Assembly (NCBI RefSeq): GCF_008271465.1
Contig: NZ_VMDU01000002.1
Location: 186,001-250,000, forward strand
Source: Tabrizicola flagellatus
Lineage (GTDB): Bacteria > Pseudomonadota > Alphaproteobacteria > Rhodobacterales > Rhodobacteraceae
Length of the DNA: 64,000 nt
Direction of reading: 5' to 3'
Shown here in pieces: positions 1 to 64,000 of this stretch. The position numbers and the translations under genes were made by a program. Below the pieces are notes generated by a model that did no database searches, was not told the DNA's origin, and worked only from the letters and a program-made list of their open reading frames with translations. Each line of letters begins with the position of its first letter. The stretch's first letter is position 1.

Positions 1-30
1 ATGGCACCGATGCAGATGCGATCGGACATC

Positions 31-663
31 TCAGCGTATCTCCAGATGCAGGGACGGGGATCGCGACTCCCACCCTGCACGTTCCAGTTCGGGCACGGTA
101 TCCTCCTCTTCGGGCCAGCCGATGCAGAGATAGCCGATGAAACGCCAGCCGTCCGGCACGTCAAGATCGCGGGCCAGCCGGTGCGGATCGAGGATCGAGA
201 CCCAGCCGAGGCCGAGGCCCTCGGCCCGCAGCGCGAGCCAGAGATGGATGATCGCGCCGACAACTGAATAGGCGCGGGTCTCGGGCATGGACGCAGCGCC
301 GAGGCCCGCGCCCTTAGCCGTCGTTTCGTCGCAGAAGACCGCCAGATGGATCGGAGCCTCGACCATGCCTGACAGTTTCAGCCGGCCGTAGGTCGCGGCG
401 CGGTCGCCTTCGTAGCCCTCCAGCGCCCGCGCATTGCAGTCGCGGAAGTTGGCCAGACAGGCGGCGCGACGCTCCGGGCTGTCCACCCGCAGCAGGCGCC
501 AGGGTTCCGAAAGGCCCACCGAGGGCGCCAGTCCAAAGGCCCGCAGGCCGCGGGCCAGCAGGTCTTCGGGCACCGGATCGGTGCGAAAGCGGCGCACGTC
601 GCGCCGCCAGCGCATGAGCGCGGCCAGTTCGTCCCGGAAGGCGGGGCTGAACTGGCCGCGCAT
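31..663 (-). CDS. bluB: 5,6-dimethylbenzimidazole synthase BluB
   Basis: 210 residues of the flavin-destroying nitroreductase family. BluB uses O2 to fragment reduced FMN into 5,6-dimethylbenzimidazole, the lower ligand of cobalamin. The N-terminal RRDVRRF motif (residues 20-26) carries the Asp expected at the active site, followed by APSVGLSEPW (residues 46-55) and a GLGWVSILDP segment holding the conserved Ser. I chose the ATG at 663 because the family begins just before FRDEL; an upstream Pro/Arg-rich extension would run back into rpsP. The start is only 4 nt after the rpsP stop, so it is probably cotranscribed with the ribosomal-protein operon. The function agrees with the B12 locus further along the window. 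Confidence 0.93.
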   Translation of the reverse strand: MRGQFSPAFRDELAALMRWRRDVRRFRTDPVPEDLLARGLRAFGLAPSVGLSEPWRLLRVDSPERRAACLANFRDCNARALEGYEGDRAATYGRLKLSGMVEAPIHLAVFCDETTAKGAGLGAASMPETRAYSVVGAIIHLWLALRAEGLGLGWVSILDPHRLARDLDVPDGWRFIGYLCIGWPEEEDTVPELERAGWESRSPSLHLEIR

Positions 664-667
664 CGGA

Positions 668-1033
668 TCACTCGGCAGCCGGTTCGGCGGCCGGGGCGGC
701 AGAACGGGCGGCCTTCTTGGCGGCACGCTCGGCCATCGCCTTGCCGGGGGTGCCGGCCTTGGGGTTGTTGCGGACGGTCTTCGGACGGGCGCCGGCGGCT
801 TCCAGGAAGCGGGCGACGCGGTCGGTCGGCTGGGCGCCCTGGCTCAGCCAGTGCTGCACGCGCTCCATGTTCATGACGACGCGCTTTTCGTCGTCCTTGG
901 CGAGAAGCGGGTTATAGGTGCCCAGCTTCTCGATGAAGCGGCCGTCGCGCGGCATACGCGAATCGGCGGCGACGATCGAGTAGAACGGGCGCTTCTTGGA
1001 ACCACCGCGCGCGAGACGGATCTTCATAGCCAT
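668..1033 (-). CDS. rpsP: 30S ribosomal protein S16
   Basis: 121 residues beginning [18 protein letters not shown], the canonical S16 N-terminus; S16 is a small-subunit assembly protein. An AAGGAG sequence lies 7 nt before the ATG at 1033, which favours the start with MAMK over the one two codons later. After residue ~100 the protein ends in an Ala/Pro/Glu-rich tail typical of alphaproteobacterial S16. It sits 42 nt downstream of chorismate mutase and 4 nt before bluB. In many relatives rimM-trmD-rplS follow rpsP; here bluB comes next. Confidence 0.97.
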
Positions 1034-1075
1034 TGCATTTCTCCTTCAGATGGCTGTTGACGGGGCAAGCCCCTG

Positions 1076-1372
1076 TTATTTCTGCAGTTTCTCGTGATGC
1101 CTGATGACTTCGCTGATGATGAAGGCCAGGAATTTCTTGGCGAGATCGGGGTCGAGGTCGGCCTCGGAGGCCAGCTGCTCCAGCCGCGCCATCTGCCGCG
1201 CCTCGCGATCGGGGTCCGAGGGCGGCAGGCCGTGCTCGGCCTTCAGCCGACCAACGGCCTGGGTGTGCTTGAACCGCTCGGCCAGCGTATAGACCAGGAT
1301 CGCGTCCAGCCGGTCGATGGATTCGCGGTGCCCTTTCAGAAGCGTGGCGGCGCGGGTGATGGCGTCGGTCAT
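1076..1372 (-). CDS. Chorismate mutase, AroQ class
   Basis: 98 residues, the usual length of a free-standing all-helical AroQ chorismate mutase, which converts chorismate to prephenate for Phe/Tyr synthesis. Helix 1 carries the R-x2-ID-R-LD pattern (HRESIDRLDAILVYTLAER, residues 15-33). The K in VGRLKAEHG and the PDREARQM segment supply the other substrate-binding positions. It overlaps the preceding acetyltransferase by 4 nt, so translation is probably coupled. Its place between ffh and rpsP is a conserved arrangement in Rhodobacterales, as I recall it. Confidence 0.9.
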   Translation of the reverse strand: MTDAITRAATLLKGHRESIDRLDAILVYTLAERFKHTQAVGRLKAEHGLPPSDPDREARQMARLEQLASEADLDPDLAKKFLAFIISEVIRHHEKLQK

Positions 1373-1941
1373 CGGGCGGTCTCCGGCAGGTGGCGATAGA
1401 CAAGGCAATCGTGGCCGATCGCGGCCTCGGCGACCGGGTCGCGGCTGGCGCCGAGGCGTTCCGCGACGGCGACCGAGGCGGTGTTGTCCGGGTCGATGTA
1501 GGAGACCAGGCTGGAAAACCCCTGCGTGGCGAAGAGCCAGGCGCGGGCGGCGCGGGCGGCTTCGGTGGCGATGCCCCGGCCTTCCGCGCCCTTGGCCACG
1601 ACCCAGCCGAGTTCGACCTCGGGGTCGCCGTATTCGTGATTCACCGCCACCCCGCCGACCACCCGGCCCTCGCGGTCCTCGACCGTCCAGGGGCCGATGC
1701 CGCGCAAGGGCCACGAGGCGAGAAGCTGGCAGAAGTCGAGCCAGGCGGCCTCGCGGTCGTCGTCGGTCACCTCAGGCAGGTCGTCGTCGCAGAGAAAGCG
1801 GGCGAAGACCGGGAAGTCGCCGATGCGGGGCGCCCGCAGGCGCAGCCGTTCGGTCTCGATCACCGGGACCAGGGCGGCAAAGCGGTCGGCCCGGACAGAG
1901 CGCGGACCGGTGGCGGGCGCGATTTCCCAGGGGCGGGTCAT
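1369..1941 (-). CDS. GNAT family N-acetyltransferase (RimJ/RimL type), fourth of a tandem set
   Basis: 190 residues. The RimJ/RimL-like pattern is clear: IETERLRLRAPRIGDF (residues 28-43), WPLRGIGPWTV in the middle, the acetyl-CoA loop EGRGIATEAA (residues 120-129) and the SYIDPDN...VAERLGA element near the C-terminus. It is the most divergent of four adjacent paralogues and has an N-terminal extension of about 25 residues before the common start. The ATG at 1941 overlaps the stop of the preceding paralogue by 4 nt. The substrate cannot be predicted; relatives acetylate protein N-termini, small amines or antibiotics. Confidence 0.85.
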   Translation of the reverse strand: MTRPWEIAPATGPRSVRADRFAALVPVIETERLRLRAPRIGDFPVFARFLCDDDLPEVTDDDREAAWLDFCQLLASWPLRGIGPWTVEDREGRVVGGVAVNHEYGDPEVELGWVVAKGAEGRGIATEAARAARAWLFATQGFSSLVSYIDPDNTASVAVAERLGASRDPVAEAAIGHDCLVYRHLPETAR

Positions 1942-2426
1942 GCGATCACCCCCCGGCCGTGCCGCCAGACCTGGGTCGCATCGCCATAGGGGTTGGCCGC
2001 CGCCGGATCGCGCGCTGCGCCCAGCCGGGCGGCCAGCGCCTGCGAGCGGGCGTTGTCCGGGGCGATGTAGCTGACGGCGGTGGTCCAGCCGAGCGGGCCG
2101 AAAGCATGGTCGCGCGCGGCGCTTGCCGCCTCGAAGGCATAGCCCTGGCCTTGAAGCGTCGCGTCCCAGAGCGTCCAGGTCAGCTCGCGTTCCGGGTGGC
2201 CTGCGGGGAAGAACGGACCGAAATGGCCAATGGGCCGACCTTGCAGCGTGGCGATGAAGCGACCGAACCCGCGCAGGGTCCAGTGGCCGAAGAAGGCGGC
2301 AAAATTGGTCCAGGCCGCGCCTTCTGACATCGGCGCGGTGGAGCGGGCCGACAGGCGATAGGCGCGGTAGGCGGGCCAGTCGCTGTCCTGCGGGCGGCGG
2401 AGGGTGAGGCGGGCGGTCTCGATCAT
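1938..2426 (-). CDS. GNAT family N-acetyltransferase (RimJ/RimL type), third of a tandem set
   Basis: 162 residues beginning MIETARLTLRRPQDSDW. It shares WTLRGFGRF, the acetyl-CoA loop LQGQGYAFEAA and the SYIAPDNARSQALAARLGA segment with its neighbours. The family acetylates primary amines using acetyl-CoA; the real substrate is unknown. It is joined by 4-nt ATGA overlaps to the paralogues on both sides, so the set appears to be one coupled translation unit downstream of ffh. It differs from the neighbouring copy over most of its length, so the duplication is not recent. Confidence 0.85.
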   Translation of the reverse strand: MIETARLTLRRPQDSDWPAYRAYRLSARSTAPMSEGAAWTNFAAFFGHWTLRGFGRFIATLQGRPIGHFGPFFPAGHPERELTWTLWDATLQGQGYAFEAASAARDHAFGPLGWTTAVSYIAPDNARSQALAARLGAARDPAAANPYGDATQVWRHGRGVIA

Positions 2427-2950
2427 GGCGCGGCCTCGGGTGACGGGTGGCGCCAGACGGTGACGGGCGCGCCCAGGAAGACGGTGTCGCGTTCCGGCAC
2501 GCAGCCCAGGCGTCGTGCGAGCGCCTGCGACCTGTGGTTCGCCGGGTCGATGTAGCTGATCGGCGGACGGGCCGAGACGCGGGCGTGATAGTCCGCACGC
2601 GCGGCGCGCGCGGCCTCGAGCGCATAGCCCTTGCCCTCGAAGCCGTCGAAGACATGCCAGGCAAGCTCGGGCTCGTCCCAGCCGTCGTTGCAGATCATGC
2701 CGATGCGGCCGATGAACTCGCCGGCCCGCGTCTCGACCGAAAAGAGCCCATAGCCGCGCAGCACCCAGTGCCCGATGTTGGCCATCAGCCCGCGCCAGAC
2801 CCAGAACCGGTCGCGCCCACCGCCGACGAAGGCAGACCGGGGGCTGTCGTTGAAGGCGAGCATCGCGGCAAAGTCCGCCTCGCGCGGTTCGCGCAGGATC
2901 AGTCGGTCGGTGGTCAGGGTGGGGATCGGGAGCGGGAAGGCGTAGGTCAT
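2423..2950 (-). CDS. GNAT family N-acetyltransferase (RimJ/RimL type), second of a tandem set
   Basis: 175 residues starting MTYAFPLPIPTLTTDRLILREPREADF. Recognisable elements are WVLRGYGLFSVE, the EGKGYALEAARAAR acetyl-CoA loop and the SYIDPANHRSQALARRLGC segment before a short C-terminal strand. It is closest to the 180-residue upstream paralogue. It overlaps both neighbours by 4 nt. The substrate is unknown. Its location inside the ffh-rpsP operon suggests constitutive, translation-linked expression; a role in ribosomal or nascent protein acetylation is possible but is inference only. Confidence 0.86.
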   Translation of the reverse strand: MTYAFPLPIPTLTTDRLILREPREADFAAMLAFNDSPRSAFVGGGRDRFWVWRGLMANIGHWVLRGYGLFSVETRAGEFIGRIGMICNDGWDEPELAWHVFDGFEGKGYALEAARAARADYHARVSARPPISYIDPANHRSQALARRLGCVPERDTVFLGAPVTVWRHPSPEAAP

Positions 2951-3489
2951 GCGGCGGCCCCCGGCCCGGGATGGCGGTAGATCAGCGCAGGCTTGCCTGT
3001 CGGCGAGACCCAGTCCCGTTCGAAGGTTGCCCCCATGCGCAGGGCAAGCGCCATGGACCGTTCGTTGCCCGGCGCGATTACCGAGGTCAACGGCCCCCAG
3101 CCCAGAGCATTGTAGGCGTGGGTTCGGGCGGCAATGGCTGCCTCATACGCATAGCCCTTGCCTTCGTGGCCGGGATACAGCGCCCAGCCGATCTCGGGTT
3201 CCAGCCAGCCTTCGGGGTTCCAGAAGCCGACGTGGCCGATCGGCGCTTCGGAGGCATCGGTCACGGTCCACAGGCCGTAGCCGCGCAGATGCCAATGACC
3301 GATCTGTGCAGCAAAGGCGCGCCAAGCGGAGGCGCGGTCGAGCGGGCCACCGGTGAAGCGGCTGCGGTCTTCGGAATAGTAGGTTGCGTAGGCGTCGAAA
3401 TCGTCTGCCCGTGGCGCGCGCAGGACAAGCCGTTCGGTCCGCAGGACCGGCACGGCATTGTCAAACTGGCGCGCAATCGGATGGATCAT
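2947..3489 (-). CDS. GNAT family N-acetyltransferase (RimJ/RimL type), first of a tandem set
   Basis: 180 residues with RTERLVLRAPRADDFDAY near the N-terminus, WHLRGYGLWTV in the middle, the acetyl-CoA binding EGKGYAYEAAIAAR and IAPGNERSMALALRMGA towards the C-terminus. This is the copy nearest ffh, and its ATG overlaps the ffh stop codon by 4 nt (3486-3489). It begins a run of four acetyltransferases ending at chorismate mutase. The fold assignment is firm; the substrate is not predictable from the sequence. Confidence 0.87.
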   Translation of the reverse strand: MIHPIARQFDNAVPVLRTERLVLRAPRADDFDAYATYYSEDRSRFTGGPLDRASAWRAFAAQIGHWHLRGYGLWTVTDASEAPIGHVGFWNPEGWLEPEIGWALYPGHEGKGYAYEAAIAARTHAYNALGWGPLTSVIAPGNERSMALALRMGATFERDWVSPTGKPALIYRHPGPGAAA

Positions 3490-4997
3490 TTCTTCTTCAT
3501 CAGCCCGCTCAGGCCCGCAGGCAGGGTGATGCCGAGCGGCAGGCCGCCGATGCCGGGGGGCAGCCCGCCGCCCAGCCCGCCCGCGCCCTGCTGGACGCCC
3601 TTGGCCAGTTCCGCAAGCTGCTCGGGCGACATCTTGGAGGGGTCGGGCATGCCGCCCTTGCCGAGGAACTGCTTGACGAGGTTCTTCATCATGCCGCCCT
3701 TGCCCATCTTCTTCATCATCTCCGCCATCTGCTTGTGCTGTTTCAGCAGGCGGTTCAGGTCGGCGACGTCGAGGCCCGCACCAGCGGCGATGCGCTTCTT
3801 GCGGCTGGCCTGCAGCAGGTCGGGGTTCGCGCGTTCCTTCTTGGTCATCGAATTGATCAGCGCGATCTGGTGGTGGAGCATCCTGTCGTTCAGGCCCGCG
3901 GCCTCGGCCTGGGCGGACATCTTGCCCATGCCGGGCATCATGCCCATCAGGCCCTGCATGCCGCCCATCTTCAGCATCTGCTCAAGCTGCATCTTCAGGT
4001 CGTTCATGTTGAACAGGCCCTTGGCGAAACGCTTGGCCATGCGTTCGGCCTGTTCGGCCTCGAAGGTCTCCTGCGCCTTCTCGACCAGCGCCACGATGTC
4101 GCCCATGCCCAGGATGCGGCCCGCGACACGTTCGGCCTCGAAGGGCTCGATCGCGTCCATCTTCTCGCCAAGGCCGACGAAGCGGATCGGCTTGCCGGTG
4201 ATCGCGCGCATCGACAGGGCGGCGCCGCCGCGGCCGTCGCCGTCCATCCGGGTCAGGACCACGCCCGAGATGCCGACCTTGCCGTCGAACTCGGTGGCGA
4301 CGTTCACCGCGTCCTGGCCGGTGAGGCCGTCGACGACCAGAAGCGTCTCGCGCGGCTGGGCGATATCGCGGACGGCCTGGACCTCGTCCATCAGGACTTC
4401 GTCGATGTGCAGACGACCGGCGGTATCCAGGAACAGCACGTCATAGCCGCCAAGGTTCGCCTGGGTCTTGGCGCGTTTTGCGATCTGCACCGCCGACTCG
4501 CCCTTGACGATGGGCAGGGTATCTACGCCGATCTGCGTGCCGAGGATCGCCAGCTGCTCCATCGCCGCGGGGCGGTTGGTGTCGAGCGACGCCAGCAGGA
4601 CCTTCTTGCCGTTCTTTTCCTTCAGCCGCTTCGCGAGCTTGGCCGTCGTCGTGGTCTTGCCCGAGCCTTGCAGGCCGACCATCAGGATCGTCGCGGGCGG
4701 GTTGTCGATCTTGAGCGCCTCGGCCGGGCCGTCGCCGGACAGCACGCGGATCAGCTCGTCATGGACGATCTTGACGACCATCTGGCCGGGGGTGACCGAC
4801 TTCGTCACGGCCGCGCCGGTGGCCTTTTCCGTCACGCGCTTGATGAAGTCGCGTGCGACCGGCAGCGAGACATCGGCCTCCAGCAGCGCCACGCGCACCT
4901 CGCGCAGGGCGGTGACGACATCGGCCTCGGTCAGCGCGCCCTGCTTGGTGAGCCGGTCGAAGACGCCGCCAAGGCGTTCGGAGAGACTTTCGAACAT
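3486..4997 (-). CDS. ffh: Signal recognition particle protein Ffh (SRP54)
   Basis: 503 residues. The N domain (about residues 1-90) leads to a GTPase domain with the P-loop GLQGSGKTTTTAKLA (residues 108-122), LDTAGRLHIDE, and TRMDGDGRGGAAL. The Met-rich M domain (MGGMQGLMGMMPGMGKM, then a Gly/Met tail) binds SRP RNA and signal peptides. Ffh with 4.5S RNA and FtsY targets inner-membrane proteins co-translationally. It is first in a minus-strand operon continuing through four acetyltransferases, aroQ and rpsP. The Gly/Pro-rich C-terminal tail after residue ~470 is longer than in E. coli Ffh. The 4.5S RNA gene is not visible in this window. Confidence 0.97.
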   Translation of the reverse strand: MFESLSERLGGVFDRLTKQGALTEADVVTALREVRVALLEADVSLPVARDFIKRVTEKATGAAVTKSVTPGQMVVKIVHDELIRVLSGDGPAEALKIDNPPATILMVGLQGSGKTTTTAKLAKRLKEKNGKKVLLASLDTNRPAAMEQLAILGTQIGVDTLPIVKGESAVQIAKRAKTQANLGGYDVLFLDTAGRLHIDEVLMDEVQAVRDIAQPRETLLVVDGLTGQDAVNVATEFDGKVGISGVVLTRMDGDGRGGAALSMRAITGKPIRFVGLGEKMDAIEPFEAERVAGRILGMGDIVALVEKAQETFEAEQAERMAKRFAKGLFNMNDLKMQLEQMLKMGGMQGLMGMMPGMGKMSAQAEAAGLNDRMLHHQIALINSMTKKERANPDLLQASRKKRIAAGAGLDVADLNRLLKQHKQMAEMMKKMGKGGMMKNLVKQFLGKGGMPDPSKMSPEQLAELAKGVQQGAGGLGGGLPPGIGGLPLGITLPAGLSGLMKKK

Positions 4998-5302
4998 CGC
5001 GTCACCCTTTCAGACGTTTGCCCCGATATGGGGCGGCGGAACCCCGGTGCAAAGCGGAAGCGCACCCGTGGGCGCATCCGCGCTGACGGGTGGCGATCCC
5101 GGGCAATGCCCAAAGGACCGGAAGCGCAAGCCTCCGGGAAAACTGGGGGGCGGATACGCCTGCCAGGGCCGCGAGTCAAGCCCGCCAGGGCGGAACGCGG
5201 CGCATCGGGTCATCCGGGGCCAGCGACTGTTCCCGCCCGCATGCTTGTGCTGGCCGGCGATTTGCGCTGATGTGCGCATGCGCACAGGGAGTCGGAGGCG
5301 AG
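4998..5302. other. Divergent intergenic region between ffh and a LysR gene
   Basis: About 305 bp without a convincing gene. It must hold the ffh promoter (minus strand) and the LysR-type gene promoter (plus strand), but no clear -35/-10 pair stands out. The T-N11-A half-palindromes expected for a LysR operator near 5260-5290 are only weak. Open frames through it are GC-driven and lack ribosome-binding sites. Confidence 0.4.
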
Positions 5303-6187
5303 ATGGAGAACTGGGACGAGATCCGCACCGCCTATCAGGTGGCGCGACTGGGCACCGTCTCGGGCGCGGCCGAGGTGCTGGGGGTGCATCACGCCACGGT
5401 GATCCGGCACATCGACGCGCTCGAGAAACGGCTGGGCGTCAAGCTGTTCCAGCGCCACGCGCGGGGCTATACGGCGACCGAGTCCGGCCGTGACCTCCTG
5501 GCCGTCGCACAGACCACCGAAGAGCAGTTCGCCCATCTGGTCAGCCGGATCAAGGGCCAGGGCGAGACGGTCTCGGGCGAGCTGGTGGTGACCTCGATCG
5601 CCGGGATCGCCGATCTGCTGACCCCTGTGATGGTCAGTTTCCAGGAGAAATGGCCCGATGTGCGGGTGCGCTTCCTGACCGACATGCGGCTGTTCCGTCT
5701 GGACTACGGCGAGGCGCATGTGGCGATCCGGGCCGGCAACGGGCCGGAAGAGCCGGACAATGTGGTGCAGCCCTTGGTGCGGGTGAAGGCGGGGCTTTAC
5801 GGCGCGCGGTCCTATGTGGAACGGCACGGGAAACCCGCCTCGGAGGCCGAGTTCGGCGGACACCGCTTTGTCTGCACCGATGCGGACACGACGCGCGCGC
5901 CCTTCCATCGCTGGCTGCGGGCGACCGTGCCGCCGGAACAGATCGTCTATGCCGCGACCGAGCCCGCCGCCCTGGAAGAGGCGGTGCGGCAGGGTGCGGG
6001 GCTGGGGTTCATCATGACGCTGCGTGCGGCCGACGACCCGGATCTGGTCGAGATCCTGCCGCCGCGCCCGGAATGGGAGTCCGCGCTGCGCATCGTCACT
6101 CATGTCGATCTGCATCGGACGCGCAAGGTGCAGGCCTTCCTTGCCCATCTGAAAGAGGCCGCGAAGTCCTGGAAGTTCTGCACCTGA
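5303..6187 (+). CDS. LysR family transcriptional regulator
   Basis: 294 residues. An N-terminal winged helix-turn-helix (MENWDEIRTAYQVARLGTVSGAAEVLGVHHATVIRHIDALE, about residues 1-41) is followed by the linker helix and a type 2 periplasmic-binding-protein effector domain. The ATG at 5303 follows GGAGG with a 4-nt gap and is preferred over upstream frame extensions. The stop overlaps the start of the EamA transporter by 1 nt (TGATG), so the regulator and exporter form one operon on the plus strand. The effector is unknown; control of the linked exporter is the simplest guess. Confidence 0.9.
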   Translation: MENWDEIRTAYQVARLGTVSGAAEVLGVHHATVIRHIDALEKRLGVKLFQRHARGYTATESGRDLLAVAQTTEEQFAHLVSRIKGQGETVSGELVVTSIAGIADLLTPVMVSFQEKWPDVRVRFLTDMRLFRLDYGEAHVAIRAGNGPEEPDNVVQPLVRVKAGLYGARSYVERHGKPASEAEFGGHRFVCTDADTTRAPFHRWLRATVPPEQIVYAATEPAALEEAVRQGAGLGFIMTLRAADDPDLVEILPPRPEWESALRIVTHVDLHRTRKVQAFLAHLKEAAKSWKFCT

Positions 6188-7074
6188 TGCTTGACCGACT
6201 TTCGCAACCGGCGCGCGGGCATCTGGCGATGCTGGCGTTTTCGGCTCTGGTTGCAGGGTCCTTCTCGCTGGGGGTGCTGGCCGCGCCGCATATCGACCCC
6301 GGCGCCCTGTCGGTCGTGCGCTTCGTGCTGGCCGGGGTGCTGGTGGGGGCGGCAGCGCAGGCGACGACCGGCATCCCGCGCCAGGCGCTCCGGGCGCCCT
6401 GGCGCTATCTGGTGCTGGGCGGCCTCCTGGCCAGCTATTTCGTGCTGATGTTCGAGGGGCTGAAGACGGCCCAGCCGGTTTCGGCGGCGGCGGTGTTCAC
6501 GCTGACGCCGCTGATGGCGGCGGGGTTCGGCTGGCTGACCCTGCGCCAGCGGCTGACGGGGCGGATGGCGCTGGCGCTGGCCATCGGGGCGCTGGGAGCG
6601 CTGTGGGTGATCTTCCGCGCCGACCTCGGGGCGCTCATGGCGTTCGAGATCGGGCGGGGCGAGGCGATCTATTTCCTGGGCTGCGTGGCCCATGCCGCCT
6701 ATGCGCCCCTGGTGCGCAAGCTGAACCGGGGCGAGCCGGCGGTGGTCTTCACCTTCGGGATGATGCTGGCCGGCACCCTGCTTCTGGCGCTTTACGCCTG
6801 GCCGGCGGTGCTGGCGACGGACTGGGCGGCGCTGCCGGGCATCGTCTGGATCACGCTGGTCTATGTCGCGGTGGCCGCCAGCGCCCTGACCTTCGTCCTG
6901 CTGCAATATGCCAGCCTGCGCCTGCCGGCGGCGAAGGTGATGGCCTATACCTATCTTGTCCCCTCCTGGGTGATCCTGTGGGAGATCGCCTTGCATGGCG
7001 CGGTGCCGCCCGGCCTGGTGCTGGTGGGTGTGGGGCTGACCGTGCTGGCCCTGGGGCTCTTGCTGAAAGAATAG
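6187..7074 (+). CDS. EamA/DMT family transporter
   Basis: 295 residues with ten predicted hydrophobic helices in two EamA repeats. The first repeat contains SVVRFVLAGVLVGAA and AAAVFTLTPLMAAGFGWLTLRQRLT; the second contains VAVAASALTFVLLQYASLRLPAAKVMAYTYLVP. Such inner-membrane proteins export amino acids, amines or other small metabolites. It is translationally coupled to the LysR gene. The gene is followed after 5 nt by a perfect palindrome (7080-7110) separating it from the convergent kinase gene. The substrate is not known. Confidence 0.9.
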   Translation: MLDRLSQPARGHLAMLAFSALVAGSFSLGVLAAPHIDPGALSVVRFVLAGVLVGAAAQATTGIPRQALRAPWRYLVLGGLLASYFVLMFEGLKTAQPVSAAAVFTLTPLMAAGFGWLTLRQRLTGRMALALAIGALGALWVIFRADLGALMAFEIGRGEAIYFLGCVAHAAYAPLVRKLNRGEPAVVFTFGMMLAGTLLLALYAWPAVLATDWAALPGIVWITLVYVAVAASALTFVLLQYASLRLPAAKVMAYTYLVPSWVILWEIALHGAVPPGLVLVGVGLTVLALGLLLKE

Positions 7075-7079
7075 CGCAA

Positions 7080-7110
7080 GCCTAAGATTTTTCGACGAAA
7101 AATCTTAGGC
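7080..7110. repeat. Perfect palindromic element, copy 1 (convergent junction)
   Basis: A 15-bp arm GCCTAAGATTTTTCG, one centre base, then its exact reverse complement. It lies between the convergent EamA and APH-kinase genes, and the last residues of the kinase (RFFVEKS-stop) are encoded inside it. Related copies occur at 18169-18198 and 38766-38796; the shared core is AAGATTTTCG or AAGAATTTTCG and its complement. It could act as a bidirectional terminator, but the sequence family looks dispersed and mobile. Confidence 0.75.
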
Positions 7111-8032
7111 CGCCGGACAGGTAGCCTTCGGCGAGTTCCAAGGTTCCTGCCGTATAACCCGGCCCGCCGAAGCCCTGGGCGGTGTCGCTGTCGGCCCGGG
7201 TGGCAAGCCAGGCGGTCAAGAGGACCCGGCGCAGGAAGATCAGCGAGGGGATCATCGCCCGGTCCTCGGGCCCCATCGGGGCGATACGGGCATAGCCCTC
7301 CAGCCATCGGGCGATCAGGTCGGGCAGGCGGGGATCGGTCTCGATGAACGACAGGGCGGCGGCGAGGTCGTAGGCCCACCAGCCGAAGCCGCAGTCGTCG
7401 AAGTCGATGGCGGTCAGCCTTTCGCCATCGACCATCAGGTTCGCCAGCCGCAGGTCGGCATGGATCAGGCCGAAACGCTCCGACCCGGTCCCGTAGGCGG
7501 CCAGCCGCGCGGCCAGGGCTTCGGTCGCGCGCGCAAGCAGCGCCGCGCCCGGGCCGTCCAGCCCCTGCGCCTGCCGCCAGTGGCCCCAATGCGGATGCGG
7601 GCCGAGGATTGTCTCTGCATCCCACCGCTTGCGGGTGAACCCCGGCGGCGGGGTCCAGGCGCGGGCGTGGAGGTGCAGGCGGGCGGTGATCTCTCCCAGC
7701 GGCGCGAACCAGCGCGACAGGTCGTCGCCGGGCTGCAACTCCTGCCCCGGCAGGCGGGCGAAGGCGACAAGGAAACGGCCGTCGATCTCGGTGACGAGAC
7801 CTTGCCGCCCCGCCACAGGGCGGACGGCGTTCAGCCCCGGCAGATCCTGCAACGCACCCAGCCAGGCGAGTTCCGAGGCGATCTCGGCCTTCGTGTGATA
7901 GCCCGCGCGGTGCAGCCGCAGGACCAGATCGCCGGCGGCCCAGGTCTCGTTCTCGGACCGGTTGAGCAGGGTCAGCGGCGTGTCGGGCGGCAGGCCGTAA
8001 AGCGGCAGCGCGCGGGCGATCAGGTCAGACAT
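7082..8032 (-). CDS. APH-family small-molecule kinase in a riboswitch-controlled B12 operon
   Basis: 316 residues of the aminoglycoside-phosphotransferase/homoserine-kinase-II fold. The catalytic loop is GLIHADLRLANLMVDG (Brenner-type H-x-D-x4-N), with the metal-binding AIDFDDCGFGWWAYDLA shortly after. I use the ATG at 8032, which overlaps the cobF stop by 8 nt; an upstream Met would overlap cobF more deeply. It lies third after the cobalamin riboswitch (cbiM-cobF-kinase). Inference: it may phosphorylate a B12 precursor such as L-threonine or aminopropanol, since the B12 side chain needs such a kinase. It could also be an unrelated passenger. The C-terminal residues are supplied by palindrome copy 1. 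Confidence 0.75.
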   Translation of the reverse strand: MSDLIARALPLYGLPPDTPLTLLNRSENETWAAGDLVLRLHRAGYHTKAEIASELAWLGALQDLPGLNAVRPVAGRQGLVTEIDGRFLVAFARLPGQELQPGDDLSRWFAPLGEITARLHLHARAWTPPPGFTRKRWDAETILGPHPHWGHWRQAQGLDGPGAALLARATEALAARLAAYGTGSERFGLIHADLRLANLMVDGERLTAIDFDDCGFGWWAYDLAAALSFIETDPRLPDLIARWLEGYARIAPMGPEDRAMIPSLIFLRRVLLTAWLATRADSDTAQGFGGPGYTAGTLELAEGYLSGGLRFFVEKS

Positions 8033-8768
8033 CGCCGCCCCGGCGCAGAAGGTAGATATCCATGATCCAGCCATGCTCGGCCCGCAGCCGGGCGCGGGTG
8101 GCGAGGATGCGCTCGGCCACCTCGGCGAGGGGGCCGTGGATCAGACATTCCTCGGGCATGCCGACATAGGCGCCCCACCAGATATGGGTGTCGGCGAGGT
8201 CGATCGCGGTGAAGGCGCCGCCCTTGTCCAGCATCACGGCAAGCGTCGTCGCGCCTTCGGGCCAGCCGTGGTCGCGCAGCTGCCGTCCGGTGGTGATGGT
8301 GACGGGGGCGGCGAGCATGTTCAGCGGGATCGCATGCGCCGCCGTCAGCGCCTGGAGCGAGGTGATGCCGGGCACGACCCTGACGGTCACGCCCGCAAGC
8401 CGGGCCGCGATGCGCAGCGTGCTGTCGTAAAGCGACGGGTCGCCCCAGACCATCAGCGCGACCTCGCGGGCGCCGGGATGGGCGGCGATGCGCTCGGCCC
8501 AGACCTGCGCGATGGCGTCGTGCCAGTCGTTCACGGCGCCGAGGTAGTCGTCCTGATCGGCGCGCTGGGGCACGTCGTATTCGGCGACGGGGACAGGGCA
8601 GGTCAGCACCTGCGCAAGGATCTGGCGGCGCAGATCGGCGAGGTCGGATTTCGCCTGCCCCTTGCGCGGGATCAGGATCAGGTCCGCCGCGTTCAGCGCG
8701 CGGATGGCCTGTCCGGTCACATGGTCGGGATTGCCGGTGCCGATGCCGATCAGGGAAAGCGTGGTCAT
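8025..8768 (-). CDS. cobF: Precorrin-6A synthase (deacetylating) CobF
   Basis: 247 residues. CobF is the C1-methyltransferase of the aerobic cobalamin pathway and releases acetate while methylating precorrin-5. The N-terminal LSLIGIGTGNPDHVTGQAI is the SAM-binding start of tetrapyrrole methylases, MVWGDPSLYD gives the GDP motif, and VVPGITSLQALTAAH is the PGI/V-T/S signature. The length matches known CobF. The ATG at 8768 is 53 nt after cbiM ends on the same strand; the kinase gene starts within its 3' end. cobF marks the aerobic route. Confidence 0.94.
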   Translation of the reverse strand: MTTLSLIGIGTGNPDHVTGQAIRALNAADLILIPRKGQAKSDLADLRRQILAQVLTCPVPVAEYDVPQRADQDDYLGAVNDWHDAIAQVWAERIAAHPGAREVALMVWGDPSLYDSTLRIAARLAGVTVRVVPGITSLQALTAAHAIPLNMLAAPVTITTGRQLRDHGWPEGATTLAVMLDKGGAFTAIDLADTHIWWGAYVGMPEECLIHGPLAEVAERILATRARLRAEHGWIMDIYLLRRGGDV

Positions 8769-8821
8769 GGCCCGGGCTTTACGGGTGGGCGCGGCCCCGT
8801 GCAAGGCCGCGCCGCATCGGG

Positions 8822-9496
8822 TCAGGCGGCGGAATAGAGCCGCGGCGTCACCAGGGCCGAGCCCTGTGCCCGCAGCGCCTTGGCCGCGGCCAGCACGGCC
8901 AGGTCGGCGATGGGCTCGATCAGCACGACCAGCATGTAGGCCGCGCCGAAGGACAGGATCGAGCCGAGGTTCTCGGCCCCGAAGCCCTGGCCGTAGATCG
9001 CCCAGAAGGCCACCCACGCGACCACGCCGCCCTGATAGACTGTCGAAAGCGCCAGAACCTGCCGGTATTCCAGATCGACATAGGCGGTGCCGGGGGCGAT
9101 GACGCGCCTGGCAACCGCATGCAGGGCGAAGAGCGGCACGAGGAGCGTGGTCAGGTTCATGCCGTATTGCGGCAGGTCGAAGGGCGCGAAGAACAGGCCC
9201 TGGATCAGAAGGCCCATGGCCAGCCCGATCGCCGCCGGCCCCGCGCCAAGGATCAGGAAGAGGGTCGAGCCGAGGATGAAGTGGACCTCGGACACGCCCA
9301 CCGGGAAATGCGGCAGGATCTCGAAGAAGGTGAAGACGCCCACGGTCGCCACCAGCGACCGCAGCGCGACCGAGGCGATGCCGCTTTCGCGGGTGGCCTT
9401 GGCGATGTGGTAAAGCGCCGTGCCGCCGGCCGCGGCGGCGGTGGCGTAGCTGAGCGCGATCTTGGCCCCGTCGACGAGGCCCGGTTCGATATGCAT
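8822..9496 (-). CDS. CbiM-like cobalt transport S component (stand-alone)
   Basis: 224 residues, mainly hydrophobic, beginning MHIEPGLVDGAKIALSYATA. The Met-His-Ile N-terminus with His2 is the hallmark of CbiM/NikM, where the N-terminal amine and His2 ligate Co or Ni, so this exact start matters. AGGAGGG lies about 6 nt before the ATG. Six or seven transmembrane segments can be traced. A cobalamin riboswitch directly precedes it. No cbiN, cbiQ or cbiO gene is present in the window, so it either works alone or borrows an energising module encoded elsewhere. Cobalt rather than nickel is inferred from the B12 context. Confidence 0.85.
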   Translation of the reverse strand: MHIEPGLVDGAKIALSYATAAAAGGTALYHIAKATRESGIASVALRSLVATVGVFTFFEILPHFPVGVSEVHFILGSTLFLILGAGPAAIGLAMGLLIQGLFFAPFDLPQYGMNLTTLLVPLFALHAVARRVIAPGTAYVDLEYRQVLALSTVYQGGVVAWVAFWAIYGQGFGAENLGSILSFGAAYMLVVLIEPIADLAVLAAAKALRAQGSALVTPRLYSAA

Positions 9497-9544
9497 GTCT
9501 GTCCCTCCTGCCGTCACACCCGACGGCGGTTTGCTTCCTTGCAG

Positions 9545-9740
9545 GGCCGGTCTCCTGGCTGGCGGATCGCGGCAGGTTCCTTGCCTTCCCGCCCCTCGGG
9601 GACAGTGGCCTTGGTGGAACCCGCTCACCGCTGACAGTCGCGGGGGCGGCTGATGTCACGGGCCCCCTGTTGGGTAGGCCCGCTCCTCATTCCCGTTTCA
9701 GTCCCGGCGCTTTGCGCCTGATGGGACACCTTGCAGCTTC
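9545..9740 (-). ncRNA. Cobalamin riboswitch upstream of cbiM-cobF
   Basis: Read on the minus strand, the leader shows AAGCTGCAAGGTGTCCC, then GAAACGGGAA, the B12 box AGCCGCCCCCGCGACTGT (9634-9651), GCCACTGTC, and finally GCCAGCCAGGAGACCGGCC close to the start of cbiM. These are the conserved blocks of an adenosylcobalamin riboswitch. High B12 is expected to repress cbiM, cobF and the linked kinase. Boundaries are approximate, since the peripheral helices were not folded. Confidence 0.9.
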
Positions 9741-9792
9741 CTGTCTGCGCCTCTGTCGGCGTCCGGTCAAGGTGGAAGGCGACCGGCCGCGA

Positions 9793-10521
9793 TCAATCCG
9801 CGACGCCTTCGGCCAGGCGGCCATAGAGGATCAGGCCGGGCAGGGGCGAACGGTCGCCGGCCAGGGCTTCGGCCAGGGCGGCGACGGTGGTCCGGTGCAG
9901 GCGCTGGTCCGGGGTGCTGACGGCTTCGGCCAAAAGCGCCGGCGTGTCGGGCGGCAGACCATGGGCGACCAGCGCCGCGGCGAGCGCGGGGAAGGTCCGC
10001 TTGCCCATGTAGACCACCGTGGTCGCGCCGGGATCGGCCAGCGCGGGCAGGTTCAGCCCGGGCGGCAGGTTGCCGGTCACGTCGGCGGCGGTGATGAACT
10101 GGATGCGCTGGGCGTGCTGGCGCCGGGTCAGCGGGATCCCCGCCGCCGCCGCTGCCGCCGAGGCCGAGGTGACGCCCGGGATGATCTCGCAGGGGATGCC
10201 CGCCGCGCGGACGGCGGTCAGCTCTTCCTCCAGCCGACCGAAGATGCCCGAATCGCCCGATTTCAGCCGCACCACCCGGGCGCCGGTCCGGGCATAGTCC
10301 ACCAGAAGGCGGCTGACGTGGTCCTGCCTGGGCGAGGCGCGCCCGGCGCGCTTGCCGACGCCCACCATGTCCGCCCCCGGCCGCGCCAAAGCCAGGATCG
10401 GCCCCGAGGACAGGTCGTCGAACAGCACCGCATCCGCCGCCTCCAGCGCCTTGACCGCCTTGACGGTCAACAGCTCGGGGTCGCCGGGTCCGGCAGAGAC
10501 GAAATGGACGAATCCGGTCAT
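9793..10521 (-). CDS. cobA: Uroporphyrinogen-III C-methyltransferase CobA
   Basis: 242 residues, a single-domain SUMT that makes two methylations of uroporphyrinogen III to precorrin-2, the entry to the corrin branch. Signatures: VSAGPGDPELLTVKAVKALEAAD (residues 8-30), RLKSGDSGIFGRLEEE, PGVTSASAAAAAAGIPLTRR, and VYMGKR. There is no siroheme-synthase extension, so it is dedicated to B12 or works with a separate dehydrogenase. The ATG overlaps the cobB stop by 4 nt. It ends the cobL-cobE-cobM-cobB-cobA arm; the cbiM riboswitch follows directly downstream. Confidence 0.95.
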   Translation of the reverse strand: MTGFVHFVSAGPGDPELLTVKAVKALEAADAVLFDDLSSGPILALARPGADMVGVGKRAGRASPRQDHVSRLLVDYARTGARVVRLKSGDSGIFGRLEEELTAVRAAGIPCEIIPGVTSASAAAAAAGIPLTRRQHAQRIQFITAADVTGNLPPGLNLPALADPGATTVVYMGKRTFPALAAALVAHGLPPDTPALLAEAVSTPDQRLHRTTVAALAEALAGDRSPLPGLILYGRLAEGVAD

Positions 10522-11837
10522 GGGGCAGGCGCGATCAGGTGAAAGAAGGTGCCGGTCGATAGCCCGCCGCCGGGCTGGAGTCGAGTGCTCCCGGTCTCAT
10601 CGACCGGCGCGCCGGTGGCGTCGGTCACCTCGGCCAGCGGTGCATCGGGCTGGGCGAGGATGGTGGAATAGTGGAACTCGTGCCCGCGCAGGCTGCTGCC
10701 CGGCGCATGGCCGGGGATGCCCTGCGCCAGCCGCGCCAGCCGGTAGCCCAGATGCATCTTGCGTTTCTCGAAACTGGTGACCAGGCCCAGCAGCCCCGCC
10801 ATCGGCCAGCGGGCGCCGTCCTTGTCGATGATCGCCTCGCCCATGGCCATGTAGCCCCCGCATTCGCCATGCACGGGCTTGCGGTCGGCAAAGCCGCGCA
10901 GCCCGTCGCGAAAGCGGGTGGCCCTGGCAAGCGTGGCCCCGTGCAGCTCGGGATAGCCGCCGGGCAGCCAGCAGACATCGGCCGAAGGATCCGGGCCCTG
11001 GTCGGCCAGGGGCGAAAAGGGCAGCACCTCGGCCCCCGCCCGGCGCCATCCGTGCAGAAGATGCGGATAGACGAAGCTGAAGGCCGCGTCCCGCGCCAGG
11101 GCGATGCGCTGGCCGGGCGGGGGGATCGGCAGGGGCGGGGCGGGACGCACGGCACTTTCGGCTGCGGCGATCAGGGCGTCGAGGTCCACGGCTTCGCGCA
11201 CCAGATCGCCCGCCGCGCGCAGAAGGTCGGTCAGCGCCGGCAACTCCTCGGCCTGCACCAGGCCCAGATGCCGCTCCGGCATCGCGATCGCCGCGCGCTT
11301 GGGCAGGGCACCCACGACGGGCAGACCCGCCTCCTCCATCCCGGCGCGCAGCAGCGCCTCGTGCCGGGGCGAGGCGACGCGGTTCAGGATCACCCCCGCC
11401 AGCTGCAGCCCCGACCGGAACCGCGCCAGACCCTGCGCCACCGCCGCCGCCGTCTGCGCCTGCCCGCTCGCGTCGATCACCAGCACCACGGGCCAACCCA
11501 TGCGCAGGGCCAGATCCGCCGCCGCGCCATTGCCGCAGGCCCCCGGCGCCGCCACCCCGTCGTAAAGGCCCATCGACCCCTCGGCCAGCACGAGGTCGGC
11601 GCCCTCGGCCAGCCCCGCCAGCCCGTCCAGCATCGCCCCCGGCATGGCCCAGCTGTCGAGGTTCACCGACTCCCGTCCCGAGGCTGCGCGGTGAAAGGCC
11701 GGATCGATGTAATCCGGCCCGTTCTTGAACGGCTGCACCACCAGCCCGCGCTCCCGCAGCGCGGCCAGAAGCCCCAGCATAACCGTGGTCTTGCCCGTGC
11801 CGCTGGCCGGAGCCGAGACCATCAGGCCCGGGATCAC
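10518..11837 (-). CDS. cobB: Cobyrinic/hydrogenobyrinic acid a,c-diamide synthase CobB
   Basis: 439 residues when started at the GTG at 11837, which overlaps the cobM stop in a GTGA arrangement; the first ATG is five codons later. The N-terminal ATP-binding part has the P-loop [14 protein letters not shown] and [14 protein letters not shown]. The C-terminal class I glutamine amidotransferase domain has the nucleophile Cys in [11 protein letters not shown] and a GHEFHYS histidine. In the aerobic pathway CobB amidates the a and c side chains of hydrogenobyrinic acid before cobalt insertion by CobNST. Confidence 0.94.
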
Positions 11838-12616
11838 CGCCCCGTCTCCGGAAACCGCGGATCGGTGCCCACGGGACGATAGCGCCGGTCGTAGTCGCCC
11901 GCGTAAAGCCGGCTTTCCGCGAACCCCTCCTGCGCCAGCGCTCGCCCGACCAGGATCAGCGCCGTCCGCTCGCCCTCGCCGACCGAGGCATCCAGCGTGG
12001 CCAGCGTCGCCCGCAGCACCCTCTCCTCGGGCCAGGAGGCGCGGAACACCACCGCCACCGGACAATCCGGCCCGCAGATGGGCATCAGCCGCGCCACCAC
12101 ATCGCCCAACACATGCACCGACAGATGGATCGCCAGCGTCGCCCCGGTGCGGGCGAAGGCCTCCAGGCTCTCGCCCTCGGGCATCGGCGAGGCGCGGCCC
12201 GAGGTCCGGGTCAGCACGACGGACTGCGCCAGCCCGGGCAGCGTCAGCTCTGCCCCCAGCGCGGCGGCGGCGGCGGCAAAGGACGGCACCCCCGGCGTCA
12301 CGTCATAGGGGATGCCCAGGTCCCGCAGGCGCCGCAGCTGCTCGCCCATCGCCGACCAGACCGACAGATCCCCCGAATGCAGCCGCGCCACGTCCAGCCC
12401 CGCCGCATGCGCCGTGGCGATCTCCGCCATGATCTCGTCCAGCGACAGCGGCGCGGTGTTAACGATCCGGCAGCCGGGCGGACAATGCGCCAGCACCCCT
12501 TCCGGCACCAGCGACCCGGCATACAGACAGACGGGCGAGGCCGCGATCAGGTCGCGCCCCCGGATCGTCAGCAGATCCGCCGCCCCCGGCCCCGCCCCGA
12601 TGAAATGGACGGTCAT
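11834..12616 (-). CDS. cobM: Precorrin-4 C11-methyltransferase CobM
   Basis: 260 residues. CobM methylates C11 of precorrin-4. Signatures: [22 protein letters not shown] at the N-terminus, [17 protein letters not shown] for the GD motif, and [16 protein letters not shown]. The protein continues to a short tail after LIL.VGRAL. The start ATG is at 12616; about 185 bp of dispersed repeat separates it from cobE upstream. The 3' end overlaps cobB by 4 nt. Confidence 0.95.
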
Positions 12617-12800
12617 GTCAAAACCCTCGCTTGCCCCGGCATTTGCCCTTTACCCAAATACTCCCGCCGGAGGTGCGACATGGTTTGCGCCACTGGTTCG
12701 AGCATACCATGTCGCGGCCGAGCCGGTTGCGCGGCCCCCGGGCCGCGCAGAGGCGAGACACAGGCTTGCGCCGCAAGGCGCTCCATTCGGCTCCCGTGTC
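12617..12800 (-). repeat. Composite dispersed repeat between cobE and cobM
   Basis: The cobE-cobM gap is filled by the fullest copy of a repeat seen six times in the window. On the plus strand it reads TTTGCCCTTTACCCAAATA and CTCCCGCCGGAGG (12642-12673), then a hairpin around ACATGGTTTGCGCC...ACCATGT. CCGAGCCGGTTGCGCGG, CCGCGCAGAGGCGAGACA and a GC-rich end complete it. The other full copies (18560-18663 and 35055-35151) have the same order read from the opposite strand. It interrupts an otherwise overlapping operon and shows no coding features of its own. Confidence 0.7.
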
Positions 12801-13160
12801 TCATGCCGCGCCCTCGGCAATCGCCGCCGTCGCCATCCCGTCTGCGGACACCGCCCGCGGCCCCCGCAGTCGCGCGCCCGGCCCCGCCGCCGCAAGCGCC
12901 GCCGCCTCGGCCAGCGAGCCGGTCCCGAACCGCGCCGCCACCCGCTGCGACTGCGTCACCGTCTCCTGGCCGCGCAACGCCGCGTCCGGCACCGCGATCA
13001 CGGGCAGCCCCAGCTCCCGGCCCAGATCCGCCAGCCCCCCTGCCTTGCCCTGCACCGTCGCCAGATGCGTCACGCCCGCAGCCCCCCCCGCGCGGGCCAA
13101 CGCCTCGCGCAGCGCCGCACCACTTGCCCCCGACCGGAACCCGAAGCCCGCCACGATCAT
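12801..13160 (-). CDS. cobE: CobE/CbiG C-terminal-like cobalamin biosynthesis protein
   Basis: 119 residues, matching CobE, the free-standing counterpart of the CbiG C-terminal domain. The conserved start is IVAGFGFRSGASGAALREAL (residues 2-21), and VTQSQRVAARFGTGSLAEAAALAAAG follows in the second half. CobE is thought to bind intermediates or assist ring contraction; its precise role in the aerobic pathway is unsettled. It overlaps cobL by 4 nt. Its 3' end runs up to the composite repeat, which separates it from cobM. Confidence 0.88.
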   Translation of the reverse strand: MIVAGFGFRSGASGAALREALARAGGAAGVTHLATVQGKAGGLADLGRELGLPVIAVPDAALRGQETVTQSQRVAARFGTGSLAEAAALAAAGPGARLRGPRAVSADGMATAAIAEGAA

Positions 13161-14326
13161 CGCACGACGCTCCATTGCAGGATCGGCAGCGCCGCGCGCC
13201 AGCCGCGCTTGCGCCCGATGGCGGCGGGTTCGGACAGCTCGACACGCAGGAGATTGCCGCCCACCCGCGCCGACCAGTCGAGGACCAGCGCCTCGGTCTC
13301 CAGCGTCACCGCGTTCAGGACCAGCCGGGCACCCTCGGGCATCACCTCCCACAGCCGGGCCAGCAAGGCCTCGGACGCCCCGCCGCCGACAAAGACCGCA
13401 TCGGGCGGCGGCAGGCGCTCCAGCCCCTCGGGCGCACGGGCCTCGGTCAGCCGGTGGCGGTGCGACAGGCCGAAGGCCGCGACATTGCCCCGGGCGCGCT
13501 CGGCCCGCGCCGGATCGGCCTCCAGCGCCTCGACCCGCGCGCCTCCGGCCAGCAGCCACTCGATGCCGACCGACCCCGAGCCCGCTCCGATGTCCCAGAG
13601 CAACTCGCCCACCCTCGGCGCCAGGGCAGACAGGGTCAGCGCGCGGACCGGGCGCTTGGTGATCTGGCCGTCATGGTCAAACAGGGCATCGGGCAGGCCG
13701 CCGGCCCGCGGCAGCCCGGGATCGGTGGCCTCGATGGCCGCCGAGACCGGGGCACCTATGGGGCCATCCGGCAGTCCCCGGCTTATCCGCTCCAGCGGAC
13801 CGCCCAGCCGCTCCAGCACGGTCAGCCGCGCATTCGGATGCCCGTTCGCCGCCAGCCAGGCCGCAAGCTCGGCCACCGCCGCCCCATCGCGCAGGGTGCA
13901 GATTGCCCGAACCCCCCGCCCCAGCACCGGGCGCAGCCGGTCGAAGGGTGACGCGTGCAGGCCAAGGCACTGCACCTCCTCCAGCCGCCAGCCCAGCCGG
14001 TTCGCCGCCAGCTGGAAGCTGGACGGCGCGGGATGCGACACCCAGTCGCCGGGGGCGAGATGCGCCATCAGGCTGCCGCCCGCCCCGAACCAGAACGGAT
14101 CGCCCGAGGCGAGGACGACCACCCGTCGCCCGCGATGCTCCAGCACCGGGGCGATGTCGAAGGGCACGGGCCAGGGTCGGCCCCTCTCCCCCGCCTCGAC
14201 CAGCGCCAGATGCCGCGGGCCGCCGAAGACGACCTCGGCCCCTGCCAGGGAGGCGCGGCTTGCGGTCGACAGGCTCTGCGGTCCATCCTCGCCCAGACCG
14301 ATGATCGTCAGCCAGGGATCAGCCAT
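13157..14326 (-). CDS. cobL: Precorrin-6Y C5,15-methyltransferase (decarboxylating) CobL
   Basis: 389 residues with two methyltransferase domains. The N-terminal CbiE-like part begins WLTIIGLGEDGPQSLS and has VVLASGDPFWFGAGGSL. The C-terminal CbiT-like part has the SAM motif LLWDIGAGSGSVGIEWLL (about residues 242-259) and AVFVGGGASEALL. It methylates C5 and C15 and decarboxylates the ring-C acetate. The ATG at 14326 shares its bases with the ATG of divergent cobK (the CATG at 14324-14327), so the two genes start on top of each other in opposite directions. Confidence 0.95.
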   Translation of the reverse strand: MADPWLTIIGLGEDGPQSLSTASRASLAGAEVVFGGPRHLALVEAGERGRPWPVPFDIAPVLEHRGRRVVVLASGDPFWFGAGGSLMAHLAPGDWVSHPAPSSFQLAANRLGWRLEEVQCLGLHASPFDRLRPVLGRGVRAICTLRDGAAVAELAAWLAANGHPNARLTVLERLGGPLERISRGLPDGPIGAPVSAAIEATDPGLPRAGGLPDALFDHDGQITKRPVRALTLSALAPRVGELLWDIGAGSGSVGIEWLLAGGARVEALEADPARAERARGNVAAFGLSHRHRLTEARAPEGLERLPPPDAVFVGGGASEALLARLWEVMPEGARLVLNAVTLETEALVLDWSARVGGNLLRVELSEPAAIGRKRGWRAALPILQWSVVR

Positions 14327-15065
14327 GACCCCCCTCCTTCCGCCGCGCGTCCTTCTCCTCGGCGGCACCACCGAGGCCGCCGCCATGGCCCGCGCGCTGG
14401 CCGAGGCCGGGGTGGAGGCGGTCTATTCCTACGCCGGACGGACCGGGTCCCCGGTGGCGCAGCCCCTGCCCGTCCGTATCGGTGGCTTCGGCGGGGCCGA
14501 GGGGCTGGCGGCCTATCTCCGCGCCGAGGGCATCACGCATCTGGTCGATGCGACCCACCCCTTCGCGGCACAGATGAGCCGGAATGCGGTGAAAGCCTGC
14601 GCGGCGACGCAAACCCCGCTGATCGCGCTGGAGCGCGAGCCCTGGCAGGCCGGCGAGGGCGACCGCTGGACCCATGTCCCCGACCCTGCCGGGGCGGTTG
14701 CGGCCCTCGGACAGGCCCCGCAACGGGTGTTCCTTGCCATCGGTCGCCAGACCCTTGACGCCTTCGCGGCGGCGCCGCAGCACCATTACCTCTTGCGGCT
14801 GGTGGACCCGCCGACCGAACCGCTGCCCCTGCCCCTGGCCGAGGCGGTGATCGCGCGGGGGCCCTTCACGGTGGCGGGCGACCGGGCGCTGCTCTCGGAC
14901 CACCGGATCGAGGTGATCGTGGCCAAGAACGCGGGCGGCGCGGGGGCCGAGGCCAAGCTTGTCGCCGCGCGGGATCTGGGCTTGCCGGTCATCCTGATCG
15001 ACCGGCCCTGGGTGCCCGACCGCCCGGTGGCGCGGACGGTGGCCGAAGTCATGGCGTGGCTCTAG
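14325..15065 (+). CDS. cobK: Precorrin-6A reductase CobK
   Basis: 246 residues. CobK reduces precorrin-6A to precorrin-6B with NADPH. The N-terminal VLLLGGTTEAAAMARALAEAG is the nucleotide-binding start of the CbiJ/CobK family. THLVDATHPFAAQMSRNAVKAC is the conserved DATHPFA signature, and FLAIGRQ and VAKNAGG.GAEAKL appear in the second half. It is one of only two B12 genes here on the plus strand and faces cobL with overlapping start codons. If initiation used the later GTG of VLLLGG the overlap would vanish, but ATG at 14325 keeps a natural N-terminus. Confidence 0.92.
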   Translation: MTPLLPPRVLLLGGTTEAAAMARALAEAGVEAVYSYAGRTGSPVAQPLPVRIGGFGGAEGLAAYLRAEGITHLVDATHPFAAQMSRNAVKACAATQTPLIALEREPWQAGEGDRWTHVPDPAGAVAALGQAPQRVFLAIGRQTLDAFAAAPQHHYLLRLVDPPTEPLPLPLAEAVIARGPFTVAGDRALLSDHRIEVIVAKNAGGAGAEAKLVAARDLGLPVILIDRPWVPDRPVARTVAEVMAWL

Positions 15066-15072
15066 CGGGCGG

Positions 15073-15137
15073 CTCGTCGAGCCCTTCGGGCACTCCTCGC
15101 GGGGGTGCTCCGAGGAGGAACCGAAGGGAACGACGAG
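15073..15137. terminator. Nested GC-rich hairpin between convergent cobK and cobJ
   Basis: Three nested inverted pairs fall in the cobK-cobJ gap: CTCGTCG (15073-15079) with CGACGAG (15131-15137), CCCTTCGG (15082-15089) with CCGAAGGG (15121-15128), and CTCCTCG (15093-15099) with CGAGGAG (15111-15117). It probably stops or stabilises transcripts from both sides. A related hairpin with the same three elements lies at 43738-43799, also in a convergent gap, so this is a dispersed family rather than a unique terminator. Confidence 0.7.
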
Positions 15138-15148
15138 GGTTTCGGCGC

Positions 15149-15883
15149 TCATTTCACGCTCCGGGGGGAGTAGACCCACGGCCCGACGCGGCGGGTGGCG
15201 GAATTGCCGAGGATGACCACGGTGCGCATGTCGGCCATCTCGGGTGTCGCTTCGCCCAGGGTGACGGTGGTCAGGCGCTGGTCGGGCGTGGAGACGGCAC
15301 GGGCGAAGGTGACAAGGCGGTCCGGCCCGCATTCCTCGCGCAGGGTGGCGAGGGCTTTCACGAACCCTTCCGGGCGGCTGGCCGAACGAGGGTTGTAGAA
15401 GGCCATCGCGAAATCGGCGCGGGCGGCGTGGCGGAGGCGGGTCTCGATCACCTCCCAGGGCTTCAGGTTGTCGGACAGGTTGATGCAGCAGAAATCGTGG
15501 CCCAGGGGGGCCCCGGCGGCGGCGGCGGCGGCGAGCATGGCGGTGATGCCAGGCAGGACGCGGATGTCCAGCGCCTGCCAGTCCGCGCGGCCCTCCAGCG
15601 CCTCGAACACGGCCGAGGCCATCGCGAAGACGCCCGGATCGCCGGAGGAGACGACGACGACGCGGCGCCCCTCGGCGGCCATCTGCAAGGCAGCGCGGGC
15701 GCGGTCGAGTTCGACGCGGTTGTCGGACGGGTGCAGCGTCAGTCCGTCGCGTGGGGCGACGCGGGCGACATAGGGGATGTAACCGACAACATCCGTCGCC
15801 TCGGCCAGGGCGGCCGAGACCTCGGGCGTGACCAGCCGGTCGTCGCCGGGGCCGAGGCCCGCGATGGCCAGCCAGCCGCTCAT
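15149..15883 (-). CDS. cobJ: Precorrin-3B C17-methyltransferase CobJ
   Basis: 244 residues. CobJ methylates C17 and drives ring contraction of precorrin-3B to precorrin-4. Motifs: LAIAGLGPGDDRLVTPEVSAAL (N-terminal SAM loop), GYIPYVARV, VVVSSGDPGVFAMASAVFE, VLPGITAMLAAAAAAGAPLGHDFCCINLSD, and AFYNPRS. I use the ATG at 15883, which overlaps the cobI stop by 4 nt; the upstream Met would add a low-complexity Arg/Pro stretch. It is last in the arm starting at the 23.8-kb riboswitch. Confidence 0.95.
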   Translation of the reverse strand: MSGWLAIAGLGPGDDRLVTPEVSAALAEATDVVGYIPYVARVAPRDGLTLHPSDNRVELDRARAALQMAAEGRRVVVVSSGDPGVFAMASAVFEALEGRADWQALDIRVLPGITAMLAAAAAAGAPLGHDFCCINLSDNLKPWEVIETRLRHAARADFAMAFYNPRSASRPEGFVKALATLREECGPDRLVTFARAVSTPDQRLTTVTLGEATPEMADMRTVVILGNSATRRVGPWVYSPRSVK

Positions 15884-16611
15884 TCCGGCAGCTCCGGGCG
15901 GCGGCCGTGGCCGTGGACGAGGACGATCGCGAAATAGGGGCAATCATTCGGATCTACGTCGGCGAGGCGCGCGACGCGCTGGTTCGGCATGGTGCCGCGT
16001 TCGACGAGCCAGGCCCGGTCGAGCCGCCCCGCCCGCTCCAGCGCGCGGCGGACGCGGGGCAGGTTGCGGCCGGTCTTCATGATGACCAGCGCGTCCGCCT
16101 GTTCCATGTGGCGGACGAGGTCGTCCTCGGGCAGCGTGGCCATGAGCACGGTCAGCACGTCGTCGCCCCAGGTGATCGGCATGTCGGTGGCGGTCCAGCA
16201 TCCGGTCATGCCGGTGATGCCGGGGATCACCTCCACGGGCACCCGGCCTTGCAGGCGGGAATGGAGGTGCATGAAGCTGCCGTAGAAGAAGGGGTCGCCC
16301 TCGCAGAGAACGACGACATCCTCGGTCTCGGCCAGCGCCGCGAGGCGGTTCGCCCAGTCGTCATAGAAATGCGCCAGCGCGTCGATGTAGCCCGGGCTGT
16401 CGAAGGGCAGTTCCGTGGTGACCGGATATTCCATCGGGTATTCCACGGCGTCCGGGGGAAGCATCCCCTCGACGATCCGGCGCGCCTGCCCGGCACGGCC
16501 CTCCTTGCGGAAATAGGCGACATGTTTCGCCGCGCCGATGGTGCGGGCGGCCTTGAGGCTCATCAGGTCCGGGTCGCCGGGGCCGAGCCCGGCGCAGATC
16601 ACGCGGCCCAT
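15880..16611 (-). CDS. cobI: Precorrin-2 C20-methyltransferase CobI
   Basis: 243 residues. CobI methylates C20 of precorrin-2. Signatures are ICAGLGPGDPDLMSLKAARTI (residues 5-25), VVVLCEGDPFFYGSFMHL, and VIPGITGMTGCWTATDMPITWGDD. LVIMKTGRNLPRVRRAL follows. The ATG at 16611 avoids an upstream extension that would be read through a C-rich repeat. A 115-bp gap with that repeat separates it from cobH, while its stop overlaps cobJ. Confidence 0.95.
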   Translation of the reverse strand: MGRVICAGLGPGDPDLMSLKAARTIGAAKHVAYFRKEGRAGQARRIVEGMLPPDAVEYPMEYPVTTELPFDSPGYIDALAHFYDDWANRLAALAETEDVVVLCEGDPFFYGSFMHLHSRLQGRVPVEVIPGITGMTGCWTATDMPITWGDDVLTVLMATLPEDDLVRHMEQADALVIMKTGRNLPRVRRALERAGRLDRAWLVERGTMPNQRVARLADVDPNDCPYFAIVLVHGHGRRPELPE

Positions 16612-16639
16612 GGCGCGCCCCTTTCGATCTTCGTCGGGC

Positions 16640-16676
16640 GCCCCCCACCCCCCTCCCCTCCCCACGAGGGGGAGGG
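16640..16676. repeat. C-rich dispersed repeat between cobH and cobI
   Basis: A CCCCCCACCCCCCTCCC run followed by CTCCCCACGAGGGGGAGGG forms a short hairpin in the gap between cobH and cobI. The same unit recurs at 21331-21376 (inside cobN), 55010-55053 and 55083-55124 (start of lptE), and 61667-61708. It sits within an operon and shows no poly-T, so termination is doubtful. Confidence 0.65.
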
Positions 16677-16726
16677 CAAGGGCGGAACGGGCAGATCACG
16701 GGACAGTGGAACCGGCGGGGCCATGG

Positions 16727-17356
16727 TCATTCCTTACGGGAGGCAAGCGCGTTGACGGCTGCCACGGTGATCGCGCTGCCACCGAGGCGTCCCTTGACGA
16801 TAAGGCTGGGGGCCGGGGGTGCTTCCATCAGCGCGTCCTTCGACTCGGCGGCGCCGACGAAGCCCACCGGGCAGCCGATGATCGCGGCGGGGCGGGGGCA
16901 GGCGGGGTCTTCCAGCATGTTCAAGAGGTGGAACAGCGCCGTGGGCGCGTTGCCGATGGCGACGACGGACCCCGCCAGGTGCGGACGCCAGAGTTCCAGC
17001 GCGGCGGCGGAGCGGGTGTTGCCCATTTCCTTTGCCAGAGCCGGGACCTGAGGGTCGTGCAGCGTGCAGATCACCGCGTTGTCCCTGGGCAGGCGGGCGC
17101 GGGTGATACCCTCGCTGACCATCCGGGCGTCACAGAGGATGGGCGCGCCGTCTTCGAGTGCGGCGCGCGCGGCTATCGCCATGCCGGGGGTGAAGCGGAT
17201 GTGCGGGGCAAGCTCCACCATCCCGGCGGCATGGATCATGCGGACGGCGACAATTTCCTCTTCGGGCGTGAACCGGGCGAGGTCGGCCTCGGCCCGGATC
17301 ATGGCGAAGCTCTGCCGGTAGATCGCGGCGCCATCGGTTTCATAGAGGTGGGGCAT
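16727..17356 (-). CDS. cobH: Precorrin-8X methylmutase CobH
   Basis: 209 residues, the expected length. CobH moves the C11 methyl to C12, yielding hydrogenobyrinic acid. The conserved catalytic His lies in VRMIHAAGMVE (about residue 41). PILCDARMVSEGI, AIGNAPTALFHLL and AIIGCPVGFVGAAESKDAL are family signatures, and IVKGRLGGSAI closes the active site. Its start overlaps the cobG 3' end by 17 nt. It is part of the cobG-cobH-cobI-cobJ run. Confidence 0.96.
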   Translation of the reverse strand: MPHLYETDGAAIYRQSFAMIRAEADLARFTPEEEIVAVRMIHAAGMVELAPHIRFTPGMAIAARAALEDGAPILCDARMVSEGITRARLPRDNAVICTLHDPQVPALAKEMGNTRSAAALELWRPHLAGSVVAIGNAPTALFHLLNMLEDPACPRPAAIIGCPVGFVGAAESKDALMEAPPAPSLIVKGRLGGSAITVAAVNALASRKE

Positions 17357-18530
17357 GCGGGGCCTTCAGGTGGTCGAGGATTGCCTGCCGGGAGAGGCCC
17401 GTCAGGCTTGGCGTGTCATGGGCGGTTCCGTTCCGGATCAGGTCGTAGCCCTTGCCGGTGGCGGTGATTGTCAGGGGCGCGGGGCCGGGATGGGCGCAAC
17501 CCTTGGCGCAGCCGGAGATGTGGAGGGTCTGGCCGGGCACCAGGTGCGGGGCAAGCTGGCGGGCAAGCCGGCGCGTATCGCCAAGCGCCTGCGGGCAGGC
17601 GGGGGCACCGGTGCATGCGGTGATCCGCAGGATCGGGTCTGCGGGTGCGGTGATGACGCCCGGGATGGCCGGCAGTGTCGGTGCGCCGACAACGAACAGC
17701 ATGCGCCAGGGTGTCGGGCGGATCTCGTGGCCAAGGGCGGCGAGGGCGTGCAGCGTTTCGGCGCGCATCTGGCCGAAGGCGAGGGCGACGAGGGCGCCGT
17801 CCGGGTGGAGACCGGGGCCGGGCGTCGGGAGCGGCTCGGCGGGGGCAAGGGTGCAACCGGAGGGGACGATGCCCCGGGCGACGAGAGCGGCCATGCGCCC
17901 CCGGCCATTGGCGATGCCGCCGCTGGCGACGAACCAGTCGGCCATGGCGATGGCGTCTGTGGCAAGGTCGGTGACGGGCTGGCCGGAGGGGTGGCCGTCG
18001 GGGCGAAGGATCAGGCTGCCGTCCGCGCTGCGTTCGACGCGAATGTCGGCGGAGGCCCCGGTCAGAACCGGGCGGGGGCCGGTGTCCAGCGCGAAGCCGA
18101 ATTTGGCCGGAAGTTTCGGCATCTGGGCGAGGGCGGCGGTGAGGGTGGCGGTGAGGCTGTCGGTCTCGGCCAAAATCTTTCGTCCGAAAGATTTTGGCGT
18201 CTCTCCTGCACCTTCGGTCTCGCGGAAGGGCGTGACGATGAGGTTGCGGAGGGTTTCGGTCTCGATGTCGGGGTCGATCAGGCCATGGGCGCGGAGGTCG
18301 TCGATGAGGCGCGGATGCGAGGCCTCGGTCACGCCGCGCAGTTGCAGGTTGGCGCGGGCGGAGAGGTCGATGATGCCATTGCCATGGGTTTCGGACGCTG
18401 TCGCTATGGCTGCGGCCTGCGCCGGGGTCAGGCGGCCCATCGGCGGACGGATGCGCACGACGAGGCCGTCGCCGGAGGGCATGGGGCGGAGGGCTCCGGG
18501 GCACCAGCCCTTGATCTCCCAGGCGGTCAT
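17340..18530 (-). CDS. cobG: Precorrin-3B synthase CobG (with in-frame palindromic insertion)
   Basis: 396 residues. CobG is the oxygen-using Fe-S/siroheme-like enzyme of the aerobic pathway and converts precorrin-3A to 3B. Ferredoxin-sulfite-reductase half-domains begin WCPGALRPMPSGDGLVVRIRPP. The 4Fe-4S ligands are in CTGAPACPQAL and HISGCAKGCAHPGPAPLT. Residues about 111-122 (TPKSFGRKILAE) are encoded by a perfect palindrome; removing 36 bp, the element plus one copy of a GTCTC repeat, would join GAGE directly to TDSLTATL. The frame stays open, so the enzyme is likely functional, with the insert in a surface loop. Presence of cobG marks the aerobic route. Confidence 0.94.
   Translation of the reverse strand: MTAWEIKGWCPGALRPMPSGDGLVVRIRPPMGRLTPAQAAAIATASETHGNGIIDLSARANLQLRGVTEASHPRLIDDLRAHGLIDPDIETETLRNLIVTPFRETEGAGETPKSFGRKILAETDSLTATLTAALAQMPKLPAKFGFALDTGPRPVLTGASADIRVERSADGSLILRPDGHPSGQPVTDLATDAIAMADWFVASGGIANGRGRMAALVARGIVPSGCTLAPAEPLPTPGPGLHPDGALVALAFGQMRAETLHALAALGHEIRPTPWRMLFVVGAPTLPAIPGVITAPADPILRITACTGAPACPQALGDTRRLARQLAPHLVPGQTLHISGCAKGCAHPGPAPLTITATGKGYDLIRNGTAHDTPSLTGLSRQAILDHLKAPHAPPL
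18168..18203. repeat. Palindromic element, copy 2, inside cobG, with 5-bp direct repeats
   Basis: Arms GCCAAAATCTTTCG (18169-18182) and its exact complement (18185-18198) with two centre bases. GTCTC occurs immediately outside on each side, at 18163-18167 and 18199-18203, as a target-site duplication would. Element plus one duplicate is 36 bp, so the cobG frame is kept. Copies 1 and 3 have the same architecture but lie in convergent gaps. Confidence 0.75.
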
Positions 18531-18559
18531 GCGGCGGCCCCCAGGGTCTGCACGGGTGT

Positions 18560-18663
18560 TGAAAGGAGCGCGTTCCGCGCGCGCCTTTTGTCTCGCCTCT
18601 GCGCGCGAAGGGCGCGCAACCGGCTCGGGTGGCCTCCGGCAGGGATATTTGCAGACAGATGAA
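18560..18663 (-). repeat. Composite dispersed repeat between cobN and cobG
   Basis: The cobN-cobG gap holds a copy of the composite repeat: a TTGTCTCGCCTCTGCGCGC hairpin with GCGCGCAACCGGCTCGG, then CCTCCGGCAGGGATATTTGC and AGACAGATGAA (to 18663). The same blocks in the same order occur at 35055-35151. It interrupts a tightly packed operon without coding anything recognisable. Confidence 0.7.
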
Positions 18664-18672
18664 ATGGCCGGG

Positions 18673-21600
18673 TCATGCGGCACCGTCCAGCCGGGCTGCA
18701 ATGGAGTTGCGGCGGGTCTGCCAGAGGCCGGCGTCGCGGAGGCGGCGGAAGAGGTCTTCCATCGCGGCGAGGGCCTGCGGGTTTTCGCGTTGGAGGAAGT
18801 CGCGGACCTCGTCGCGGCCCAGGGTGGCCTCGTGGTAGAGGTCGAAGAGGTGCGGGGGGACGACCTGGGCCAGATGCGCGAAGGCCGCCATGTGGTCGAG
18901 AGTGGCGGCGATTTCGGCCCCGCCCCGGAAGCCGTGGTGCATCATGCCTTCGGCCCAAGCCGGGTTGGCGGCCCGGGCGCGGACGACGCGGGCGATTTCC
19001 TCGGTGAGGGTGCGCGCGTGGGGCGTGTCCGGGCGGGTCGCGTCGAGGTGGTAGAGGGTTGGTTTCGCGCCGCCCAGCCTGGCCACGGCGGCGGCGAAGC
19101 CGGCCTCGTGCGCGGCGTAGTCGGCGGCGATCAGGACATCGGTTTCGGGGAGGTCCTGGGCGTGGACGAAGCTGTCTGACGCAAGGACGCGCTGTTCGAG
19201 GGCCGCGCGGGCCTCGTGCGACTGGCCGTCCGGGCCGATGGCCCAGGAGGAGGCGTTGAGCCAGGCTTCGCCGGCGGCCTGGAGGGCCTCGTCGGTGAAG
19301 GTGTCGGCGGCGGTTCCCATGCCGAGGCCGTAGAGGCCGGGTCTCGGGCCGAAGACGCGGGATTGCCTTGTGGTGTAGGGGTTGTCCTCGGGCGCTTCGT
19401 CGCGTTGGCTGAGGGCTTCGGCGCCGGCCTCGAATAGCTGGGCGAGCGTCGGGAACACGTCGCGGAACAGGCCGGAGACGCGGAGAGTGACGTCGATGCG
19501 GGGGCGGCCGAGGAGGGCGAGGGGAAGGATCTCGAAGCCGGAGACGCGGGCGGAGCCGTCGTCCCATTTCGGCGCAAGGCCGGCGAGGTGCAGGGCCATG
19601 GCGAATTCCTCGCCCGCCGTGCGCATCGTGGCGCTTCCCCAGAGGTCGACGACCAGCCCGCGCGGGTAGTCGCCGTGGTCCTGCAGGTGGCGGCGGATCA
19701 GTTCCTCGGCCAGCTTGACGCCCTGGGCATGGGCATTGCGCGAGGGGACGGCGCGGGGATCGACGGAGAAGAGGTTGCGCCCAGTGGGCAGCACGTCGCT
19801 GCGGCCCCGGTGGGGAGAGCCGGCGGGCCCGGGCGCGACGCGCTGGCCGTTGAGGGCGGTGAGGAGGCCCTGGGTCTCGCCTTGGCCGTCGCCGAAGATG
19901 TGGAGACCTTGGCCGAACTGGCTTTCCTTCAGGTCGCAGACGAAGCGGTCGATCCGGGTGATCGCCTCGGCCGGGGTGGCGCTGGCGGACAGGCCGAGGT
20001 CGGCGGCGACGCCGGAGGCGGCGGCCTCGTCGCGGATCGTCTCGATCAGGCGGCGGCGGCGGGCGGGGTCGAGGCCGTCGGCTGTGGAGTATTCGTCGAG
20101 GAGGCGTTCGAGGCGTTGGAGTTCGGGCGGGACCTGGGCCGTGGTGAGCGGCGGCGGCAGGTGGCCGAGGGTGACGGCGCCAATACGGCGCTTGGCCTGG
20201 GCGGCCTCGCCGGGGTCGTTGACGATGAAGGGGTAGATGACCGGGGTGGGGCCGATCAGCGCCTCGGGCCAGCAGGTGTCGGAAAGGGCGACGGACTTGC
20301 CCGGCAGCCATTCCAGCGTGCCGTGCGCGCCCATGTGGATCAGCGCGTGGAGGCCTTGGCGTCGGAGCCAGAGGTAGAAGGCGACATAGGCATGGCGCGG
20401 GGTGCGGGAGAGGTCGTGATAGTCGCTGTCGCGGCTGGCGACCTCGCCGCGTTCGGGTTGCAGCGCGATCAGCGCATGGCCGCGCCGGGTGGCGGGGAAG
20501 CGGAACTGGCCGTCGCGGACCGAGGGGTCGGAGGCGGGGTCGCCCCAGGCCTCGTGAAGGTCGGTGCGAAGCGGCTCGGGGAGGGTTTCGAGGGCCGCGA
20601 GATAGTCGGCAACGGGCCAGGCGAGGGTTTCCGTCAGGGCCTCGGTCAGCGGTGCGCCATTGGCGATCCGGTAGCCCTCGGCGGCGAGGGTTTCCAGAAG
20701 GCGGTCGGTGGAGGCCAGCGCGTCGAGGCCGACGGCATGGGCCATCTGGTGCGGGCGGCCGGGGTAGGTGGAGAGGATGACGGCCAGCTGGCGGTCCGGC
20801 GCGGGAGTGGTGGCCAGGCGGTGCCAGCGGCTGACGCGGCCCACGACGGCAGCGATTCGGGCCGCGTCGGCGCGGTGAGCGAAGCGGGAGAATTGCAGGT
20901 CCGGGTGGCGTTTGCCGGGGGACTTGTGGCTGACGATGCCGGCGAAGAGACGGCCGTCGACTTCCGGCAGGACGACGTGCATGGCCAGGTCGGCGGGCGA
21001 CAGGCCCCGGTCAGAGGCCGCCCAGTCGCGGCGGCGGGCGGTGGAGAGGGCGACCTGGAAGACCGGACAGGTGGCGGCATCGAAGGGGGTCGCGCCGTCG
21101 TCGGCCTTGGCGGAGAAGGCGGTGGCGTTCACGATGGCCATGGATGGGTTTGCGGCGAGATGGGCGGACAGCCAGTCCGCGACGCCCGGAGCCTTGAGGC
21201 TGGGGGCGAAGGCGCCATGGGCGGCGAAGCCTTCCGCGCGGAGGGCATGGATCAGGGCGTCCACAGGGCCGGTGTCGCCGGAGGTCAGGTAGCTGCGGTA
21301 GAAGGTGACGAGGACGGTGCCCTTTCCGGGCAGCCCCCCCTCCCCCGCCGTGGGGAGGGGAGGGGTGAGGGGGGCTTCCGGCACGGGAATGACCCCGCGC
21401 TCGGGATCGTAGAACCCCATCTGCGGTACGGTCTTGTCGCCCATCACCGGCGCGGCGTAGATGCCGGCGGCCAGCGCCAGCTGCGCCAGCGCGGCATGGG
21501 CGGCCACCGCGCCCCCCTCGTCACACAGCGCCTGCAACCGGCGGAGGGTGGAGACGGGGAGCGTGGACAGCTCGTCGAGGCGCGGGTCGGGGCGACCGTC

Positions 21601-21954
21601 GGCGGGGAGGATGGCCAGCGCCGTGCCGGTGCGGCGGGCGAGGTCCTGTAGCGTGGCGAGGCCGTAGGGCCAGTAGGCCTCGCCCCCGATCAGGCGGACG
21701 AGGATGGCCCTGGCGCCGGAGAGGGTGCGTTCCGCGTAGGTGTCGACCGAGATCGGGTGCTTCAGCGCGATGAGATTGGCGAGGCGGACGCTGGGTTGGA
21801 AACCCGCCCCGCGGGCGCGCTCATAGCCCGCCGTGAAGGCCCCGAGGTCGCTGTCGGAGAAGGAAAGCACCACCAGGTCGGCCGGGTCCTGGCCGAGGTC
21901 GAAGGGGGTCTCGGTTTCCTCAAGCCCGTGGCTTTCGCGGAAGACGACGTGCAT
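18673..21954 (-). CDS. cobN: Cobaltochelatase subunit CobN
   Basis: 1093 residues, the large tetrapyrrole-binding subunit of the ATP-dependent CobNST cobaltochelatase, which inserts Co2+ into hydrogenobyrinic acid a,c-diamide. Recognisable family blocks include HMGAHGTLEWLPGKSVALSD, PFIVNDPGEAAQAKRRIGAVTLGHLPPPL, and VVDLWGSATMRTAGEEFAMAL. GMGTAADTFTDEAL follows further on. CobS and CobT are not in the window. Residues about 193-208 (LTPPLPTAGEGG) are encoded by a C-rich dispersed repeat (21331-21376) inserted in frame before VLVTFYRSYL. No frameshift is seen. Expression should follow the riboswitch at 23.65-23.82 kb via DUF1636 and cobW. Confidence 0.95.
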   Translation of the reverse strand: MHVVFRESHGLEETETPFDLGQDPADLVVLSFSDSDLGAFTAGYERARGAGFQPSVRLANLIALKHPISVDTYAERTLSGARAILVRLIGGEAYWPYGLATLQDLARRTGTALAILPADGRPDPRLDELSTLPVSTLRRLQALCDEGGAVAAHAALAQLALAAGIYAAPVMGDKTVPQMGFYDPERGVIPVPEAPLTPPLPTAGEGGLPGKGTVLVTFYRSYLTSGDTGPVDALIHALRAEGFAAHGAFAPSLKAPGVADWLSAHLAANPSMAIVNATAFSAKADDGATPFDAATCPVFQVALSTARRRDWAASDRGLSPADLAMHVVLPEVDGRLFAGIVSHKSPGKRHPDLQFSRFAHRADAARIAAVVGRVSRWHRLATTPAPDRQLAVILSTYPGRPHQMAHAVGLDALASTDRLLETLAAEGYRIANGAPLTEALTETLAWPVADYLAALETLPEPLRTDLHEAWGDPASDPSVRDGQFRFPATRRGHALIALQPERGEVASRDSDYHDLSRTPRHAYVAFYLWLRRQGLHALIHMGAHGTLEWLPGKSVALSDTCWPEALIGPTPVIYPFIVNDPGEAAQAKRRIGAVTLGHLPPPLTTAQVPPELQRLERLLDEYSTADGLDPARRRRLIETIRDEAAASGVAADLGLSASATPAEAITRIDRFVCDLKESQFGQGLHIFGDGQGETQGLLTALNGQRVAPGPAGSPHRGRSDVLPTGRNLFSVDPRAVPSRNAHAQGVKLAEELIRRHLQDHGDYPRGLVVDLWGSATMRTAGEEFAMALHLAGLAPKWDDGSARVSGFEILPLALLGRPRIDVTLRVSGLFRDVFPTLAQLFEAGAEALSQRDEAPEDNPYTTRQSRVFGPRPGLYGLGMGTAADTFTDEALQAAGEAWLNASSWAIGPDGQSHEARAALEQRVLASDSFVHAQDLPETDVLIAADYAAHEAGFAAAVARLGGAKPTLYHLDATRPDTPHARTLTEEIARVVRARAANPAWAEGMMHHGFRGGAEIAATLDHMAAFAHLAQVVPPHLFDLYHEATLGRDEVRDFLQRENPQALAAMEDLFRRLRDAGLWQTRRNSIAARLDGAA
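21331..21376. repeat. C-rich dispersed repeat inside cobN
   Basis: On the plus strand this reads CCCCCCCTCCCCCGCC then GTGGGGAGGGGAGGGG and TGAGGGGGGC, the same C-rich hairpin unit found at 16640, 55010, 55083 and 61667. It is read in frame in cobN as a Pro/Gly-rich stretch containing LPTAGEGG. Peptides of the GEG type are the usual translation product of such repeats. Confidence 0.65.
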
Positions 21955-22142
21955 GTCAGCCCCTCGTCATCCACGGGTCGAAAGTGGCCTGGACGGAGCC
22001 GTTGCCTTCCCTTGTCAGATTTGCCCAAAGCAAATCTGACCGCGCCCGACCCGCCCCCGGGGGGCGGGCGCGATATATCGCCCCCACCCCCGCGTGCCGG
22101 TCGCGGTCAGATTTGCACGCGATGTTGGGCAGAGCCATCGTG
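21955..22142. other. cobW-cobN intergenic region with inverted repeats
   Basis: 188 bp without a gene. It holds a perfect 11-bp inverted repeat, GTCAGATTTGC (22014-22024) and GCAAATCTGAC (22030-22040), with a third GTCAGATTTGC near 22106. Between them lie a C/G-rich palindrome and GCGATATATCGC. These could be regulator sites or mRNA hairpins that set CobN dosage relative to CobW. No known operator could be assigned. Confidence 0.55.
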
Positions 22143-23177
22143 TCAGGCCCCCAGGACCTTGCGGATCGCGGGTTCATCGATGTCGTCGTGTTCGGCGATC
22201 ACGACCAGCTGCGACCGGCGCGGTTCGGTGCCCCAGGGGCGGTCGTATTGCATGCGGACGCGGGCGCCGACAGCCTGGACCAGCATCCGCATCGGCTTGC
22301 CCGCGACCGCGACATGGCCCTTGACGCGGAGGATCTTCAACTCCTCGGCCAGCCGGACGATGGCGGCGGACAGGGCCTCGGGGTCGGTGACCTCGGGCAG
22401 GTCGATGACGACGCTGTCGAAATCGTCATGCTCGTGGTCGTCGGCCCCGTCGTGGTGCGAGGGGCGGGCGGCGAGGTCGTCCTCGGCGGCGGCGTTCAGC
22501 CCCAGGATAACGCGCGGGTCGATCACGCCGTCGGTCATCGGCAGCATGGGGACGGGGCGGGTCATCTCGGCGCTGATGACCTCTTTAGCGGCCGCGAGCC
22601 CCGCGTCCCCGGCAAGGTCGGCCTTCGACAGAAGGATCAGGTCGGCACACAAGATCTGGTCCTCGAAGACCTCCGACAGCGGCGTCTCGTGGTCGAGCGA
22701 TGCATCGGCCGAGCGCTGGGCCTCCACGGCCTGCACATCCGGGGCGAAGCGGCCGGCAGCGACAGCCTCGGCATCGGCCAGCGCGATGACGCCGTCCACC
22801 GTGATCCGGCTGCGGATCGCGGGCCAGTCGAAGGCTTTCAGAAGGGGCTTCGGCAGGGCAAGACCCGAGGTCTCGATCAGGATGTGGTCGGGGCGCTGCG
22901 GCATGGCCATCAGCTGTTCGATCGTCGGGATGAAATCGTCGGCGACAGTGCAGCAGATGCAACCGTTGGCAAGCTCCACGATGTTCTCGACGGGGCAGTT
23001 CTCGTCCGCGCAGGATTTCAGGATCTCGCCGTCCACGCCCACGGTGCCGAACTCGTTGACCAGGATCGCGAGGCGCTTGCCTTGCGGGTTCCGCATCAGG
23101 TGGCGGATCAGCGTGGTCTTTCCCGCGCCCAGGAAGCCGGTGATCACTGTCACGGGGATTTTGGTCAGGTCGGTCAT
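22143..23177 (-). CDS. cobW: CobW GTPase metallochaperone
   Basis: 344 residues of the G3E family. The Walker A is TVITGFLGAGKTTLIRHLM (about residues 10-28), the metal-binding CxCC is ELANGCICCTVADDFIPT, ILIETSGLALPKPL follows, and the guanine motif is LSKADL. A His/Asp-rich loop HHDGADDHEHDD sits before the CobW C-terminal domain. CobW is thought to deliver Co2+ to CobNST. The gene overlaps DUF1636 by 4 nt and lies upstream of cobN in the riboswitch-controlled transcript. Confidence 0.94.
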   Translation of the reverse strand: MTDLTKIPVTVITGFLGAGKTTLIRHLMRNPQGKRLAILVNEFGTVGVDGEILKSCADENCPVENIVELANGCICCTVADDFIPTIEQLMAMPQRPDHILIETSGLALPKPLLKAFDWPAIRSRITVDGVIALADAEAVAAGRFAPDVQAVEAQRSADASLDHETPLSEVFEDQILCADLILLSKADLAGDAGLAAAKEVISAEMTRPVPMLPMTDGVIDPRVILGLNAAAEDDLAARPSHHDGADDHEHDDFDSVVIDLPEVTDPEALSAAIVRLAEELKILRVKGHVAVAGKPMRMLVQAVGARVRMQYDRPWGTEPRRSQLVVIAEHDDIDEPAIRKVLGA

Positions 23178-23548
23178 TCGGCGGCCTCTGGCAGGGGGTG
23201 AGGGGGGATGCGGGCGATGCTCTGCTTGCGGAAGACGGTCGGGCGGTCGCGCCAGGGGACGATGCCGTCCGTGGTGGCGGCGTATTTCCCGGCGCCTTCC
23301 AGGATTGCCGGCACGTCGTCAAGCGTCAGCCGGCCATAGACATAGGACCATGCGCCGGGCCTGGTCAGCGAGACGGCGCAGCCGGTGTTGCAGGCGGACA
23401 GGCACTCGACGCCCACGATGCGGACGCCTTCGGGTGCGGGACCGGCGGTCAGGGCGGCATGAAGCAGCGCACCGGGGGGCTGTGCGCCCTCGGGGACCGG
23501 CTGGCCGGCCTTGCAGGTGATGCAGACGAAAAGGGTCGTGCCCATCAT
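23174..23548 (-). CDS. DUF1636 thioredoxin-like ferredoxin-type protein, first gene of a B12 operon
   Basis: 124 residues. DUF1636 proteins have a thioredoxin-like fold with Cys ligands and are habitual neighbours of cobW/cobN. Here Cys residues occur in LFVCITCKAG (residues 8-17, CxxC) and VECLSACNTGCAVSL. The arrangement resembles a 2Fe-2S site. The exact role is unknown; electron transfer or metal handling for cobalt insertion is inferred. Translation may begin at the second Met (23545), which has a better-spaced AGG. It is the first gene after the riboswitch. Confidence 0.85.
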   Translation of the reverse strand: MMGTTLFVCITCKAGQPVPEGAQPPGALLHAALTAGPAPEGVRIVGVECLSACNTGCAVSLTRPGAWSYVYGRLTLDDVPAILEGAGKYAATTDGIVPWRDRPTVFRKQSIARIPPHPLPEAAE

Positions 23549-23650
23549 TGCCTATCCAAAGGCGAAAGGGGTGGGCCAGCGAGGGGCCGCCCGATACCTG
23601 GGGCCGCCGATCACCGGTCGCGGAACACCCCGTCCGCCGGTTGCCTTCCG

Positions 23651-23822
23651 CGCTGGCAGGTCTCCCGGCTTGCGGATACGGGGCATCTGCCCCACGGCCC
23701 CCGCCTTCCCGGCTGCCGCCAGTGGCCATGGGACCTCTCCGGTCACGGTCGCGGGGGCGGCTGCTTCCAGGTCACTTCCGGCCTGTCGCATTCCCTCTTC
23801 GCCTGTCATAAACAGGAACCAG
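23651..23822 (-). ncRNA. Cobalamin riboswitch upstream of DUF1636-cobW-cobN
   Basis: Read on the minus strand: CTGGTTCCTGTTTATGACAGG, GAAGAGGGAA, the B12 box AGCCGCCCCCGCGACCGTGA (about 23743-23762), GCCACTGGCGGC, and GCCGGGAGACCTGCCAGCG at the 3' side. These are the standard conserved blocks of cobalamin riboswitches. It should repress the DUF1636-cobW-cobN-cobG-cobH-cobI-cobJ transcript when adenosylcobalamin is plentiful. The divergent cobO promoter must lie between this element and 23875. Confidence 0.92.
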
Positions 23823-23874
23823 CGCCAGCCCACCTGAGGCAAGCACCCCCACCTTGTCAAGGATAGGACCGACC

Positions 23875-24507
23875 ATGACCGACCCTGTTGCGACCACCAC
23901 CCCCGATGACCTGGCCCGCCACGCGCAGAAGATGGCCAAGAAGAAGGCCGCGCGGGACAGGATCATGGCGGGGAAGGAGGGGGAGAAGGGTCTGGTCATC
24001 GTCCATACCGGGGCAGGGAAGGGCAAGTCCTCTAGCGGATTCGGGATGATCCTGCGCTGCATCGCGCATGGGATGCCCTGCGCGGTCGTGCAGTTCATCA
24101 AGGGCGCCTGGGATACCGGCGAGCGGCGGCTGCTGACCACCCATTTCGCCGACCTCTGCCAGTTTCACGCGATGGGCGAAGGCTTCACCTGGGAGACGCA
24201 GGACAAGGCCCGCGACATCGCCGCCGCAAGGGCGGGGTGGGAGAAGGCGAAGGAACTGATCCGGAACCCGGAAATCAGGATGGTGTTGTTGGACGAGATC
24301 AATATCGCGCTGCGCTACGACTACCTCGACATCGGCGAGGTGCTGGCGTTCCTGAGATCGGAAAAACCCCCCTTGACCCATGTCGTCCTGACCGGGCGGA
24401 ATGCGAAGGACGAGCTGATCGAGGCGGCGGATCTGGTCACCGAGATGACCCTGATCAAGCATCCGTTCCGGGCCGGCATCAAGGGCCAGCCGGGTGTGGA
24501 GTTCTGA
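23875..24507 (+). CDS. cobO: Corrinoid adenosyltransferase CobO
   Basis: 210 residues of the CobA/CobO/BtuR family, which attaches the 5'-deoxyadenosyl group to cob(I)yrinate diamide using ATP. The P-loop is VIVHTGAGKGKSSSGFGMILR; AVVQFIKGAWDTGERR, WETQDKARD and VLLDEINIALRYDYLD are diagnostic. An N-terminal segment (AQKMAKKKAARDR) resembles other alphaproteobacterial CobO. ATG at 23875 is used because the further upstream start is only TTG; GGATAGGA lies about 6 nt before it. A palindromic two-part element begins 3 nt after the stop codon. Confidence 0.95.
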   Translation: MTDPVATTTPDDLARHAQKMAKKKAARDRIMAGKEGEKGLVIVHTGAGKGKSSSGFGMILRCIAHGMPCAVVQFIKGAWDTGERRLLTTHFADLCQFHAMGEGFTWETQDKARDIAAARAGWEKAKELIRNPEIRMVLLDEINIALRYDYLDIGEVLAFLRSEKPPLTHVVLTGRNAKDELIEAADLVTEMTLIKHPFRAGIKGQPGVEF

Positions 24508-24510
24508 CCC

Positions 24511-24574
24511 TGTCCACGGTGGACAAAAGCAGATACGCCAAAAAGATCAAAAGGTTGGTCGCGGACGTTAGGGA
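24511..24574 (+). repeat. Two-part stop-codon-proximal element, copy A (after cobO)
   Basis: The perfect palindrome TGTCCACGGTGGACA (24511-24525) begins exactly 3 nt after the cobO stop, then comes a 34-nt A-rich spacer and the box CGCGGACGTTAGGGA. Copy B (61729-61792, minus strand) has the same palindrome, the same 34-nt spacer length with unrelated sequence, the same box, and the same 3-nt distance from the amylosucrase stop codon. The conserved spacing points to a protein-binding or RNA element rather than chance. Confidence 0.7.
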
Positions 24575-24604
24575 TTTGGCAAGGATATGGCAGGAGGCGG
24601 AAAG

Positions 24605-24748
24605 ATGCGGAAACCCTGGCTTGGACTGGCGGTTCTGATGGCGGGGCTTCTCGCCTCGGGCTGCGCGCCGCTGGTGGTGGGGGGCGCGGCGGCCGTGGTC
24701 GCCGACGAGGTCGTGGAACAGGACAAGGGCGGCGACGGGTTGTTCTGA
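24605..24748 (+). CDS. Small lipoprotein (47 residues)
   Basis: A short gene beginning MRKPWLGLAVLMAGLLASGC. A positive N-terminus, a hydrophobic run and the lipobox LASGC give a lipoprotein with Cys20 as the lipidated residue. The mature part is only 28 residues, with a Val/Ala/Gly-rich stretch (LVVGGAAAVVADEVV) and an acidic end. AGGAGG sits 8 nt before the ATG. It resembles small glycine-zipper-type or entericidin-like outer-membrane peptides, but no specific family can be named. It follows element copy A and precedes the ChrB-like gene by 173 bp. Confidence 0.7.
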   Translation: MRKPWLGLAVLMAGLLASGCAPLVVGGAAAVVADEVVEQDKGGDGLF

Positions 24749-24921
24749 GCGGCCCGGTCCTCCCGCAAGGCTGGCCATCGGCGGCATCCCGCCGAAGGCC
24801 GGCCGACCTTCCGAAGGAAAAAGATCAGATCCCCGGCCTGTGGCCCGGACGGGTCGTTGTTGCGCGAAGTGATGCAGGTGGACACTTGAGATGTAACCGT
24901 CGTTACTATAGCTTTGTCCGC

Positions 24922-25464
24922 ATGACCGAGCTTGCCTGGCTTCTCCTGACCTACAAGGTGCCTGCCGAACCCTCGGCAAGGCGCATTGCCATCTGGCGCA
25001 AGCTGAAGGGCATGGGCGCGGTCTATCTGCAGAACGGGGTCTGCGTCCTGCCGCGCACCGACGACCATCTGCGCCGGCTGAAGATGATCGAGAACGACAT
25101 CGCCGAGGCCGGCGGCGAGGCGGTGCTGTTGCAGACCATTGCGCTGGATGCCGCGCAGGAGGCGCGGGTCGTCGGCCGGTTCAAGGCCGACCGCGACGAG
25201 GCCTATGCCGAGTTCATCGACAAGTGCGACGATTTCGAACGCGAGGTGGCCAAGGAGATCACCGCCGGCCACTACAGCTATGCCGAACTGGAAGAGAACG
25301 ACGCCGACCTGAAGAAGCTGCAGGGCTGGCTGGACCGGATCGGCAAGCTGGACTTCTACGGCGCCGACCGCGCCGAGGAGGCGCGGAGGCGGCTCAAGGG
25401 CTGCGAGGCGGTGCTAGACGACTATGCCCGCCGCGTCTTCGACGCCAAGGGCGAAAGCGACTGA
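24922..25464 (+). CDS. ChrB N-terminal-domain protein
   Basis: 180 residues. The N-terminal WLLLTYKVPAEPSARRIAIWRKLKGMGAVYLQNGVCVLP (about residues 5-43) is the ChrB N-terminal domain pattern, followed by a helical, charged second half (DFEREVAKEI...ELEENDADLKKL). In chromate-resistance loci ChrB acts as a regulator or sensor. No chrA chromate pump lies nearby; an MFS transporter follows instead. The ATG at 24922 is used; just upstream GTAAC-CGTC-GTTAC (24895-24908) is a small inverted repeat that could be an operator. Confidence 0.75.
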   Translation: MTELAWLLLTYKVPAEPSARRIAIWRKLKGMGAVYLQNGVCVLPRTDDHLRRLKMIENDIAEAGGEAVLLQTIALDAAQEARVVGRFKADRDEAYAEFIDKCDDFEREVAKEITAGHYSYAELEENDADLKKLQGWLDRIGKLDFYGADRAEEARRRLKGCEAVLDDYARRVFDAKGESD

Positions 25465-25479
25465 GCGAGGAGCATCCGC

Positions 25480-25677
25480 ATGACCCGGACCAGACCCCTG
25501 ACTGCCTTCTTCCCGCATTTCCCGCCCGAGCATCTGCCGGCCGGTCCGTCGCAGCTGATGATCCGGGCCGACCGGCAACGCCAGCGCGCCGCCCTGGCGC
25601 GGCTGGACGACCGGATGCTGAGGGACATCGGCCTGACCCGCGCCGAGGCTGACGCCGAAGCCCGGCGGCACGACTGA
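25480..25677 (+). CDS. DUF1127 small protein
   Basis: 65 residues. The C-terminal part RADRQRQRAALARLDDRMLRDIGLTRAEADAEA is the DUF1127 motif (LxxLDDRxLRDIGLxR). Members are small Arg-rich proteins; in some alphaproteobacteria they bind RNA or affect phosphate and carbon physiology. The gene lies 15 nt after the ChrB-like gene and 31 nt before the MFS gene, so the three are probably cotranscribed. Its role here is unknown. Confidence 0.85.
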   Translation: MTRTRPLTAFFPHFPPEHLPAGPSQLMIRADRQRQRAALARLDDRMLRDIGLTRAEADAEARRHD

Positions 25678-25708
25678 CCCCCAGGACACGCCTCGACGGA
25701 GACCCGCG

Positions 25709-26914
25709 ATGACAGGAACCACAGGGACCAAGGCCGCCTCGCTCTGGCGGGGACTGCCCGCCGGGATCTGGGCGCTGGGCTTCGTGTCGATGCTGATGGA
25801 TGTCTCGTCCGAGATGATCCACGCGCTTCTGCCAGTCTATCTGACGGTCGGGCTGGGCGCCTCGGCCCTGGCGGTTGGGGTGATCGAGGGCATCGCCGAG
25901 GCCACGGCGGCAATCACCAAGGTCTTTTCCGGCGCGCTGTCCGACCGGATCGGCCGGCGGAAGGAACTGGCGGCGCTGGGCTACGGGATGGCGGCGCTGA
26001 CCAAGCCCGTCTTTCCCCTGGCGCCCTCGCTGGGCTGGGTGGTGGCGGCGCGGTTCATCGACCGGGTGGGCAAGGGCATCCGCGGCGCGCCACGCGACGC
26101 GCTGGTGGCCGACCTTGCGCCCGAGGGGCGGCGCGGCGCGGCATTCGGGCTGCGGCAGTCGCTGGACACCTTCGGCGCCTTCCTCGGGCCGCTCATGGCC
26201 ATCGCGCTGATGTGGGCCTTTGCGAACGACTTCCGGTCGGTGTTCTGGGTTGCCGTCATCCCGGCCTTCCTCGCGCTGGGGCTGATCCTGTTCGCCGTGA
26301 AGGAGCCCGCCCGGCCCGAGGGGCTGCGCAAGGTTCGCAATCCGCTGGCTCGGGCCGAACTGCGGCTTCTGGGCGGCACCTACTGGGCAGTGGTGGCGGT
26401 GGCCACGGTCTTCACCCTGGCGCGGTTTTCCGAGGCCTTCCTGATCCTGCGCGCCGAGGAGGTTGGGCTGTCGCTGATGCTGGTGCCGCTGGTGCTGGTG
26501 GGGATGAACGCGGTCTATGCGGTTTCGGCCTGGCCGGCGGGGGTGCTGTCGGACCGGATGAGTCGGCCTGTCCTTCTCATGGCGGGGCTGGCGCTCTTGA
26601 TCGCGGCCGATCTGGTGCTGGCGCTGGCGCCCGGCTTCGCGGGCCTTGCCCTGGGGATCGCGCTCTGGGGGCTGCACATGGGGCTGACGCAGGGCCTGCT
26701 GTCGGCGCTGGTGGCCGAGGCGGTGCCGGCGGAACTGCGCGGCACGGCCTTCGGCATGTTCAACCTGGTGACGGGCGCGGCGCTGCTTCTGGCCAGCGTG
26801 ATCGCGGGGGCGTTGTGGCAGGGGCTGGGGTCGGAGGCGACCTTCCTTGCGGGTGCGGGCTTCGCGCTGGTCGCGGCGCTGGGCCTGCTGCCCTTGCGCG
26901 GGCGACTGGCCTGA
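25709..26914 (+). CDS. MFS transporter next to ChrB-like regulator
   Basis: 401 residues with twelve predicted transmembrane helices. The first loop has the MFS signature GALSDRIGRRKELAALGYG, and DRVGKGIRGAPRDALVADLAP follows TM4. The second half has VLSDRMSRPVLLMAG. The sequence MDVSSEMIHALLPVYL near the N-terminus is typical of a subfamily of drug/metal efflux MFS proteins. Its place after a ChrB-N gene suggests a detoxification cassette. The substrate is unknown; chromate, arsenical or organic toxicants are possible. Confidence 0.85.
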   Translation: MTGTTGTKAASLWRGLPAGIWALGFVSMLMDVSSEMIHALLPVYLTVGLGASALAVGVIEGIAEATAAITKVFSGALSDRIGRRKELAALGYGMAALTKPVFPLAPSLGWVVAARFIDRVGKGIRGAPRDALVADLAPEGRRGAAFGLRQSLDTFGAFLGPLMAIALMWAFANDFRSVFWVAVIPAFLALGLILFAVKEPARPEGLRKVRNPLARAELRLLGGTYWAVVAVATVFTLARFSEAFLILRAEEVGLSLMLVPLVLVGMNAVYAVSAWPAGVLSDRMSRPVLLMAGLALLIAADLVLALAPGFAGLALGIALWGLHMGLTQGLLSALVAEAVPAELRGTAFGMFNLVTGAALLLASVIAGALWQGLGSEATFLAGAGFALVAALGLLPLRGRLA

Positions 26915-26919
26915 GAGGG

Positions 26920-27246
26920 TCAGACCTGGCGGGGGCCGTAGAGGATGACCGCCGCGCCGATGATGCAGATGGCCGATCCGATCGTGTCCCAGCGGTCGGG
27001 CCGGGTGCCTTCCACCGCCCAGAGCCAGGCGAGCGAGGCGACGATGTAGATCCCGCCATAGATCGCATAGGCGCGGCCGGCATGTTCCACATCGACGAAG
27101 GTCAGGAGCCAGGCGAAGAGGCCAAGGCAGACCGCGGCGGGGATCAGCCAGAGCGCGGGTTTGTCCAGCCGCCACCAGCCCCAGACGGCAAAGCATCCGG
27201 CGATCTCGAAAAAGGCGGCGGCGGCGAAGATCAGGGCGTTCTGCAT
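26920..27246 (-). CDS. ynfA: YnfA family small membrane protein (UPF0060)
   Basis: 108 residues, four transmembrane helices. [26 protein letters not shown] at the N-terminus and [31 protein letters not shown] in the second half are highly characteristic of YnfA, a small-multidrug-resistance-like inner-membrane protein. It converges with the MFS gene, with only 5 nt between stops, and is separated from the TauE gene by about 42 nt. The physiological role is not established. Confidence 0.92.
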
Positions 27247-27288
27247 GGGCTGACTTGGCCAGAAGTCGGGCGCAAAGGCAATTCCGTT

Positions 27289-28080
27289 TCAGCCATGGCG
27301 CCAGACTTTCACGGCGGAAATCACGAGGATTGCCGCAAGCATGGGCAGAAGAAGGCTTCCGGGCACCACCCCCAGAAGCTGCCCGCCGAGGAAGGCGCCG
27401 AGGATCGACCCCGCCGCCATGACCAGGACGAAGCGGCCGTTGCGGGCCAGCGTCGCAAAGCTTTCGTCGCGGGAATAGCGGGCGAAGCCCATCAGCATGG
27501 TCGGCAGGCTGACGGCCAGCGAGAGCGAGCCGGCGAGTTTCACATCCGCCCCGAAGAGGAGGATCAGGGTGGGGATCAGCAGCTCTCCGCCCGCCACCCC
27601 CATCAGCGAGGCGACGACCCCGATCCCGAAGCCCGCCGCGACGCCCGCGACGATCTGCGCCGGGCCGGTCAGGGCGGGGCCCGCGCCTTCGGCGTCGTGG
27701 CCGATCAGAAGCGCGGCGGCGATCAGGACGAGAAGCGCGGCGATGACCTTGTAGAGCGTGGTCGAGGACAGCCGCGTGGCCCAGCCCGCCCCGGCCCAGG
27801 CCCCGGCAAGGCTGCCGGCCAGAAGGTTCAGGATCATCGGCCAGTGCGCGGCGATTTCGGCGAAGGGGACAGTGCCGGCGCGGAAGGGCAGGGCGGCGGC
27901 GACGACGACAAGGCTGGTGGCCTTGTTCAGGATCACGGCCTCGAGCGGCGGAAAGCGGAACAGGCCGAGGAGCAGCGGCAGGCGGAACTCGGCCCCGCCG
28001 AGGCCGATCAGCCCCCCGAGGCTGCCAACCCCGGCGCCGGCGGCGAAGGCGGCGGGCAGGCTCCGGCGCGGGTCAGTCAT
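27289..28080 (-). CDS. TauE/SafE family anion permease
   Basis: 263 residues, about eight transmembrane helices. SLGGLIGLGGAEFRLPLLLG and MGVAGGELLIPTLILLFGADVKLAGSLSLAVSLPTML are the repeated signatures of the TauE/SafE (DUF81) family, which moves sulfite, sulfoacetate or other anions. It starts 8 nt inside the modC 3' end, so it is translationally coupled to the molybdate operon. A role in sulfite or oxyanion export linked to molybdoenzymes is plausible but unproven. Confidence 0.88.
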   Translation of the reverse strand: MTDPRRSLPAAFAAGAGVGSLGGLIGLGGAEFRLPLLLGLFRFPPLEAVILNKATSLVVVAAALPFRAGTVPFAEIAAHWPMILNLLAGSLAGAWAGAGWATRLSSTTLYKVIAALLVLIAAALLIGHDAEGAGPALTGPAQIVAGVAAGFGIGVVASLMGVAGGELLIPTLILLFGADVKLAGSLSLAVSLPTMLMGFARYSRDESFATLARNGRFVLVMAAGSILGAFLGGQLLGVVPGSLLLPMLAAILVISAVKVWRHG

Positions 28081-29158
28081 GGGTCGCGCCCGCGATATGA
28101 TCGCGCGCGACCGACATCGACTTCAGCACGGCATGGGCCGCGTCGCCGGGGCGCAGGTCGAGTTGCCCAGCCGCGCGGCGGGTGATGCGGGCGAGGATCT
28201 CGTCATCCCCCACGGCAAGGTGGACCATGACGCCGGGACCCTCCCCCGCGCGGATCGCGGAGACGGTGCAGGGCAGGATGTTCTGCGCCGAGAGGCCCTC
28301 GGGCCGGCAGCGGGACAGGATCACCTCATGCGCCATGATCCGCACCCTGACCCTGGTGCCGGGCGGGCTGTCGATGCCGGGCAGGTAAAGCGGCCCGGCG
28401 GCGGTGGTCAGGCGGGTCAGGCCGTCCTCTTCCGCGCCCTCGACGGTTGCGGGCAGCAGGGCCGCGACCTCGCGGATGCCCATGGCCCGCAGGGCGTCCG
28501 GGTCGGCCATCACGGCTGCGGTGGTGCCTTCCCTCACGACGCGGCCCTTTTCGATCACCAGCATCCGGTCGGCCAGCAGCTGCGCCTCGTTCATGTCGTG
28601 GGTGACCAGCACCACCGGCATCTTCAGATGCCCGCGCAGGGCAAGGATCTCGGCATGCAGCCGTTCCCGCGTCGCCCGGTCCACGGCCGAGAAGGGTTCG
28701 TCCAGGAGAAGCGCCGAAGGTTTCCGCGCCAGCGCGCGGGCCAGGGCCACGCGCTGCTGCTGGCCGCCCGACAGTTGCGCGGGCTTGCGGTCGGACAGGC
28801 CGTGGAGGTTCACGAGGTCCAGAAGCCGCGCGGCCTCGGCCGGGTCGGGGCGGTCCATGGCGGCCAGGACGTTCTGCGCCGCCGTCATGTGCGGGAAAAG
28901 CGCGTAGTTCTGGAACACCACGCCGACATGGCGGCGATGGGTGGGCAGGGCGATGCCGGATCCGGTGTCGAGCCAGGTTTCCCCGTCCACCGCGACCCTT
29001 GCCGTGGTCGGCCGCCACAGCCCGGCGATGCTGCGCAGGATGGTGGTCTTGCCCGACCCGGAATGGCCTACCAGCGCCAGAAGCTCGCCCGGCGCCACCG
29101 CGAAGGCCACGTCCAGCGGGATCGGCGCCTCGGCCCGAAGGGCGACTTCCAGCGTCAT
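28073..29158 (-). CDS. modC: Molybdate ABC transporter ATP-binding protein ModC
   Basis: 361 residues. Walker A LVGHSGSGKTTILRSIAGL, signature [17 protein letters not shown], Walker B SALLLDEPFSAVDR, then a C-terminal TOBE/Mop domain (LSAQNILPCTVSAI...MVHLAVGDDEILARITRRA) that binds oxyanions. It energises molybdate import with ModB and ModA. It overlaps modB by 4 nt and the TauE gene by 8 nt. Confidence 0.95.
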   Translation of the reverse strand: MTLEVALRAEAPIPLDVAFAVAPGELLALVGHSGSGKTTILRSIAGLWRPTTARVAVDGETWLDTGSGIALPTHRRHVGVVFQNYALFPHMTAAQNVLAAMDRPDPAEAARLLDLVNLHGLSDRKPAQLSGGQQQRVALARALARKPSALLLDEPFSAVDRATRERLHAEILALRGHLKMPVVLVTHDMNEAQLLADRMLVIEKGRVVREGTTAAVMADPDALRAMGIREVAALLPATVEGAEEDGLTRLTTAAGPLYLPGIDSPPGTRVRVRIMAHEVILSRCRPEGLSAQNILPCTVSAIRAGEGPGVMVHLAVGDDEILARITRRAAGQLDLRPGDAAHAVLKSMSVARDHIAGATHD

Positions 29159-29823
29159 GCCAGCCTCCGCCCGATGCGCGCCGAAAGCGCGTAGGTGATG
29201 GCGATGGCCGAGAAGGAGATGGCGACCAGCGCCGCCGACATCATGCCGGCGCCCCGCATGTCGAAGCCCTGCACCCGGTCGTAGATGGCGATGGCGATGG
29301 TCTTGGTCTCGCCGGGAATGGACCCGCCGACCATCAACACGATGCCGAATTCGCCCAGCGTATGGGCGAAGGTCAGGACCATGGCGGTCATCAGCCCCGG
29401 CCAGGCGAGCGGCAGTTCCACCTTCCACAAGCTGCGCAGGGGCGACATGCCGCAAGTCGCGGCGGCCTCGCGCAACTCGACTGCAATCGCCTCGAAGCCG
29501 CGCTGGGCGGGCTGGATCGCAAAGGGCAGGTTGAAGATGACCGAGGCGACCACCAGGCCCTCGAAGGTAAAGACCAACTGGTGTCCGAAGGTTTCCTGCC
29601 AGAAGGCGCCCACCGGAGAGTTCCGCCCGAAGGCCACCAGCAGGTAGAAGCCGAAGACTGTGGGCGGCAGGACAAGCGGCAGCATCACCAGCGCCTCGAC
29701 CGCGCCCTTGCCCCGGAACCGGCCATAGGCGAGCCAGCGGCCGGCGAGGACCGAGACCGGCAACAGGATCGCCACCGTCCAGGCGGAAAGCTCCAGCGAG
29801 AGTGTGAGCGCGGTCCAGTCCAT
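29155..29823 (-). CDS. modB: Molybdate ABC transporter permease ModB
   Basis: 222 residues, five or six transmembrane helices. The EAA-type cytoplasmic loop is ELREAAATCGMSPLRSLWKVELPLAWPGLMTAMVLTFAHTLGEFG, and LVLPPTVFGFYLLVAFG is a ModB signature. It starts 3 nt after the stop of the glycoside hydrolase gene, so that odd neighbour is translated from the same message. It is coupled to modC by a 4-nt overlap. Confidence 0.95.
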   Translation of the reverse strand: MDWTALTLSLELSAWTVAILLPVSVLAGRWLAYGRFRGKGAVEALVMLPLVLPPTVFGFYLLVAFGRNSPVGAFWQETFGHQLVFTFEGLVVASVIFNLPFAIQPAQRGFEAIAVELREAAATCGMSPLRSLWKVELPLAWPGLMTAMVLTFAHTLGEFGIVLMVGGSIPGETKTIAIAIYDRVQGFDMRGAGMMSAALVAISFSAIAITYALSARIGRRLA

Positions 29824-29826
29824 GGG

Positions 29827-31092
29827 TCAGTTTCCTGTAGGTGCCGCGCAGCCCGTCAGGCCCAGCGCCGCGCAGGCGCCGGGGTCGATGGTCCGGTCCG
29901 GGCCGGTGGCGATGCCGAAGTCCGAGATCCAGGACCAGACCGACCAGGCGATGCCGACCTCTTCGGCGGCGCGGCGCTTGTCGGCCAGAAGCTGCCAGCG
30001 GTCCTCGGCCCGCACCCGCGCCTTGCTGTCTTGCCCGCCGATGGTGCCGAACTCGCCCATCAGCAGGCGCGAGGTCGGGATGCCATGCGCCTTTGCCCAG
30101 GCTGCGGCACGCTGGATTTCCTGCACGCCGAAGTCCTCGGGCAGGCTGCGGTATTCCTCGAGCGCGGCGACATAATCCTGCCGCGTGAAGTCGCGCGCGA
30201 ACCATTGCCAGGCCTCGGCCGCGCGGGCGACCGCAGCGTCGGCGAGCGGCTCCAGCGCCTCGGGTTTCAGCCTCGACGGCGGATAGGGCAGGTCGCTGAG
30301 GAAGGCCACGCGGTCCTCGGACCAGTCGGCGCCCTGATGGGTGAAGGTGTAGGGCTGATAGCTGTGAAAGCTCCAGATCACGTTGTCGTCGGCGATGGCG
30401 GCGGGGTCCAGCGCCTCAAGCCCCTCGACCCCGCCCCAGCAGGCGCCCGACAGGACCAGCGTCAGATCGGGTGCTGCGGCACGGGCGACGGCGTGCATCT
30501 CGGCCAGCATGGCCGGCCAGGCGGCGGGGCCCTTGCCCTCCCAGATCGCGGTGCAGTCGTTGGTGGGTTCGTTGATCGGCTCGAACAGGGTGCGGGCGGG
30601 GTCGAGCCCGGCATCGGTCAGGGCGCGGCCCACCGCATCGACGAGGTCGAGATAGAAGGCCCAGGTGCCTGGGTTGCCGACGATCCGGTCGATCCCGCCG
30701 GACTCGCTGCGCGGGATGGTGTGCAGATCGACGATCACCGTCAGCCCGGCGGCATGCAGCTGCCGGACGCGGGCGACGATCTCGGCGATCATGGCGTCGC
30801 GCGTGGGGCCGGGGTCTAGCAGCAGCATCGGCTCGGGATCCACGGGCATGCGCACGAAATCGAAGCCTTCGGCCCGAAGCTGTGCCAGCCGCGCATCCGA
30901 CACATGCTGCGGCCAGTCGGGATAGGGCGAGCGCAGCGCCGGATCGGCGAGATATTCGCCCACCCGGTGCCATTCCACCCAGATGTCGGTGGCGATCCCC
31001 TTCGACAGCTTCGGCGGCTCGGCCAGCGCTGGGAAAGCCAGGCCGAGGAGGGCAAGGGCAGGAGCGAGACGGGCGGAGAGGTGGGTCAGCAT
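29827..31092 (-). CDS. Secreted glycoside hydrolase family 5 (cellulase-like) inside the mod operon
   Basis: 421 residues. A signal peptide (MLTHLSARLAPALALLGLAFPALA, cleaved near residue 24) precedes a TIM-barrel domain. The proton donor is in LFEPINEPTNDCTAIW (NEP motif); the nucleophile Glu is in SRLLMGEFGTIGG. FDFVRMPVDPEPML and VIVDLHTIPRS are typical GH5 strand ends. ATG at 31092 gives the natural signal peptide. It lies between modA and modB, 3 nt before modB, which is an unusual place for a polysaccharide hydrolase. It could cleave a beta-glucan or an exopolysaccharide; the link to molybdate is unexplained. Confidence 0.85.
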   Translation of the reverse strand: MLTHLSARLAPALALLGLAFPALAEPPKLSKGIATDIWVEWHRVGEYLADPALRSPYPDWPQHVSDARLAQLRAEGFDFVRMPVDPEPMLLLDPGPTRDAMIAEIVARVRQLHAAGLTVIVDLHTIPRSESGGIDRIVGNPGTWAFYLDLVDAVGRALTDAGLDPARTLFEPINEPTNDCTAIWEGKGPAAWPAMLAEMHAVARAAAPDLTLVLSGACWGGVEGLEALDPAAIADDNVIWSFHSYQPYTFTHQGADWSEDRVAFLSDLPYPPSRLKPEALEPLADAAVARAAEAWQWFARDFTRQDYVAALEEYRSLPEDFGVQEIQRAAAWAKAHGIPTSRLLMGEFGTIGGQDSKARVRAEDRWQLLADKRRAAEEVGIAWSVWSWISDFGIATGPDRTIDPGACAALGLTGCAAPTGN

Positions 31093-31176
31093 GGATCGTG
31101 TCTCTTGCGGTTGCGACCGCGGGGAAGAGTAGGCCGCCGCCAGGTCGGAACAAGCCATCCGGTCCGGTGCCGGCGG

Positions 31177-31959
31177 TCAGGTGCCATCCGGCAGGATGAA
31201 GCCGTATTTCACCATGACCTCGCGTGCCTTGTGCGACTGGACATAGGCGTAGAATTCTTCCGCCACGGGGCCGGCGTTCTTGAGCAGCACCATGCGCTGC
31301 AACAGGGGTTCGTGCCAGTCGTGCGAGATAAGCGCGAATTCGCCCTGTGCTGCCACCTCGGGCGCGCGGGCGAGCGACAGGGCGATGATCCCGCCCTCGG
31401 CATTGCCCGACAGCGCGAACTGCGCGGTCTGGGCGACGTTCTCGCCCAGCACGAGATAGGGCTGGATCTTCTCCCACAGCCCGCGGTGCTGAAGCGCCTC
31501 CATGGCGCGCAGGCCGTAGGGCGCATGTTCGGGGTTGGCGATGGCGAACCTGGTCAGCTTGCCGGCGTCGATCAGCGCGGCGAGGTTGTCCATCGCTTCG
31601 TCCGGCTTCAGGGCCGAGCCGTGCGGGGCCATCAGCACGATCCGGCCTTCGGCGTAAAGCGTGCCCTCGTCGCGGGTCAGGCCCTCGGCGTGGAGTTCGG
31701 CGATGAACTTCTCATCGGCGGCCATGAACATCTGGAACGGCGCGCCTTCGCGGATCTGGGTGGCGAAGTTGCCTGTCGAGCCGAAGGACAGCTTCACCTC
31801 CTTCCCGGTCTCGGCAGTGAAGGCGGCGGCGATCTCGGTCACGGCGAACTGCAGGTCGGCGGCGGCGGCGATCACCGGGGGGTCCTCGGCAGCAGCCGGC
31901 AGCGTCAGGGCGAGCGGCGCAAGAAGGCCGAGGGCCAGGGCAAGACGGCGGGGGATCAT
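31177..31959 (-). CDS. modA: Molybdate-binding protein ModA
   Basis: 260 residues with a signal peptide (RRLALALGLLAPLALTLPAAAE). The mature type 2 binding protein has VIAAAADLQFAVTEIAAAF, VKLSFGSTGNFATQIREGAPFQMFMAADEKFIAEL and FAIANPEHAPYGLRAMEALQ, all ModA signatures. AAGGAG precedes the ATG at 31959 by 5 nt, so this start is preferred over the upstream Met. A near-perfect Mo-box lies just upstream (31971-31994). Confidence 0.95.
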   Translation of the reverse strand: MIPRRLALALGLLAPLALTLPAAAEDPPVIAAAADLQFAVTEIAAAFTAETGKEVKLSFGSTGNFATQIREGAPFQMFMAADEKFIAELHAEGLTRDEGTLYAEGRIVLMAPHGSALKPDEAMDNLAALIDAGKLTRFAIANPEHAPYGLRAMEALQHRGLWEKIQPYLVLGENVAQTAQFALSGNAEGGIIALSLARAPEVAAQGEFALISHDWHEPLLQRMVLLKNAGPVAEEFYAYVQSHKAREVMVKYGFILPDGT

Positions 31960-31970
31960 GGGGGCTCCTT

Positions 31971-31994
31971 CGATATGTTTCTTCAAACATATCG
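31971..31994. promoter_or_regulatory. Mo-box (ModE-binding palindrome) before modA
   Basis: CGATATGTTT (31971-31980) and its exact complement AAACATATCG (31985-31994) separated by CTTC. The size, symmetry and CGATAT ends match known alphaproteobacterial Mo-boxes for ModE-type regulators. It lies in the modE-modA gap, 12 nt upstream of the modA start, where bound ModE with molybdate would block the mod operon. Confidence 0.85.
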
Positions 31995-32013
31995 CGTGAA
32001 GCCGGTGCGTGCG

Positions 32014-32397
32014 TCAATCCTTTGGTCGCATCTTTTCTTCGGGGCTGCGCAGCCAGCCTTGCAGGCGGGTCAGGTGCGGAGCGGCATGGGCCGCCGCTGC
32101 TTGTTCGACCGCGCGGAATTCGGCCAGCACTTCGCGGCCCCGGTCGGTCAGCACTGCGCCGCCCTTGCCCGTGCCCCCGCGCGAGGATTCGACCAGCGGG
32201 CTGTCGAACATGGCGTTAAGCGTCTCGATCAGCATCCAGGCGCGCTTGTAGCTCATCCCCAGGTCGCGGGCGGCGGCGGCGATCGAGCCGGTGGCGGCGA
32301 TGCGGTCCAGAAGCGCGGCCTTGCCGGGGCCGATCATGTCGTCGCCGCCAAAGCGGATGCGGAGGAAGAGCGATGGATGGGGTAGCTTGTCGGCCAT
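32014..32397 (-). CDS. modE: ModE-type molybdenum-dependent regulator, N-terminal domain only
   Basis: 127 residues. The winged-helix part LFLRIRFGGDDMIGPGKAALLDRIAATGSIAAAARDLGMSYKRAWMLIETLN and GGTGKGGAVLTDRGREVLAEF are the ModE DNA-binding domain. The C-terminal tandem Mop domains of full-length ModE are absent, so molybdate sensing must differ or rely on another protein. It lies immediately upstream of the Mo-box and modA on the same strand and may autoregulate with them. Confidence 0.88.
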   Translation of the reverse strand: MADKLPHPSLFLRIRFGGDDMIGPGKAALLDRIAATGSIAAAARDLGMSYKRAWMLIETLNAMFDSPLVESSRGGTGKGGAVLTDRGREVLAEFRAVEQAAAAHAAPHLTRLQGWLRSPEEKMRPKD

Positions 32398-32461
32398 GCC
32401 TCATTGAACGCGGCGGGGCGCATGGCGCAAGGGCCAAGCGCGGCCGCGCGGCGGGCAGACT

Positions 32462-33202
32462 TCAGCCGCGCGGCGGGAAGATCCGGTAATAGGCCCAGTC
32501 GGGCAGGAAGTTGCCGCCCCGGAACAGCCAGGAAAAGAGGGTGGGGAAGCTGATCTTGAATCCTCCTTGCGCCATGTGGCGGAACATGATCCGGGCGGCC
32601 TCCTCCGGGTCCATGATGAAGGGCATGGTGAAATCGTTCTTTGCCGTCAGCCGGGTGCGGATGAAGCCGGGGTTGGCCAGCTGCACGGTGACCCCGGTCC
32701 TGCGCAGGTCGGCGTAGAGCGATTCGGCCAGCACCATGGTCCCGGCCTTGGACGCGGCATAGCCTATGGCGCCCGGCAGGCCGCGGAAGCCCGAGAGCGA
32801 GCCGGTGATGACCACATGCCCCCGGTTCCGCGCCACCATCCCCGGCAGGGCGGCGCCGATGGCGCGCACGCAGCCGGTGAAGTTGACGTTCGCCATGGCT
32901 TCGGCCTTTTCGGCATCCCAGTCCTGGGCGCGCATCGGCCAGTAGACGCCGGCGAGAAAGACCATGCCGTCCAGTTCGGGCAGTTGCGACGCCGTCGCGG
33001 CGACGCTGGCGCTGTCGCCCACGTCCATCGGCAGGATGGTCGCCGGTCCGGGAAGGGCTGCGGCGGCGGCCTTCAGGCCGTCCTCGCTGCGGGCGGAGAG
33101 GATCAGGTCGGCGCCGGCCTCCGACATCAGGCGGGCGAGCGCCAGGCCGAGACCTTCGGACGCGCCGACCAGCCAGTAGCGCTTGCCCCTGAACTCCCTC
33201 AT
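32462..33202 (-). CDS. Short-chain dehydrogenase in the RpoE-linked operon
   Basis: 246 residues of the classical SDR fold. The cofactor-binding start is YWLVGASEGLGLALARLM (TGxxxGxG variant), the catalytic set is Ser in ITGSLSGF and YxxxK in GYAASKAG, and PGFIRTRLT follows. It is the last gene of the minus-strand operon that starts at the RpoE-type promoter near 37.25 kb, and overlaps DUF3833 by 4 nt. The operon order matches the singlet-oxygen-responsive cluster next to rpoE-chrR in R. sphaeroides as I recall it. Substrate unknown. Confidence 0.88.
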   Translation of the reverse strand: MREFRGKRYWLVGASEGLGLALARLMSEAGADLILSARSEDGLKAAAAALPGPATILPMDVGDSASVAATASQLPELDGMVFLAGVYWPMRAQDWDAEKAEAMANVNFTGCVRAIGAALPGMVARNRGHVVITGSLSGFRGLPGAIGYAASKAGTMVLAESLYADLRRTGVTVQLANPGFIRTRLTAKNDFTMPFIMDPEEAARIMFRHMAQGGFKISFPTLFSWLFRGGNFLPDWAYYRIFPPRG

Positions 33203-33786
33203 TCGGCGGCGGCCAACTGGCGTGCCTCTGACGTGGCGGGGCGGATGGTGGCGACCAGTTCGGCCACCTTGATCCCGAACTTGCGGAACTGCGAGCGGTT
33301 CATGATCGAGCCGTTGTCGAGCAGATACATCCAGTCGGTCACGTCCAGCACATGTCCGCCCGCCTCGGGCGTGAGCCGGATGCGATAGCGCAACAGGACG
33401 CCCGAGCCCTCGACACGGCCCGTGCCGGTGCCCTCGACATCGGGTGCCGTCGCGGTGATCCGGCCGTCAGCCGCCAGCACAAGCGTCCAGGCGCGATGTT
33501 GCACGGTGCCGCTGTCGTAGCGGAAGACTTCGGCCAGGGTGCCGGCAGAGCCGTTCCAGGTGCCGGTCATCTCGGCCACGAAGCGCGAGGTGACGCGGCC
33601 GGTGGGGCCGAAGATCACGCCCTCGCAGACCAGCGGGCCGTTCAGGTGGCGGCGCAGGTCGAAGGCGGGGCCGGTGCCGGCATAGTCTGCGGGGGTCTGG
33701 GCGGAAAACGAGGCGAAGCGGGTTCGCAGCATGATCAGGGCGACGACGACAAGCGCTCCGATCAGGGCGGAGAGGATCGGGGTCAT
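33199..33786 (-). CDS. DUF3833 family protein
   Basis: 195 residues. An N-terminal membrane anchor (TPILSALIGALVVVALIMLR) precedes a beta-rich domain: FDLRRHLNGPLVCEGVIFGPTGRVTSRFVAEMTGTW, HRAWTLVLAADGRITATAPDVEGTGTGRVEGSG, and MYLLDNGSIMNRSQFRKFGIKVAELVA. These match DUF3833, a lipid-associated family linked to the RpoE regulon. It is coupled by 4-nt overlaps to the MFS transporter upstream and the SDR downstream. Function unknown; a lipocalin-like carrier is possible. Confidence 0.85.
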   Translation of the reverse strand: MTPILSALIGALVVVALIMLRTRFASFSAQTPADYAGTGPAFDLRRHLNGPLVCEGVIFGPTGRVTSRFVAEMTGTWNGSAGTLAEVFRYDSGTVQHRAWTLVLAADGRITATAPDVEGTGTGRVEGSGVLLRYRIRLTPEAGGHVLDVTDWMYLLDNGSIMNRSQFRKFGIKVAELVATIRPATSEARQLAAAE

Positions 33787-35048
33787 CGGGGGGCGTCCTT
33801 CGGGGTCATGTCGAGGCGAGTCCGGGCAAGCAGCGCGATGGCGGTCAGCTTCAATACGCAAGGCAGCCCGGCGTAGATCAGTGTGAGTGCCCTCAGTGCC
33901 GATTCAGTGTTCGTGGCGCCTGGTCGGAAGCCCGCAGTCTGAAGCGCGGGCAGGATGGTGAGCGCGGCAAGGGCCAGCGACAGCTTTGACACGAAGCTCC
34001 ACAGCCCGAAGGCCGCCGCCTCGGGCGTGCCGGTCTGTGCCAGGCGCTGGGCGAAGATCGCCGGGAGGAGGGTGAGGTCCGCGCCGAGCGCGGCCCCCGA
34101 GGCGGCGCAGATCAGGGCAAAGGGGACGAGGTCCCCGGTGCCGAGGCTGAGGGTCCAGAGGAAGCTGGCGATGGCCAGCAGCATCGCCGACAGAAGCACG
34201 GGCTTCGGGCCGTGGCGGCGGGCCAGCAGGCTCCAGAGAGGCGTGGAGGCTGCGGCGGCGAGGAAGAAGAGGAGGAGCAGCGGTCCCTCCCAGCCGGGCA
34301 GGGCGAGGCGGCTTTCGACGAAGAACAGGAAGAGGGTGGAGGTGACGGCAACCGGCGAGGCGTTCAGGAGCGCGATCAGCAGCAGGCGGCGCGACAGGGG
34401 ATCGGCTAGCGCCGGGCGGAACAGCTCGAAGGGGTTCGCAGCGGGTTCGGCCCCGGCCCCCTGCCATTCTTGGCGCATGGCAAGCGTCGCCGCCAGGGCG
34501 AAGGCCGCGAAGATCAGGGCAAAGGCGGTGAAGGGCGTGGCGGTGAGCGGGGCCAGCGCCACCGGGGCGGTGGCGGCAAGGCAGACGCCGAGGAGCGATC
34601 CGCCCTCGCGCCAGCCGGCCAGGCGGATGTGGCCCTGGGCGCCGAGGGTCTGCGCCTTGGTGACGCCCTCGGCGTAGAAGCAGATCGTGAGGAAGGAGAA
34701 GGCGGAGAAGAGGGCTGTCAGGCTGAGCGCGAACCAGGCCAGAGGGGCGATGGGAGGTGCGACGGCGAAGAGGGCAAGCATCGCGGCGGCCATGAGGGCG
34801 GTGGCGGCGGCGATGGTCAGGCGGCGCCGCGGCCGGGTCCGTTCCGCAAGCCATCCGAGCAGCGGATCCTGCACAACGTCAACGAGGCGCAGACCGGCGA
34901 GGGTCAGGCCCATCGCGGCCAGCGTCGTGCCGTAGCTGTCGATGTAGAACTTCGGTGCGTGGATGTAGATCGGCAGGCCGGCCATGGCGATCAGGGCGGC
35001 AAAGAGCGACCAGGCGGGAAGGCGCGCGGTCATCGGCGGTTGCGACAT
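33783..35048 (-). CDS. GPH-type MFS transporter in the RpoE-linked operon
   Basis: 421 residues with twelve predicted helices of the MFS_2 (glycoside-pentoside-hexuronide:cation symporter) family. Near the N-terminus it has LPIYIHAPKFYIDSYGTTLAAMGLTLAGLRLVDVVQDPLLGWLAERTRPRRRL; later it has SAASGAALGADLTLLPAIFAQRLAQ. It overlaps DUF3833 by 4 nt. Upstream, a 127-bp repeat separates it from DUF1365. In this context lipid or envelope-molecule transport is more likely than sugar uptake, by inference from neighbours. Confidence 0.85.
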   Translation of the reverse strand: MSQPPMTARLPAWSLFAALIAMAGLPIYIHAPKFYIDSYGTTLAAMGLTLAGLRLVDVVQDPLLGWLAERTRPRRRLTIAAATALMAAAMLALFAVAPPIAPLAWFALSLTALFSAFSFLTICFYAEGVTKAQTLGAQGHIRLAGWREGGSLLGVCLAATAPVALAPLTATPFTAFALIFAAFALAATLAMRQEWQGAGAEPAANPFELFRPALADPLSRRLLLIALLNASPVAVTSTLFLFFVESRLALPGWEGPLLLLFFLAAAASTPLWSLLARRHGPKPVLLSAMLLAIASFLWTLSLGTGDLVPFALICAASGAALGADLTLLPAIFAQRLAQTGTPEAAAFGLWSFVSKLSLALAALTILPALQTAGFRPGATNTESALRALTLIYAGLPCVLKLTAIALLARTRLDMTPKDAPR

Positions 35049-35054
35049 TGAGCG

Positions 35055-35151
35055 CCTGTCGGCGCAAGCCTCTTGTCCCGCCTCTGCGCGCGCGGCGCGC
35101 GCAACCGGCTCGGGCGCTTGCCTCCGGCGGGGATATTTGCGGACAGATGAA
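35055..35151 (-). repeat. Composite dispersed repeat between DUF1365 and the MFS gene
   Basis: Blocks in order: GGCGCAAGCCTCTTGTCCC, GCCTCTGCGCGCGCGGCGCG, AACCGGCTCGGGCGCTTG, and CCTCCGGCGGGGATATTTGC with GGACAGATGAA (ending at 35151). They match the repeats at 18560-18663 and, on the other strand, 12617-12800. It splits an operon whose other gene pairs all overlap. Confidence 0.7.
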
Positions 35152-35175
35152 GGAGGGCGGGCCGGAGGGGCCGGA

Positions 35176-35925
35176 TCATCGGGAGATGTCTTCGGCCGGG
35201 GGCGTCGGGCGGTGATTGAACTTCACCTTCTTGAGCCACAGCTTCAGCGCCTGCCAGTGGATCAGCGCCAGGACCCGGCGCGAGCCGAAGGGCCGGCGCA
35301 GGGCAGAGGCGAGGATGCCCAGGTTGGTCAGCGGCTGGCGCGGACCGATCAGGTTGGTGAAGAGGCCGCCGCCCGGTGTGGTGTAATCGATCCAGATGCC
35401 GATCCGGTCGGGCCTGATGTCGAAGCGGAACGTGTAGGTGCCGGCGACCGGCTGGAAGGGCGAGACGTGGAAGATCTTCTGCGCCGTGATCGTGTCCTCG
35501 CGGGTGATGGGGGCCCGGTCCTCGCGGTGGCAGAGATAGGAATGGCGATCGCCGTAGGTGTTGGTCACTTCGGCGATCACGGCGCGGAGGTGTCCCACAT
35601 GGTCGTAGGACAGCCAGAAGCTGACCGGGTTGAACACATGGCCGAGCAGGCGCGGCTGGGCGAGGAGGAGGATGCGGTCGTGGGCGAGGTGGTGCCGGGC
35701 AAGGACCTCGCGCGCCCAGTCCGCGCCGCGCCCCTGGCCGGGAGCGCCGCCATGGTCGGCGTCGTGGACCGACATCAGGTTGCCCCGGTTGCGGGAGAAG
35801 AGCGCCGGACCCTGCACCTTCGCCGGGTCGAGCAGCAGGTAATCCACCGAATAGCGGAAGGCGTTCTTCACCGCGCCCTTGCGGCCGTGGAAGGTTTCCG
35901 CGGGGATGCGCTGCACCTGGCTCAT
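35176..35925 (-). CDS. DUF1365 family protein
   Basis: 249 residues. RKGAVKNAFRYSVDYLLLD and RPRLLGHVFNPVSFWLSYD are DUF1365 signatures, with LRAVIAEVTNTYGDRHSYL and KIFHVSPFQPVAGTYTFRFDI following. The family is coinherited with the adjacent flavoprotein and lipid methyltransferases, and is implicated in unusual fatty-acid (cyclopropane or furan) formation. It overlaps the flavoprotein by 4 nt, so the two probably work together. Confidence 0.9.
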   Translation of the reverse strand: MSQVQRIPAETFHGRKGAVKNAFRYSVDYLLLDPAKVQGPALFSRNRGNLMSVHDADHGGAPGQGRGADWAREVLARHHLAHDRILLLAQPRLLGHVFNPVSFWLSYDHVGHLRAVIAEVTNTYGDRHSYLCHREDRAPITREDTITAQKIFHVSPFQPVAGTYTFRFDIRPDRIGIWIDYTTPGGGLFTNLIGPRQPLTNLGILASALRRPFGSRRVLALIHWQALKLWLKKVKFNHRPTPPAEDISR

Positions 35926-37217
35926 GCGACCAACCGGAAGGCGTGCCGTTCCGCCATCGCCTGCACCACATCCACCGCCGAGGCGAAGCCGTCCTCGTGG
36001 AAGCCGTTGCGCATCCATGCGCCGCAGAACCAGGTGTTGCGCGCGCCGTTCATGGTGCGCAGGCGCGCCTGGGCGGCGAAGGCGGCGACGTCGAAGACGG
36101 GGTGGTGGAAGGTGGTCACGTCGTGGATCAGCGCGTCGCGGATCGGGCGGGTGGTGTTCAGGGTGACGAAGAGCGGATCGTCCTGCGGGATCGGTTGCAG
36201 CGAGTTCATCCAGTAGGTCAGGTCGATGCGGTCGCCGGGGCCGGTCTTCGGTTCGACATAGCACCAGGAGGACCATACCTTGCGCGATTTCGGCATCAGC
36301 GAAGGGTCGGAATGCAGCACCGCCTCGTTCGGCTGATAGCGGATCGCGGCGAGAGCGGCGGTTTCCTCGGGCGTGCCGTCGGCCAGAAGCTTCAGCGCGA
36401 TGTCGGAATGGGTGGCGAAGACCACGTCGTCGAAAAGCTCCGGTTCCGCGCCCTGGGCGCGGACGAAGACCGAGCCGGCCTCGCGCCGGACCGAGGCCAC
36501 CGGCGCGCCGGTGCGGATATCCACGCCCTGGGCGGCCATTGCGCCCTGCAGGCGGCGCACATATTCGATCGAGCCGCCCTTTACGGTATACCACTGGTGC
36601 TGGCCGTCATAGTCCATCAGCGCGTGATTGCGGAAGAAGCGCACCAGCGCCTGCGCCGGGAAGTCGAGGATGCCCCGCGTCGGCGTGGACCAGATCGCGC
36701 CCGAGAAGGGGGTGATGTAGTGGTCGCGGAACCAGGCGCCGGTGCCGAGGCGGCCCAGTAGTTCGCCGATGGTCATGGCCGGGTCGTTGGCCACCGCCTC
36801 GGCGTTGCGGTTGAAGTGGAGGATGTCGGACAGCATCCGCAGGAAGCGCGGGTTGAAGGCGTTACGGCGCTGGGCAAAGATGGTGTCGATCGAGGCCAGC
36901 CCGTATTCCAGCGCGCCGCCCCGGATCGAGGCGCCGAAGGACATGTTGCTTTCGGTGACGGGGACGGCGAGTTTCTCGAACAGGCCCACAAGGTAGGGAT
37001 AGTTCACCCGGTTGAAGACGATGAAGCCGGTATCGACCGGCTGATCCTTGCGCTTGCCGGCGATCACGGTCCGGGCATGGCCACCGAGGCGCGGCTCGGA
37101 CTCGAACAGCACGACCGAGTTGCGTTCGGCCAGCAGGTGGGCGGCGGCCATTCCGGAGATGCCGCCACCGATCACGGCGATGCGGCGGGGGGCGGGGCCG
37201 AACTGTTCGAAAGGCAT
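35922..37217 (-). CDS. FAD-dependent NAD/FAD-binding oxidoreductase, first gene of the RpoE-linked operon
   Basis: 431 residues. Rossmann motif IAVIGGGISGMAAAHLLAERNSVVLFESEPRLGGHART, then DTGFIVFNRVNYPYLV, TPFSGAIWSTPT, and GARNTWFCGAWMRNGFHEDG near the C-terminus. This is the amine-oxidase-like flavoprotein paired with DUF1365 and cyclopropane-synthase-like genes in many proteobacteria. Its start lies about 29 nt downstream of a TGATCC-N18-TAACTG RpoE-type promoter on the minus strand. It probably oxidises modified acyl chains during oxidative stress. Confidence 0.9.
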   Translation of the reverse strand: MPFEQFGPAPRRIAVIGGGISGMAAAHLLAERNSVVLFESEPRLGGHARTVIAGKRKDQPVDTGFIVFNRVNYPYLVGLFEKLAVPVTESNMSFGASIRGGALEYGLASIDTIFAQRRNAFNPRFLRMLSDILHFNRNAEAVANDPAMTIGELLGRLGTGAWFRDHYITPFSGAIWSTPTRGILDFPAQALVRFFRNHALMDYDGQHQWYTVKGGSIEYVRRLQGAMAAQGVDIRTGAPVASVRREAGSVFVRAQGAEPELFDDVVFATHSDIALKLLADGTPEETAALAAIRYQPNEAVLHSDPSLMPKSRKVWSSWCYVEPKTGPGDRIDLTYWMNSLQPIPQDDPLFVTLNTTRPIRDALIHDVTTFHHPVFDVAAFAAQARLRTMNGARNTWFCGAWMRNGFHEDGFASAVDVVQAMAERHAFRLVA

Positions 37218-37245
37218 TCCTTGGACTTCCCTCGTTGATTTGAAG

Positions 37246-37275
37246 CAGTTACGCAGCGGGCGCCCGATCGGATCA
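37246..37275 (-). promoter_or_regulatory. RpoE-type promoter for the flavoprotein operon
   Basis: On the minus strand: -35 TGATCC (37275 to 37270), an 18-nt spacer, and -10 TAACTG (37251 to 37246), 28 nt before the ATG at 37217. It matches the -35 element and spacing of R. sphaeroides RpoE promoters (TGATCC-N18-TA). It would drive the flavoprotein-DUF1365-MFS-DUF3833-SDR operon when ChrR releases RpoE. Confidence 0.8.
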
Positions 37276-37414
37276 CCCTTCGCTGCGCCTACGCGGCCGC
37301 ATCGAAGAAAGTTTCGTGTCAGGTTGGCCTAACGTGACAGATGTGCAGAAGCTGTCAAATGAAGTTGACATAAAGCCTTGACTTGTGGCTGGCGCGCTCC
37401 AGTTCGCTGAAAAA

Positions 37415-37444
37415 TGATCCGTTCGCGGGTTGCAGGCGTAGAAG
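37415..37444 (+). promoter_or_regulatory. RpoE-type promoter for rpoE-chrR (autoregulation)
   Basis: -35 TGATCC (37415-37420), an 18-nt spacer and -10 TAGAAG (37439-37444), with transcription expected near 37451. The -35 and spacing are identical to the promoter facing the other way. It implies that RpoE activates its own operon. It also rules out rpoE starts upstream of about 37450. Confidence 0.8.
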
Positions 37445-37475
37445 GCACATGATGCTTGACGCCTCGAGAGCCGCT

Positions 37476-38096
37476 ATGACGGAACAGGCCTTGCCGCCGC
37501 TGCCTTCGGGCATAGGTGGGAAGGTCGGTTCGCGCCAGATGAGGGACGGGTCGTTGGCGACGACGGATGAGACGGACTGGGCCGGCCTTCTGGTGAAGGT
37601 ACGCGACCATCAGGACAGGGCGGCGTTCGCGGCGCTGTTCCGGCATTTCGCCCCTCGGGTGAAGGCCTTCCTGATGAAGTCCGGGGCGGGGGCCGCGCTG
37701 GCCGAGGAATGTGCGCAGGACGTCATGGCGACGCTGTGGCAGAAGGCGCATCTCTTCGATCCTTCGCGGGCCAGCGTGGCGACCTGGGTCTTTACCATCG
37801 CCCGCAACCGGCGGATCGACGCGCTGCGCAAGGCGCGCCGGGCCGAGCCGGAGGAACTGGACTGGGGACCGGATCCCGAGCCTGACCAGGCCGAGGTGAT
37901 GGAAGCCCAGCAGGAGACGGAGCGGTTGGGGCGGGCTCTTGCGGCCCTGCCTGCATCGCAGAGGGTGCTGATCGAGCGCGCCTTCTACGGCGAGCTGTCG
38001 CACAGCGAGATCGCGGCCGAGACGGGACTCCCGCTGGGCACGATCAAGTCGAGGATAAGGCTGGCGCTGGAAAAACTGCGCCACCAGTTGGGGTAA
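37476..38096 (+). CDS. rpoE: RNA polymerase sigma factor RpoE (ECF11, singlet-oxygen type)
   Basis: 206 residues from the ATG at 37476. Region 2 includes FAALFRHFAPRVKAFLMKSGA and ATWVFTIARNRRIDALRKARR. Region 4 includes SQRVLIERAFYGELSHSEIAAETGLPLGTIKSRIRLALEKLR. It is very close to R. sphaeroides RpoE, whose release from ChrR activates singlet-oxygen defence. The start is uncertain: GAGAG precedes 37476, while 37539 gives a length (185) closer to known homologues. Starts before 37450 are excluded by the promoter. chrR follows after 14 nt. Confidence 0.95.
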   Translation: MTEQALPPLPSGIGGKVGSRQMRDGSLATTDETDWAGLLVKVRDHQDRAAFAALFRHFAPRVKAFLMKSGAGAALAEECAQDVMATLWQKAHLFDPSRASVATWVFTIARNRRIDALRKARRAEPEELDWGPDPEPDQAEVMEAQQETERLGRALAALPASQRVLIERAFYGELSHSEIAAETGLPLGTIKSRIRLALEKLRHQLG

Positions 38097-38110
38097 GGAC
38101 CAGGACGGGA

Positions 38111-38758
38111 ATGACGACGATACGCCACCATCTTTCGGACCAGTTGCTGATGGCCTATGCCGCCGGCCAGCTGCCCGAGGCGTTCAACCTGGTTGTGGCG
38201 ACGCATGTGTCGCTCTGCGACGAATGCCGGGCGCGGGCGGCGTCCTTCGATGCGGTGGGTGGCGCGCTTCTGGAAGAGGCGGAAGAGATCGCCATGGGCG
38301 AGGACGCCCTGACCCGCGCGCTGGAACGGATCGAGGGGCTGCCGCAGGCGACCCGGTCCGAGCCGCTGAAACCCGCGGGGATCTTTCCGGCCCCGCTGGC
38401 GGATTACGTTGGCGGGGACCTGTCCGCCGTGCGCTGGCGCAAGGTCGGCGGCGGGGTGAAGCAGGCGATCCTGCCCACCGGCAAGGACGCCTCGGCGCGG
38501 TTGCTCTACATCCCGGCGGGAACGGCGGTGCCGGACCATGGGCATCGGGGAATGGAGCTGACCCTTGTCCTGCAGGGCGCCTTCGCCGACGAGAACGACC
38601 GCTTCGGTCGCGGCGACATCGAGATTGCCGACGAGGAGGTGGAACACACGCCGGTCGCGCTGGCGGGCGAGGACTGCATCTGCCTCGCCGCCACCGATGC
38701 GCCGCTGCGGTTCCGTGGGCTGATCCCGCGGCTGGCGCAGCCCTTGTTGCGGATCTGA
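38111..38758 (+). CDS. chrR: Zinc-binding anti-sigma factor ChrR
   Basis: 215 residues. The N-terminal zinc anti-sigma domain has the HxxxCxxC motif THVSLCDEC (about residues 31-39) and binds RpoE. The C-terminal cupin domain (LLYIPAGTAVPDHGHRGMELTLVLQGAFADENDRFGRGDIEIADEEVEHTP) is needed to sense singlet oxygen. It immediately follows rpoE. The convergent HutD-like gene is separated by palindrome copy 3. Confidence 0.95.
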   Translation: MTTIRHHLSDQLLMAYAAGQLPEAFNLVVATHVSLCDECRARAASFDAVGGALLEEAEEIAMGEDALTRALERIEGLPQATRSEPLKPAGIFPAPLADYVGGDLSAVRWRKVGGGVKQAILPTGKDASARLLYIPAGTAVPDHGHRGMELTLVLQGAFADENDRFGRGDIEIADEEVEHTPVALAGEDCICLAATDAPLRFRGLIPRLAQPLLRI

Positions 38759-38765
38759 GCGGGCG

Positions 38766-38796
38766 GCCCAAGAATTTTCGGCGAAAATTCTTGGGC
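38766..38796. repeat. Perfect palindromic element, copy 3 (convergent junction)
   Basis: A 15-bp arm GCCCAAGAATTTTCG (38766-38780), one centre base and the exact complement (38782-38796). It lies 7 nt after the chrR stop and 16 nt before the end of the convergent HutD-like gene. Same design as copies at 7080-7110 and 18169-18198. Confidence 0.75.
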
Positions 38797-38812
38797 TTCG
38801 GGCGTTGTGCCC

Positions 38813-39340
38813 TCAGGTCAGACCGTCAAGCCGCACCGCCAGCACCGGCCAGTCGCCCTGAAGCCGGGCGGCGCCTTCGGTCAGGATCAGGTCGTCGCGC
38901 TGCACGGCCCGACCGTTCACCAGACACGGCCCAAGCGCATAAAGCGCCAGCATGCCGCCGGCGGACAGGCTGTCGTTCTGCGCCACGACGACCTGCGGTT
39001 TCGGCAGGCTGCGGGCCGTCATCACGTTGAAATCGTCGGACTGCATCGCCTGCGTCTCGCTGGCCTCGACCGGCACGTCGCCCGGAAAGGCCACCGGCAC
39101 CAGCGGCTCGCAGCGCAGGTCGATCCCCGGCCCGGTCAGCCGGAAGCCGGGGCCTGAGAGGACCGTCAGGTTCCGCTCGATCCCCGGAAACAGCGAGAAG
39201 GGCCCGTCCTCGACCACTGCCGCACGCGACAGGCGGACCAGAAGCTGCCCGTGCCGCTCCAGCCGCCACAGCTCGGTCGTCGTGCCGCGCCCGTTCTTCC
39301 AGGGCTGGCGGGAATAGTCGGCGGCGGTGAGGTGGATCAT
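38813..39340 (-). CDS. HutD family cupin protein
   Basis: 175 residues. QPWKNGRGTTTELWRL near the N-terminus (residues 12-27) is the HutD signature, followed by RLSRAAVVEDGPFSLFPGIERNLTVLSGPGFRLT. The ending RLQGDWPVLAVRLD is also typical. HutD is a bicupin implicated in histidine-utilisation control, but no hut genes lie nearby. Its ATG overlaps the rmuC stop by 4 nt. Function here is unknown. Confidence 0.85.
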   Translation of the reverse strand: MIHLTAADYSRQPWKNGRGTTTELWRLERHGQLLVRLSRAAVVEDGPFSLFPGIERNLTVLSGPGFRLTGPGIDLRCEPLVPVAFPGDVPVEASETQAMQSDDFNVMTARSLPKPQVVVAQNDSLSAGGMLALYALGPCLVNGRAVQRDDLILTEGAARLQGDWPVLAVRLDGLT

Positions 39341-40497
39341 TCGGCGGCCGTGGGTCCGATGACGCGCGCGGGATCGTCGGGGGCCAGTTCCTCGAAGTCG
39401 AAGTTGTCCAGCCGGCGGGCGCGCTTGGTCGCCTTGTCGGAGGAAATCTTGATTTCCTCGATGTCCTTTGCCGCCTGACCGAAGTGGCGGTCCAGGTTCT
39501 CCACCCGCGCGCCCAGCCGTTCGACGTCGGCATAAAGCAGCGACAGTTCCCGCCGGATCGCCCCCGCCTGTTCGCGCATCCGGGCATCCTTCAGGACGGC
39601 CCGCATCGTGTTCAGCGTCGCCATGCAGGTGGTGGGCGAGACGATCCAGACCTTCGCGGCGAAGCCTTCGCGCACCAGGTCGGGGAAATTGGCGTGGAGT
39701 TCCGCGTAGACCGCTTCCGAGGGCAGAAACATCAGCGCGCCGTCGGCGGTCTCGCCCTCCAGGATGTATTTCTCGGCGATGGCGCGGATATGGGCACGCA
39801 CGGCGGTGCGCATCAGCTGCGCGGCCTCTTGCGCCAGGCGCGGCGTGTCGGCGCGGCGCAGCGCCTCATAGGCCTCGAGCGGGAACTTGGCGTCGATGAC
39901 GATGGGGCCGGGCGGGTTCGGCAGGTGGATCAGGCAGTCGGCGCGGCGGCCGTTGGAAAGGGTCGCCTGCATCGTGTAGGCGTCCTTCGGCAGGGCCTTC
40001 TGCACGATGTCGTGCAGCTGGATTTCCCCGAAGGCGCCGCGCGTCTGCTTGTTCGACAGGATGTCCTGAAGCGACAAGACGTTGCCCGACAGCTTCTCGA
40101 TGTTCGCCTGCGCCTTGTCGATCGTCTCCAGCCGCTGCTGCAATTCGCCAAGGCTGCGTGCCGTGCGGGTCGAGGTGCCGTGCAGCGCCTCGGTCATCTG
40201 GCGCTGGACCTCGGCGAGGCGCTGTTCCATCACCTGCAGCATCGCGGTCTGGCTGACCGCCTGCGCTTCCGAGACATGGTGGAGGCCGCCCGCCAGTTGC
40301 TGCTGGCCGTCGCCGATCTGCTGGATGCGGCTGGACAGCCAGGCCACCTCGCGCGCGAGCGGTTCGGCGGCCGAGGCCGACCGTGCCGCCGTGCGCAGGA
40401 TCAGGACGAGGAAGCCGAGGAGCAGCGCGACGAGGCCGCCGAGGACGAGGACCTCGGGGGCGTTCCAGGCATAGGTCTGGCCGAAAAGCGTGATCAT
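39337..40497 (-). CDS. rmuC: DNA recombination protein RmuC
   Basis: 386 residues. A single N-terminal membrane helix ([21 protein letters not shown]) and a coiled coil (residues ~45-140) precede the RmuC nuclease-like domain. Conserved segments are [49 protein letters not shown] [24 protein letters not shown] and [22 protein letters not shown]. RmuC restrains inversions and affects recombination between repeats, and it is encoded next to mutL, with a 4-nt overlap. Confidence 0.93.
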
Positions 40498-42317
40498 CGG
40501 CGGCCGAACAGCCGTTCGATGTCGGCAAGCGACAATTCCACATAGGTCGGCCGTCCGTGGTTGCACTGGCCGGAAAGCGGCGTCGCCTCCATCTCGCGCA
40601 GCAGGGCGTTCATTTCCTCGGGCCGCATCTGGCGGCCGGAACGGATCGAGCCGTGACAGGCCATGCGCGACAGGATCGCGTCGATCTTCGCACGCACCAG
40701 TTGGCTGTCGCCCTGATCGGCGAGTTCGTCGAGGATGTCGCGGAGCAGCGCCGCGCCGTTGACCGGGCCGAGGACGGCGGGGGTCTCGCGGATGGCCACC
40801 GCAGATCCGCCGAAGGGTTCGATCACCAGCCCGACCTCGGCCAGCGCGGGGGCGGCGTCGAGGAGGCGGCTGGCGTCTGCCGGTGAGAGATCGACGATTT
40901 CCGGGATCAAGAGGGGCTGGGCGCGGATGCCGGTCTCGGCCAGCTGGCGCTTCAGGCGTTCATAGACCAGACGCTCATGCGCGGCGTGCTGATCGACGAT
41001 GACGATGCCGGTCGCCGTCTGGGCGACGATGTAGTTTTCATGGAGCTGCGCGCGGGCGGCGCCCAGGGGATGCTCGTCGTGCGGCTGCGCCTTCTCCTCG
41101 CTGGGCGGCGCGAAGGCGGGGGCTTGCGGGGCCTCGGCGAAACCGGGTGCCTGGAAGGCGAAGGCGCGGGCGAGCGCCGGCTGGCTGGGCCGGTCCATCT
41201 GGTAGATGCGCGGCTCAGGCCGGAAGGCGTCAAGCGTGGCCGCGCCCACTGTGGACGACGCGCGGTGGCCAGCGCCGGCCAGAGCCGATTTCAGCGCGGT
41301 GATGATGAGGCTGCGCGCGGCGTCGGGTTCGCGGAAGCGGACCTCGGCCTTGGCGGGGTGGACGTTCACGTCCACGCGCTGCGGGTCGGCGATCAGGTTC
41401 AGCACCGCCGCCGGGTGCCGATCCCGCGACAGCACGTCGAAATAGGCGGCCCTGAGGGCCCCGAACAGCATCCGGTCCAGCACCGGGCGGCCGTTCACGA
41501 ACAGGTATTGCTGCGCCGAGGACCCGCGCGAATAGGTCGGCAGCGCGGCATAGCCTTGCAGGCGCAGCCCGTCGCGTTCGGCGTCGATCTTCAGCGCGTT
41601 GTCGATGAAGTCGCGACCGATCACAGTGGCAAGGCGGGATCCGAGCGCATCGAACAGGTCCCCGTTCGCCGGGTCGGCACGGAAGAGGACGCGGCTGTCG
41701 CCGCCGGTCACGTCGCGCAAGGTGAAACCGACCTGCGGCTCGGCCATGGCGAGGCGGCGGATCACCTCGGTCACGGCCTGCATCTCGGCCCGGTCCGAGC
41801 GCAGGAATTTCAGCCGCGCCGGGGTGGCGAAGAACAGGTCGCGCAGCTCGACCACCGTGCCCCGGGTCAGCGCGGCGGGGCGGACCGGGGACAGGCGGCT
41901 GCCCTCGCAGGCGATCTGCGCGGCAGCTTCGCCTTCGGCGCGCGAGGTGATCGTCAGCCGTCCCACGGCGCCCAGGCTGGGCAGCGCCTCGCCCCGGAAG
42001 CCGAAGCTGCGGATGTCGAGGAGGTCCGACCCGTCGATCTTTGACGTGGCATGGCGCGACAGCGCCAGCGGCAGGTCCTCGGCCGTCATGCCGCAGCCGT
42101 CGTCCGTCACCCGGATCAGCGTCTTGCCGCCATCGGCGATGTCGACCTGGATGCGCCCCGCGCCCGCATCCAGCGCATTCTCGACCAGTTCCTTCACCGC
42201 CGAGGCCGGACGTTCCACCACCTCGCCCGCCGCGATGCGGTTGATCGCGGCCTCGTCCAGTTGCCGGATCACCGGACGACCCGAAGCGCCCGTTATCTTG
42301 GGGGTGTGAACTGTCAT
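40494..42317 (-). CDS. mutL: DNA mismatch repair protein MutL (endonuclease type)
   Basis: 607 residues. The GHKL ATPase part has [37 protein letters not shown], and [32 protein letters not shown]. The C-terminal dimerisation part contains [14 protein letters not shown], the metal-binding endonuclease motif DQHA-x2-E-x4-E found in MutL of bacteria without Mut[13 protein letters not shown] and [11 protein letters not shown] complete that active site. MutL couples MutS to strand incision. It is first in the mutL-rmuC-hutD run on the minus strand. Confidence 0.97.
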
Positions 42318-42431
42318 GCCCCCATCTGTAGCAGGCGGCCCCGAGTCGGGGAAGAACGAAACCGGACTGGTCCGCCGAGGGCTTGCGCTTTTCAGCGGCT
42401 AAGTCATACCGGCGGAAAACGAGGGACGGAC

Positions 42432-43409
42432 ATGCAAGACATCCTGGCGCTGGCCAGCGCCAACCTTCTGACACCGATGATCCTGTGCTTTGCGCTGGGT
42501 CTGGTCGCAGCCCTGGCGCGCAGCGAACTGACCATCCCCGAGGCGGTGGCCAAGGGGATGTCGATCTACCTGCTGTTCTCGATCGGCTTCAAGGGCGGGG
42601 TCTCGGTGGCGGATCACGGTCTTGACGCACGGCTGGTTGCGGCGCTGGCGGCGGGGGTGGTGCTGTCCTTCGTCATCCCCTTCGCGGCCTTCGCCCTGCT
42701 GAAGGTGATGACCCGGCTTTCAGCCACCGACGCAGCGGCGGTCGCGGCACATTACGGGTCGATCTCGATCGTGACCTTCGTCACCGGGTCGTCGGTTCTG
42801 CAGGGGGCGGGGCTCGTGGCCGAAGGCTACATGGTCGCTGTCGCCGCCGCGATGGAGGCCCCGGCGATCATCTCGGCGCTCTACCTCGCCAGCCGGTCGG
42901 GGGGGCAGGCCGAGAAGATGGATGCCGACCTCTGGCGCGAGATCCTGCTGAACGGGTCGATCGTCCTTCTGGTCGGGTCCTTCCTGATCGGCCTGGTAAC
43001 CGGCGAGCCCGGCATGGCGCGAATCGAGGCCTTCATCGTCGCGCCCTTCCAGGGGGTGCTGTGCCTGTTCCTGCTGGACATGGGGCTGGTGGCGGGCCGG
43101 GGGATGCGCAATGCGAAGGGCGTGCTGACGGCGGGGGTCCTGGCCTTCGGTCTGCTGATGCCGGTGGTCGGGGCCGGATTCGGGCTGGCGGCGGGGATGC
43201 TGCTGGGCCTGTCCGCGGGGGGCCTCGCACTGATGATGGTGCTGGCGGGCTCGGCGAGTTACATCGCCGTCCCGGCGGCGATGAGGGTGGCGCTGCCGGA
43301 CGCCAACCCGTCGATCTATCTGACGCTGTCCCTGGGGGTGACCTTCCCGTTCAATCTGGTGTTGGGGATCCCGGCCTGGGTGGCCGTGGCGCAGGCAGTG
43401 GGGGGCTGA
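42432..43409 (+). CDS. sbtA: SbtA family sodium-dependent bicarbonate transporter
   Basis: 325 residues, ten hydrophobic helices. KGMSIYLLFSIGFKGGVSVADHG, HYGSISIVTFVTGSSVLQGAG, and MVLAGSASYIAVPAAMRVALPDANPSIYLTLSLGVTFPFN are very characteristic SbtA blocks. In cyanobacteria SbtA concentrates HCO3- for carbon fixation and is throttled by SbtB. The ATG at 42432 follows GAGGGACG. A PII-like gene follows after 4 nt, matching an sbtA-sbtB operon. In a Rhodobacterales organism it may serve the Calvin cycle or carboxylases. Confidence 0.9.
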   Translation: MQDILALASANLLTPMILCFALGLVAALARSELTIPEAVAKGMSIYLLFSIGFKGGVSVADHGLDARLVAALAAGVVLSFVIPFAAFALLKVMTRLSATDAAAVAAHYGSISIVTFVTGSSVLQGAGLVAEGYMVAVAAAMEAPAIISALYLASRSGGQAEKMDADLWREILLNGSIVLLVGSFLIGLVTGEPGMARIEAFIVAPFQGVLCLFLLDMGLVAGRGMRNAKGVLTAGVLAFGLLMPVVGAGFGLAAGMLLGLSAGGLALMMVLAGSASYIAVPAAMRVALPDANPSIYLTLSLGVTFPFNLVLGIPAWVAVAQAVGG

Positions 43410-43413
43410 GACG

Positions 43414-43722
43414 ATGCAGACGCACAAGGCGAAACGGGTCGAGATCATCATCGAGGCGCCGATGGAAAGCCGCCTGACCGCCGCGCTCGAGAAAGCCGGG
43501 GTGACGGGGTTTACCGTGCTGCCGGTCCTTGGCGGGTCGGGCCGGTCGGGGCGGTGGAGCCGGGAGGGGCAGGTGGGGCGGAGCGGGATGGTGGCGGTCG
43601 TCTGCCTGATCCGGCCGGAACGGCTGGATGCGCTCCTCGAGGCGGCGTTCACCGTGGTGGAACGCCACATCGGCGTGATCGGCGTCACCGATGCCGAAGT
43701 CTTGCGGGCGGAGCGGTTCTGA
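43414..43722 (+). CDS. sbtB: PII-like regulator SbtB
   Basis: 102 residues of the PII superfamily. KRVEIIIEAPMESRLTAALEKAGVTGFTVLPVLGGSGRSGRWSREG matches the first beta-alpha-beta unit and a short T-loop. RPERLDALLEAAFTVVERHIGVIGVTDAEVLRAERF forms the second. The C-terminal redox-switch Cys pair of cyanobacterial SbtB is absent. SbtB binds adenyl nucleotides and controls SbtA. The gene is 4 nt downstream of sbtA, consistent with that partnership. Confidence 0.85.
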   Translation: MQTHKAKRVEIIIEAPMESRLTAALEKAGVTGFTVLPVLGGSGRSGRWSREGQVGRSGMVAVVCLIRPERLDALLEAAFTVVERHIGVIGVTDAEVLRAERF

Positions 43723-43737
43723 ACGCGCGTGCGAAAG

Positions 43738-43799
43738 CTCGTCGATGACTTCGTCACTCCTCGCCGGACAGGGCCGACGAGGAGCCGAAGGCGCACGAG
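43738..43799. terminator. Nested GC-rich hairpin between convergent sbtB and aldehyde dehydrogenase
   Basis: CTCGT (43738-43742) pairs with ACGAG (43795-43799), CTTCG (43749-43753) with CGAAG (43786-43790), and CTCCTCG (43757-43763) with CGAGGAG (43778-43784). The three nested pairs and flanking words match the hairpin at 15073-15137. Both lie between convergent genes, so a bidirectional terminator or mRNA-end role is likely. Confidence 0.7.
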
Positions 43800-43805
43800 G
43801 AGGGG

Positions 43806-45236
43806 TCAGCCGTGCTTGACCATCACATGCCGCACGACCGTGTAGTCCTCCAGCGCGTAGGTCGACATGTCCTTGCCGTAGCCGGACTGCTTCAGCCCGC
43901 CATGCGGCATCTCGTTGGTCAGCATGAAATGGGTGTTGATCCAGGTGCAGCCGTAGCGCAGCCGCGCCGCCGTGGCCATCGCGCGGCCCACGTCCTTCGT
44001 CCAGACGCTTGACGCAAGGCCATAGTCGCTGTCGTTGGCCCAGGTCACGGCCTCGTCCACATCGCTGAACGGCGTCACGGAAACGACCGGCCCGAACACC
44101 TCGCGGCGGACGATCTCGTCGTCCTGCTTGGCACCGGCGACCACCGTCGGCTTGTAGTAGAAGCCCTGCTCCATCGCCTCGCCGCCCGTGGTGATCTGGA
44201 CATGGTTCAGCTCGCGCGCACGGTTGACGAAGCTTGCGACGCGATCGCGCTGGCGCTGAGAAATCAGCGGGCCGATCTCGTTCTTCGTGTCGTCCTCGTC
44301 GCCCAGAACGATGGACTCGGCCGCCGTCGTCAGGTCGGCAACGAGGTTGTCGTAGATCTTCTTGCCGGCATAGACCCGGCAGGCCGCGGTGCAGTCCTGT
44401 CCGGCGTTGTAGAAGCTGAAGGCGCGCAGCCCCTCGACCACCTCCGAGATATCGGCGTCGTCGAACACCACCACGGGGGCCTTGCCGCCCAGTTCCAGAT
44501 GGGTGCGCTTCACCGTCTTGGCGGCGGCGTCCAGCATCTTCTTGCCCGTGGCCACGTCGCCCGTCAGCGAGATCATGTCCACCTGCGGGTGGTTGATGAG
44601 GTAGCTGCCCACCGTCTGGCCCCGCCCCGCGATCACGTTGACCACGCCCTCGGGCAGCACGTCGGCCAGGATCTGCGCGAGCTTCAGCGCGGTGAGAGGG
44701 GTCTGCTCGGACGGCTTGAAGACCACGGTATTCCCGCCGCCGATGGCGGGCCCCAGCTTCCAGGCCATCATCATCAATGGATAGTTCCAGGGCGCGATAC
44801 TGGCCACCACCCCCACCGGATCGCGACGGATCATCGAGGTATGGCCCGACAGGTATTCCCCCGCCACCGTCCCCGTCATGCAGCGCACCGCGCCCGCGAA
44901 ATAGCGGAAGCAGTCCACGATGGCCGGGATCTCGTCATTCCGCGCCGCGTTGATCGGCTTGCCGCAGTTCAGCGCCTCGAGCTGGGCGAAGGCATCCGCC
45001 TCGGCCTCGATCCGGTCGGCGATGGTCAGAAGCGCCGCCGACCGTTCGGCGGGCGTCGTCCGCGACCAGCCCTCGAAGGCGGCGCGGGCGGCTGCAACCG
45101 CACGGTCCACCTGCGCGGTCGAGGCCTCGGGCACTTCGAGGATCAGCCCGCCGGTGCGGGGGTTCAGGATCGGCTCGGGGGTTTCCTGGCCTGCCTCGAA
45201 GCTGTTGCCGATGAGGAACTTGGTCTGGATGGTCAT
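43806..45236 (-). CDS. Gamma-aminobutyraldehyde-type aldehyde dehydrogenase
   Basis: 476 residues. NAD-binding and catalytic signatures: [65 protein letters not shown], and [17 protein letters not shown], with the nucleophile Cys in [14 protein letters not shown] lies near the C-terminus. The sequence and the location after a polyamine transporter fit oxidation of 4-aminobutanal (from putrescine) to GABA. The start at 45236 is 10 nt after the permease stop on the same strand. Confidence 0.9.
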
Positions 45237-45246
45237 GGGTATCTCC

Positions 45247-46056
45247 CTATTTGCCCATGCCGGCGGTCTCGGAGCCGCCGCGGGTGAGGTAGTAGGCGAT
45301 GAGGATCGGCACGAAGGTGGCGGCAAAGACCACGATGGCGACGACATTGGTGACGGGGCGCTGGCGCGGGCGCACCAGCTCGTTCAGCATCCAGATCGGC
45401 AGGGTGGATTGCTGGCCCGCGGTGAAGGTGGTGACGATGACCTCGTCGAACGACAGCGCGAAGGCCAGCATCCCCCCGGCCAGCAACGCCGAGCCGAGGT
45501 TCGGGAGCAGCACATAGCGGAAGGTCTGGAAGGCATTGGCGCCAAGGTCGGCGCTGGCCTCCATGATCCCCCCCGACAGGCGGCGCATCCGGGCCACCGC
45601 GTTGTTGTAGACGATCACGATGCAGAAGGTCGCGTGACCCAGCACGATGGTCCAGGTGGAAAACGGGATGTCCATGATCCCGAAGGCCGACCGCAGGCTC
45701 ATCCCCGTGATGACGCCCGGCAGGGCGATGGGCAGGATGATGAGCAGGGAGAGCTGGTCGCGCCCGAAGAACCGCGCCCGGCTCATCGCGGCGGCGGCCA
45801 GCGTGCCCAGGATCATCGCCAGGACGGTGGCGATGGCCGCGACCTTCAGCGACAGGTAGAGCGGCGGCCAGATGTCGGGCCGGTCGAACCAGGCGACCGA
45901 GAACCATTTCAGCGTCAGCCCCGGCGGCGGGAACTGGTAGGTTCGTTCCTCGGTGGTGAAGGCGTAGAGGAAGATGAACAGGATCGGCAGGTGCAGGAAC
46001 AGAAGGCCGCCGATCGCGGTGATCTTCAGCAGCAGGGACGGGCGATCAGAGTGCAT
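45247..46056 (-). CDS. Polyamine ABC transporter permease (PotC/YdcV-like)
   Basis: 269 residues, six transmembrane helices. [45 protein letters not shown] is the usual start, and the EAA loop is [46 protein letters not shown]. It forms the inner-membrane channel with the preceding permease. Its start overlaps that gene by 11 nt, and the aldehyde dehydrogenase follows directly. Confidence 0.92.
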
Positions 46057-46984
46057 CGAAGGCCCCCGCCCGCTTGGCCAGCGTCAGGTAGATCAGCATG
46101 ATGACGATGGGCACGACGGCAAAGGCCGCGGCCAGCGGGATGTTCCCTGCCGTGCCCTGCAACTGGTAGACAGCAAGCCCGATGAAACGCGAGGAATTCC
46201 CCACGATCTGCGGGATGATGTAATCGCCCAGCGTCAGCGAGAAGGTGAAGATCGACCCCGCGATCACCCCCGGCATGGCCAGCGGCAGGATCACAGTGCG
46301 GAAGGTCTGCCCCCGTGTGGCGCCCAGGTCGGCCGAGGCCTCCAGCATCGAGGTCGGCACCCGCTCCAGCGCGGCCTGCATCGGCAGGATCATGTAGGGC
46401 AGCCAGATGTAGACGAAGACCAGGAAGGTGCCGAAGGGCGAGGTGGACAGCGACGAGCCCTCGAGGCCGGGGATCGTCAGCAGCCCGTCGATCAGGAAAC
46501 CGGTGCCCGTGCCCTCGGCCGCCCAGGTCAGCACGCCTTCCTTGGCGAGGATCAGCTTCCAGGCATAGACCTTGACCAGATAGCTCGACCACAGGGGCAG
46601 CATCACGCCCAGATAGAAGGCGGCCTTCCAGCCGCCCTTGGCGTAGCGCGCGGCGAAATAGGCGATGGGAAAGGCCAGGACCGCGCAGGCCAGCGTGACC
46701 GCCGCCGCCATCAGCACCGTGCGCAGGATGATGTCCAGGTTCTGCGCCCGGAACAGCTCGGCATAGGTCTTGAGCGTGAATTCCTCCTTCACCACGCCCG
46801 AGAACTCGTCGATCGAATAGAAGGACTGGAGAAGGAGCGCGAAGAGCGATCCCAGATAGACCACGCCCAGCCACAGCAGCGGCGGCAGGATCAGAAGCGC
46901 GAGCAACAGTCCCGGCCGCCGCCAGAAGGTGCCGGTCAGCCGGTCGGCCAGGCTGCGCGCGGGCAATACGGCGCTGTGGCTCAT
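46046..46984 (-). CDS. Polyamine ABC transporter permease (PotB/YdcU-like)
   Basis: 312 residues with six helices after a short cytoplasmic N-terminus. [24 protein letters not shown] and the EAA loop [48 protein letters not shown] are typical of spermidine/putrescine permease B. I start at 46984; between it and potA lies a 91-bp gap containing a repeat fragment. Confidence 0.92.
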
Positions 46985-47075
46985 GCGCTTGCCCTTTCCC
47001 AAATACTCCGGGGGTGAGCGACGCACGGCGCGAGGGGGCAGCGCCCCCTGCCGGCGCGGGTCCGGTCGCAAGCCA
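46985..47075. repeat. Partial composite repeat in the potA-potB gap
   Basis: TTGCCCTTTCCCAAATACTC followed by CGGGGGTG (about 46990-47014), the conserved edge of the composite repeat, and then a hairpin GGGGGCAGCGCCCCC. It lies between two genes of one operon, as do the other copies. Confidence 0.6.
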
Positions 47076-48062
47076 TTACGCCGCCCCCATCAGGTGCAGC
47101 GCCTGCGGATCGAAGGCGATGGCGGTGGTCGCGCCCTCGGCCGGAACCGGCTGCCCGGCGGGGACAAGGGCCGCGATCTCGGTCTCGCCCGCACGGATCA
47201 CCACCCGCGTGCCCGACCCCAGGTAGCGCAGCGCGGTGACCGTGCCGGTGACCGGCCCGCTGGTGGCCAGCCGCGTCGCCTCGGGCCTGAGGCTCGCCCA
47301 TTGCGCGGGGCCGCCCAGGGCGCGGGTCAGCTCGGGCGGCAGCACGTTCGAGGAACCGACGAAATCGGCAACGAAGCGCGTGGCGGGGCGGTCGTAGATA
47401 TCCTGTGGGGTGCCGATCTGGGCGATCTTCCCCTCGTTGAACACGGCCAGGTGGTCGGCCATCGACAGGGCCTCGTGCTGGTCATGGGTGACGAAGACGA
47501 AGGTCAGCCCCAGCTTGTGCTGCAAGGCCTTCAGCTCGTCCTGCATCGCCTCGCGCAGCTTCAGGTCCAGGGCACCCAACGGCTCATCCAGCAAAAGCAC
47601 GCGCGGCTCGTTGACCAGCGCGCGCGCCAGCGCCACCCGCTGGCGCTGCCCGCCCGACAGCTGCGCGGGCTTGCGGTCGCCGTAGCCGTCAAGCTTCACC
47701 AGCGCCAGCATCTCCTCGGCCTTCGCATGGCGCTGGGCGCGGCCCATGCCCTTGACCATCAGTCCGTAGGCCACGTTGTCGCGCACGTTCATGTGCGGGA
47801 ACAGCGCATAGTCCTGGAACACGGTGTTGACGTTGCGCAGATGCGGCGGGACGGAGGAAACATCCTCGCCGAAGATGCGGATCGCTCCGCCCGTCGGTTT
47901 CTCGAACCCCGAGATCAGCCGCAGGCAGGTGGTCTTGCCCGAGCCCGAAGGCCCGAGCATGGCGAAGAATGACCCCTCGGCGATGGTCAGGTCCACGCCA
48001 TCCACGGCCTTCACCGTGCCGAAATGGCGGGACACGTTCTGGAATTCGACGGCAGCAGTCAT
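47076..48062 (-). CDS. Polyamine ABC transporter ATP-binding protein (PotA-like)
   Basis: 328 residues. Walker [22 protein letters not shown]-loop [23 protein letters not shown], signature [18 protein letters not shown] and Walker [21 protein letters not shown]-terminal TOBE domain follows ([21 protein letters not shown]...). It powers the neighbouring PotB/PotC channel. ATG at 48062 is used. Strong hairpins lie in the gap after potD, 5' of this gene. Confidence 0.93.
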
Positions 48063-48075
48063 GAGAGATCCGTAG

Positions 48076-48137
48076 GGTGCGCTAAAGCGCACCATGTGCA
48101 GGGAAACCGTGGCGATGGGTGGGCCATGGGCCCACCC
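48076..48137 (-). promoter_or_regulatory. Two hairpins between potD and potA
   Basis: GGGTGGGCC (48117-48125) pairs with GGCCCACCC (48129-48137) over a 3-nt loop, directly after potD. GGTGCGC (48076-48082) pairs with GCGCACC (48087-48093) near potA. Such hairpins after a binding-protein gene commonly protect its message or lower read-through so that the binding protein is made in excess. No T-run follows, so full termination is unlikely. Confidence 0.65.
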
Positions 48138-48147
48138 GAGCTCTGGA

Positions 48148-49308
48148 TCAGCGACCGCCGATCACGCCGATGTAGTCCGACACCCAGCGATAGTAGGGAA
48201 CGCAGGCCCCGTCGCCCTGGGCGCAGTTCGAGACCGGCGTGGTCCAGAAGCGGATCTTCTCGAAATCCTCCATGCCGTTCGCCTTGCAGCTTTCGGCGGT
48301 GGACATGCCGCGCCCGTCGGTGCAGGCGGCCGGCACGCTGGGGTTGGCGCCGAACCAGACCGCGAGATCCGATTGCAGGTTCGAGGACAGCGTGTGCTCC
48401 ATCCACAGATAGGCGCAGTTCGGGTTCGCGGCGTTCACATGCATCATCGTGGTATCGGCCCAGCCCGTCGCGCCCTCCTGCGGGATCGTCGAGGCGATCG
48501 GCTGGCCTTCCGATTTCAGCAGGTTCACCTGGAACGGCCAGGAGCCCGAGGCGACCACGCCCTCGTTCTTGAAGTCGTCCATCTGGATGAAGGCGTCGTG
48601 CCAGTAGCGGCTGACCAGCTCGCGCTGCTGGCGCAGAAGGTCGAGCGCGGCCTTGTACTGCTCCTCGTTCAGCTCGTAGGGCGAGGTGATGCCAAGCTCG
48701 GGCTTGTGGAACATCAGGTATTGCGCGGCGTCGGCCACATGGATCGGCCCATCATAGGCCTGGACCCGGCCCTTGTTCGACTTGCCGTCGGGCAGGGTCA
48801 TTTCCTCGAAGACCACGTTCCACGAGGTCGGCGGCTCCTTGAAGACCTCGGTGTTGTACATCAGCACGTTCGGTCCCCACATGTAGGGCACGCCGTAATG
48901 CACGCCATCGACGGTGTGCCAGGGTGCGTTCTTCAGACGGTCGTCCACCGTGTTCCAGGACGGGATCAGGTCCACGTTGATCGGCTGCACCCGGTCGCCG
49001 GCCACCAGCCGCAGCGACGCATCGCCCGAGGCGGTCACCAGGTCGAACCCGCCCTCGTTCATCAGCGCCACCATCTCGTCCGAGGTGTTCGCCGTCTTGA
49101 CGTTGACCTTGCAGCCCGAGCTTTCCTCGAACTTCGTCACCCAGTCGAAGGCCTTGTCGGTCTCGCCCCGCTCGATGTAGCCGGGCCAGGCGACGATGTT
49201 CACCTGGCCTTCGGGCGCGCCGATCGCGGTCACCTGGGCCACGGCCGGGGTTAGCCCGGTCAAGAGGGCAAGGGTCGTGGTTCCCATCAGTCTGAGGCTG
49301 GATTTCAT
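48148..49308 (-). CDS. Polyamine-binding periplasmic protein (PotD/YdcS-like)
   Basis: 386 residues with a signal peptide cleaved near TPAVAQ (residue ~24). The mature protein is a type 2 binding protein: [82 protein letters not shown], and [29 protein letters not shown]. It is first in the operon, upstream of the ATPase, two permeases and the aldehyde dehydrogenase. Putrescine or spermidine is the probable ligand. Confidence 0.9.
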
Positions 49309-49528
49309 GGCTGACTCCCGTTGGTGTGTCTCTTGCATGCGCAAAGGGTCCGTTCATTCGGACTTTCAAAAGAAGCCTAGGTTGCCACGAAAGTTTCACA
49401 ATGACAAAAAACTGAAGCCAGATATCGGGTTTACCGATGTGTTCCGGGCCGATCGATGCAAGCCTCTTGCGCTCCTGCGAATTGTTCGGCCCTGATGGCA
49501 CCTGGGTGGGAAGTTGAGTCGAGAGTTG

Positions 49529-50716
49529 ATGCCGCGTTTGTTGATGATTGCGCCCGCACCGGTGATCGAGTCGGACGGGCGCCTGCGTCTCGACGTCAAG
49601 TTCGTCGAGGGGATGCGTGTCCAGCAGGGCCTCTGGCCCAGTCGGATCACCGCGGCCCTGCGACGCGGGGTCTCCTCGATTCCGTTCGGCCGGGATTATG
49701 GCCTTGACGAGCTTCCCTTCGAGCTTGTGCTTCTGGACCCTGACGAGGCCTTGACGCAGCGGCACCTGTCCGGGTTCGACCTGATCTATGCGGGAGGGGA
49801 TGACTTCCACTGTCTGGGTCTGCCCGACCTTCTTCATCCCGGGCAGAAGCTGGTCTATGTGATCGAATACACGCACGAGACGCGGTTGCAGATCATGGAT
49901 CTGGACCGCAGCCGCAGCCTTTTGGGCCGGCTGCGCGGGCGGTTCTGGCTGCGTCAGCAGGAAAAGCGGCGCGAGCGTGCCTTCCGCAGGGCGACGGCGC
50001 TCCAGGCGAACGGCTATCCGGCATACGACCAGTATGCGCCGCTGTGCTCCGACACTCTTCTGTATCTGGATGGCCGCATGACGCCAGACCTCTTCGCGAC
50101 CGAGGCCGAGATGGCCGCGCGCGAGGTCTGGCGGGCGGCGGGTGGCCCGATGCGGCTGATCTTCTCGGGCCGGCTGGAGCCTATGAAGGGGGCGCAGGAC
50201 CTGATTCCGGTGGCGCAGGTCCTGGAACGGCGCGGGACGGACTTCACGCTGGACATCTTCGGCACCGGCTCGTTGCAGGGCGAGATCGCTGCCGGCATGC
50301 GGCGCCTGGCCGATCCCGGTCGGGTCCGCCTGCACGGCGCGGTGGATTTCGAGACCGAACTGGTGCCCTTCACCCGGACGCAGGCCGACGTGTTCCTCGG
50401 TTGTCACCGGCAGTCCGATCCCTCCTGCACCTATATCGAGGCGATGGGCTGCGGTGTCGCGGTGGCCAGTTACGACAACCGGATGTGGCAAAGGCTGAAC
50501 GGCGAGGCGCAGGCGGGCTGGGGTTCGCCCCTGGGCGAGCCGGAGATGCTGGCCGAACGCCTGGTCGCTCTTGCACGCGATCCGGATGCGATCACTCGCG
50601 CCAGCCGCAATGCCTGGGCCTTCTCGCAGGCGCATGCCTTCCTGCCCGAGTTCCGACGCCGGATGGAACATCTGGCCCGCATTGCGGGGACCAACCTGCT
50701 GCCCGCCGCAGCCTGA
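49529..50716 (+). CDS. Glycosyltransferase family 4-like protein
   Basis: 395 residues with a GT-B fold. The second half contains MRLIFSGRLEPMKGAQDLIPVAQVLERRG (nucleotide-sugar domain start), LDIFGTGSLQGEIAAGMRRL, RVRLHGAVDFETELVPF, and DPSCTYIEAMGCGVAVASYDN, the E-x7-E-type region. ATG at 49529 is chosen; a TTG at 49514 would add five residues. It is a single gene with no other polysaccharide genes nearby and the acceptor is unknown. It is convergent with the LysR gene downstream. Confidence 0.85.
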   Translation: MPRLLMIAPAPVIESDGRLRLDVKFVEGMRVQQGLWPSRITAALRRGVSSIPFGRDYGLDELPFELVLLDPDEALTQRHLSGFDLIYAGGDDFHCLGLPDLLHPGQKLVYVIEYTHETRLQIMDLDRSRSLLGRLRGRFWLRQQEKRRERAFRRATALQANGYPAYDQYAPLCSDTLLYLDGRMTPDLFATEAEMAAREVWRAAGGPMRLIFSGRLEPMKGAQDLIPVAQVLERRGTDFTLDIFGTGSLQGEIAAGMRRLADPGRVRLHGAVDFETELVPFTRTQADVFLGCHRQSDPSCTYIEAMGCGVAVASYDNRMWQRLNGEAQAGWGSPLGEPEMLAERLVALARDPDAITRASRNAWAFSQAHAFLPEFRRRMEHLARIAGTNLLPAAA

Positions 50717-50738
50717 CCGTCAGCGTCAGGGCGAAGGA

Positions 50739-51647
50739 TCAGCCCGGGCGCACCACGGCCGTGCTTTGCGCCGACCGGATGAAGTTCGAGGCCGGCCCGG
50801 TCAGCGGCGCGCCCTTGCGCCAGGCCAGGCCCACTTGCACCGTCGGCAGGTCGCCCGAGACATCGCGGATCTCGATGCGGTCGCCTTCCAGCGACCAGGG
50901 CCGGTAGACCAGGCTGGGCAGGATCGCGAGGCCCGCGCCGGTTGCCACCAGGCTGCGCACCGCCTCGACGCTGCGGGTGCGGAAGGCGATCTGCGGCTTG
51001 ACCGGCAGGGCGGCGGTCAGGCGGCGGGTGGATTCCTCGATCTCGTCCACCATCAGCTGGATCATCGGCGATCCGGCAAGCTCTTCCAGCGCAATGCTTT
51101 CCTGCTGCGCCAGCGGATGGCCCAGCGGCAGCCACAGCCGGTAGGGCGAGACGAGCAGCGTCTCGACGTTCAGCGCCATCCGGTCGTGGACGGAACTGGT
51201 CAGAAGGACCGCCACATCCAGCTCGCCGCCGATCAGCAGGTGTTGCAGGTATTCGCCCGAATCCTCGATCACGTTCAGATCGACCTGCGGAAAGGCGCGG
51301 CGATAGCGTTGCAGGATGTCCGACAGGACATAGCCCGCGACAAGGCTTGTCACCCCCAGCGACAGCCGGCCCTTCGCGGCCTCGGCCTCCTTCTGGAAGG
51401 CGGTCCGGGCGGTGGCCACGTCGGCCAGGATCTGCCGCGCATGGCGCAGGAAGGCCGAGCCCTTGTGCGTCAGCAGGATCCCCCGCGCCTGCCGGTCGAA
51501 GAGCACGACGCCCAGGTCGTCCTCCAGCCCGCGGATCGCCTCGGTCACCGAGGACTGGCTGATCGACAATGCGCGCGCGGCCCCCGTGACCGATCCTGCC
51601 TCGGCGGCGGCAATGAAGAACTGAAGCTGGCGCAGGGTGAATGCCAT
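50739..51647 (-). CDS. LysR family transcriptional regulator
   Basis: 302 residues. The helix-turn-helix LRQLQFFIAAAEAGSVTGAARALSISQSSVTEAIRGLEDDLGVVLFDRQARG (residues 5-56) and a C-terminal substrate-binding domain are typical. ATG at 51647 follows the usual family start (MAFTLRQL). It is transcribed away from the small DMT permease, with about 110 bp between them, so that permease may be its target. The ligand is not predictable. Confidence 0.9.
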   Translation of the reverse strand: MAFTLRQLQFFIAAAEAGSVTGAARALSISQSSVTEAIRGLEDDLGVVLFDRQARGILLTHKGSAFLRHARQILADVATARTAFQKEAEAAKGRLSLGVTSLVAGYVLSDILQRYRRAFPQVDLNVIEDSGEYLQHLLIGGELDVAVLLTSSVHDRMALNVETLLVSPYRLWLPLGHPLAQQESIALEELAGSPMIQLMVDEIEESTRRLTAALPVKPQIAFRTRSVEAVRSLVATGAGLAILPSLVYRPWSLEGDRIEIRDVSGDLPTVQVGLAWRKGAPLTGPASNFIRSAQSTAVVRPG

Positions 51648-51757
51648 CGGAATCGGCGATAGGATACCGTGCGTATCTGACCTAGAGATAGACCGTTGTG
51701 CAAGGGTTGAAGCCGCGTCTTGCAGGTGGTCTGATGCCGGAAAACGAGGGGGCAGCA

Positions 51758-52192
51758 ATGTGGTGGATCCTTGCGGCGGTGGTTCTGGGCGGGACGGCGA
51801 TTGCGATGCAGGCCCCGATCAACGCCGCGCTGGCGCGGGAACTGGGCGGGCCGGTCCCGGCAGCGGCGGTGTCCTTCGCCGTCGGCTTTGTCGTCCTGCT
51901 GGTCATCGCCCTGGCGCAGGGCAAGGGTGCGGTGTTCCTTGATCTGCCGAAGGTTCCCGCCTGGACGCTGCTCGGCGGCTGCCTCGGCGCCTGGTATGTT
52001 CTGACAGCGGTCTGGGGCGTGTCGCATCTGGGGGTGCTGACGCTGGTCTCGGCGCTGATCCTCGGCCAGATGACCGCGGCCATGGTGATCGACGCAACCG
52101 GAGCGCTGGGCGTCGCCGTGCGCGAGGTAACTCCCACGCGCATCGCCGCGGCGGGCCTGGTGCTGGCGGGCGTGATCCTGTCGCGCGCCTAG
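51758..52192 (+). CDS. Small DMT-superfamily permease (DUF606/YdcZ type)
   Basis: 144 residues, five hydrophobic helices: WWILAAVVLGGTAIAMQAPINAALARELGG, VSFAVGFVVLLVIALAQG, AWYVLTAVWGVSHLGVLTLVSALILGQMTAAMVIDATGA, and a last helix AAAGLVLAGVILSRA. It matches the half-size DUF606 family. ATG at 51758 follows GAGGGGG and keeps the first helix intact. It is divergent from a LysR gene. The substrate is unknown. Its stop overlaps the convergent hypothetical gene by 4 nt. Confidence 0.85.
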   Translation: MWWILAAVVLGGTAIAMQAPINAALARELGGPVPAAAVSFAVGFVVLLVIALAQGKGAVFLDLPKVPAWTLLGGCLGAWYVLTAVWGVSHLGVLTLVSALILGQMTAAMVIDATGALGVAVREVTPTRIAAAGLVLAGVILSRA

Positions 52193-52518
52193 GGTGGCGC
52201 GGGCGGCCTTTTGCCCTGCTCCAGCACCGTCCAGCCGGGGGGCGGCGCGGGCGGCGGCGGGCCGTCCTGCCAGAAGCTGAGCCGCAGGTGGTCCGCCTCG
52301 CCCGAGGCGTCCGCGACCAGTGCCCAGTGCATCCCGAATCCGTCGATCAGCAGGCCCTCGGCATAGAAGGCGATCTCTTCGGCCTCCAGCGCTTCGGACG
52401 GGCTGTCCGGCCAGCCGTCGGCCCCGCCCCAGAACACCAGCCCTTCGAGGTGCCGGCGCTTGCGGGCAATGGCGGCCAGCGGCGCAAGGAAGGTCTCGAC
52501 ATCGGTAGCGCCGGTCAT
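52189..52518 (-). CDS. Hypothetical protein
   Basis: 109 residues, not recognised. VETFLAPLAAIARKRRHLEGLVFWGGADGWPDSPSEALEAEEIAFYAEGLLIDGFGMHWALV suggests a small alpha/beta protein. The Pro-rich end is GPPPPAPPPGW. It overlaps the GAF-domain gene by 4 nt (ATGA), so it is probably expressed with it. No signal peptide or membrane helix. Confidence 0.6.
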   Translation of the reverse strand: MTGATDVETFLAPLAAIARKRRHLEGLVFWGGADGWPDSPSEALEAEEIAFYAEGLLIDGFGMHWALVADASGEADHLRLSFWQDGPPPPAPPPGWTVLEQGKRPPAPP

Positions 52519-53018
52519 GTCCCTGACCTTGCCGTCTGTCCGAACCCGGCCAGCGCCGCCGAGAGCGCCGGTTCCGCCCGACCGAGCAAGGCATGATAGG
52601 CGGCCAGCCTCTCCGGCGTGAAATGCCCCGCCTCGGCCAGCAGGTTCACCGTTCCAAGCACGACCCCGTCGGCGACAACCGGCAGATTGGCGCAAGACCC
52701 CAGGCCCAGCGACACGATCAGCTCGTGGTCGAAGAAATGTTCGGCAAACTCGGCCGGAGTGTTCGCGACAAAGGTCCGGCGAGCGACGACGCAGATGGCA
52801 TGCCAGGCGTCCTTCTCCATCGGCTTCGTGCCCTGCACCGGATATTCCAGCGGATGCGAGGTATAGACCCTGCGGTGCACCGCCGCAGCCTCGTCCAGCG
52901 CGGTCACGGTGAACAGCCGGGTGCCCAGCGCGGCACAGTCTGCATGCAGTTGGGAGAACGCGGTCACCTTCAGCCCCGACTTGCGCCAGGTCAACGACTG
53001 GCAGAGGATTTCCGGCAT
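52515..53018 (-). CDS. GAF domain protein
   Basis: 167 residues. GTRLFTVTALDEAAAVHRRVYTSHPLEYPVQGTKPM, the central EFFDHELIVSLGLGSCANLPV-like FFDHELIVSLGLGSCANLPVVADGVVLGTVNLLAEAGHFT and a final helix fit a single GAF domain. Such proteins bind small molecules or heme/flavin; this group often resembles free-methionine-sulfoxide or sensory GAFs. The start is uncertain: 53018 is chosen because earlier Mets overlap the divergent osmC-like gene. The partner hypothetical follows with a 4-nt overlap. Confidence 0.75.
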   Translation of the reverse strand: MPEILCQSLTWRKSGLKVTAFSQLHADCAALGTRLFTVTALDEAAAVHRRVYTSHPLEYPVQGTKPMEKDAWHAICVVARRTFVANTPAEFAEHFFDHELIVSLGLGSCANLPVVADGVVLGTVNLLAEAGHFTPERLAAYHALLGRAEPALSAALAGFGQTARSGT

Positions 53019-53058
53019 TGTTCCTGCCCGAAGCCTGCTGTCAATCGCGGAGCGTCCC

Positions 53059-53457
53059 ATGCAGTACGAAGTCAGCGCGCGGCGGCTGGACGCGACCGGA
53101 AGTCTTGCCACCAGCCATGGCGCCGAGGTCCGCCTTGCGACCGACATGGAGGGCCGCAAGGAGGCCCTGAACCCGGTAGAGCTGTTGCTGTCCGCCCTTG
53201 CCGCCTGCATGATCAAGGGGGCAGAGCGCGTCAGTCCGACGCTGAGGTTCCAGCTGGACGGAATGAGCGTCTCGCTTGTCGCCGACCGGCAGGATGCCCC
53301 GCCGAAACTGACGGCGATCCGCTACGAGATCGTGGTCGACACGCCGGAAAGCGATGCGCGGCTGGAACTTCTGCATCGCAACATCCTGAAATACGGCACC
53401 ATTTCCAATACGCTCGCCCTTGCCGTCCCCTTGACCGGGACGATCCGCCGGGCGTGA
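53059..53457 (+). CDS. OsmC family protein
   Basis: 132 residues. YEVSARRLDATGSLATSHGAEVRLATDMEGRKEALNPVELLLSALAACMIKGAERVSPTLRFQLDGMSV contains the OsmC Cys (ALAACMIKGAE) that reduces organic hydroperoxides in the family. The second catalytic Cys expected near the middle is not evident. ATG at 53059, 40 nt from the divergent GAF gene, gives the standard N-terminus. Probable thiol peroxidase or related binding protein. Confidence 0.85.
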   Translation: MQYEVSARRLDATGSLATSHGAEVRLATDMEGRKEALNPVELLLSALAACMIKGAERVSPTLRFQLDGMSVSLVADRQDAPPKLTAIRYEIVVDTPESDARLELLHRNILKYGTISNTLALAVPLTGTIRRA

Positions 53458-53509
53458 GGCAACGGGGACCGGGCCTGGTCGGTGCCGGGCCTCGCCCCCG
53501 GATCGGCGC

Positions 53510-54523
53510 CTAGCGCCGCGACATCGCGATGCGGATCAGCGCGCGTTCCATCAGCGCCATTCCGGGGGCCTTGCTGGCCGAGCGCAGCGTGAGGTCGGTC
53601 TCGACCAGGATCGCGATGGCGGCCTCCAGCTTGCGCGCGCCCCATTGCCCCGCCTGCCGCGCCATGGCGTCCTTCTGCTTGAAGTTCACCCGCGCCTTCT
53701 GGATGCCGACCCCCGGCCCCTGCGGATCGGTGGCCGCCGCGTGCAGGATACGGAAATGCCGCAATGCGCCGATGCAGATCGTGACCGGCAGGACGCCCTG
53801 GCCTTCCAGCCGCCGGACCAGGGGGCCGATGGCGGCGGCGCGCGCCTCGGCGACCGCGTCGATCAGCTCGTCCACCTCGGCCTCGATGGTGGCGGGCGCC
53901 ATGGCCGCGACATCGGCCGGGGTCAGGGGCGAGGCGTCGCCGAACTTGTAGAGCGCGATCTTCTCGACGGTCTGACGGAAATCGCCGGGATCCAGCGCGC
54001 GGGCCAGCGTGGTCAGGTCCGCCATCGCCTCGCGGTCGATGGCGGCGAGACCGGCCTTGCGCAGCGCCTCCTCGATTTCTTCCCGACCGGGCGGATCGTC
54101 ATACAGTCCGATCGACACCGCGTTCGGGTGCTTTTCGAACAGCGTCTTCAGCGCCGACTTTCCGGTCAGGCCGCCCGCGGTGACGACGATCGTCGCATCG
54201 CCCGGCTTCCAGTCCTTCAGGGCAGCGGAAATGGTTTCGGCAAGACCGTCCGTCGCCTCCTCGACGAAGACGACGCGAGGGCCGGGGAAGAAGCCGACCG
54301 CCTTGATCGCATCCAAGAGCAGGCTTGCGTCCTTGCGCAGATCGGCACCGGACAAGCGCGTCAGGCGCATTTCCGCCTCGCCCTCCGGCCCCACCAGCGC
54401 GGCGATGGCGTCCTGCCGCTTCAGCGCGACCCGCATCGGATCGGCGCCGAAGATCAAGAGGCCGGCCCGGCCCGGGTCGGGCTTCGCGCAATAGCGGGCG
54501 GCCTCGGCCCCCTTCAGGATCAT
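53510..54523 (-). CDS. holA: DNA polymerase III delta subunit HolA
   Basis: 337 residues. LLIFGADPMRVALKRQDAIAAL, RVVFVEEATDGL, ATIVVTAGGLTGKSALKTLFE, and AGQWGARKLEAAIAILVETDLTLRSASKAPGMALMERALIRIA are HolA signatures. Delta opens the beta clamp in the clamp-loader complex. It overlaps lptE by 4 nt in the leuS-lptE-holA run, a common alphaproteobacterial arrangement. Confidence 0.93.
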   Translation of the reverse strand: MILKGAEAARYCAKPDPGRAGLLIFGADPMRVALKRQDAIAALVGPEGEAEMRLTRLSGADLRKDASLLLDAIKAVGFFPGPRVVFVEEATDGLAETISAALKDWKPGDATIVVTAGGLTGKSALKTLFEKHPNAVSIGLYDDPPGREEIEEALRKAGLAAIDREAMADLTTLARALDPGDFRQTVEKIALYKFGDASPLTPADVAAMAPATIEAEVDELIDAVAEARAAAIGPLVRRLEGQGVLPVTICIGALRHFRILHAAATDPQGPGVGIQKARVNFKQKDAMARQAGQWGARKLEAAIAILVETDLTLRSASKAPGMALMERALIRIAMSRR

Positions 54524-55143
54524 GGGCGATTGGCCATGGCCGCGATCAGCCGGGCGACGATCCGGTCGGCCAGGATCCGCATCAGGCGCAGGCTCGCATC
54601 CTCTTCGGCGGCAAGACCGGCGACGGTCGATCCCGTGGCGGCATAGGCGGTAAAGCTCTGCACCCGGCCGCCGGTGACCCGTGATCCCGAGGCGCGGTCG
54701 GTCAGCGTGTAGTCGATGACGCCCTTCAGGTTGTAGCGGGTGGTCTTGTTGTCGGTGGTGATGCCCACGCCCACGGTTTCGGTGACGATCGTGTAGGCCA
54801 GATCATAGCGCGGCGTCCGAGGCCGGCCCAGCCGCTCTTCCAGCCGCTCCACCAGGTCGAAGCCGTTCTTGTCGGTCGGGTCCTGCACATAGACCGTCCC
54901 CTGCAAGGCGGTCGCCGGTCCGTTCGGCGCCAGGGCCGGGGTGAAGCCGCAGGCGGCCAGGGCAAGGGGTGCGGCCAGGATGGCGCGGCGCGACAGGTGG
55001 CCGTTGGCGGCCCCCCCACCCCATCCCTCCCCCACGAGGGGGGAGGGAGGCGCCGGGACTGCGACGTCGGGGCCATCGAAGGGCCCCCTCCCCCCTGCAT
55101 GGGGAATGGATGGAGTGGGGGGGCGACGGTCAGACGACGACAT
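54520..55143 (-). CDS. lptE: LPS-assembly lipoprotein LptE with repeat-interrupted N-terminus
   Basis: 207 residues from the ATG at 55143, which overlaps the leuS stop. Residues 8-50 are read from two inverted copies of a C-rich dispersed repeat (55083-55124 and 55010-55053). The lipoprotein signal [22 protein letters not shown] lies only at residues 52-73, with Cys65 in the lipobox. LptE plugs LptD in the outer membrane. Other possible starts are a GTG at 55035 (Cys at ~29) or lost efficient export. The short MSSSDRR before the insertion looks like the original start. The rest ([29 protein letters not shown]) is normal. Confidence 0.8.
55010..55124. repeat. Paired inverted C-rich repeats at the start of lptE
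   Basis: Copy one (55010-55053) reads CCCCCCCACCCCATCCCTCC and CCCACGAGGGGGGAGGGAGG. Copy two (55083-55124) is its inverted counterpart, reading CCCCCTCCCCCCTGCATGGG then GAATGGATGGAGTGGGGGGG. The two flank about 29 bp and lie wholly within the 5' coding region of lptE. Single copies occur at 16640, 21331 and 61667. Confidence 0.7.
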
Positions 55144-57760
55144 TGATGATCCGGCCGGGGACGACGATGATCTTCTTCACCGGCTGCCCGGCAAGGAACC
55201 TGACGACATCCTCGTTCGCCAAGGCGAGCTTTTCAACCTCTGCAATGGCCATGTCCTTCGGCACGCTGATTTCCGCCCGCCGCTTGCCGTTGATCTGGAT
55301 CGGCAGGGTGACGGTATCGTCCACCAGAAGGGCAGGGTCGGCCTTGGGCCAGGGCGCCTGGGCGCACAGACCGGCGCCGCCCTGATCGGCCCAGATCGAC
55401 TCCGCGATATGCGGGGTCATCGGCGACATGAGCTTCGCCAGCGTGCGGATGGCTTCCTTCATCACCGGGGTCGAGGCATTGGCCCTGGCGATGGTATTGG
55501 TGAAGCCGTAAAGCGTGGCGATGGCCTTGTTGAAGGCAAAGCCCTCGATGCTTCTGGTCACCTCGTCGATGGCCCTGGCCGTTGCCTTTGCGAGGTCAGC
55601 GTCGCCTTCGCCCTTGTGATCTTCCGGCATCTCGCCGATGCGGGAACTCAGCGCCCAGACGCGGCCGAGGTGCTTGAACGCGGCCTCGGCCCCGGCGCTG
55701 GTCCATTCCACGTCGCGTTCCGGCGGGCTGTCCGACATGACGAACCAGCGCGCGGTGTCGGCGCCGAACGAGGCGATGATGTTCATCGGATCGACGACGT
55801 TCTTCTTGGATTTCGACATCTTGGCCGAGGGGATGACCTCGACCAGCAGGCCCTCGTCGGCCAGGGCCCGGATGAAGGCATCGACATCGTCGATCATGTC
55901 GATGGGCGGCGGCTCGGTGCCGCGTACGACGATCCGGCGGTCGGCCACGTTGAAGACGGTCACGTCCTCGGGCAGGTGATAGACCGGGCGACCCTGATCG
56001 TCGCGGGTCATGTAGATCTCGTGCGTCACCATGCCCTGCGTGAAGAGCGCGTTGAACGGCTCGATGGCCTTGGCCGGCAGGTGGCCCGTCCTGTGCATCG
56101 CCCGGGCGAAGAACCGGCTGTAGAGCAGGTGCAGGATCGCGTGTTCGATGCCGCCGATATACTGGTCCACGTTCATCCAGTACTCGGCTTCCTCCGGCAC
56201 GGTGGGCGTGGTGGCGCGCGGCGCGGTGAAGCGGGCGAAATACCAGGACGAATCGACGAAGGTGTCCATCGTGTCCGTCTCGCGCCGGGCGGGTGCGCCG
56301 CAGTTCGGGCAGGCGCAGTGCTTCCAGGTCGGGTGGCGGTCCAGCGGGTTGCCCGGCACGTCGAAGCTGACATCGTAGGGCAGCTCGACCGGCAGGTTCT
56401 CCTTCTTCTCGGGCACCACGCCACAGGTCGCACAATGCACCACCGGGATCGGGCAACCCCAGTAGCGCTGGCGGCTGACGCCCCAGTCGCGCAGGCGGTA
56501 CTTGGTGACGCCCTGACCATAACCCCGCGCCTCGGCATGGGCGATGGCGGCCGCGACGCCCTCGTCACCGGTCTGCACCTCGGCCCCGGCGAAGCCCCTG
56601 ATGTAGCGGACCTTTTCCGACTTCATCGGCACGAAGGCCTCGGCCAGGGGTGCATCCTCGGCGCCTTCGGCAACGAAGACGGCCTTGATCGGCAGCCGGT
56701 ATTTCGTGGCGAACTCGAAGTCGCGCTGGTCATGCGCCGGGCAGCCGAAGATGGCGCCGGTGCCGTAGTCCATCAGGATGAAGTTGGCGATCCAGACCGG
56801 CAGTTCCCAGGTCGGATCCAGAGGGTGCTTCACGCGGATGCCGGTGTCGTAGCCGATCTTCTCGGCCGTCTCGATCTCCTCGGCGCTGGTCCCGCCCTTG
56901 CGGCAAAGGGCGACGAACTCGGCCACTTCCGGGTCCGCCTCCAGCGCCTTTGCCAGCGGGTGGTCCGGGCTGATCGCGGCGAAGGACGCCCCCATCAGCG
57001 TGTCGGGACGAGTGGTATAGACCTCAAGCCTTTCAAAGCCTTCCGGGGCACCGACCGTCTCGAACGCGAATTGCAGGCCGCGCGACTTGCCGATCCAGTT
57101 CGCCTGCATCAGGCGCACCTTCTCGGGCCAGTTGGTCAGCCCGTCCAGCGCCGCCAACAGTTCCTCGGAATAGTCGCTGATCCTGAAGAACCACTGCGTC
57201 AGCTCGCGACGCTCGACCGGGGCCCCCGACCGCCAGCCCTTGCCGTCGATCACCTGTTCGTTGGCCAGCACCGTCATGTCCACCGGGTCCCAGTTGACCA
57301 CGGCGGCCTTGCGGTAGACCAGCCCGGCCTCCATCATGTCGATGAACATGGCCTGCTGCTGGCCGTAATATTCCGGGTCGCAGGTCGCCAGCTCCCGGCT
57401 CCAGTCGATCGACAGGCCGAGCGGCTTCATCTGCGCCTTCATGTCGGCGATGTTGCCGTAGGTCCAGTCCTTCGGATGGCCGCCACGCTCCATCGCGGCG
57501 TTCTCGGCCGGCATGCCGAAGGCGTCCCAGCCCATCGGGTGCAGCACGCTGAACCCCTGCGCCGCCTTGTAGCGCGCCACCACGTCGCCCATGGTGTAGT
57601 TGCGCACGTGGCCCATGTGGATGCGCCCCGAAGGATAGGGAAACATCTCCAGCACATAGTACTTGGGCTTCGCGGGATCGCGCCGCGCCGTGAAAGCCCC
57701 CGTCTCCTCCCAGGCAGCCTGCCATCTGGGTTCGATCACCGAAGGGTCATAGCGCGACAT
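55130..57760 (-). CDS. leuS: Leucyl-tRNA synthetase
   Basis: 876 residues. [14 protein letters not shown] opens it, with the HIGH-type motif [15 protein letters not shown], the CP1 editing domain ([22 protein letters not shown]), zinc-like Cys positions ([20 protein letters not shown]) and the KMSKS motif [14 protein letters not shown]. It charges tRNA-Leu and edits misactivated amino acids. The ATG is at 57760 (position could differ by one base). It overlaps lptE by 14 nt. Confidence 0.97.
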
Positions 57761-57824
57761 CAGGGGCCTCACATGAATTGCCCGGGCGGCTTACACCGCC
57801 TGACACCGCAAGGTAAAGCGGTGC

Positions 57825-57937
57825 AAGGGGTCTTGCCCTTTCGGAAATACACCGGGTGCGTTCACGGTTGCGCCACGGGTTCAATAAACCGTGGACGCGG
57901 GGCAGAGCCCCGGGGGGTGCGGCCCATGCGGCGCCGA
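57825..57937. repeat. Composite-repeat edge between DUF3576 gene and leuS
   Basis: TCTTGCCCTTTCGGAAATAC and ACCGGGTGCG (about 57831-57860), then a hairpin around CACGGTTGCGCCACGGGTTC and AATAAACCGTGG and the GC-rich end. The order matches the repeat in the cobE-cobM gap. Confidence 0.6.
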
Positions 57938-58483
57938 TCAGAGCTTGCTGTCGCGCACCCGCAGCTGGCGCGCCCGGGTCAGGATCGCGTCCTCGATCGC
58001 GCGCACCGTCTCGGGCGCGACCGCGCCGCCACCCTGGCCCTGCAGCGCAACCTTCAGGCTGCGCGCATCCAGCGCCGGGTCCTGCACATAGATCGTTGCG
58101 CGATACGCCCGGCCGCCCCCAGGAGGCCGGCCGTAGCCGGTCACGATGACCCCGGTGAAAGGGTCCACCGATTCGATCGGCAGGAAGTTCAGCACCTCGA
58201 GGCTGGCCTGCCAGATGTACTTGTTGACCTCGACCGTGGTGTTCGGGTTGTCCGCGTTCGAGAACAGGTCCCAGATGGTGGACCCCTTCTCCTCTTCTCC
58301 CCGCGCCCTGGCGATTGCCGCGCGTTGCGCATCGGCCTTCTCCTTGCGGGTCATCTGCTCTTCGCTGGGGATCGAGGTCCGCTTGCCGAACAGGTTGCCG
58401 CTGCCGATGCCGCCACCGCAGGCCGAAAGCGACAGTGCAAGTCCAGCGGCCAGTGCCACCCGTGCGAAGTGCTGCAAGTTCAT
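57938..58483 (-). CDS. DUF3576 lipoprotein
   Basis: 181 residues. Signal peptide MNLQHFARVALAAGLALSLSAC with lipobox LSAC. The mature domain has STIWDLFSNADNPNTTVEVNKYIWQASLEVLNFLPIESVDPFTGVIVTGYGRPPGGGRAYRATIYVQDPALDARSLKVALQ, diagnostic for DUF3576. It precedes leuS on the same strand, a common arrangement in the order. Envelope function likely, but undefined. Confidence 0.9.
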   Translation of the reverse strand: MNLQHFARVALAAGLALSLSACGGGIGSGNLFGKRTSIPSEEQMTRKEKADAQRAAIARARGEEEKGSTIWDLFSNADNPNTTVEVNKYIWQASLEVLNFLPIESVDPFTGVIVTGYGRPPGGGRAYRATIYVQDPALDARSLKVALQGQGGGAVAPETVRAIEDAILTRARQLRVRDSKL

Positions 58484-58848
58484 CCGGTCACCCCTGGAAC
58501 CTCTTGCCGTTTGTCTAGCCGAGGGGCGGGGGCGTGCCAAGGCCTTTCGGCGGATCGGTCGTTCCGGCGGCCCGGCGTCACAGGACGCGCCGGACTCCGG
58601 GCGCGCGCGCCTCGCGCCTGTCCACCTCGATGCGAGGCGCCTTGACCCGCGATCGCGCCGCCGCGCGCGCGGCCTTTGGTCCCGCGGCGATGCCCCCCCC
58701 CCCGACCTGTGACTTTGCTGCACCAATTTTCCGCCGATTTCCCGATGGCGGCTGGCGGGCGTTGCAATCCCGGGCGCCAGCGGCGAAAACCCGTCCATTC
58801 CCCTGCGGATTCCCCTGCGGCGGGCTTACCTTGAAGAAAGAGGGAAAC
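58484..58848. other. Upstream region of porin 1, with a C11 tract
   Basis: 365 bp without a convincing gene. It must hold the DUF3576 promoter (minus) and the porin 1 promoter (plus). Notable points are an uninterrupted run of 11 C (about 58693-58703) and a 12-bp tandem direct repeat ATTCCCCTGCGG (58797-58820) just ahead of the porin ribosome-binding site. No RNA gene was recognised. Confidence 0.5.
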
Positions 58849-59697
58849 ATGAAAAAGATTCTTCTCGCGACCAGCGCCCTGGTGATGGTTGCCGGCGCTG
58901 CCGCCGCTGAAGTGGCCGTCTCGGGCTCGGCCCGCATGGGTCTGATCTTCGACGGCGAAGACACCCTGCTGACCTCGCGCGTTCGCGTCGTGTTCACCAT
59001 GTCGGGTGAATCGGACGCCGGCTTCTCGTTCGGCGCCTCGGTCCGCGCTGACCAGTCGGGCCAGGGCAACACCGAGAACGACGACTCGACCGTCTATGTT
59101 TCGGGCGCCTTCGGCAAGCTGACCTTCGGCGACGTCGACTCGGCTGCCAACGCCCTCGTCGGCCACGTCTCGGGCGTCGGCCTCACCGGCCTCGGCGACT
59201 GGAACGAACTGCGCTACCTCGGCCACGAAAAGACCGCCGCCCTGTACGAATACTCGACCGGCGACTTCACCTTCGGCCTGTCGGCTGGCCAGATCGAAGA
59301 CCTGGACGGCGTTGCCGCCAACGATGACGCCTACTCGATCGCGGTGAAGTACGCGCCCGAGAACTACAGCGTTGCGCTCGGCTACGAAACCGCCAACGAC
59401 GTGGAGCACATCGCTCTGGGCGCCTCGGCGACCTTCGGCGCCGCGACCGTCAAGTTCGTGGCTTCGGACACCGACATCGCCGGCGACGCGACCCAGTACG
59501 CGCTGTCGCTCGACTACACCGTTGACGCGGCGACCTTCACCGTGTTCGCCACCGATGAAGGCGACGTCAACAACTACGGCATCGGCGCTTCCTACGACCT
59601 GGGCGGCGGTGCAAAGGTTGTCGGCGGTATCGTGAACGTCGGCGACCCGTCGGTCGACGACACCATCGCCGACCTCGGTCTGTCCTTCTCGTTCTAA
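58849..59697 (+). CDS. Alphaproteobacterial outer-membrane porin 1
   Basis: 282 residues. Signal peptide MKKILLATSALVMVAGAAAAE, then a beta-rich mature protein opening VAVSGSARMGLIFDGED and closing in DLGLSFSF, with the C-terminal Phe needed for barrel assembly. The first ~100 residues closely match porin 2 (VRADQSGQGNTENDDSTVYVSGAFGKL). It forms general diffusion trimers. A run AAGAAAGAGGG precedes the ATG. The following terminator is almost identical to that after porin 2. Codon use looks strongly biased, as for a highly expressed gene. Confidence 0.92.
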   Translation: MKKILLATSALVMVAGAAAAEVAVSGSARMGLIFDGEDTLLTSRVRVVFTMSGESDAGFSFGASVRADQSGQGNTENDDSTVYVSGAFGKLTFGDVDSAANALVGHVSGVGLTGLGDWNELRYLGHEKTAALYEYSTGDFTFGLSAGQIEDLDGVAANDDAYSIAVKYAPENYSVALGYETANDVEHIALGASATFGAATVKFVASDTDIAGDATQYALSLDYTVDAATFTVFATDEGDVNNYGIGASYDLGGGAKVVGGIVNVGDPSVDDTIADLGLSFSF

Positions 59698-59720
59698 TCC
59701 TTCGGGATCGGACGAACCGG

Positions 59721-59748
59721 AAAGAGCGGGCCTTGTGCCCGCTCTTTT
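59721..59748 (+). terminator. Rho-independent terminator after porin 1
   Basis: AAAGAGCGGGC (59721-59731), loop CTTGT, then GCCCGCTCTTT (59737-59747) with a T-run. Strong intrinsic terminator 24 nt after the porin stop. Confidence 0.9.
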
Positions 59749-59878
59749 CATTTGCGGCACGGCACTGTGACTTTCGTGACACTTTCCTTGCCGATCCGAT
59801 TCGGGCCAATCGGCGGACTCTTGCCAGTTCGCGTTTGCGGGCGTCTAGTTGCCTCAAGGTAAAGAAGGATCATCCATC

Positions 59879-60811
59879 ATGAAGCAGTTCCTTGCATCTT
59901 CCGCGATCCTTGCCCTGACCGCCGGCTTTGCCGCGGCTGAGGTCAAGATCTCCGGCTCGGCCCGCATGGGCCTCATCGATGATTACGGCGATGTGGGCGT
60001 TCTGATGACCAGCCGCGTCCGCGTTACGTTCGACATGTCGGGCGAAACTGACACCGGCCTGTCCTTCGGCGCCTCGGTGCGCGCCGACCAGTCGGGACAG
60101 GGCAACACCGCGAACGACGACTCGACCGTCTACATCTCGGGCGCCTTCGGCAAGCTGTCGATGGGCGACGTTGACGGCGCCGCCGCAGCGGCTGTCGGCC
60201 AGGTCTCGGGCGTCGGCCTGACCGGCCTCGGCGACTACAACGAGATCGCCTATATCCTCGGGGAAGAGGATACCTCGGCGCTCTACGAATACTCGACCGG
60301 CGGTTTCGCCTTCTACCTGTCGGCGCAGCCGAACGGTGGCAACTCGAACTATGGCCTCGGCGCAAGCTACACGGTCGGCGACTACAAGTTCGCCATCGGC
60401 TACGAGAGCGTCGAGGATGACTCCACCCCCGGCAGCGCCTGGCCGGACAAGATCGGCTTTTCCCCCTTCTGGGGCAACGGTGCGACGCAGGTCGTCCTGG
60501 GCGCGGATGCAACCTTCGGGCCGGTGACGGGCAAACTCCGTTTCGCCCGCTACTCGGAAGACAACATCGACGCGGGCTTGGATCAGACCGCCCTGTCGGT
60601 TGACTATGCGGTGGACGCGCTCACACTGACCGCCTTCTACTCGAACTTCCGCGGCACCGATGCCTACGAAGGCGATGACGCAGACTTCTACGGCCTTGGT
60701 GCCTCCTACGATCTGGGCGGCGGCGCTTCGGTTGCGGCAGGCTACTCCCGGATCGACTACGGCGCCGACCCGACCTCGGCCGTTGACCTCGGTCTCAGCT
60801 TCAAGTTCTGA
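59879..60811 (+). CDS. Alphaproteobacterial outer-membrane porin 2
   Basis: 310 residues. Signal peptide MKQFLASSAILALTAGFAAAE, then VKISGSARMGLIDDYGDVG, and the final strand VDLGLSFKF. It is a paralogue of porin 1, with an insertion of about 28 residues in the middle (SVEDDSTPGSAWPDKIGFSPFWGNG) which may form a different surface loop. GAAGGATC precedes the ATG. The same signature terminator follows, so the pair arose by tandem duplication including the terminator. Confidence 0.92.
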   Translation: MKQFLASSAILALTAGFAAAEVKISGSARMGLIDDYGDVGVLMTSRVRVTFDMSGETDTGLSFGASVRADQSGQGNTANDDSTVYISGAFGKLSMGDVDGAAAAAVGQVSGVGLTGLGDYNEIAYILGEEDTSALYEYSTGGFAFYLSAQPNGGNSNYGLGASYTVGDYKFAIGYESVEDDSTPGSAWPDKIGFSPFWGNGATQVVLGADATFGPVTGKLRFARYSEDNIDAGLDQTALSVDYAVDALTLTAFYSNFRGTDAYEGDDADFYGLGASYDLGGGASVAAGYSRIDYGADPTSAVDLGLSFKF

Positions 60812-60834
60812 TCCAGGCGGATTGACGAAACCGG

Positions 60835-60863
60835 AAAGAGCGGGCCTTGCGCCCGCTCTTTTC
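60835..60863 (+). terminator. Rho-independent terminator after porin 2
   Basis: AAAGAGCGGGC (60835-60845), loop CTTGC, then GCCCGCTCTTT (60851-60861) with a T-run. It differs from the porin 1 terminator only in one loop base. Confidence 0.9.
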
Positions 60864-60907
60864 TTTTCCGCCCGTCCCGTTAGGTTGCCCGGCAAAAGGG
60901 GGGCGTG

Positions 60908-61567
60908 ATGGCACTGGCAGACATCCTTGCGCGGGTTCGCGCGGCCGAGGCGGCGGCGGGGCGGTCCACCGGCTCGGTGACGCTGATCGCCGTGTCCAAG
61001 GTCCAGCCGCCGGAACGGGTCGAGGCGGTGCTGGAACAGGGCCACCGGGTCTTCGGCGAGAACTATGTGCAGGAGGCCGCCGGGAAATGGCCCGCCTGGC
61101 GCGACCGTTTCGGCAAGGTGGACCTGCACATGATCGGCCCCTTGCAGACCAACAAGGCCAAGGTCGCGGTGGACCTGTTCGACGCGATCCACACGCTCGA
61201 CCGGCCCTCCCTGGCGCAGAAGCTCGCCAATCTGGGGCAGGCGCGCGGGGCGCTGCCGCAGCTCTTCGTCCAGGTGAACACGGGGGCGGAACCGCAGAAG
61301 GCCGGCGTGCTGCCCGGCGACCTGCCCGGGTTCCTGCGCGATTGTCGGTCAATGGACCTGGCACCAGTCGGCCTGATGTGCATCCCGCCCGAGGGCGAGG
61401 ATGCGACCCCACATTTCGCCATGCTGGCGCGGCTGGCGGCCGATCACGGGCTTTCCGGCCTGTCCATGGGGATGAGCGGCGATTTCGAGACCGCCATCGC
61501 CCATGGCGCAACCCATGTCCGCGTCGGCAGCGCCATCTTCGGCGCGCGGGCCTACCCGCAGACCTGA
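60908..61567 (+). CDS. YggS family PLP homeostasis protein
   Basis: 219 residues. VTLIAVSKVQPPERVEAVLEQGHRVFGENYVQEA holds the PLP-binding Lys (in AVSKVQ), followed by HMIGPLQTNKAKVAVDLFDAIHTLD, LFVQVNTGAEPQKAG, GLMCIPP and LSMGMSGDFETAIAHGATHVRVGSAIFG. All are YggS/PROSC signatures. It maintains free pyridoxal phosphate levels. ATG at 60908 directly follows a GTG; either could start. Confidence 0.93.
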   Translation: MALADILARVRAAEAAAGRSTGSVTLIAVSKVQPPERVEAVLEQGHRVFGENYVQEAAGKWPAWRDRFGKVDLHMIGPLQTNKAKVAVDLFDAIHTLDRPSLAQKLANLGQARGALPQLFVQVNTGAEPQKAGVLPGDLPGFLRDCRSMDLAPVGLMCIPPEGEDATPHFAMLARLAADHGLSGLSMGMSGDFETAIAHGATHVRVGSAIFGARAYPQT

Positions 61568-61574
61568 TCCGCCA

Positions 61575-61708
61575 GTTTGCCCTTTGTCAAATACTCCCGC
61601 CGGAGGCTCTGACCGCACGCCCAGGCGCAGGCCCGGTCCTTGAGGCGTGACAGCCCTGCCAGGCGCTTCCCCTCCCCCTCGTGGGGAGGGGATGGGGGCG
61701 GGGGGCTC
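61575..61708. repeat. Composite-repeat edge plus C-rich repeat after yggS
   Basis: TTTGCCCTTTGTCAAATACTC with CCGCCGGAGG (61575-61606), the conserved edge of the composite repeat, then the C-rich hairpin unit CCCCTCCCCCTCGTGGGGAG (about 61667-61708). Both families abut here, in the convergent gap between yggS and the amylosucrase-like gene. Confidence 0.65.
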
Positions 61709-61728
61709 CGGCGCACACGGTTGACAAT

Positions 61729-61792
61729 TCCCTAACGTCCGCGTTCAAGATATTGAAACAAAATGACAATCCGGAATTGTCCACCGTGGACA
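61729..61792 (-). repeat. Two-part stop-codon-proximal element, copy B (after amylosucrase)
   Basis: Read on the minus strand: palindrome TGTCCACGGTGGACA (61792 to 61778), 34-nt A/T-rich spacer, and box CGCGGACGTTAGGGA. The palindrome starts 3 nt after the amylosucrase stop codon. Box and spacing are identical to copy A after cobO; the spacers share no obvious sequence. Confidence 0.7.
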
Positions 61793-61795
61793 GGA

Positions 61796-63670
<1,875 letters not shown>

Positions 63671-63729
63671 GCGGTCCTCCTCCCAGGAACGGGCCCAAAA
63701 TAGCGACCCCAAAGCGTTTTGGGAAGGGG

Positions 63730-64000
63730 TCAGCCGGGCACGATCAGCCGGGTCTGATGGGTGATGCGCGGGGCGATCCACAGCAGGTCGCGGCGCGACA
63801 GGGCCACGCAGCCGGCGGTCGGGGCGCCGGGCCGGCGCCACTGGTGCAGGAAGATCGCCGAGCCGCGGCCCGGTTCCGCCTGGGGCCAGTTCCAGTCGGT
63901 AATGAGGATCAGATCATACATCGGATCGGCCCGGCGCAGGCGCTCGTGGCCGAACCCGTGCGGCGCGCGGACCATCAGGTTGTAGTCCGGGTCTGCCGGG
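63730..64000 (-). CDS. L,D-transpeptidase-like protein (partial at window end)
   Basis: The gene enters from beyond the right edge, and about 90 C-terminal codons are visible. LILITDWNWPQAEPGRGSAIFLHQWRRPGAPTAGCVALSRRDLLWI carries the YkuD-type H...GCVALS catalytic Cys pattern (His in FLHQW). YkuD enzymes cross-link peptidoglycan via L,D bonds or have related DUF roles. The reading frame is open to base 64000, so the start is not seen; an internal Met at 63975 is probably not the real start. Confidence 0.8.
   Translation of the reverse strand, partial: PADPDYNLMVRAPHGFGHERLRRADPMYDLILITDWNWPQAEPGRGSAIFLHQWRRPGAPTAGCVALSRRDLLWIAPRITHQTRLIVPG

Follow-up and report, generated by a model that had tools for sequence, protein, structure and literature searches.

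An AT-rich perfect palindrome read in frame within cobG of Tabrizicola flagellatus, and a family of short hairpin repeats

The cobG locus and its palindrome

The window, which is the whole 64,000-nucleotide stretch of Tabrizicola flagellatus DNA analysed here, carries the adjoining genes cobG and cobN on its minus strand. The cobG product is identified as precorrin-3B synthase by the TIGR02435 model (259.6 bits against a cutoff of 234.8), and its residues Cys306, Cys312, Cys341 and Cys345 are invariant in a 37-row alignment. The gene contains the palindrome GCCAAAATCTTTCG-TC-CGAAAGATTTTGGC, which the initial annotation had described as perfect, with 14-bp arms and read in frame, and this description holds, as do the residues that it was said to encode. 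The minus-strand RNA of positions 18159-18208 folds at -18.7 kcal/mol (z -4.93). The palindrome is open in all reading frames and is thus translatable. Six perfect inverted repeats in the window have arms of 11 bp or longer around loops of no more than 8, against four in total in ten first-order Markov sequences of equal length. The features of the window are collected in Table 1.

Table 1. Positions of the palindromes, flanking repeats and genes in the window
Feature	Coordinates	Strand	Remarks
cobG, precorrin-3B synthase	17340..18530	minus	open frame with insert
AT-rich perfect palindrome in cobG	18169..18198	minus	14-bp arms, 2-nt loop; in-frame part of TPKSFGRKILAE
Left GTCTC, proposed target duplication	18163..18167	no strand	judged common local sequence
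Right GTCTC	18199..18203	no strand	further GTCTC starts at 18217 and 18259
Sister palindrome	7080..7110	no strand	15-bp arms, 1-nt loop; convergent junction; supplies last residues and stop of a minus-strand kinase-like gene
Sister palindrome	38766..38796	no strand	15-bp arms, 1-nt loop; convergent genes on either side, with predicted stops 7 and 16 nt away
CobN residues about 196-210 (LTPPLPTAGEGGLPG), probable shortened GC-rich repeat	21325..21369	minus	protein level; coordinates by arithmetic from frame 18673-21954

A GTCTC stands on each side of the palindrome, the left one separated from it by a single extra G. On the plus strand GTCTC starts at 18163, 18199, 18217 and 18259, and TCGGTCTCG is present nine times in the window, including at 18160, 18214 and 18256, so the flanking repeat is best taken as common local sequence. 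The proposed removal of 36 bp is indeed in frame, but it leaves 384 aa, 4 above the commonest insert-free form; the window protein has 396 aa and the commonest insert-free relatives have 380, which makes the excess over them 48 bp and not 36. A cut of 54 bp, spanning the distance between successive 9-bp repeats, leaves 378 aa.

A family of AT-rich palindromes at gene ends

The two sister palindromes named in the initial annotation are present, with 15-bp arms and 1-nt loops. The motif search suggested there, coded as GCCWAARATNNNCG, gave four places, none with palindrome arms longer than 5 bp; this coding was too strict and fits neither the cobG copy nor that at 7080-7110, so it was an unfair test, and the core TTTCG..CGAAA was used in its place. 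With this core the predicted further copies were found: TTTCG-N0-3-CGAAA has 56 matches in the 3.6-Mb genome and its reversed control 14, and 33 of the 50 matches that were read have perfect arms of 9-19 bp, the remaining 17 stopping at 5-7. The family consensus is (GC)CCAAGAATTTTCG-N-CGAAAATTCTTGG(GC), with stems mostly of 12-15 perfect pairs, and pairing is imperfect in some copies, which are decayed or mismatched.

The commoner core occurs 25 times in the window genome, 23, 13 and 7 times in three relatives of the genus, 0-4 times in the other genus genomes searched, and twice in one genome of another genus in the same family. The AT palindromes are a real, lineage-specific family of hairpin repeats, patchy in the genus. 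The cobG copy is an outlying variant of this family, and a second locus, L020 (CCAGGATCTTTCG), has the same ATCTTTCG half. With up to 3 mismatches allowed, the window genome holds no second match to the 24-base core of the cobG copy, so no resident donor copy is seen. Its arm variant core was found in 4 of 295 sampled Rhodobacteraceae-family genomes, the window genome included, in a sample with only one other genus member. Searches of an open-access collection, among them one with sequence strings, brought up no paper that describes the family in its title or abstract opening. Rfam, at gathering thresholds, gives three matches in the window and none at the palindromes; the matches are two cobalamin riboswitches (9528-9748 and 23638-23838) and an ffh sRNA (5055-5107).

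Most of the AT palindromes directly follow a stop codon, many at convergent junctions, and few are within genes. The 35 classified copies of the window genome, which include a few palindromes with imperfect arms (8 or more of 9 pairs beyond the core), are at convergent junctions in 16 cases, at tandem ones in 14, at divergent ones in 2 and inside genes in 3. Of the 68 junctions in the window, taken as baseline, 9 are convergent, 50 tandem and 9 divergent, so that convergent sites are over-represented among the copies (Fisher p 1.5e-4; with 16 of the 32 intergenic copies convergent, binomial 6e-7). Gene calls for these copies, for those of the relatives and for the window junctions came from a simple codon-usage script. 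At 13 of the 16 convergent junctions the two stop codons are inside the palindrome or at most 16 nt away from it. In five relatives, 42 of 50 copies were read, and 12 are convergent, 24 tandem, 2 divergent, 3 inside genes and 1 unclear.

An identity as intrinsic terminators was considered and is not supported, since base counts in the flanks of 72 copies show no U-run behind the hairpins. A terminator scan of window positions 1-20000 lists neither of the two palindromes that it covered.

The proposal that a transposable palindrome entered cobG as a 36-bp insertion with a 5-bp target duplication draws on the GTCTC on both sides, on the in-frame cut and on the 38766 copy, which has a 6-bp flanking repeat, CGGGCG. 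Over 72 copies compared with permuted flanks, direct repeats of at least 4 bases flank 8 copies (7.3 expected, p 0.44), those of at least 5 bases 5 copies (2.4 expected, p 0.067) and those of at least 6 bases 1 copy (0.7 expected). With no clear excess among the copies and with GTCTC locally repeated, the 5-bp target duplication is not borne out. A target-site duplication, by which MITEs are recognised, is likewise not seen, though one lying beyond the ends of perfect pairing, which were taken as the boundaries, could have escaped notice. Together with the 384 aa left by the cut and the lack of a resident donor copy, these counts make the transposable palindrome quite improbable.

In-frame copies outside cobG are found at the C-terminus of a molybdopterin-oxidoreductase-like protein (L007 in the window genome, L206 in a relative), at the N-terminus of citramalate synthase (L015, and L186 in a relative) and, in a relative, at the C-terminus of a Kdo-transferase-like protein (L182). 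Among these three proteins only citramalate synthase passes its curated cutoff, and its copy may lie upstream of the true start, because the family model begins at residue 20. The Kdo-transferase-like protein, which is from G002, also has a GC-rich repeat segment (SLPSPLWGGDGGGG) besides its C-terminal AT palindrome. No stop codon interrupts any of the three frames in 52 of 68 copies, as compared with 7% of palindromes with shuffled arms, a figure that is descriptive, as the copies share ancestry.

The family resembles known repeats in part. GTAG/CGTC REPs are described as 20-40 bp long and as lying beside stop codons, for the most part at convergent or tandem junctions, some of them supplying the stop codon and some lying within ORFs; most have 6-9 pairs, and different REPs occupy about the same recB site in two Xanthomonas species (PMC3733652). 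The AT palindromes, which are multicopy and also of 20-40 bp, are like these REPs in size, in their location at gene 3' ends in convergent and tandem junctions, in stop-codon supply and in having intragenic copies (PMC3733652). They differ in having no terminal tetranucleotide, in their mostly 12-15 perfect pairs and in that no Y1 transposase was found in the genome (PMC3733652). No terminal GTAG/CGTC tag is present, and the commonest base at any of the 16 flank positions per side reaches at most 35 of 72 copies. The Y1_Tnp profile (PF01797) has no match at E 1e-3 in the window genome (G000, a draft of 42 contigs), while it matches 5 of 14 control genomes; RAYTs may also have been lost from the window genome.

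RPEs, as two reports give them, are about 105-150 bp long, have many intragenic copies and are read in frame within Rickettsia proteins (PMC10969869, PMC2229807). The AT palindromes are similar in being read in frame inside conserved alphaproteobacterial proteins, namely in cobG, the oxidoreductase-like C-terminus and the citramalate synthase N-terminus, but they are about 30 bp long and mostly intergenic (PMC10969869, PMC2229807). A length of 30 bp is far from the 100-150 bp or so of RPEs, and the nearest named CobG loci are from Tabrizicola/Rhodobacter and not from Rickettsia. RPEs also lose repeat identity over time, according to a further paper, while the AT palindromes mostly retain matched arms (PMC6649704). 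The same paper describes perfect inverted repeats, up to 284 bp, that are maintained in protein genes of Nematomorpha mitochondria, which are likewise perfect repeats inside genes, though mitochondrial and much longer (PMC6649704). The likeness to RPEs that had been put forward is one of REP/RPE-like behaviour, with in-frame and gene-end copies, and does not extend to class membership: lacking a tag, with longer perfect stems and with no Y1 transposase found, the family is not filed under REPs or RPEs.

The cobG linker and cobN as insert sites

The AT palindrome is absent from cobG in all 23 other genus genomes read, as had been expected of an insertion. Among the 24 genus genomes whose cobG spans the linker site, seven have an insert of at least 12 residues, all at one linker, and one further genome has 4 extra residues. 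The inserts are of unrelated kinds: the AT palindrome, in the window genome only; a CCCGGGCTTGACCCGGG (CCCGGG) palindrome, in G001 and G021; and a GC-rich hairpin repeat, in G004, G011 and, by likeness, G026, the exact GC-rich core being within the inserts of G004 and G011 and not in that of G026. The insert of G005, a 12-residue piece, may be what is left of the GC-rich repeat, and it does not add to the number of families. The CCCGGG core occurs in 12 of 32 genus genomes, with 6 and 8 strand matches in G001 and G021 and 0 in the window genome, and the GC-rich core in 25 of 32, with 17 matches in the window genome. An example of each was folded, and both form long hairpins, at z -2.1 for L087, where 4 of 200 shuffles were equally stable, and at z -3.9 for L065, where 1 of 200 was. 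In two trees of nearby proteins the insert carriers do not fall in one firmly supported clade, so no number of events is claimed beyond the three unrelated repeat types. A GC-rich repeat core, GTGGGGAGGGGATGGGGGCGGGG, also lies at 61681-61703 of the window.

The insert site is predicted to be a low-confidence linker that follows the first nitrite/sulfite-reductase-like stretch of CobG. In the AlphaFold model, which has a mean pLDDT of 87.6, the only internal segments below 50 are residues 105-112 and 114-116, with a helix drawn from 113, and block pLDDT is 55 and 51 over residues 101-120. PDB sequence matches to CobG end at residue 102, and Foldseek matched sulfite and nitrite reductases.

The adjoining cobN appears, from its sequence, to have a similar insert site common to relatives. 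At residues about 193-212 of CobN, L050, L055, L057 and L087 have GC-rich repeats, L051 has a CCCGGG-type segment, GLDPG..GPGSSPGRG, and the window has a short remnant, while most other rows have nothing alike.

Descent, upkeep and origin of the palindromes

At the 7080 junction, 21 of 24 loci are readable. Three loci have only 1-5 nt between the genes, ten have an unrelated spacer of 61-78 nt and one has a 30-nt spacer. In four the genes are 681-970 nt apart, and the stop call of one of these is doubtful. G026 has a decayed palindrome at the same spot, and G005 a different palindrome at the stop codon. The palindrome does give the kinase-like gene its last residues and stop, as had been claimed, but by eye it replaces the relatives' tail and is not a clean insertion. 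At the 38766 junction 28 of 30 loci are readable, 27 of them from relatives, and the consensus palindrome is present in 0 of these 27. Some are nearly empty, G010 has the related palindrome CGATCTTTCG-G-CGAAAGATCG, and a REP-like GAAGCCCGGCCTA motif is present in several.

Of 34 palindromes of the window genome, 9 have a counterpart palindrome, with both flanks matched, at the orthologous junction of one or more of five other genomes, and a tenth is matched on one flank. Many copies look old and inherited, and the orthologous positions favour descent for those 9 of 34. Changes on both sides of the stem number 103 in 68 copies, against a shuffle mean of 46 (0 of 500 shuffles as high) and 10-34 in slid controls; these 68, also used for the frame counts, were selected for at least 9 perfect pairs and share ancestry. 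The paired arm changes suggest upkeep by selection or template switching.

It is possible, if doubtful, that all these are terminator-like hairpins of gene 3' ends that evolved in place by descent, with the cobG copy a stray. This account overlaps with the explanation favoured below and mainly denies spread; the tight 3' location, the 9 of 34 orthologous junctions and the paired changes are in keeping with it, while the missing U-run, the terminator scan that lists neither covered palindrome and the relatives' two window junctions, which are empty, decayed or unrelated, argue against it.

The patchy distribution and the empty sites suggest that the palindromes have been mobile. The mobile palindrome tolerating coding targets that was first envisaged thus keeps part of its basis, in the other copies, some of them in frame, and in the orthologous junctions without a palindrome, and loses another part, as a target duplication is not supported and copies are mainly at gene 3' ends, with 3 of 35 inside genes.

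The oxidoreductase-like tail has palindrome arms of at least 8 in 26 of 30 genus loci (L293-L322) and is missing in G020 and G024. G005 and G014 have a matched pair of synonymous changes relative to the common form, and one-sided mismatches occur in, for example, G012, G026 and G010; G023, with 13 family copies, nevertheless has a different palindrome there. Adjacent coding palindromes, often with co-changing arms and a peptide like SSKNFAKSFRKLL, are found at this tail in most of the genus (L007 1450-1545 in the window genome).

The cobG palindrome might also have been made in place, by template switching that perfected a short local inverted repeat in the variable linker, with the family likeness partly due to convergence. 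The cobG arm sequence is unique in the genome, coding palindromes at another genus locus change both arms together, and template switching is reported to create and maintain hairpins (PMC8794818). We consider this origin unlikely, as it predicts neither the TTTCG..CGAAA family core nor the ATCTTTCG half common to L020.

The explanation that we favour, and regard as probable, is that the cobG element is one copy of the lineage-specific family of short AT-rich perfect palindromes, which can form DNA or RNA hairpins, are REP/RPE-like in behaviour and are now and then placed at new sites. Weighing against it are the lack of a target-duplication signal, of a Y1 transposase in the draft genome and of a resident donor, the 9 of 34 palindromes at orthologous junctions, the different palindrome at the G023 tail, and the decayed or mismatched copies. 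Copies occasionally placed in this way would persist where they are harmless or useful. Most would do so downstream of stop codons, where hairpins that lack a U-run could shield the 3' ends of mRNAs, and a few in flexible protein segments such as the cobG linker. Selection on the hairpin, template-switch copying between the arms, or both would keep the pairing perfect.

A wider conjecture, tentative and on balance somewhat unlikely, is that in the genus replication template switching, with no dedicated transposase, both spreads the palindromes and preserves their perfect arms, and that they colonise gene ends as well as flexible protein segments; a few linkers, such as those of cobG and cobN, would then be shared landing places for unrelated hairpin families, where protein sequence is repeatedly rewritten. 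Three unrelated hairpin repeats in one enzyme linker of close species make a natural series on insert-accepting protein sites. Co-changing arms, found also inside coding sequence, may separate hairpin selection from template-switch repair, because codon constraints are known there.

Elsewhere in the window, positions 59721-59747 and 60835-60861 hold near-identical AAAGAGCGGGC..GCCCGCTCTTT inverted repeats, 1.1 kb apart, that resemble bidirectional terminators.
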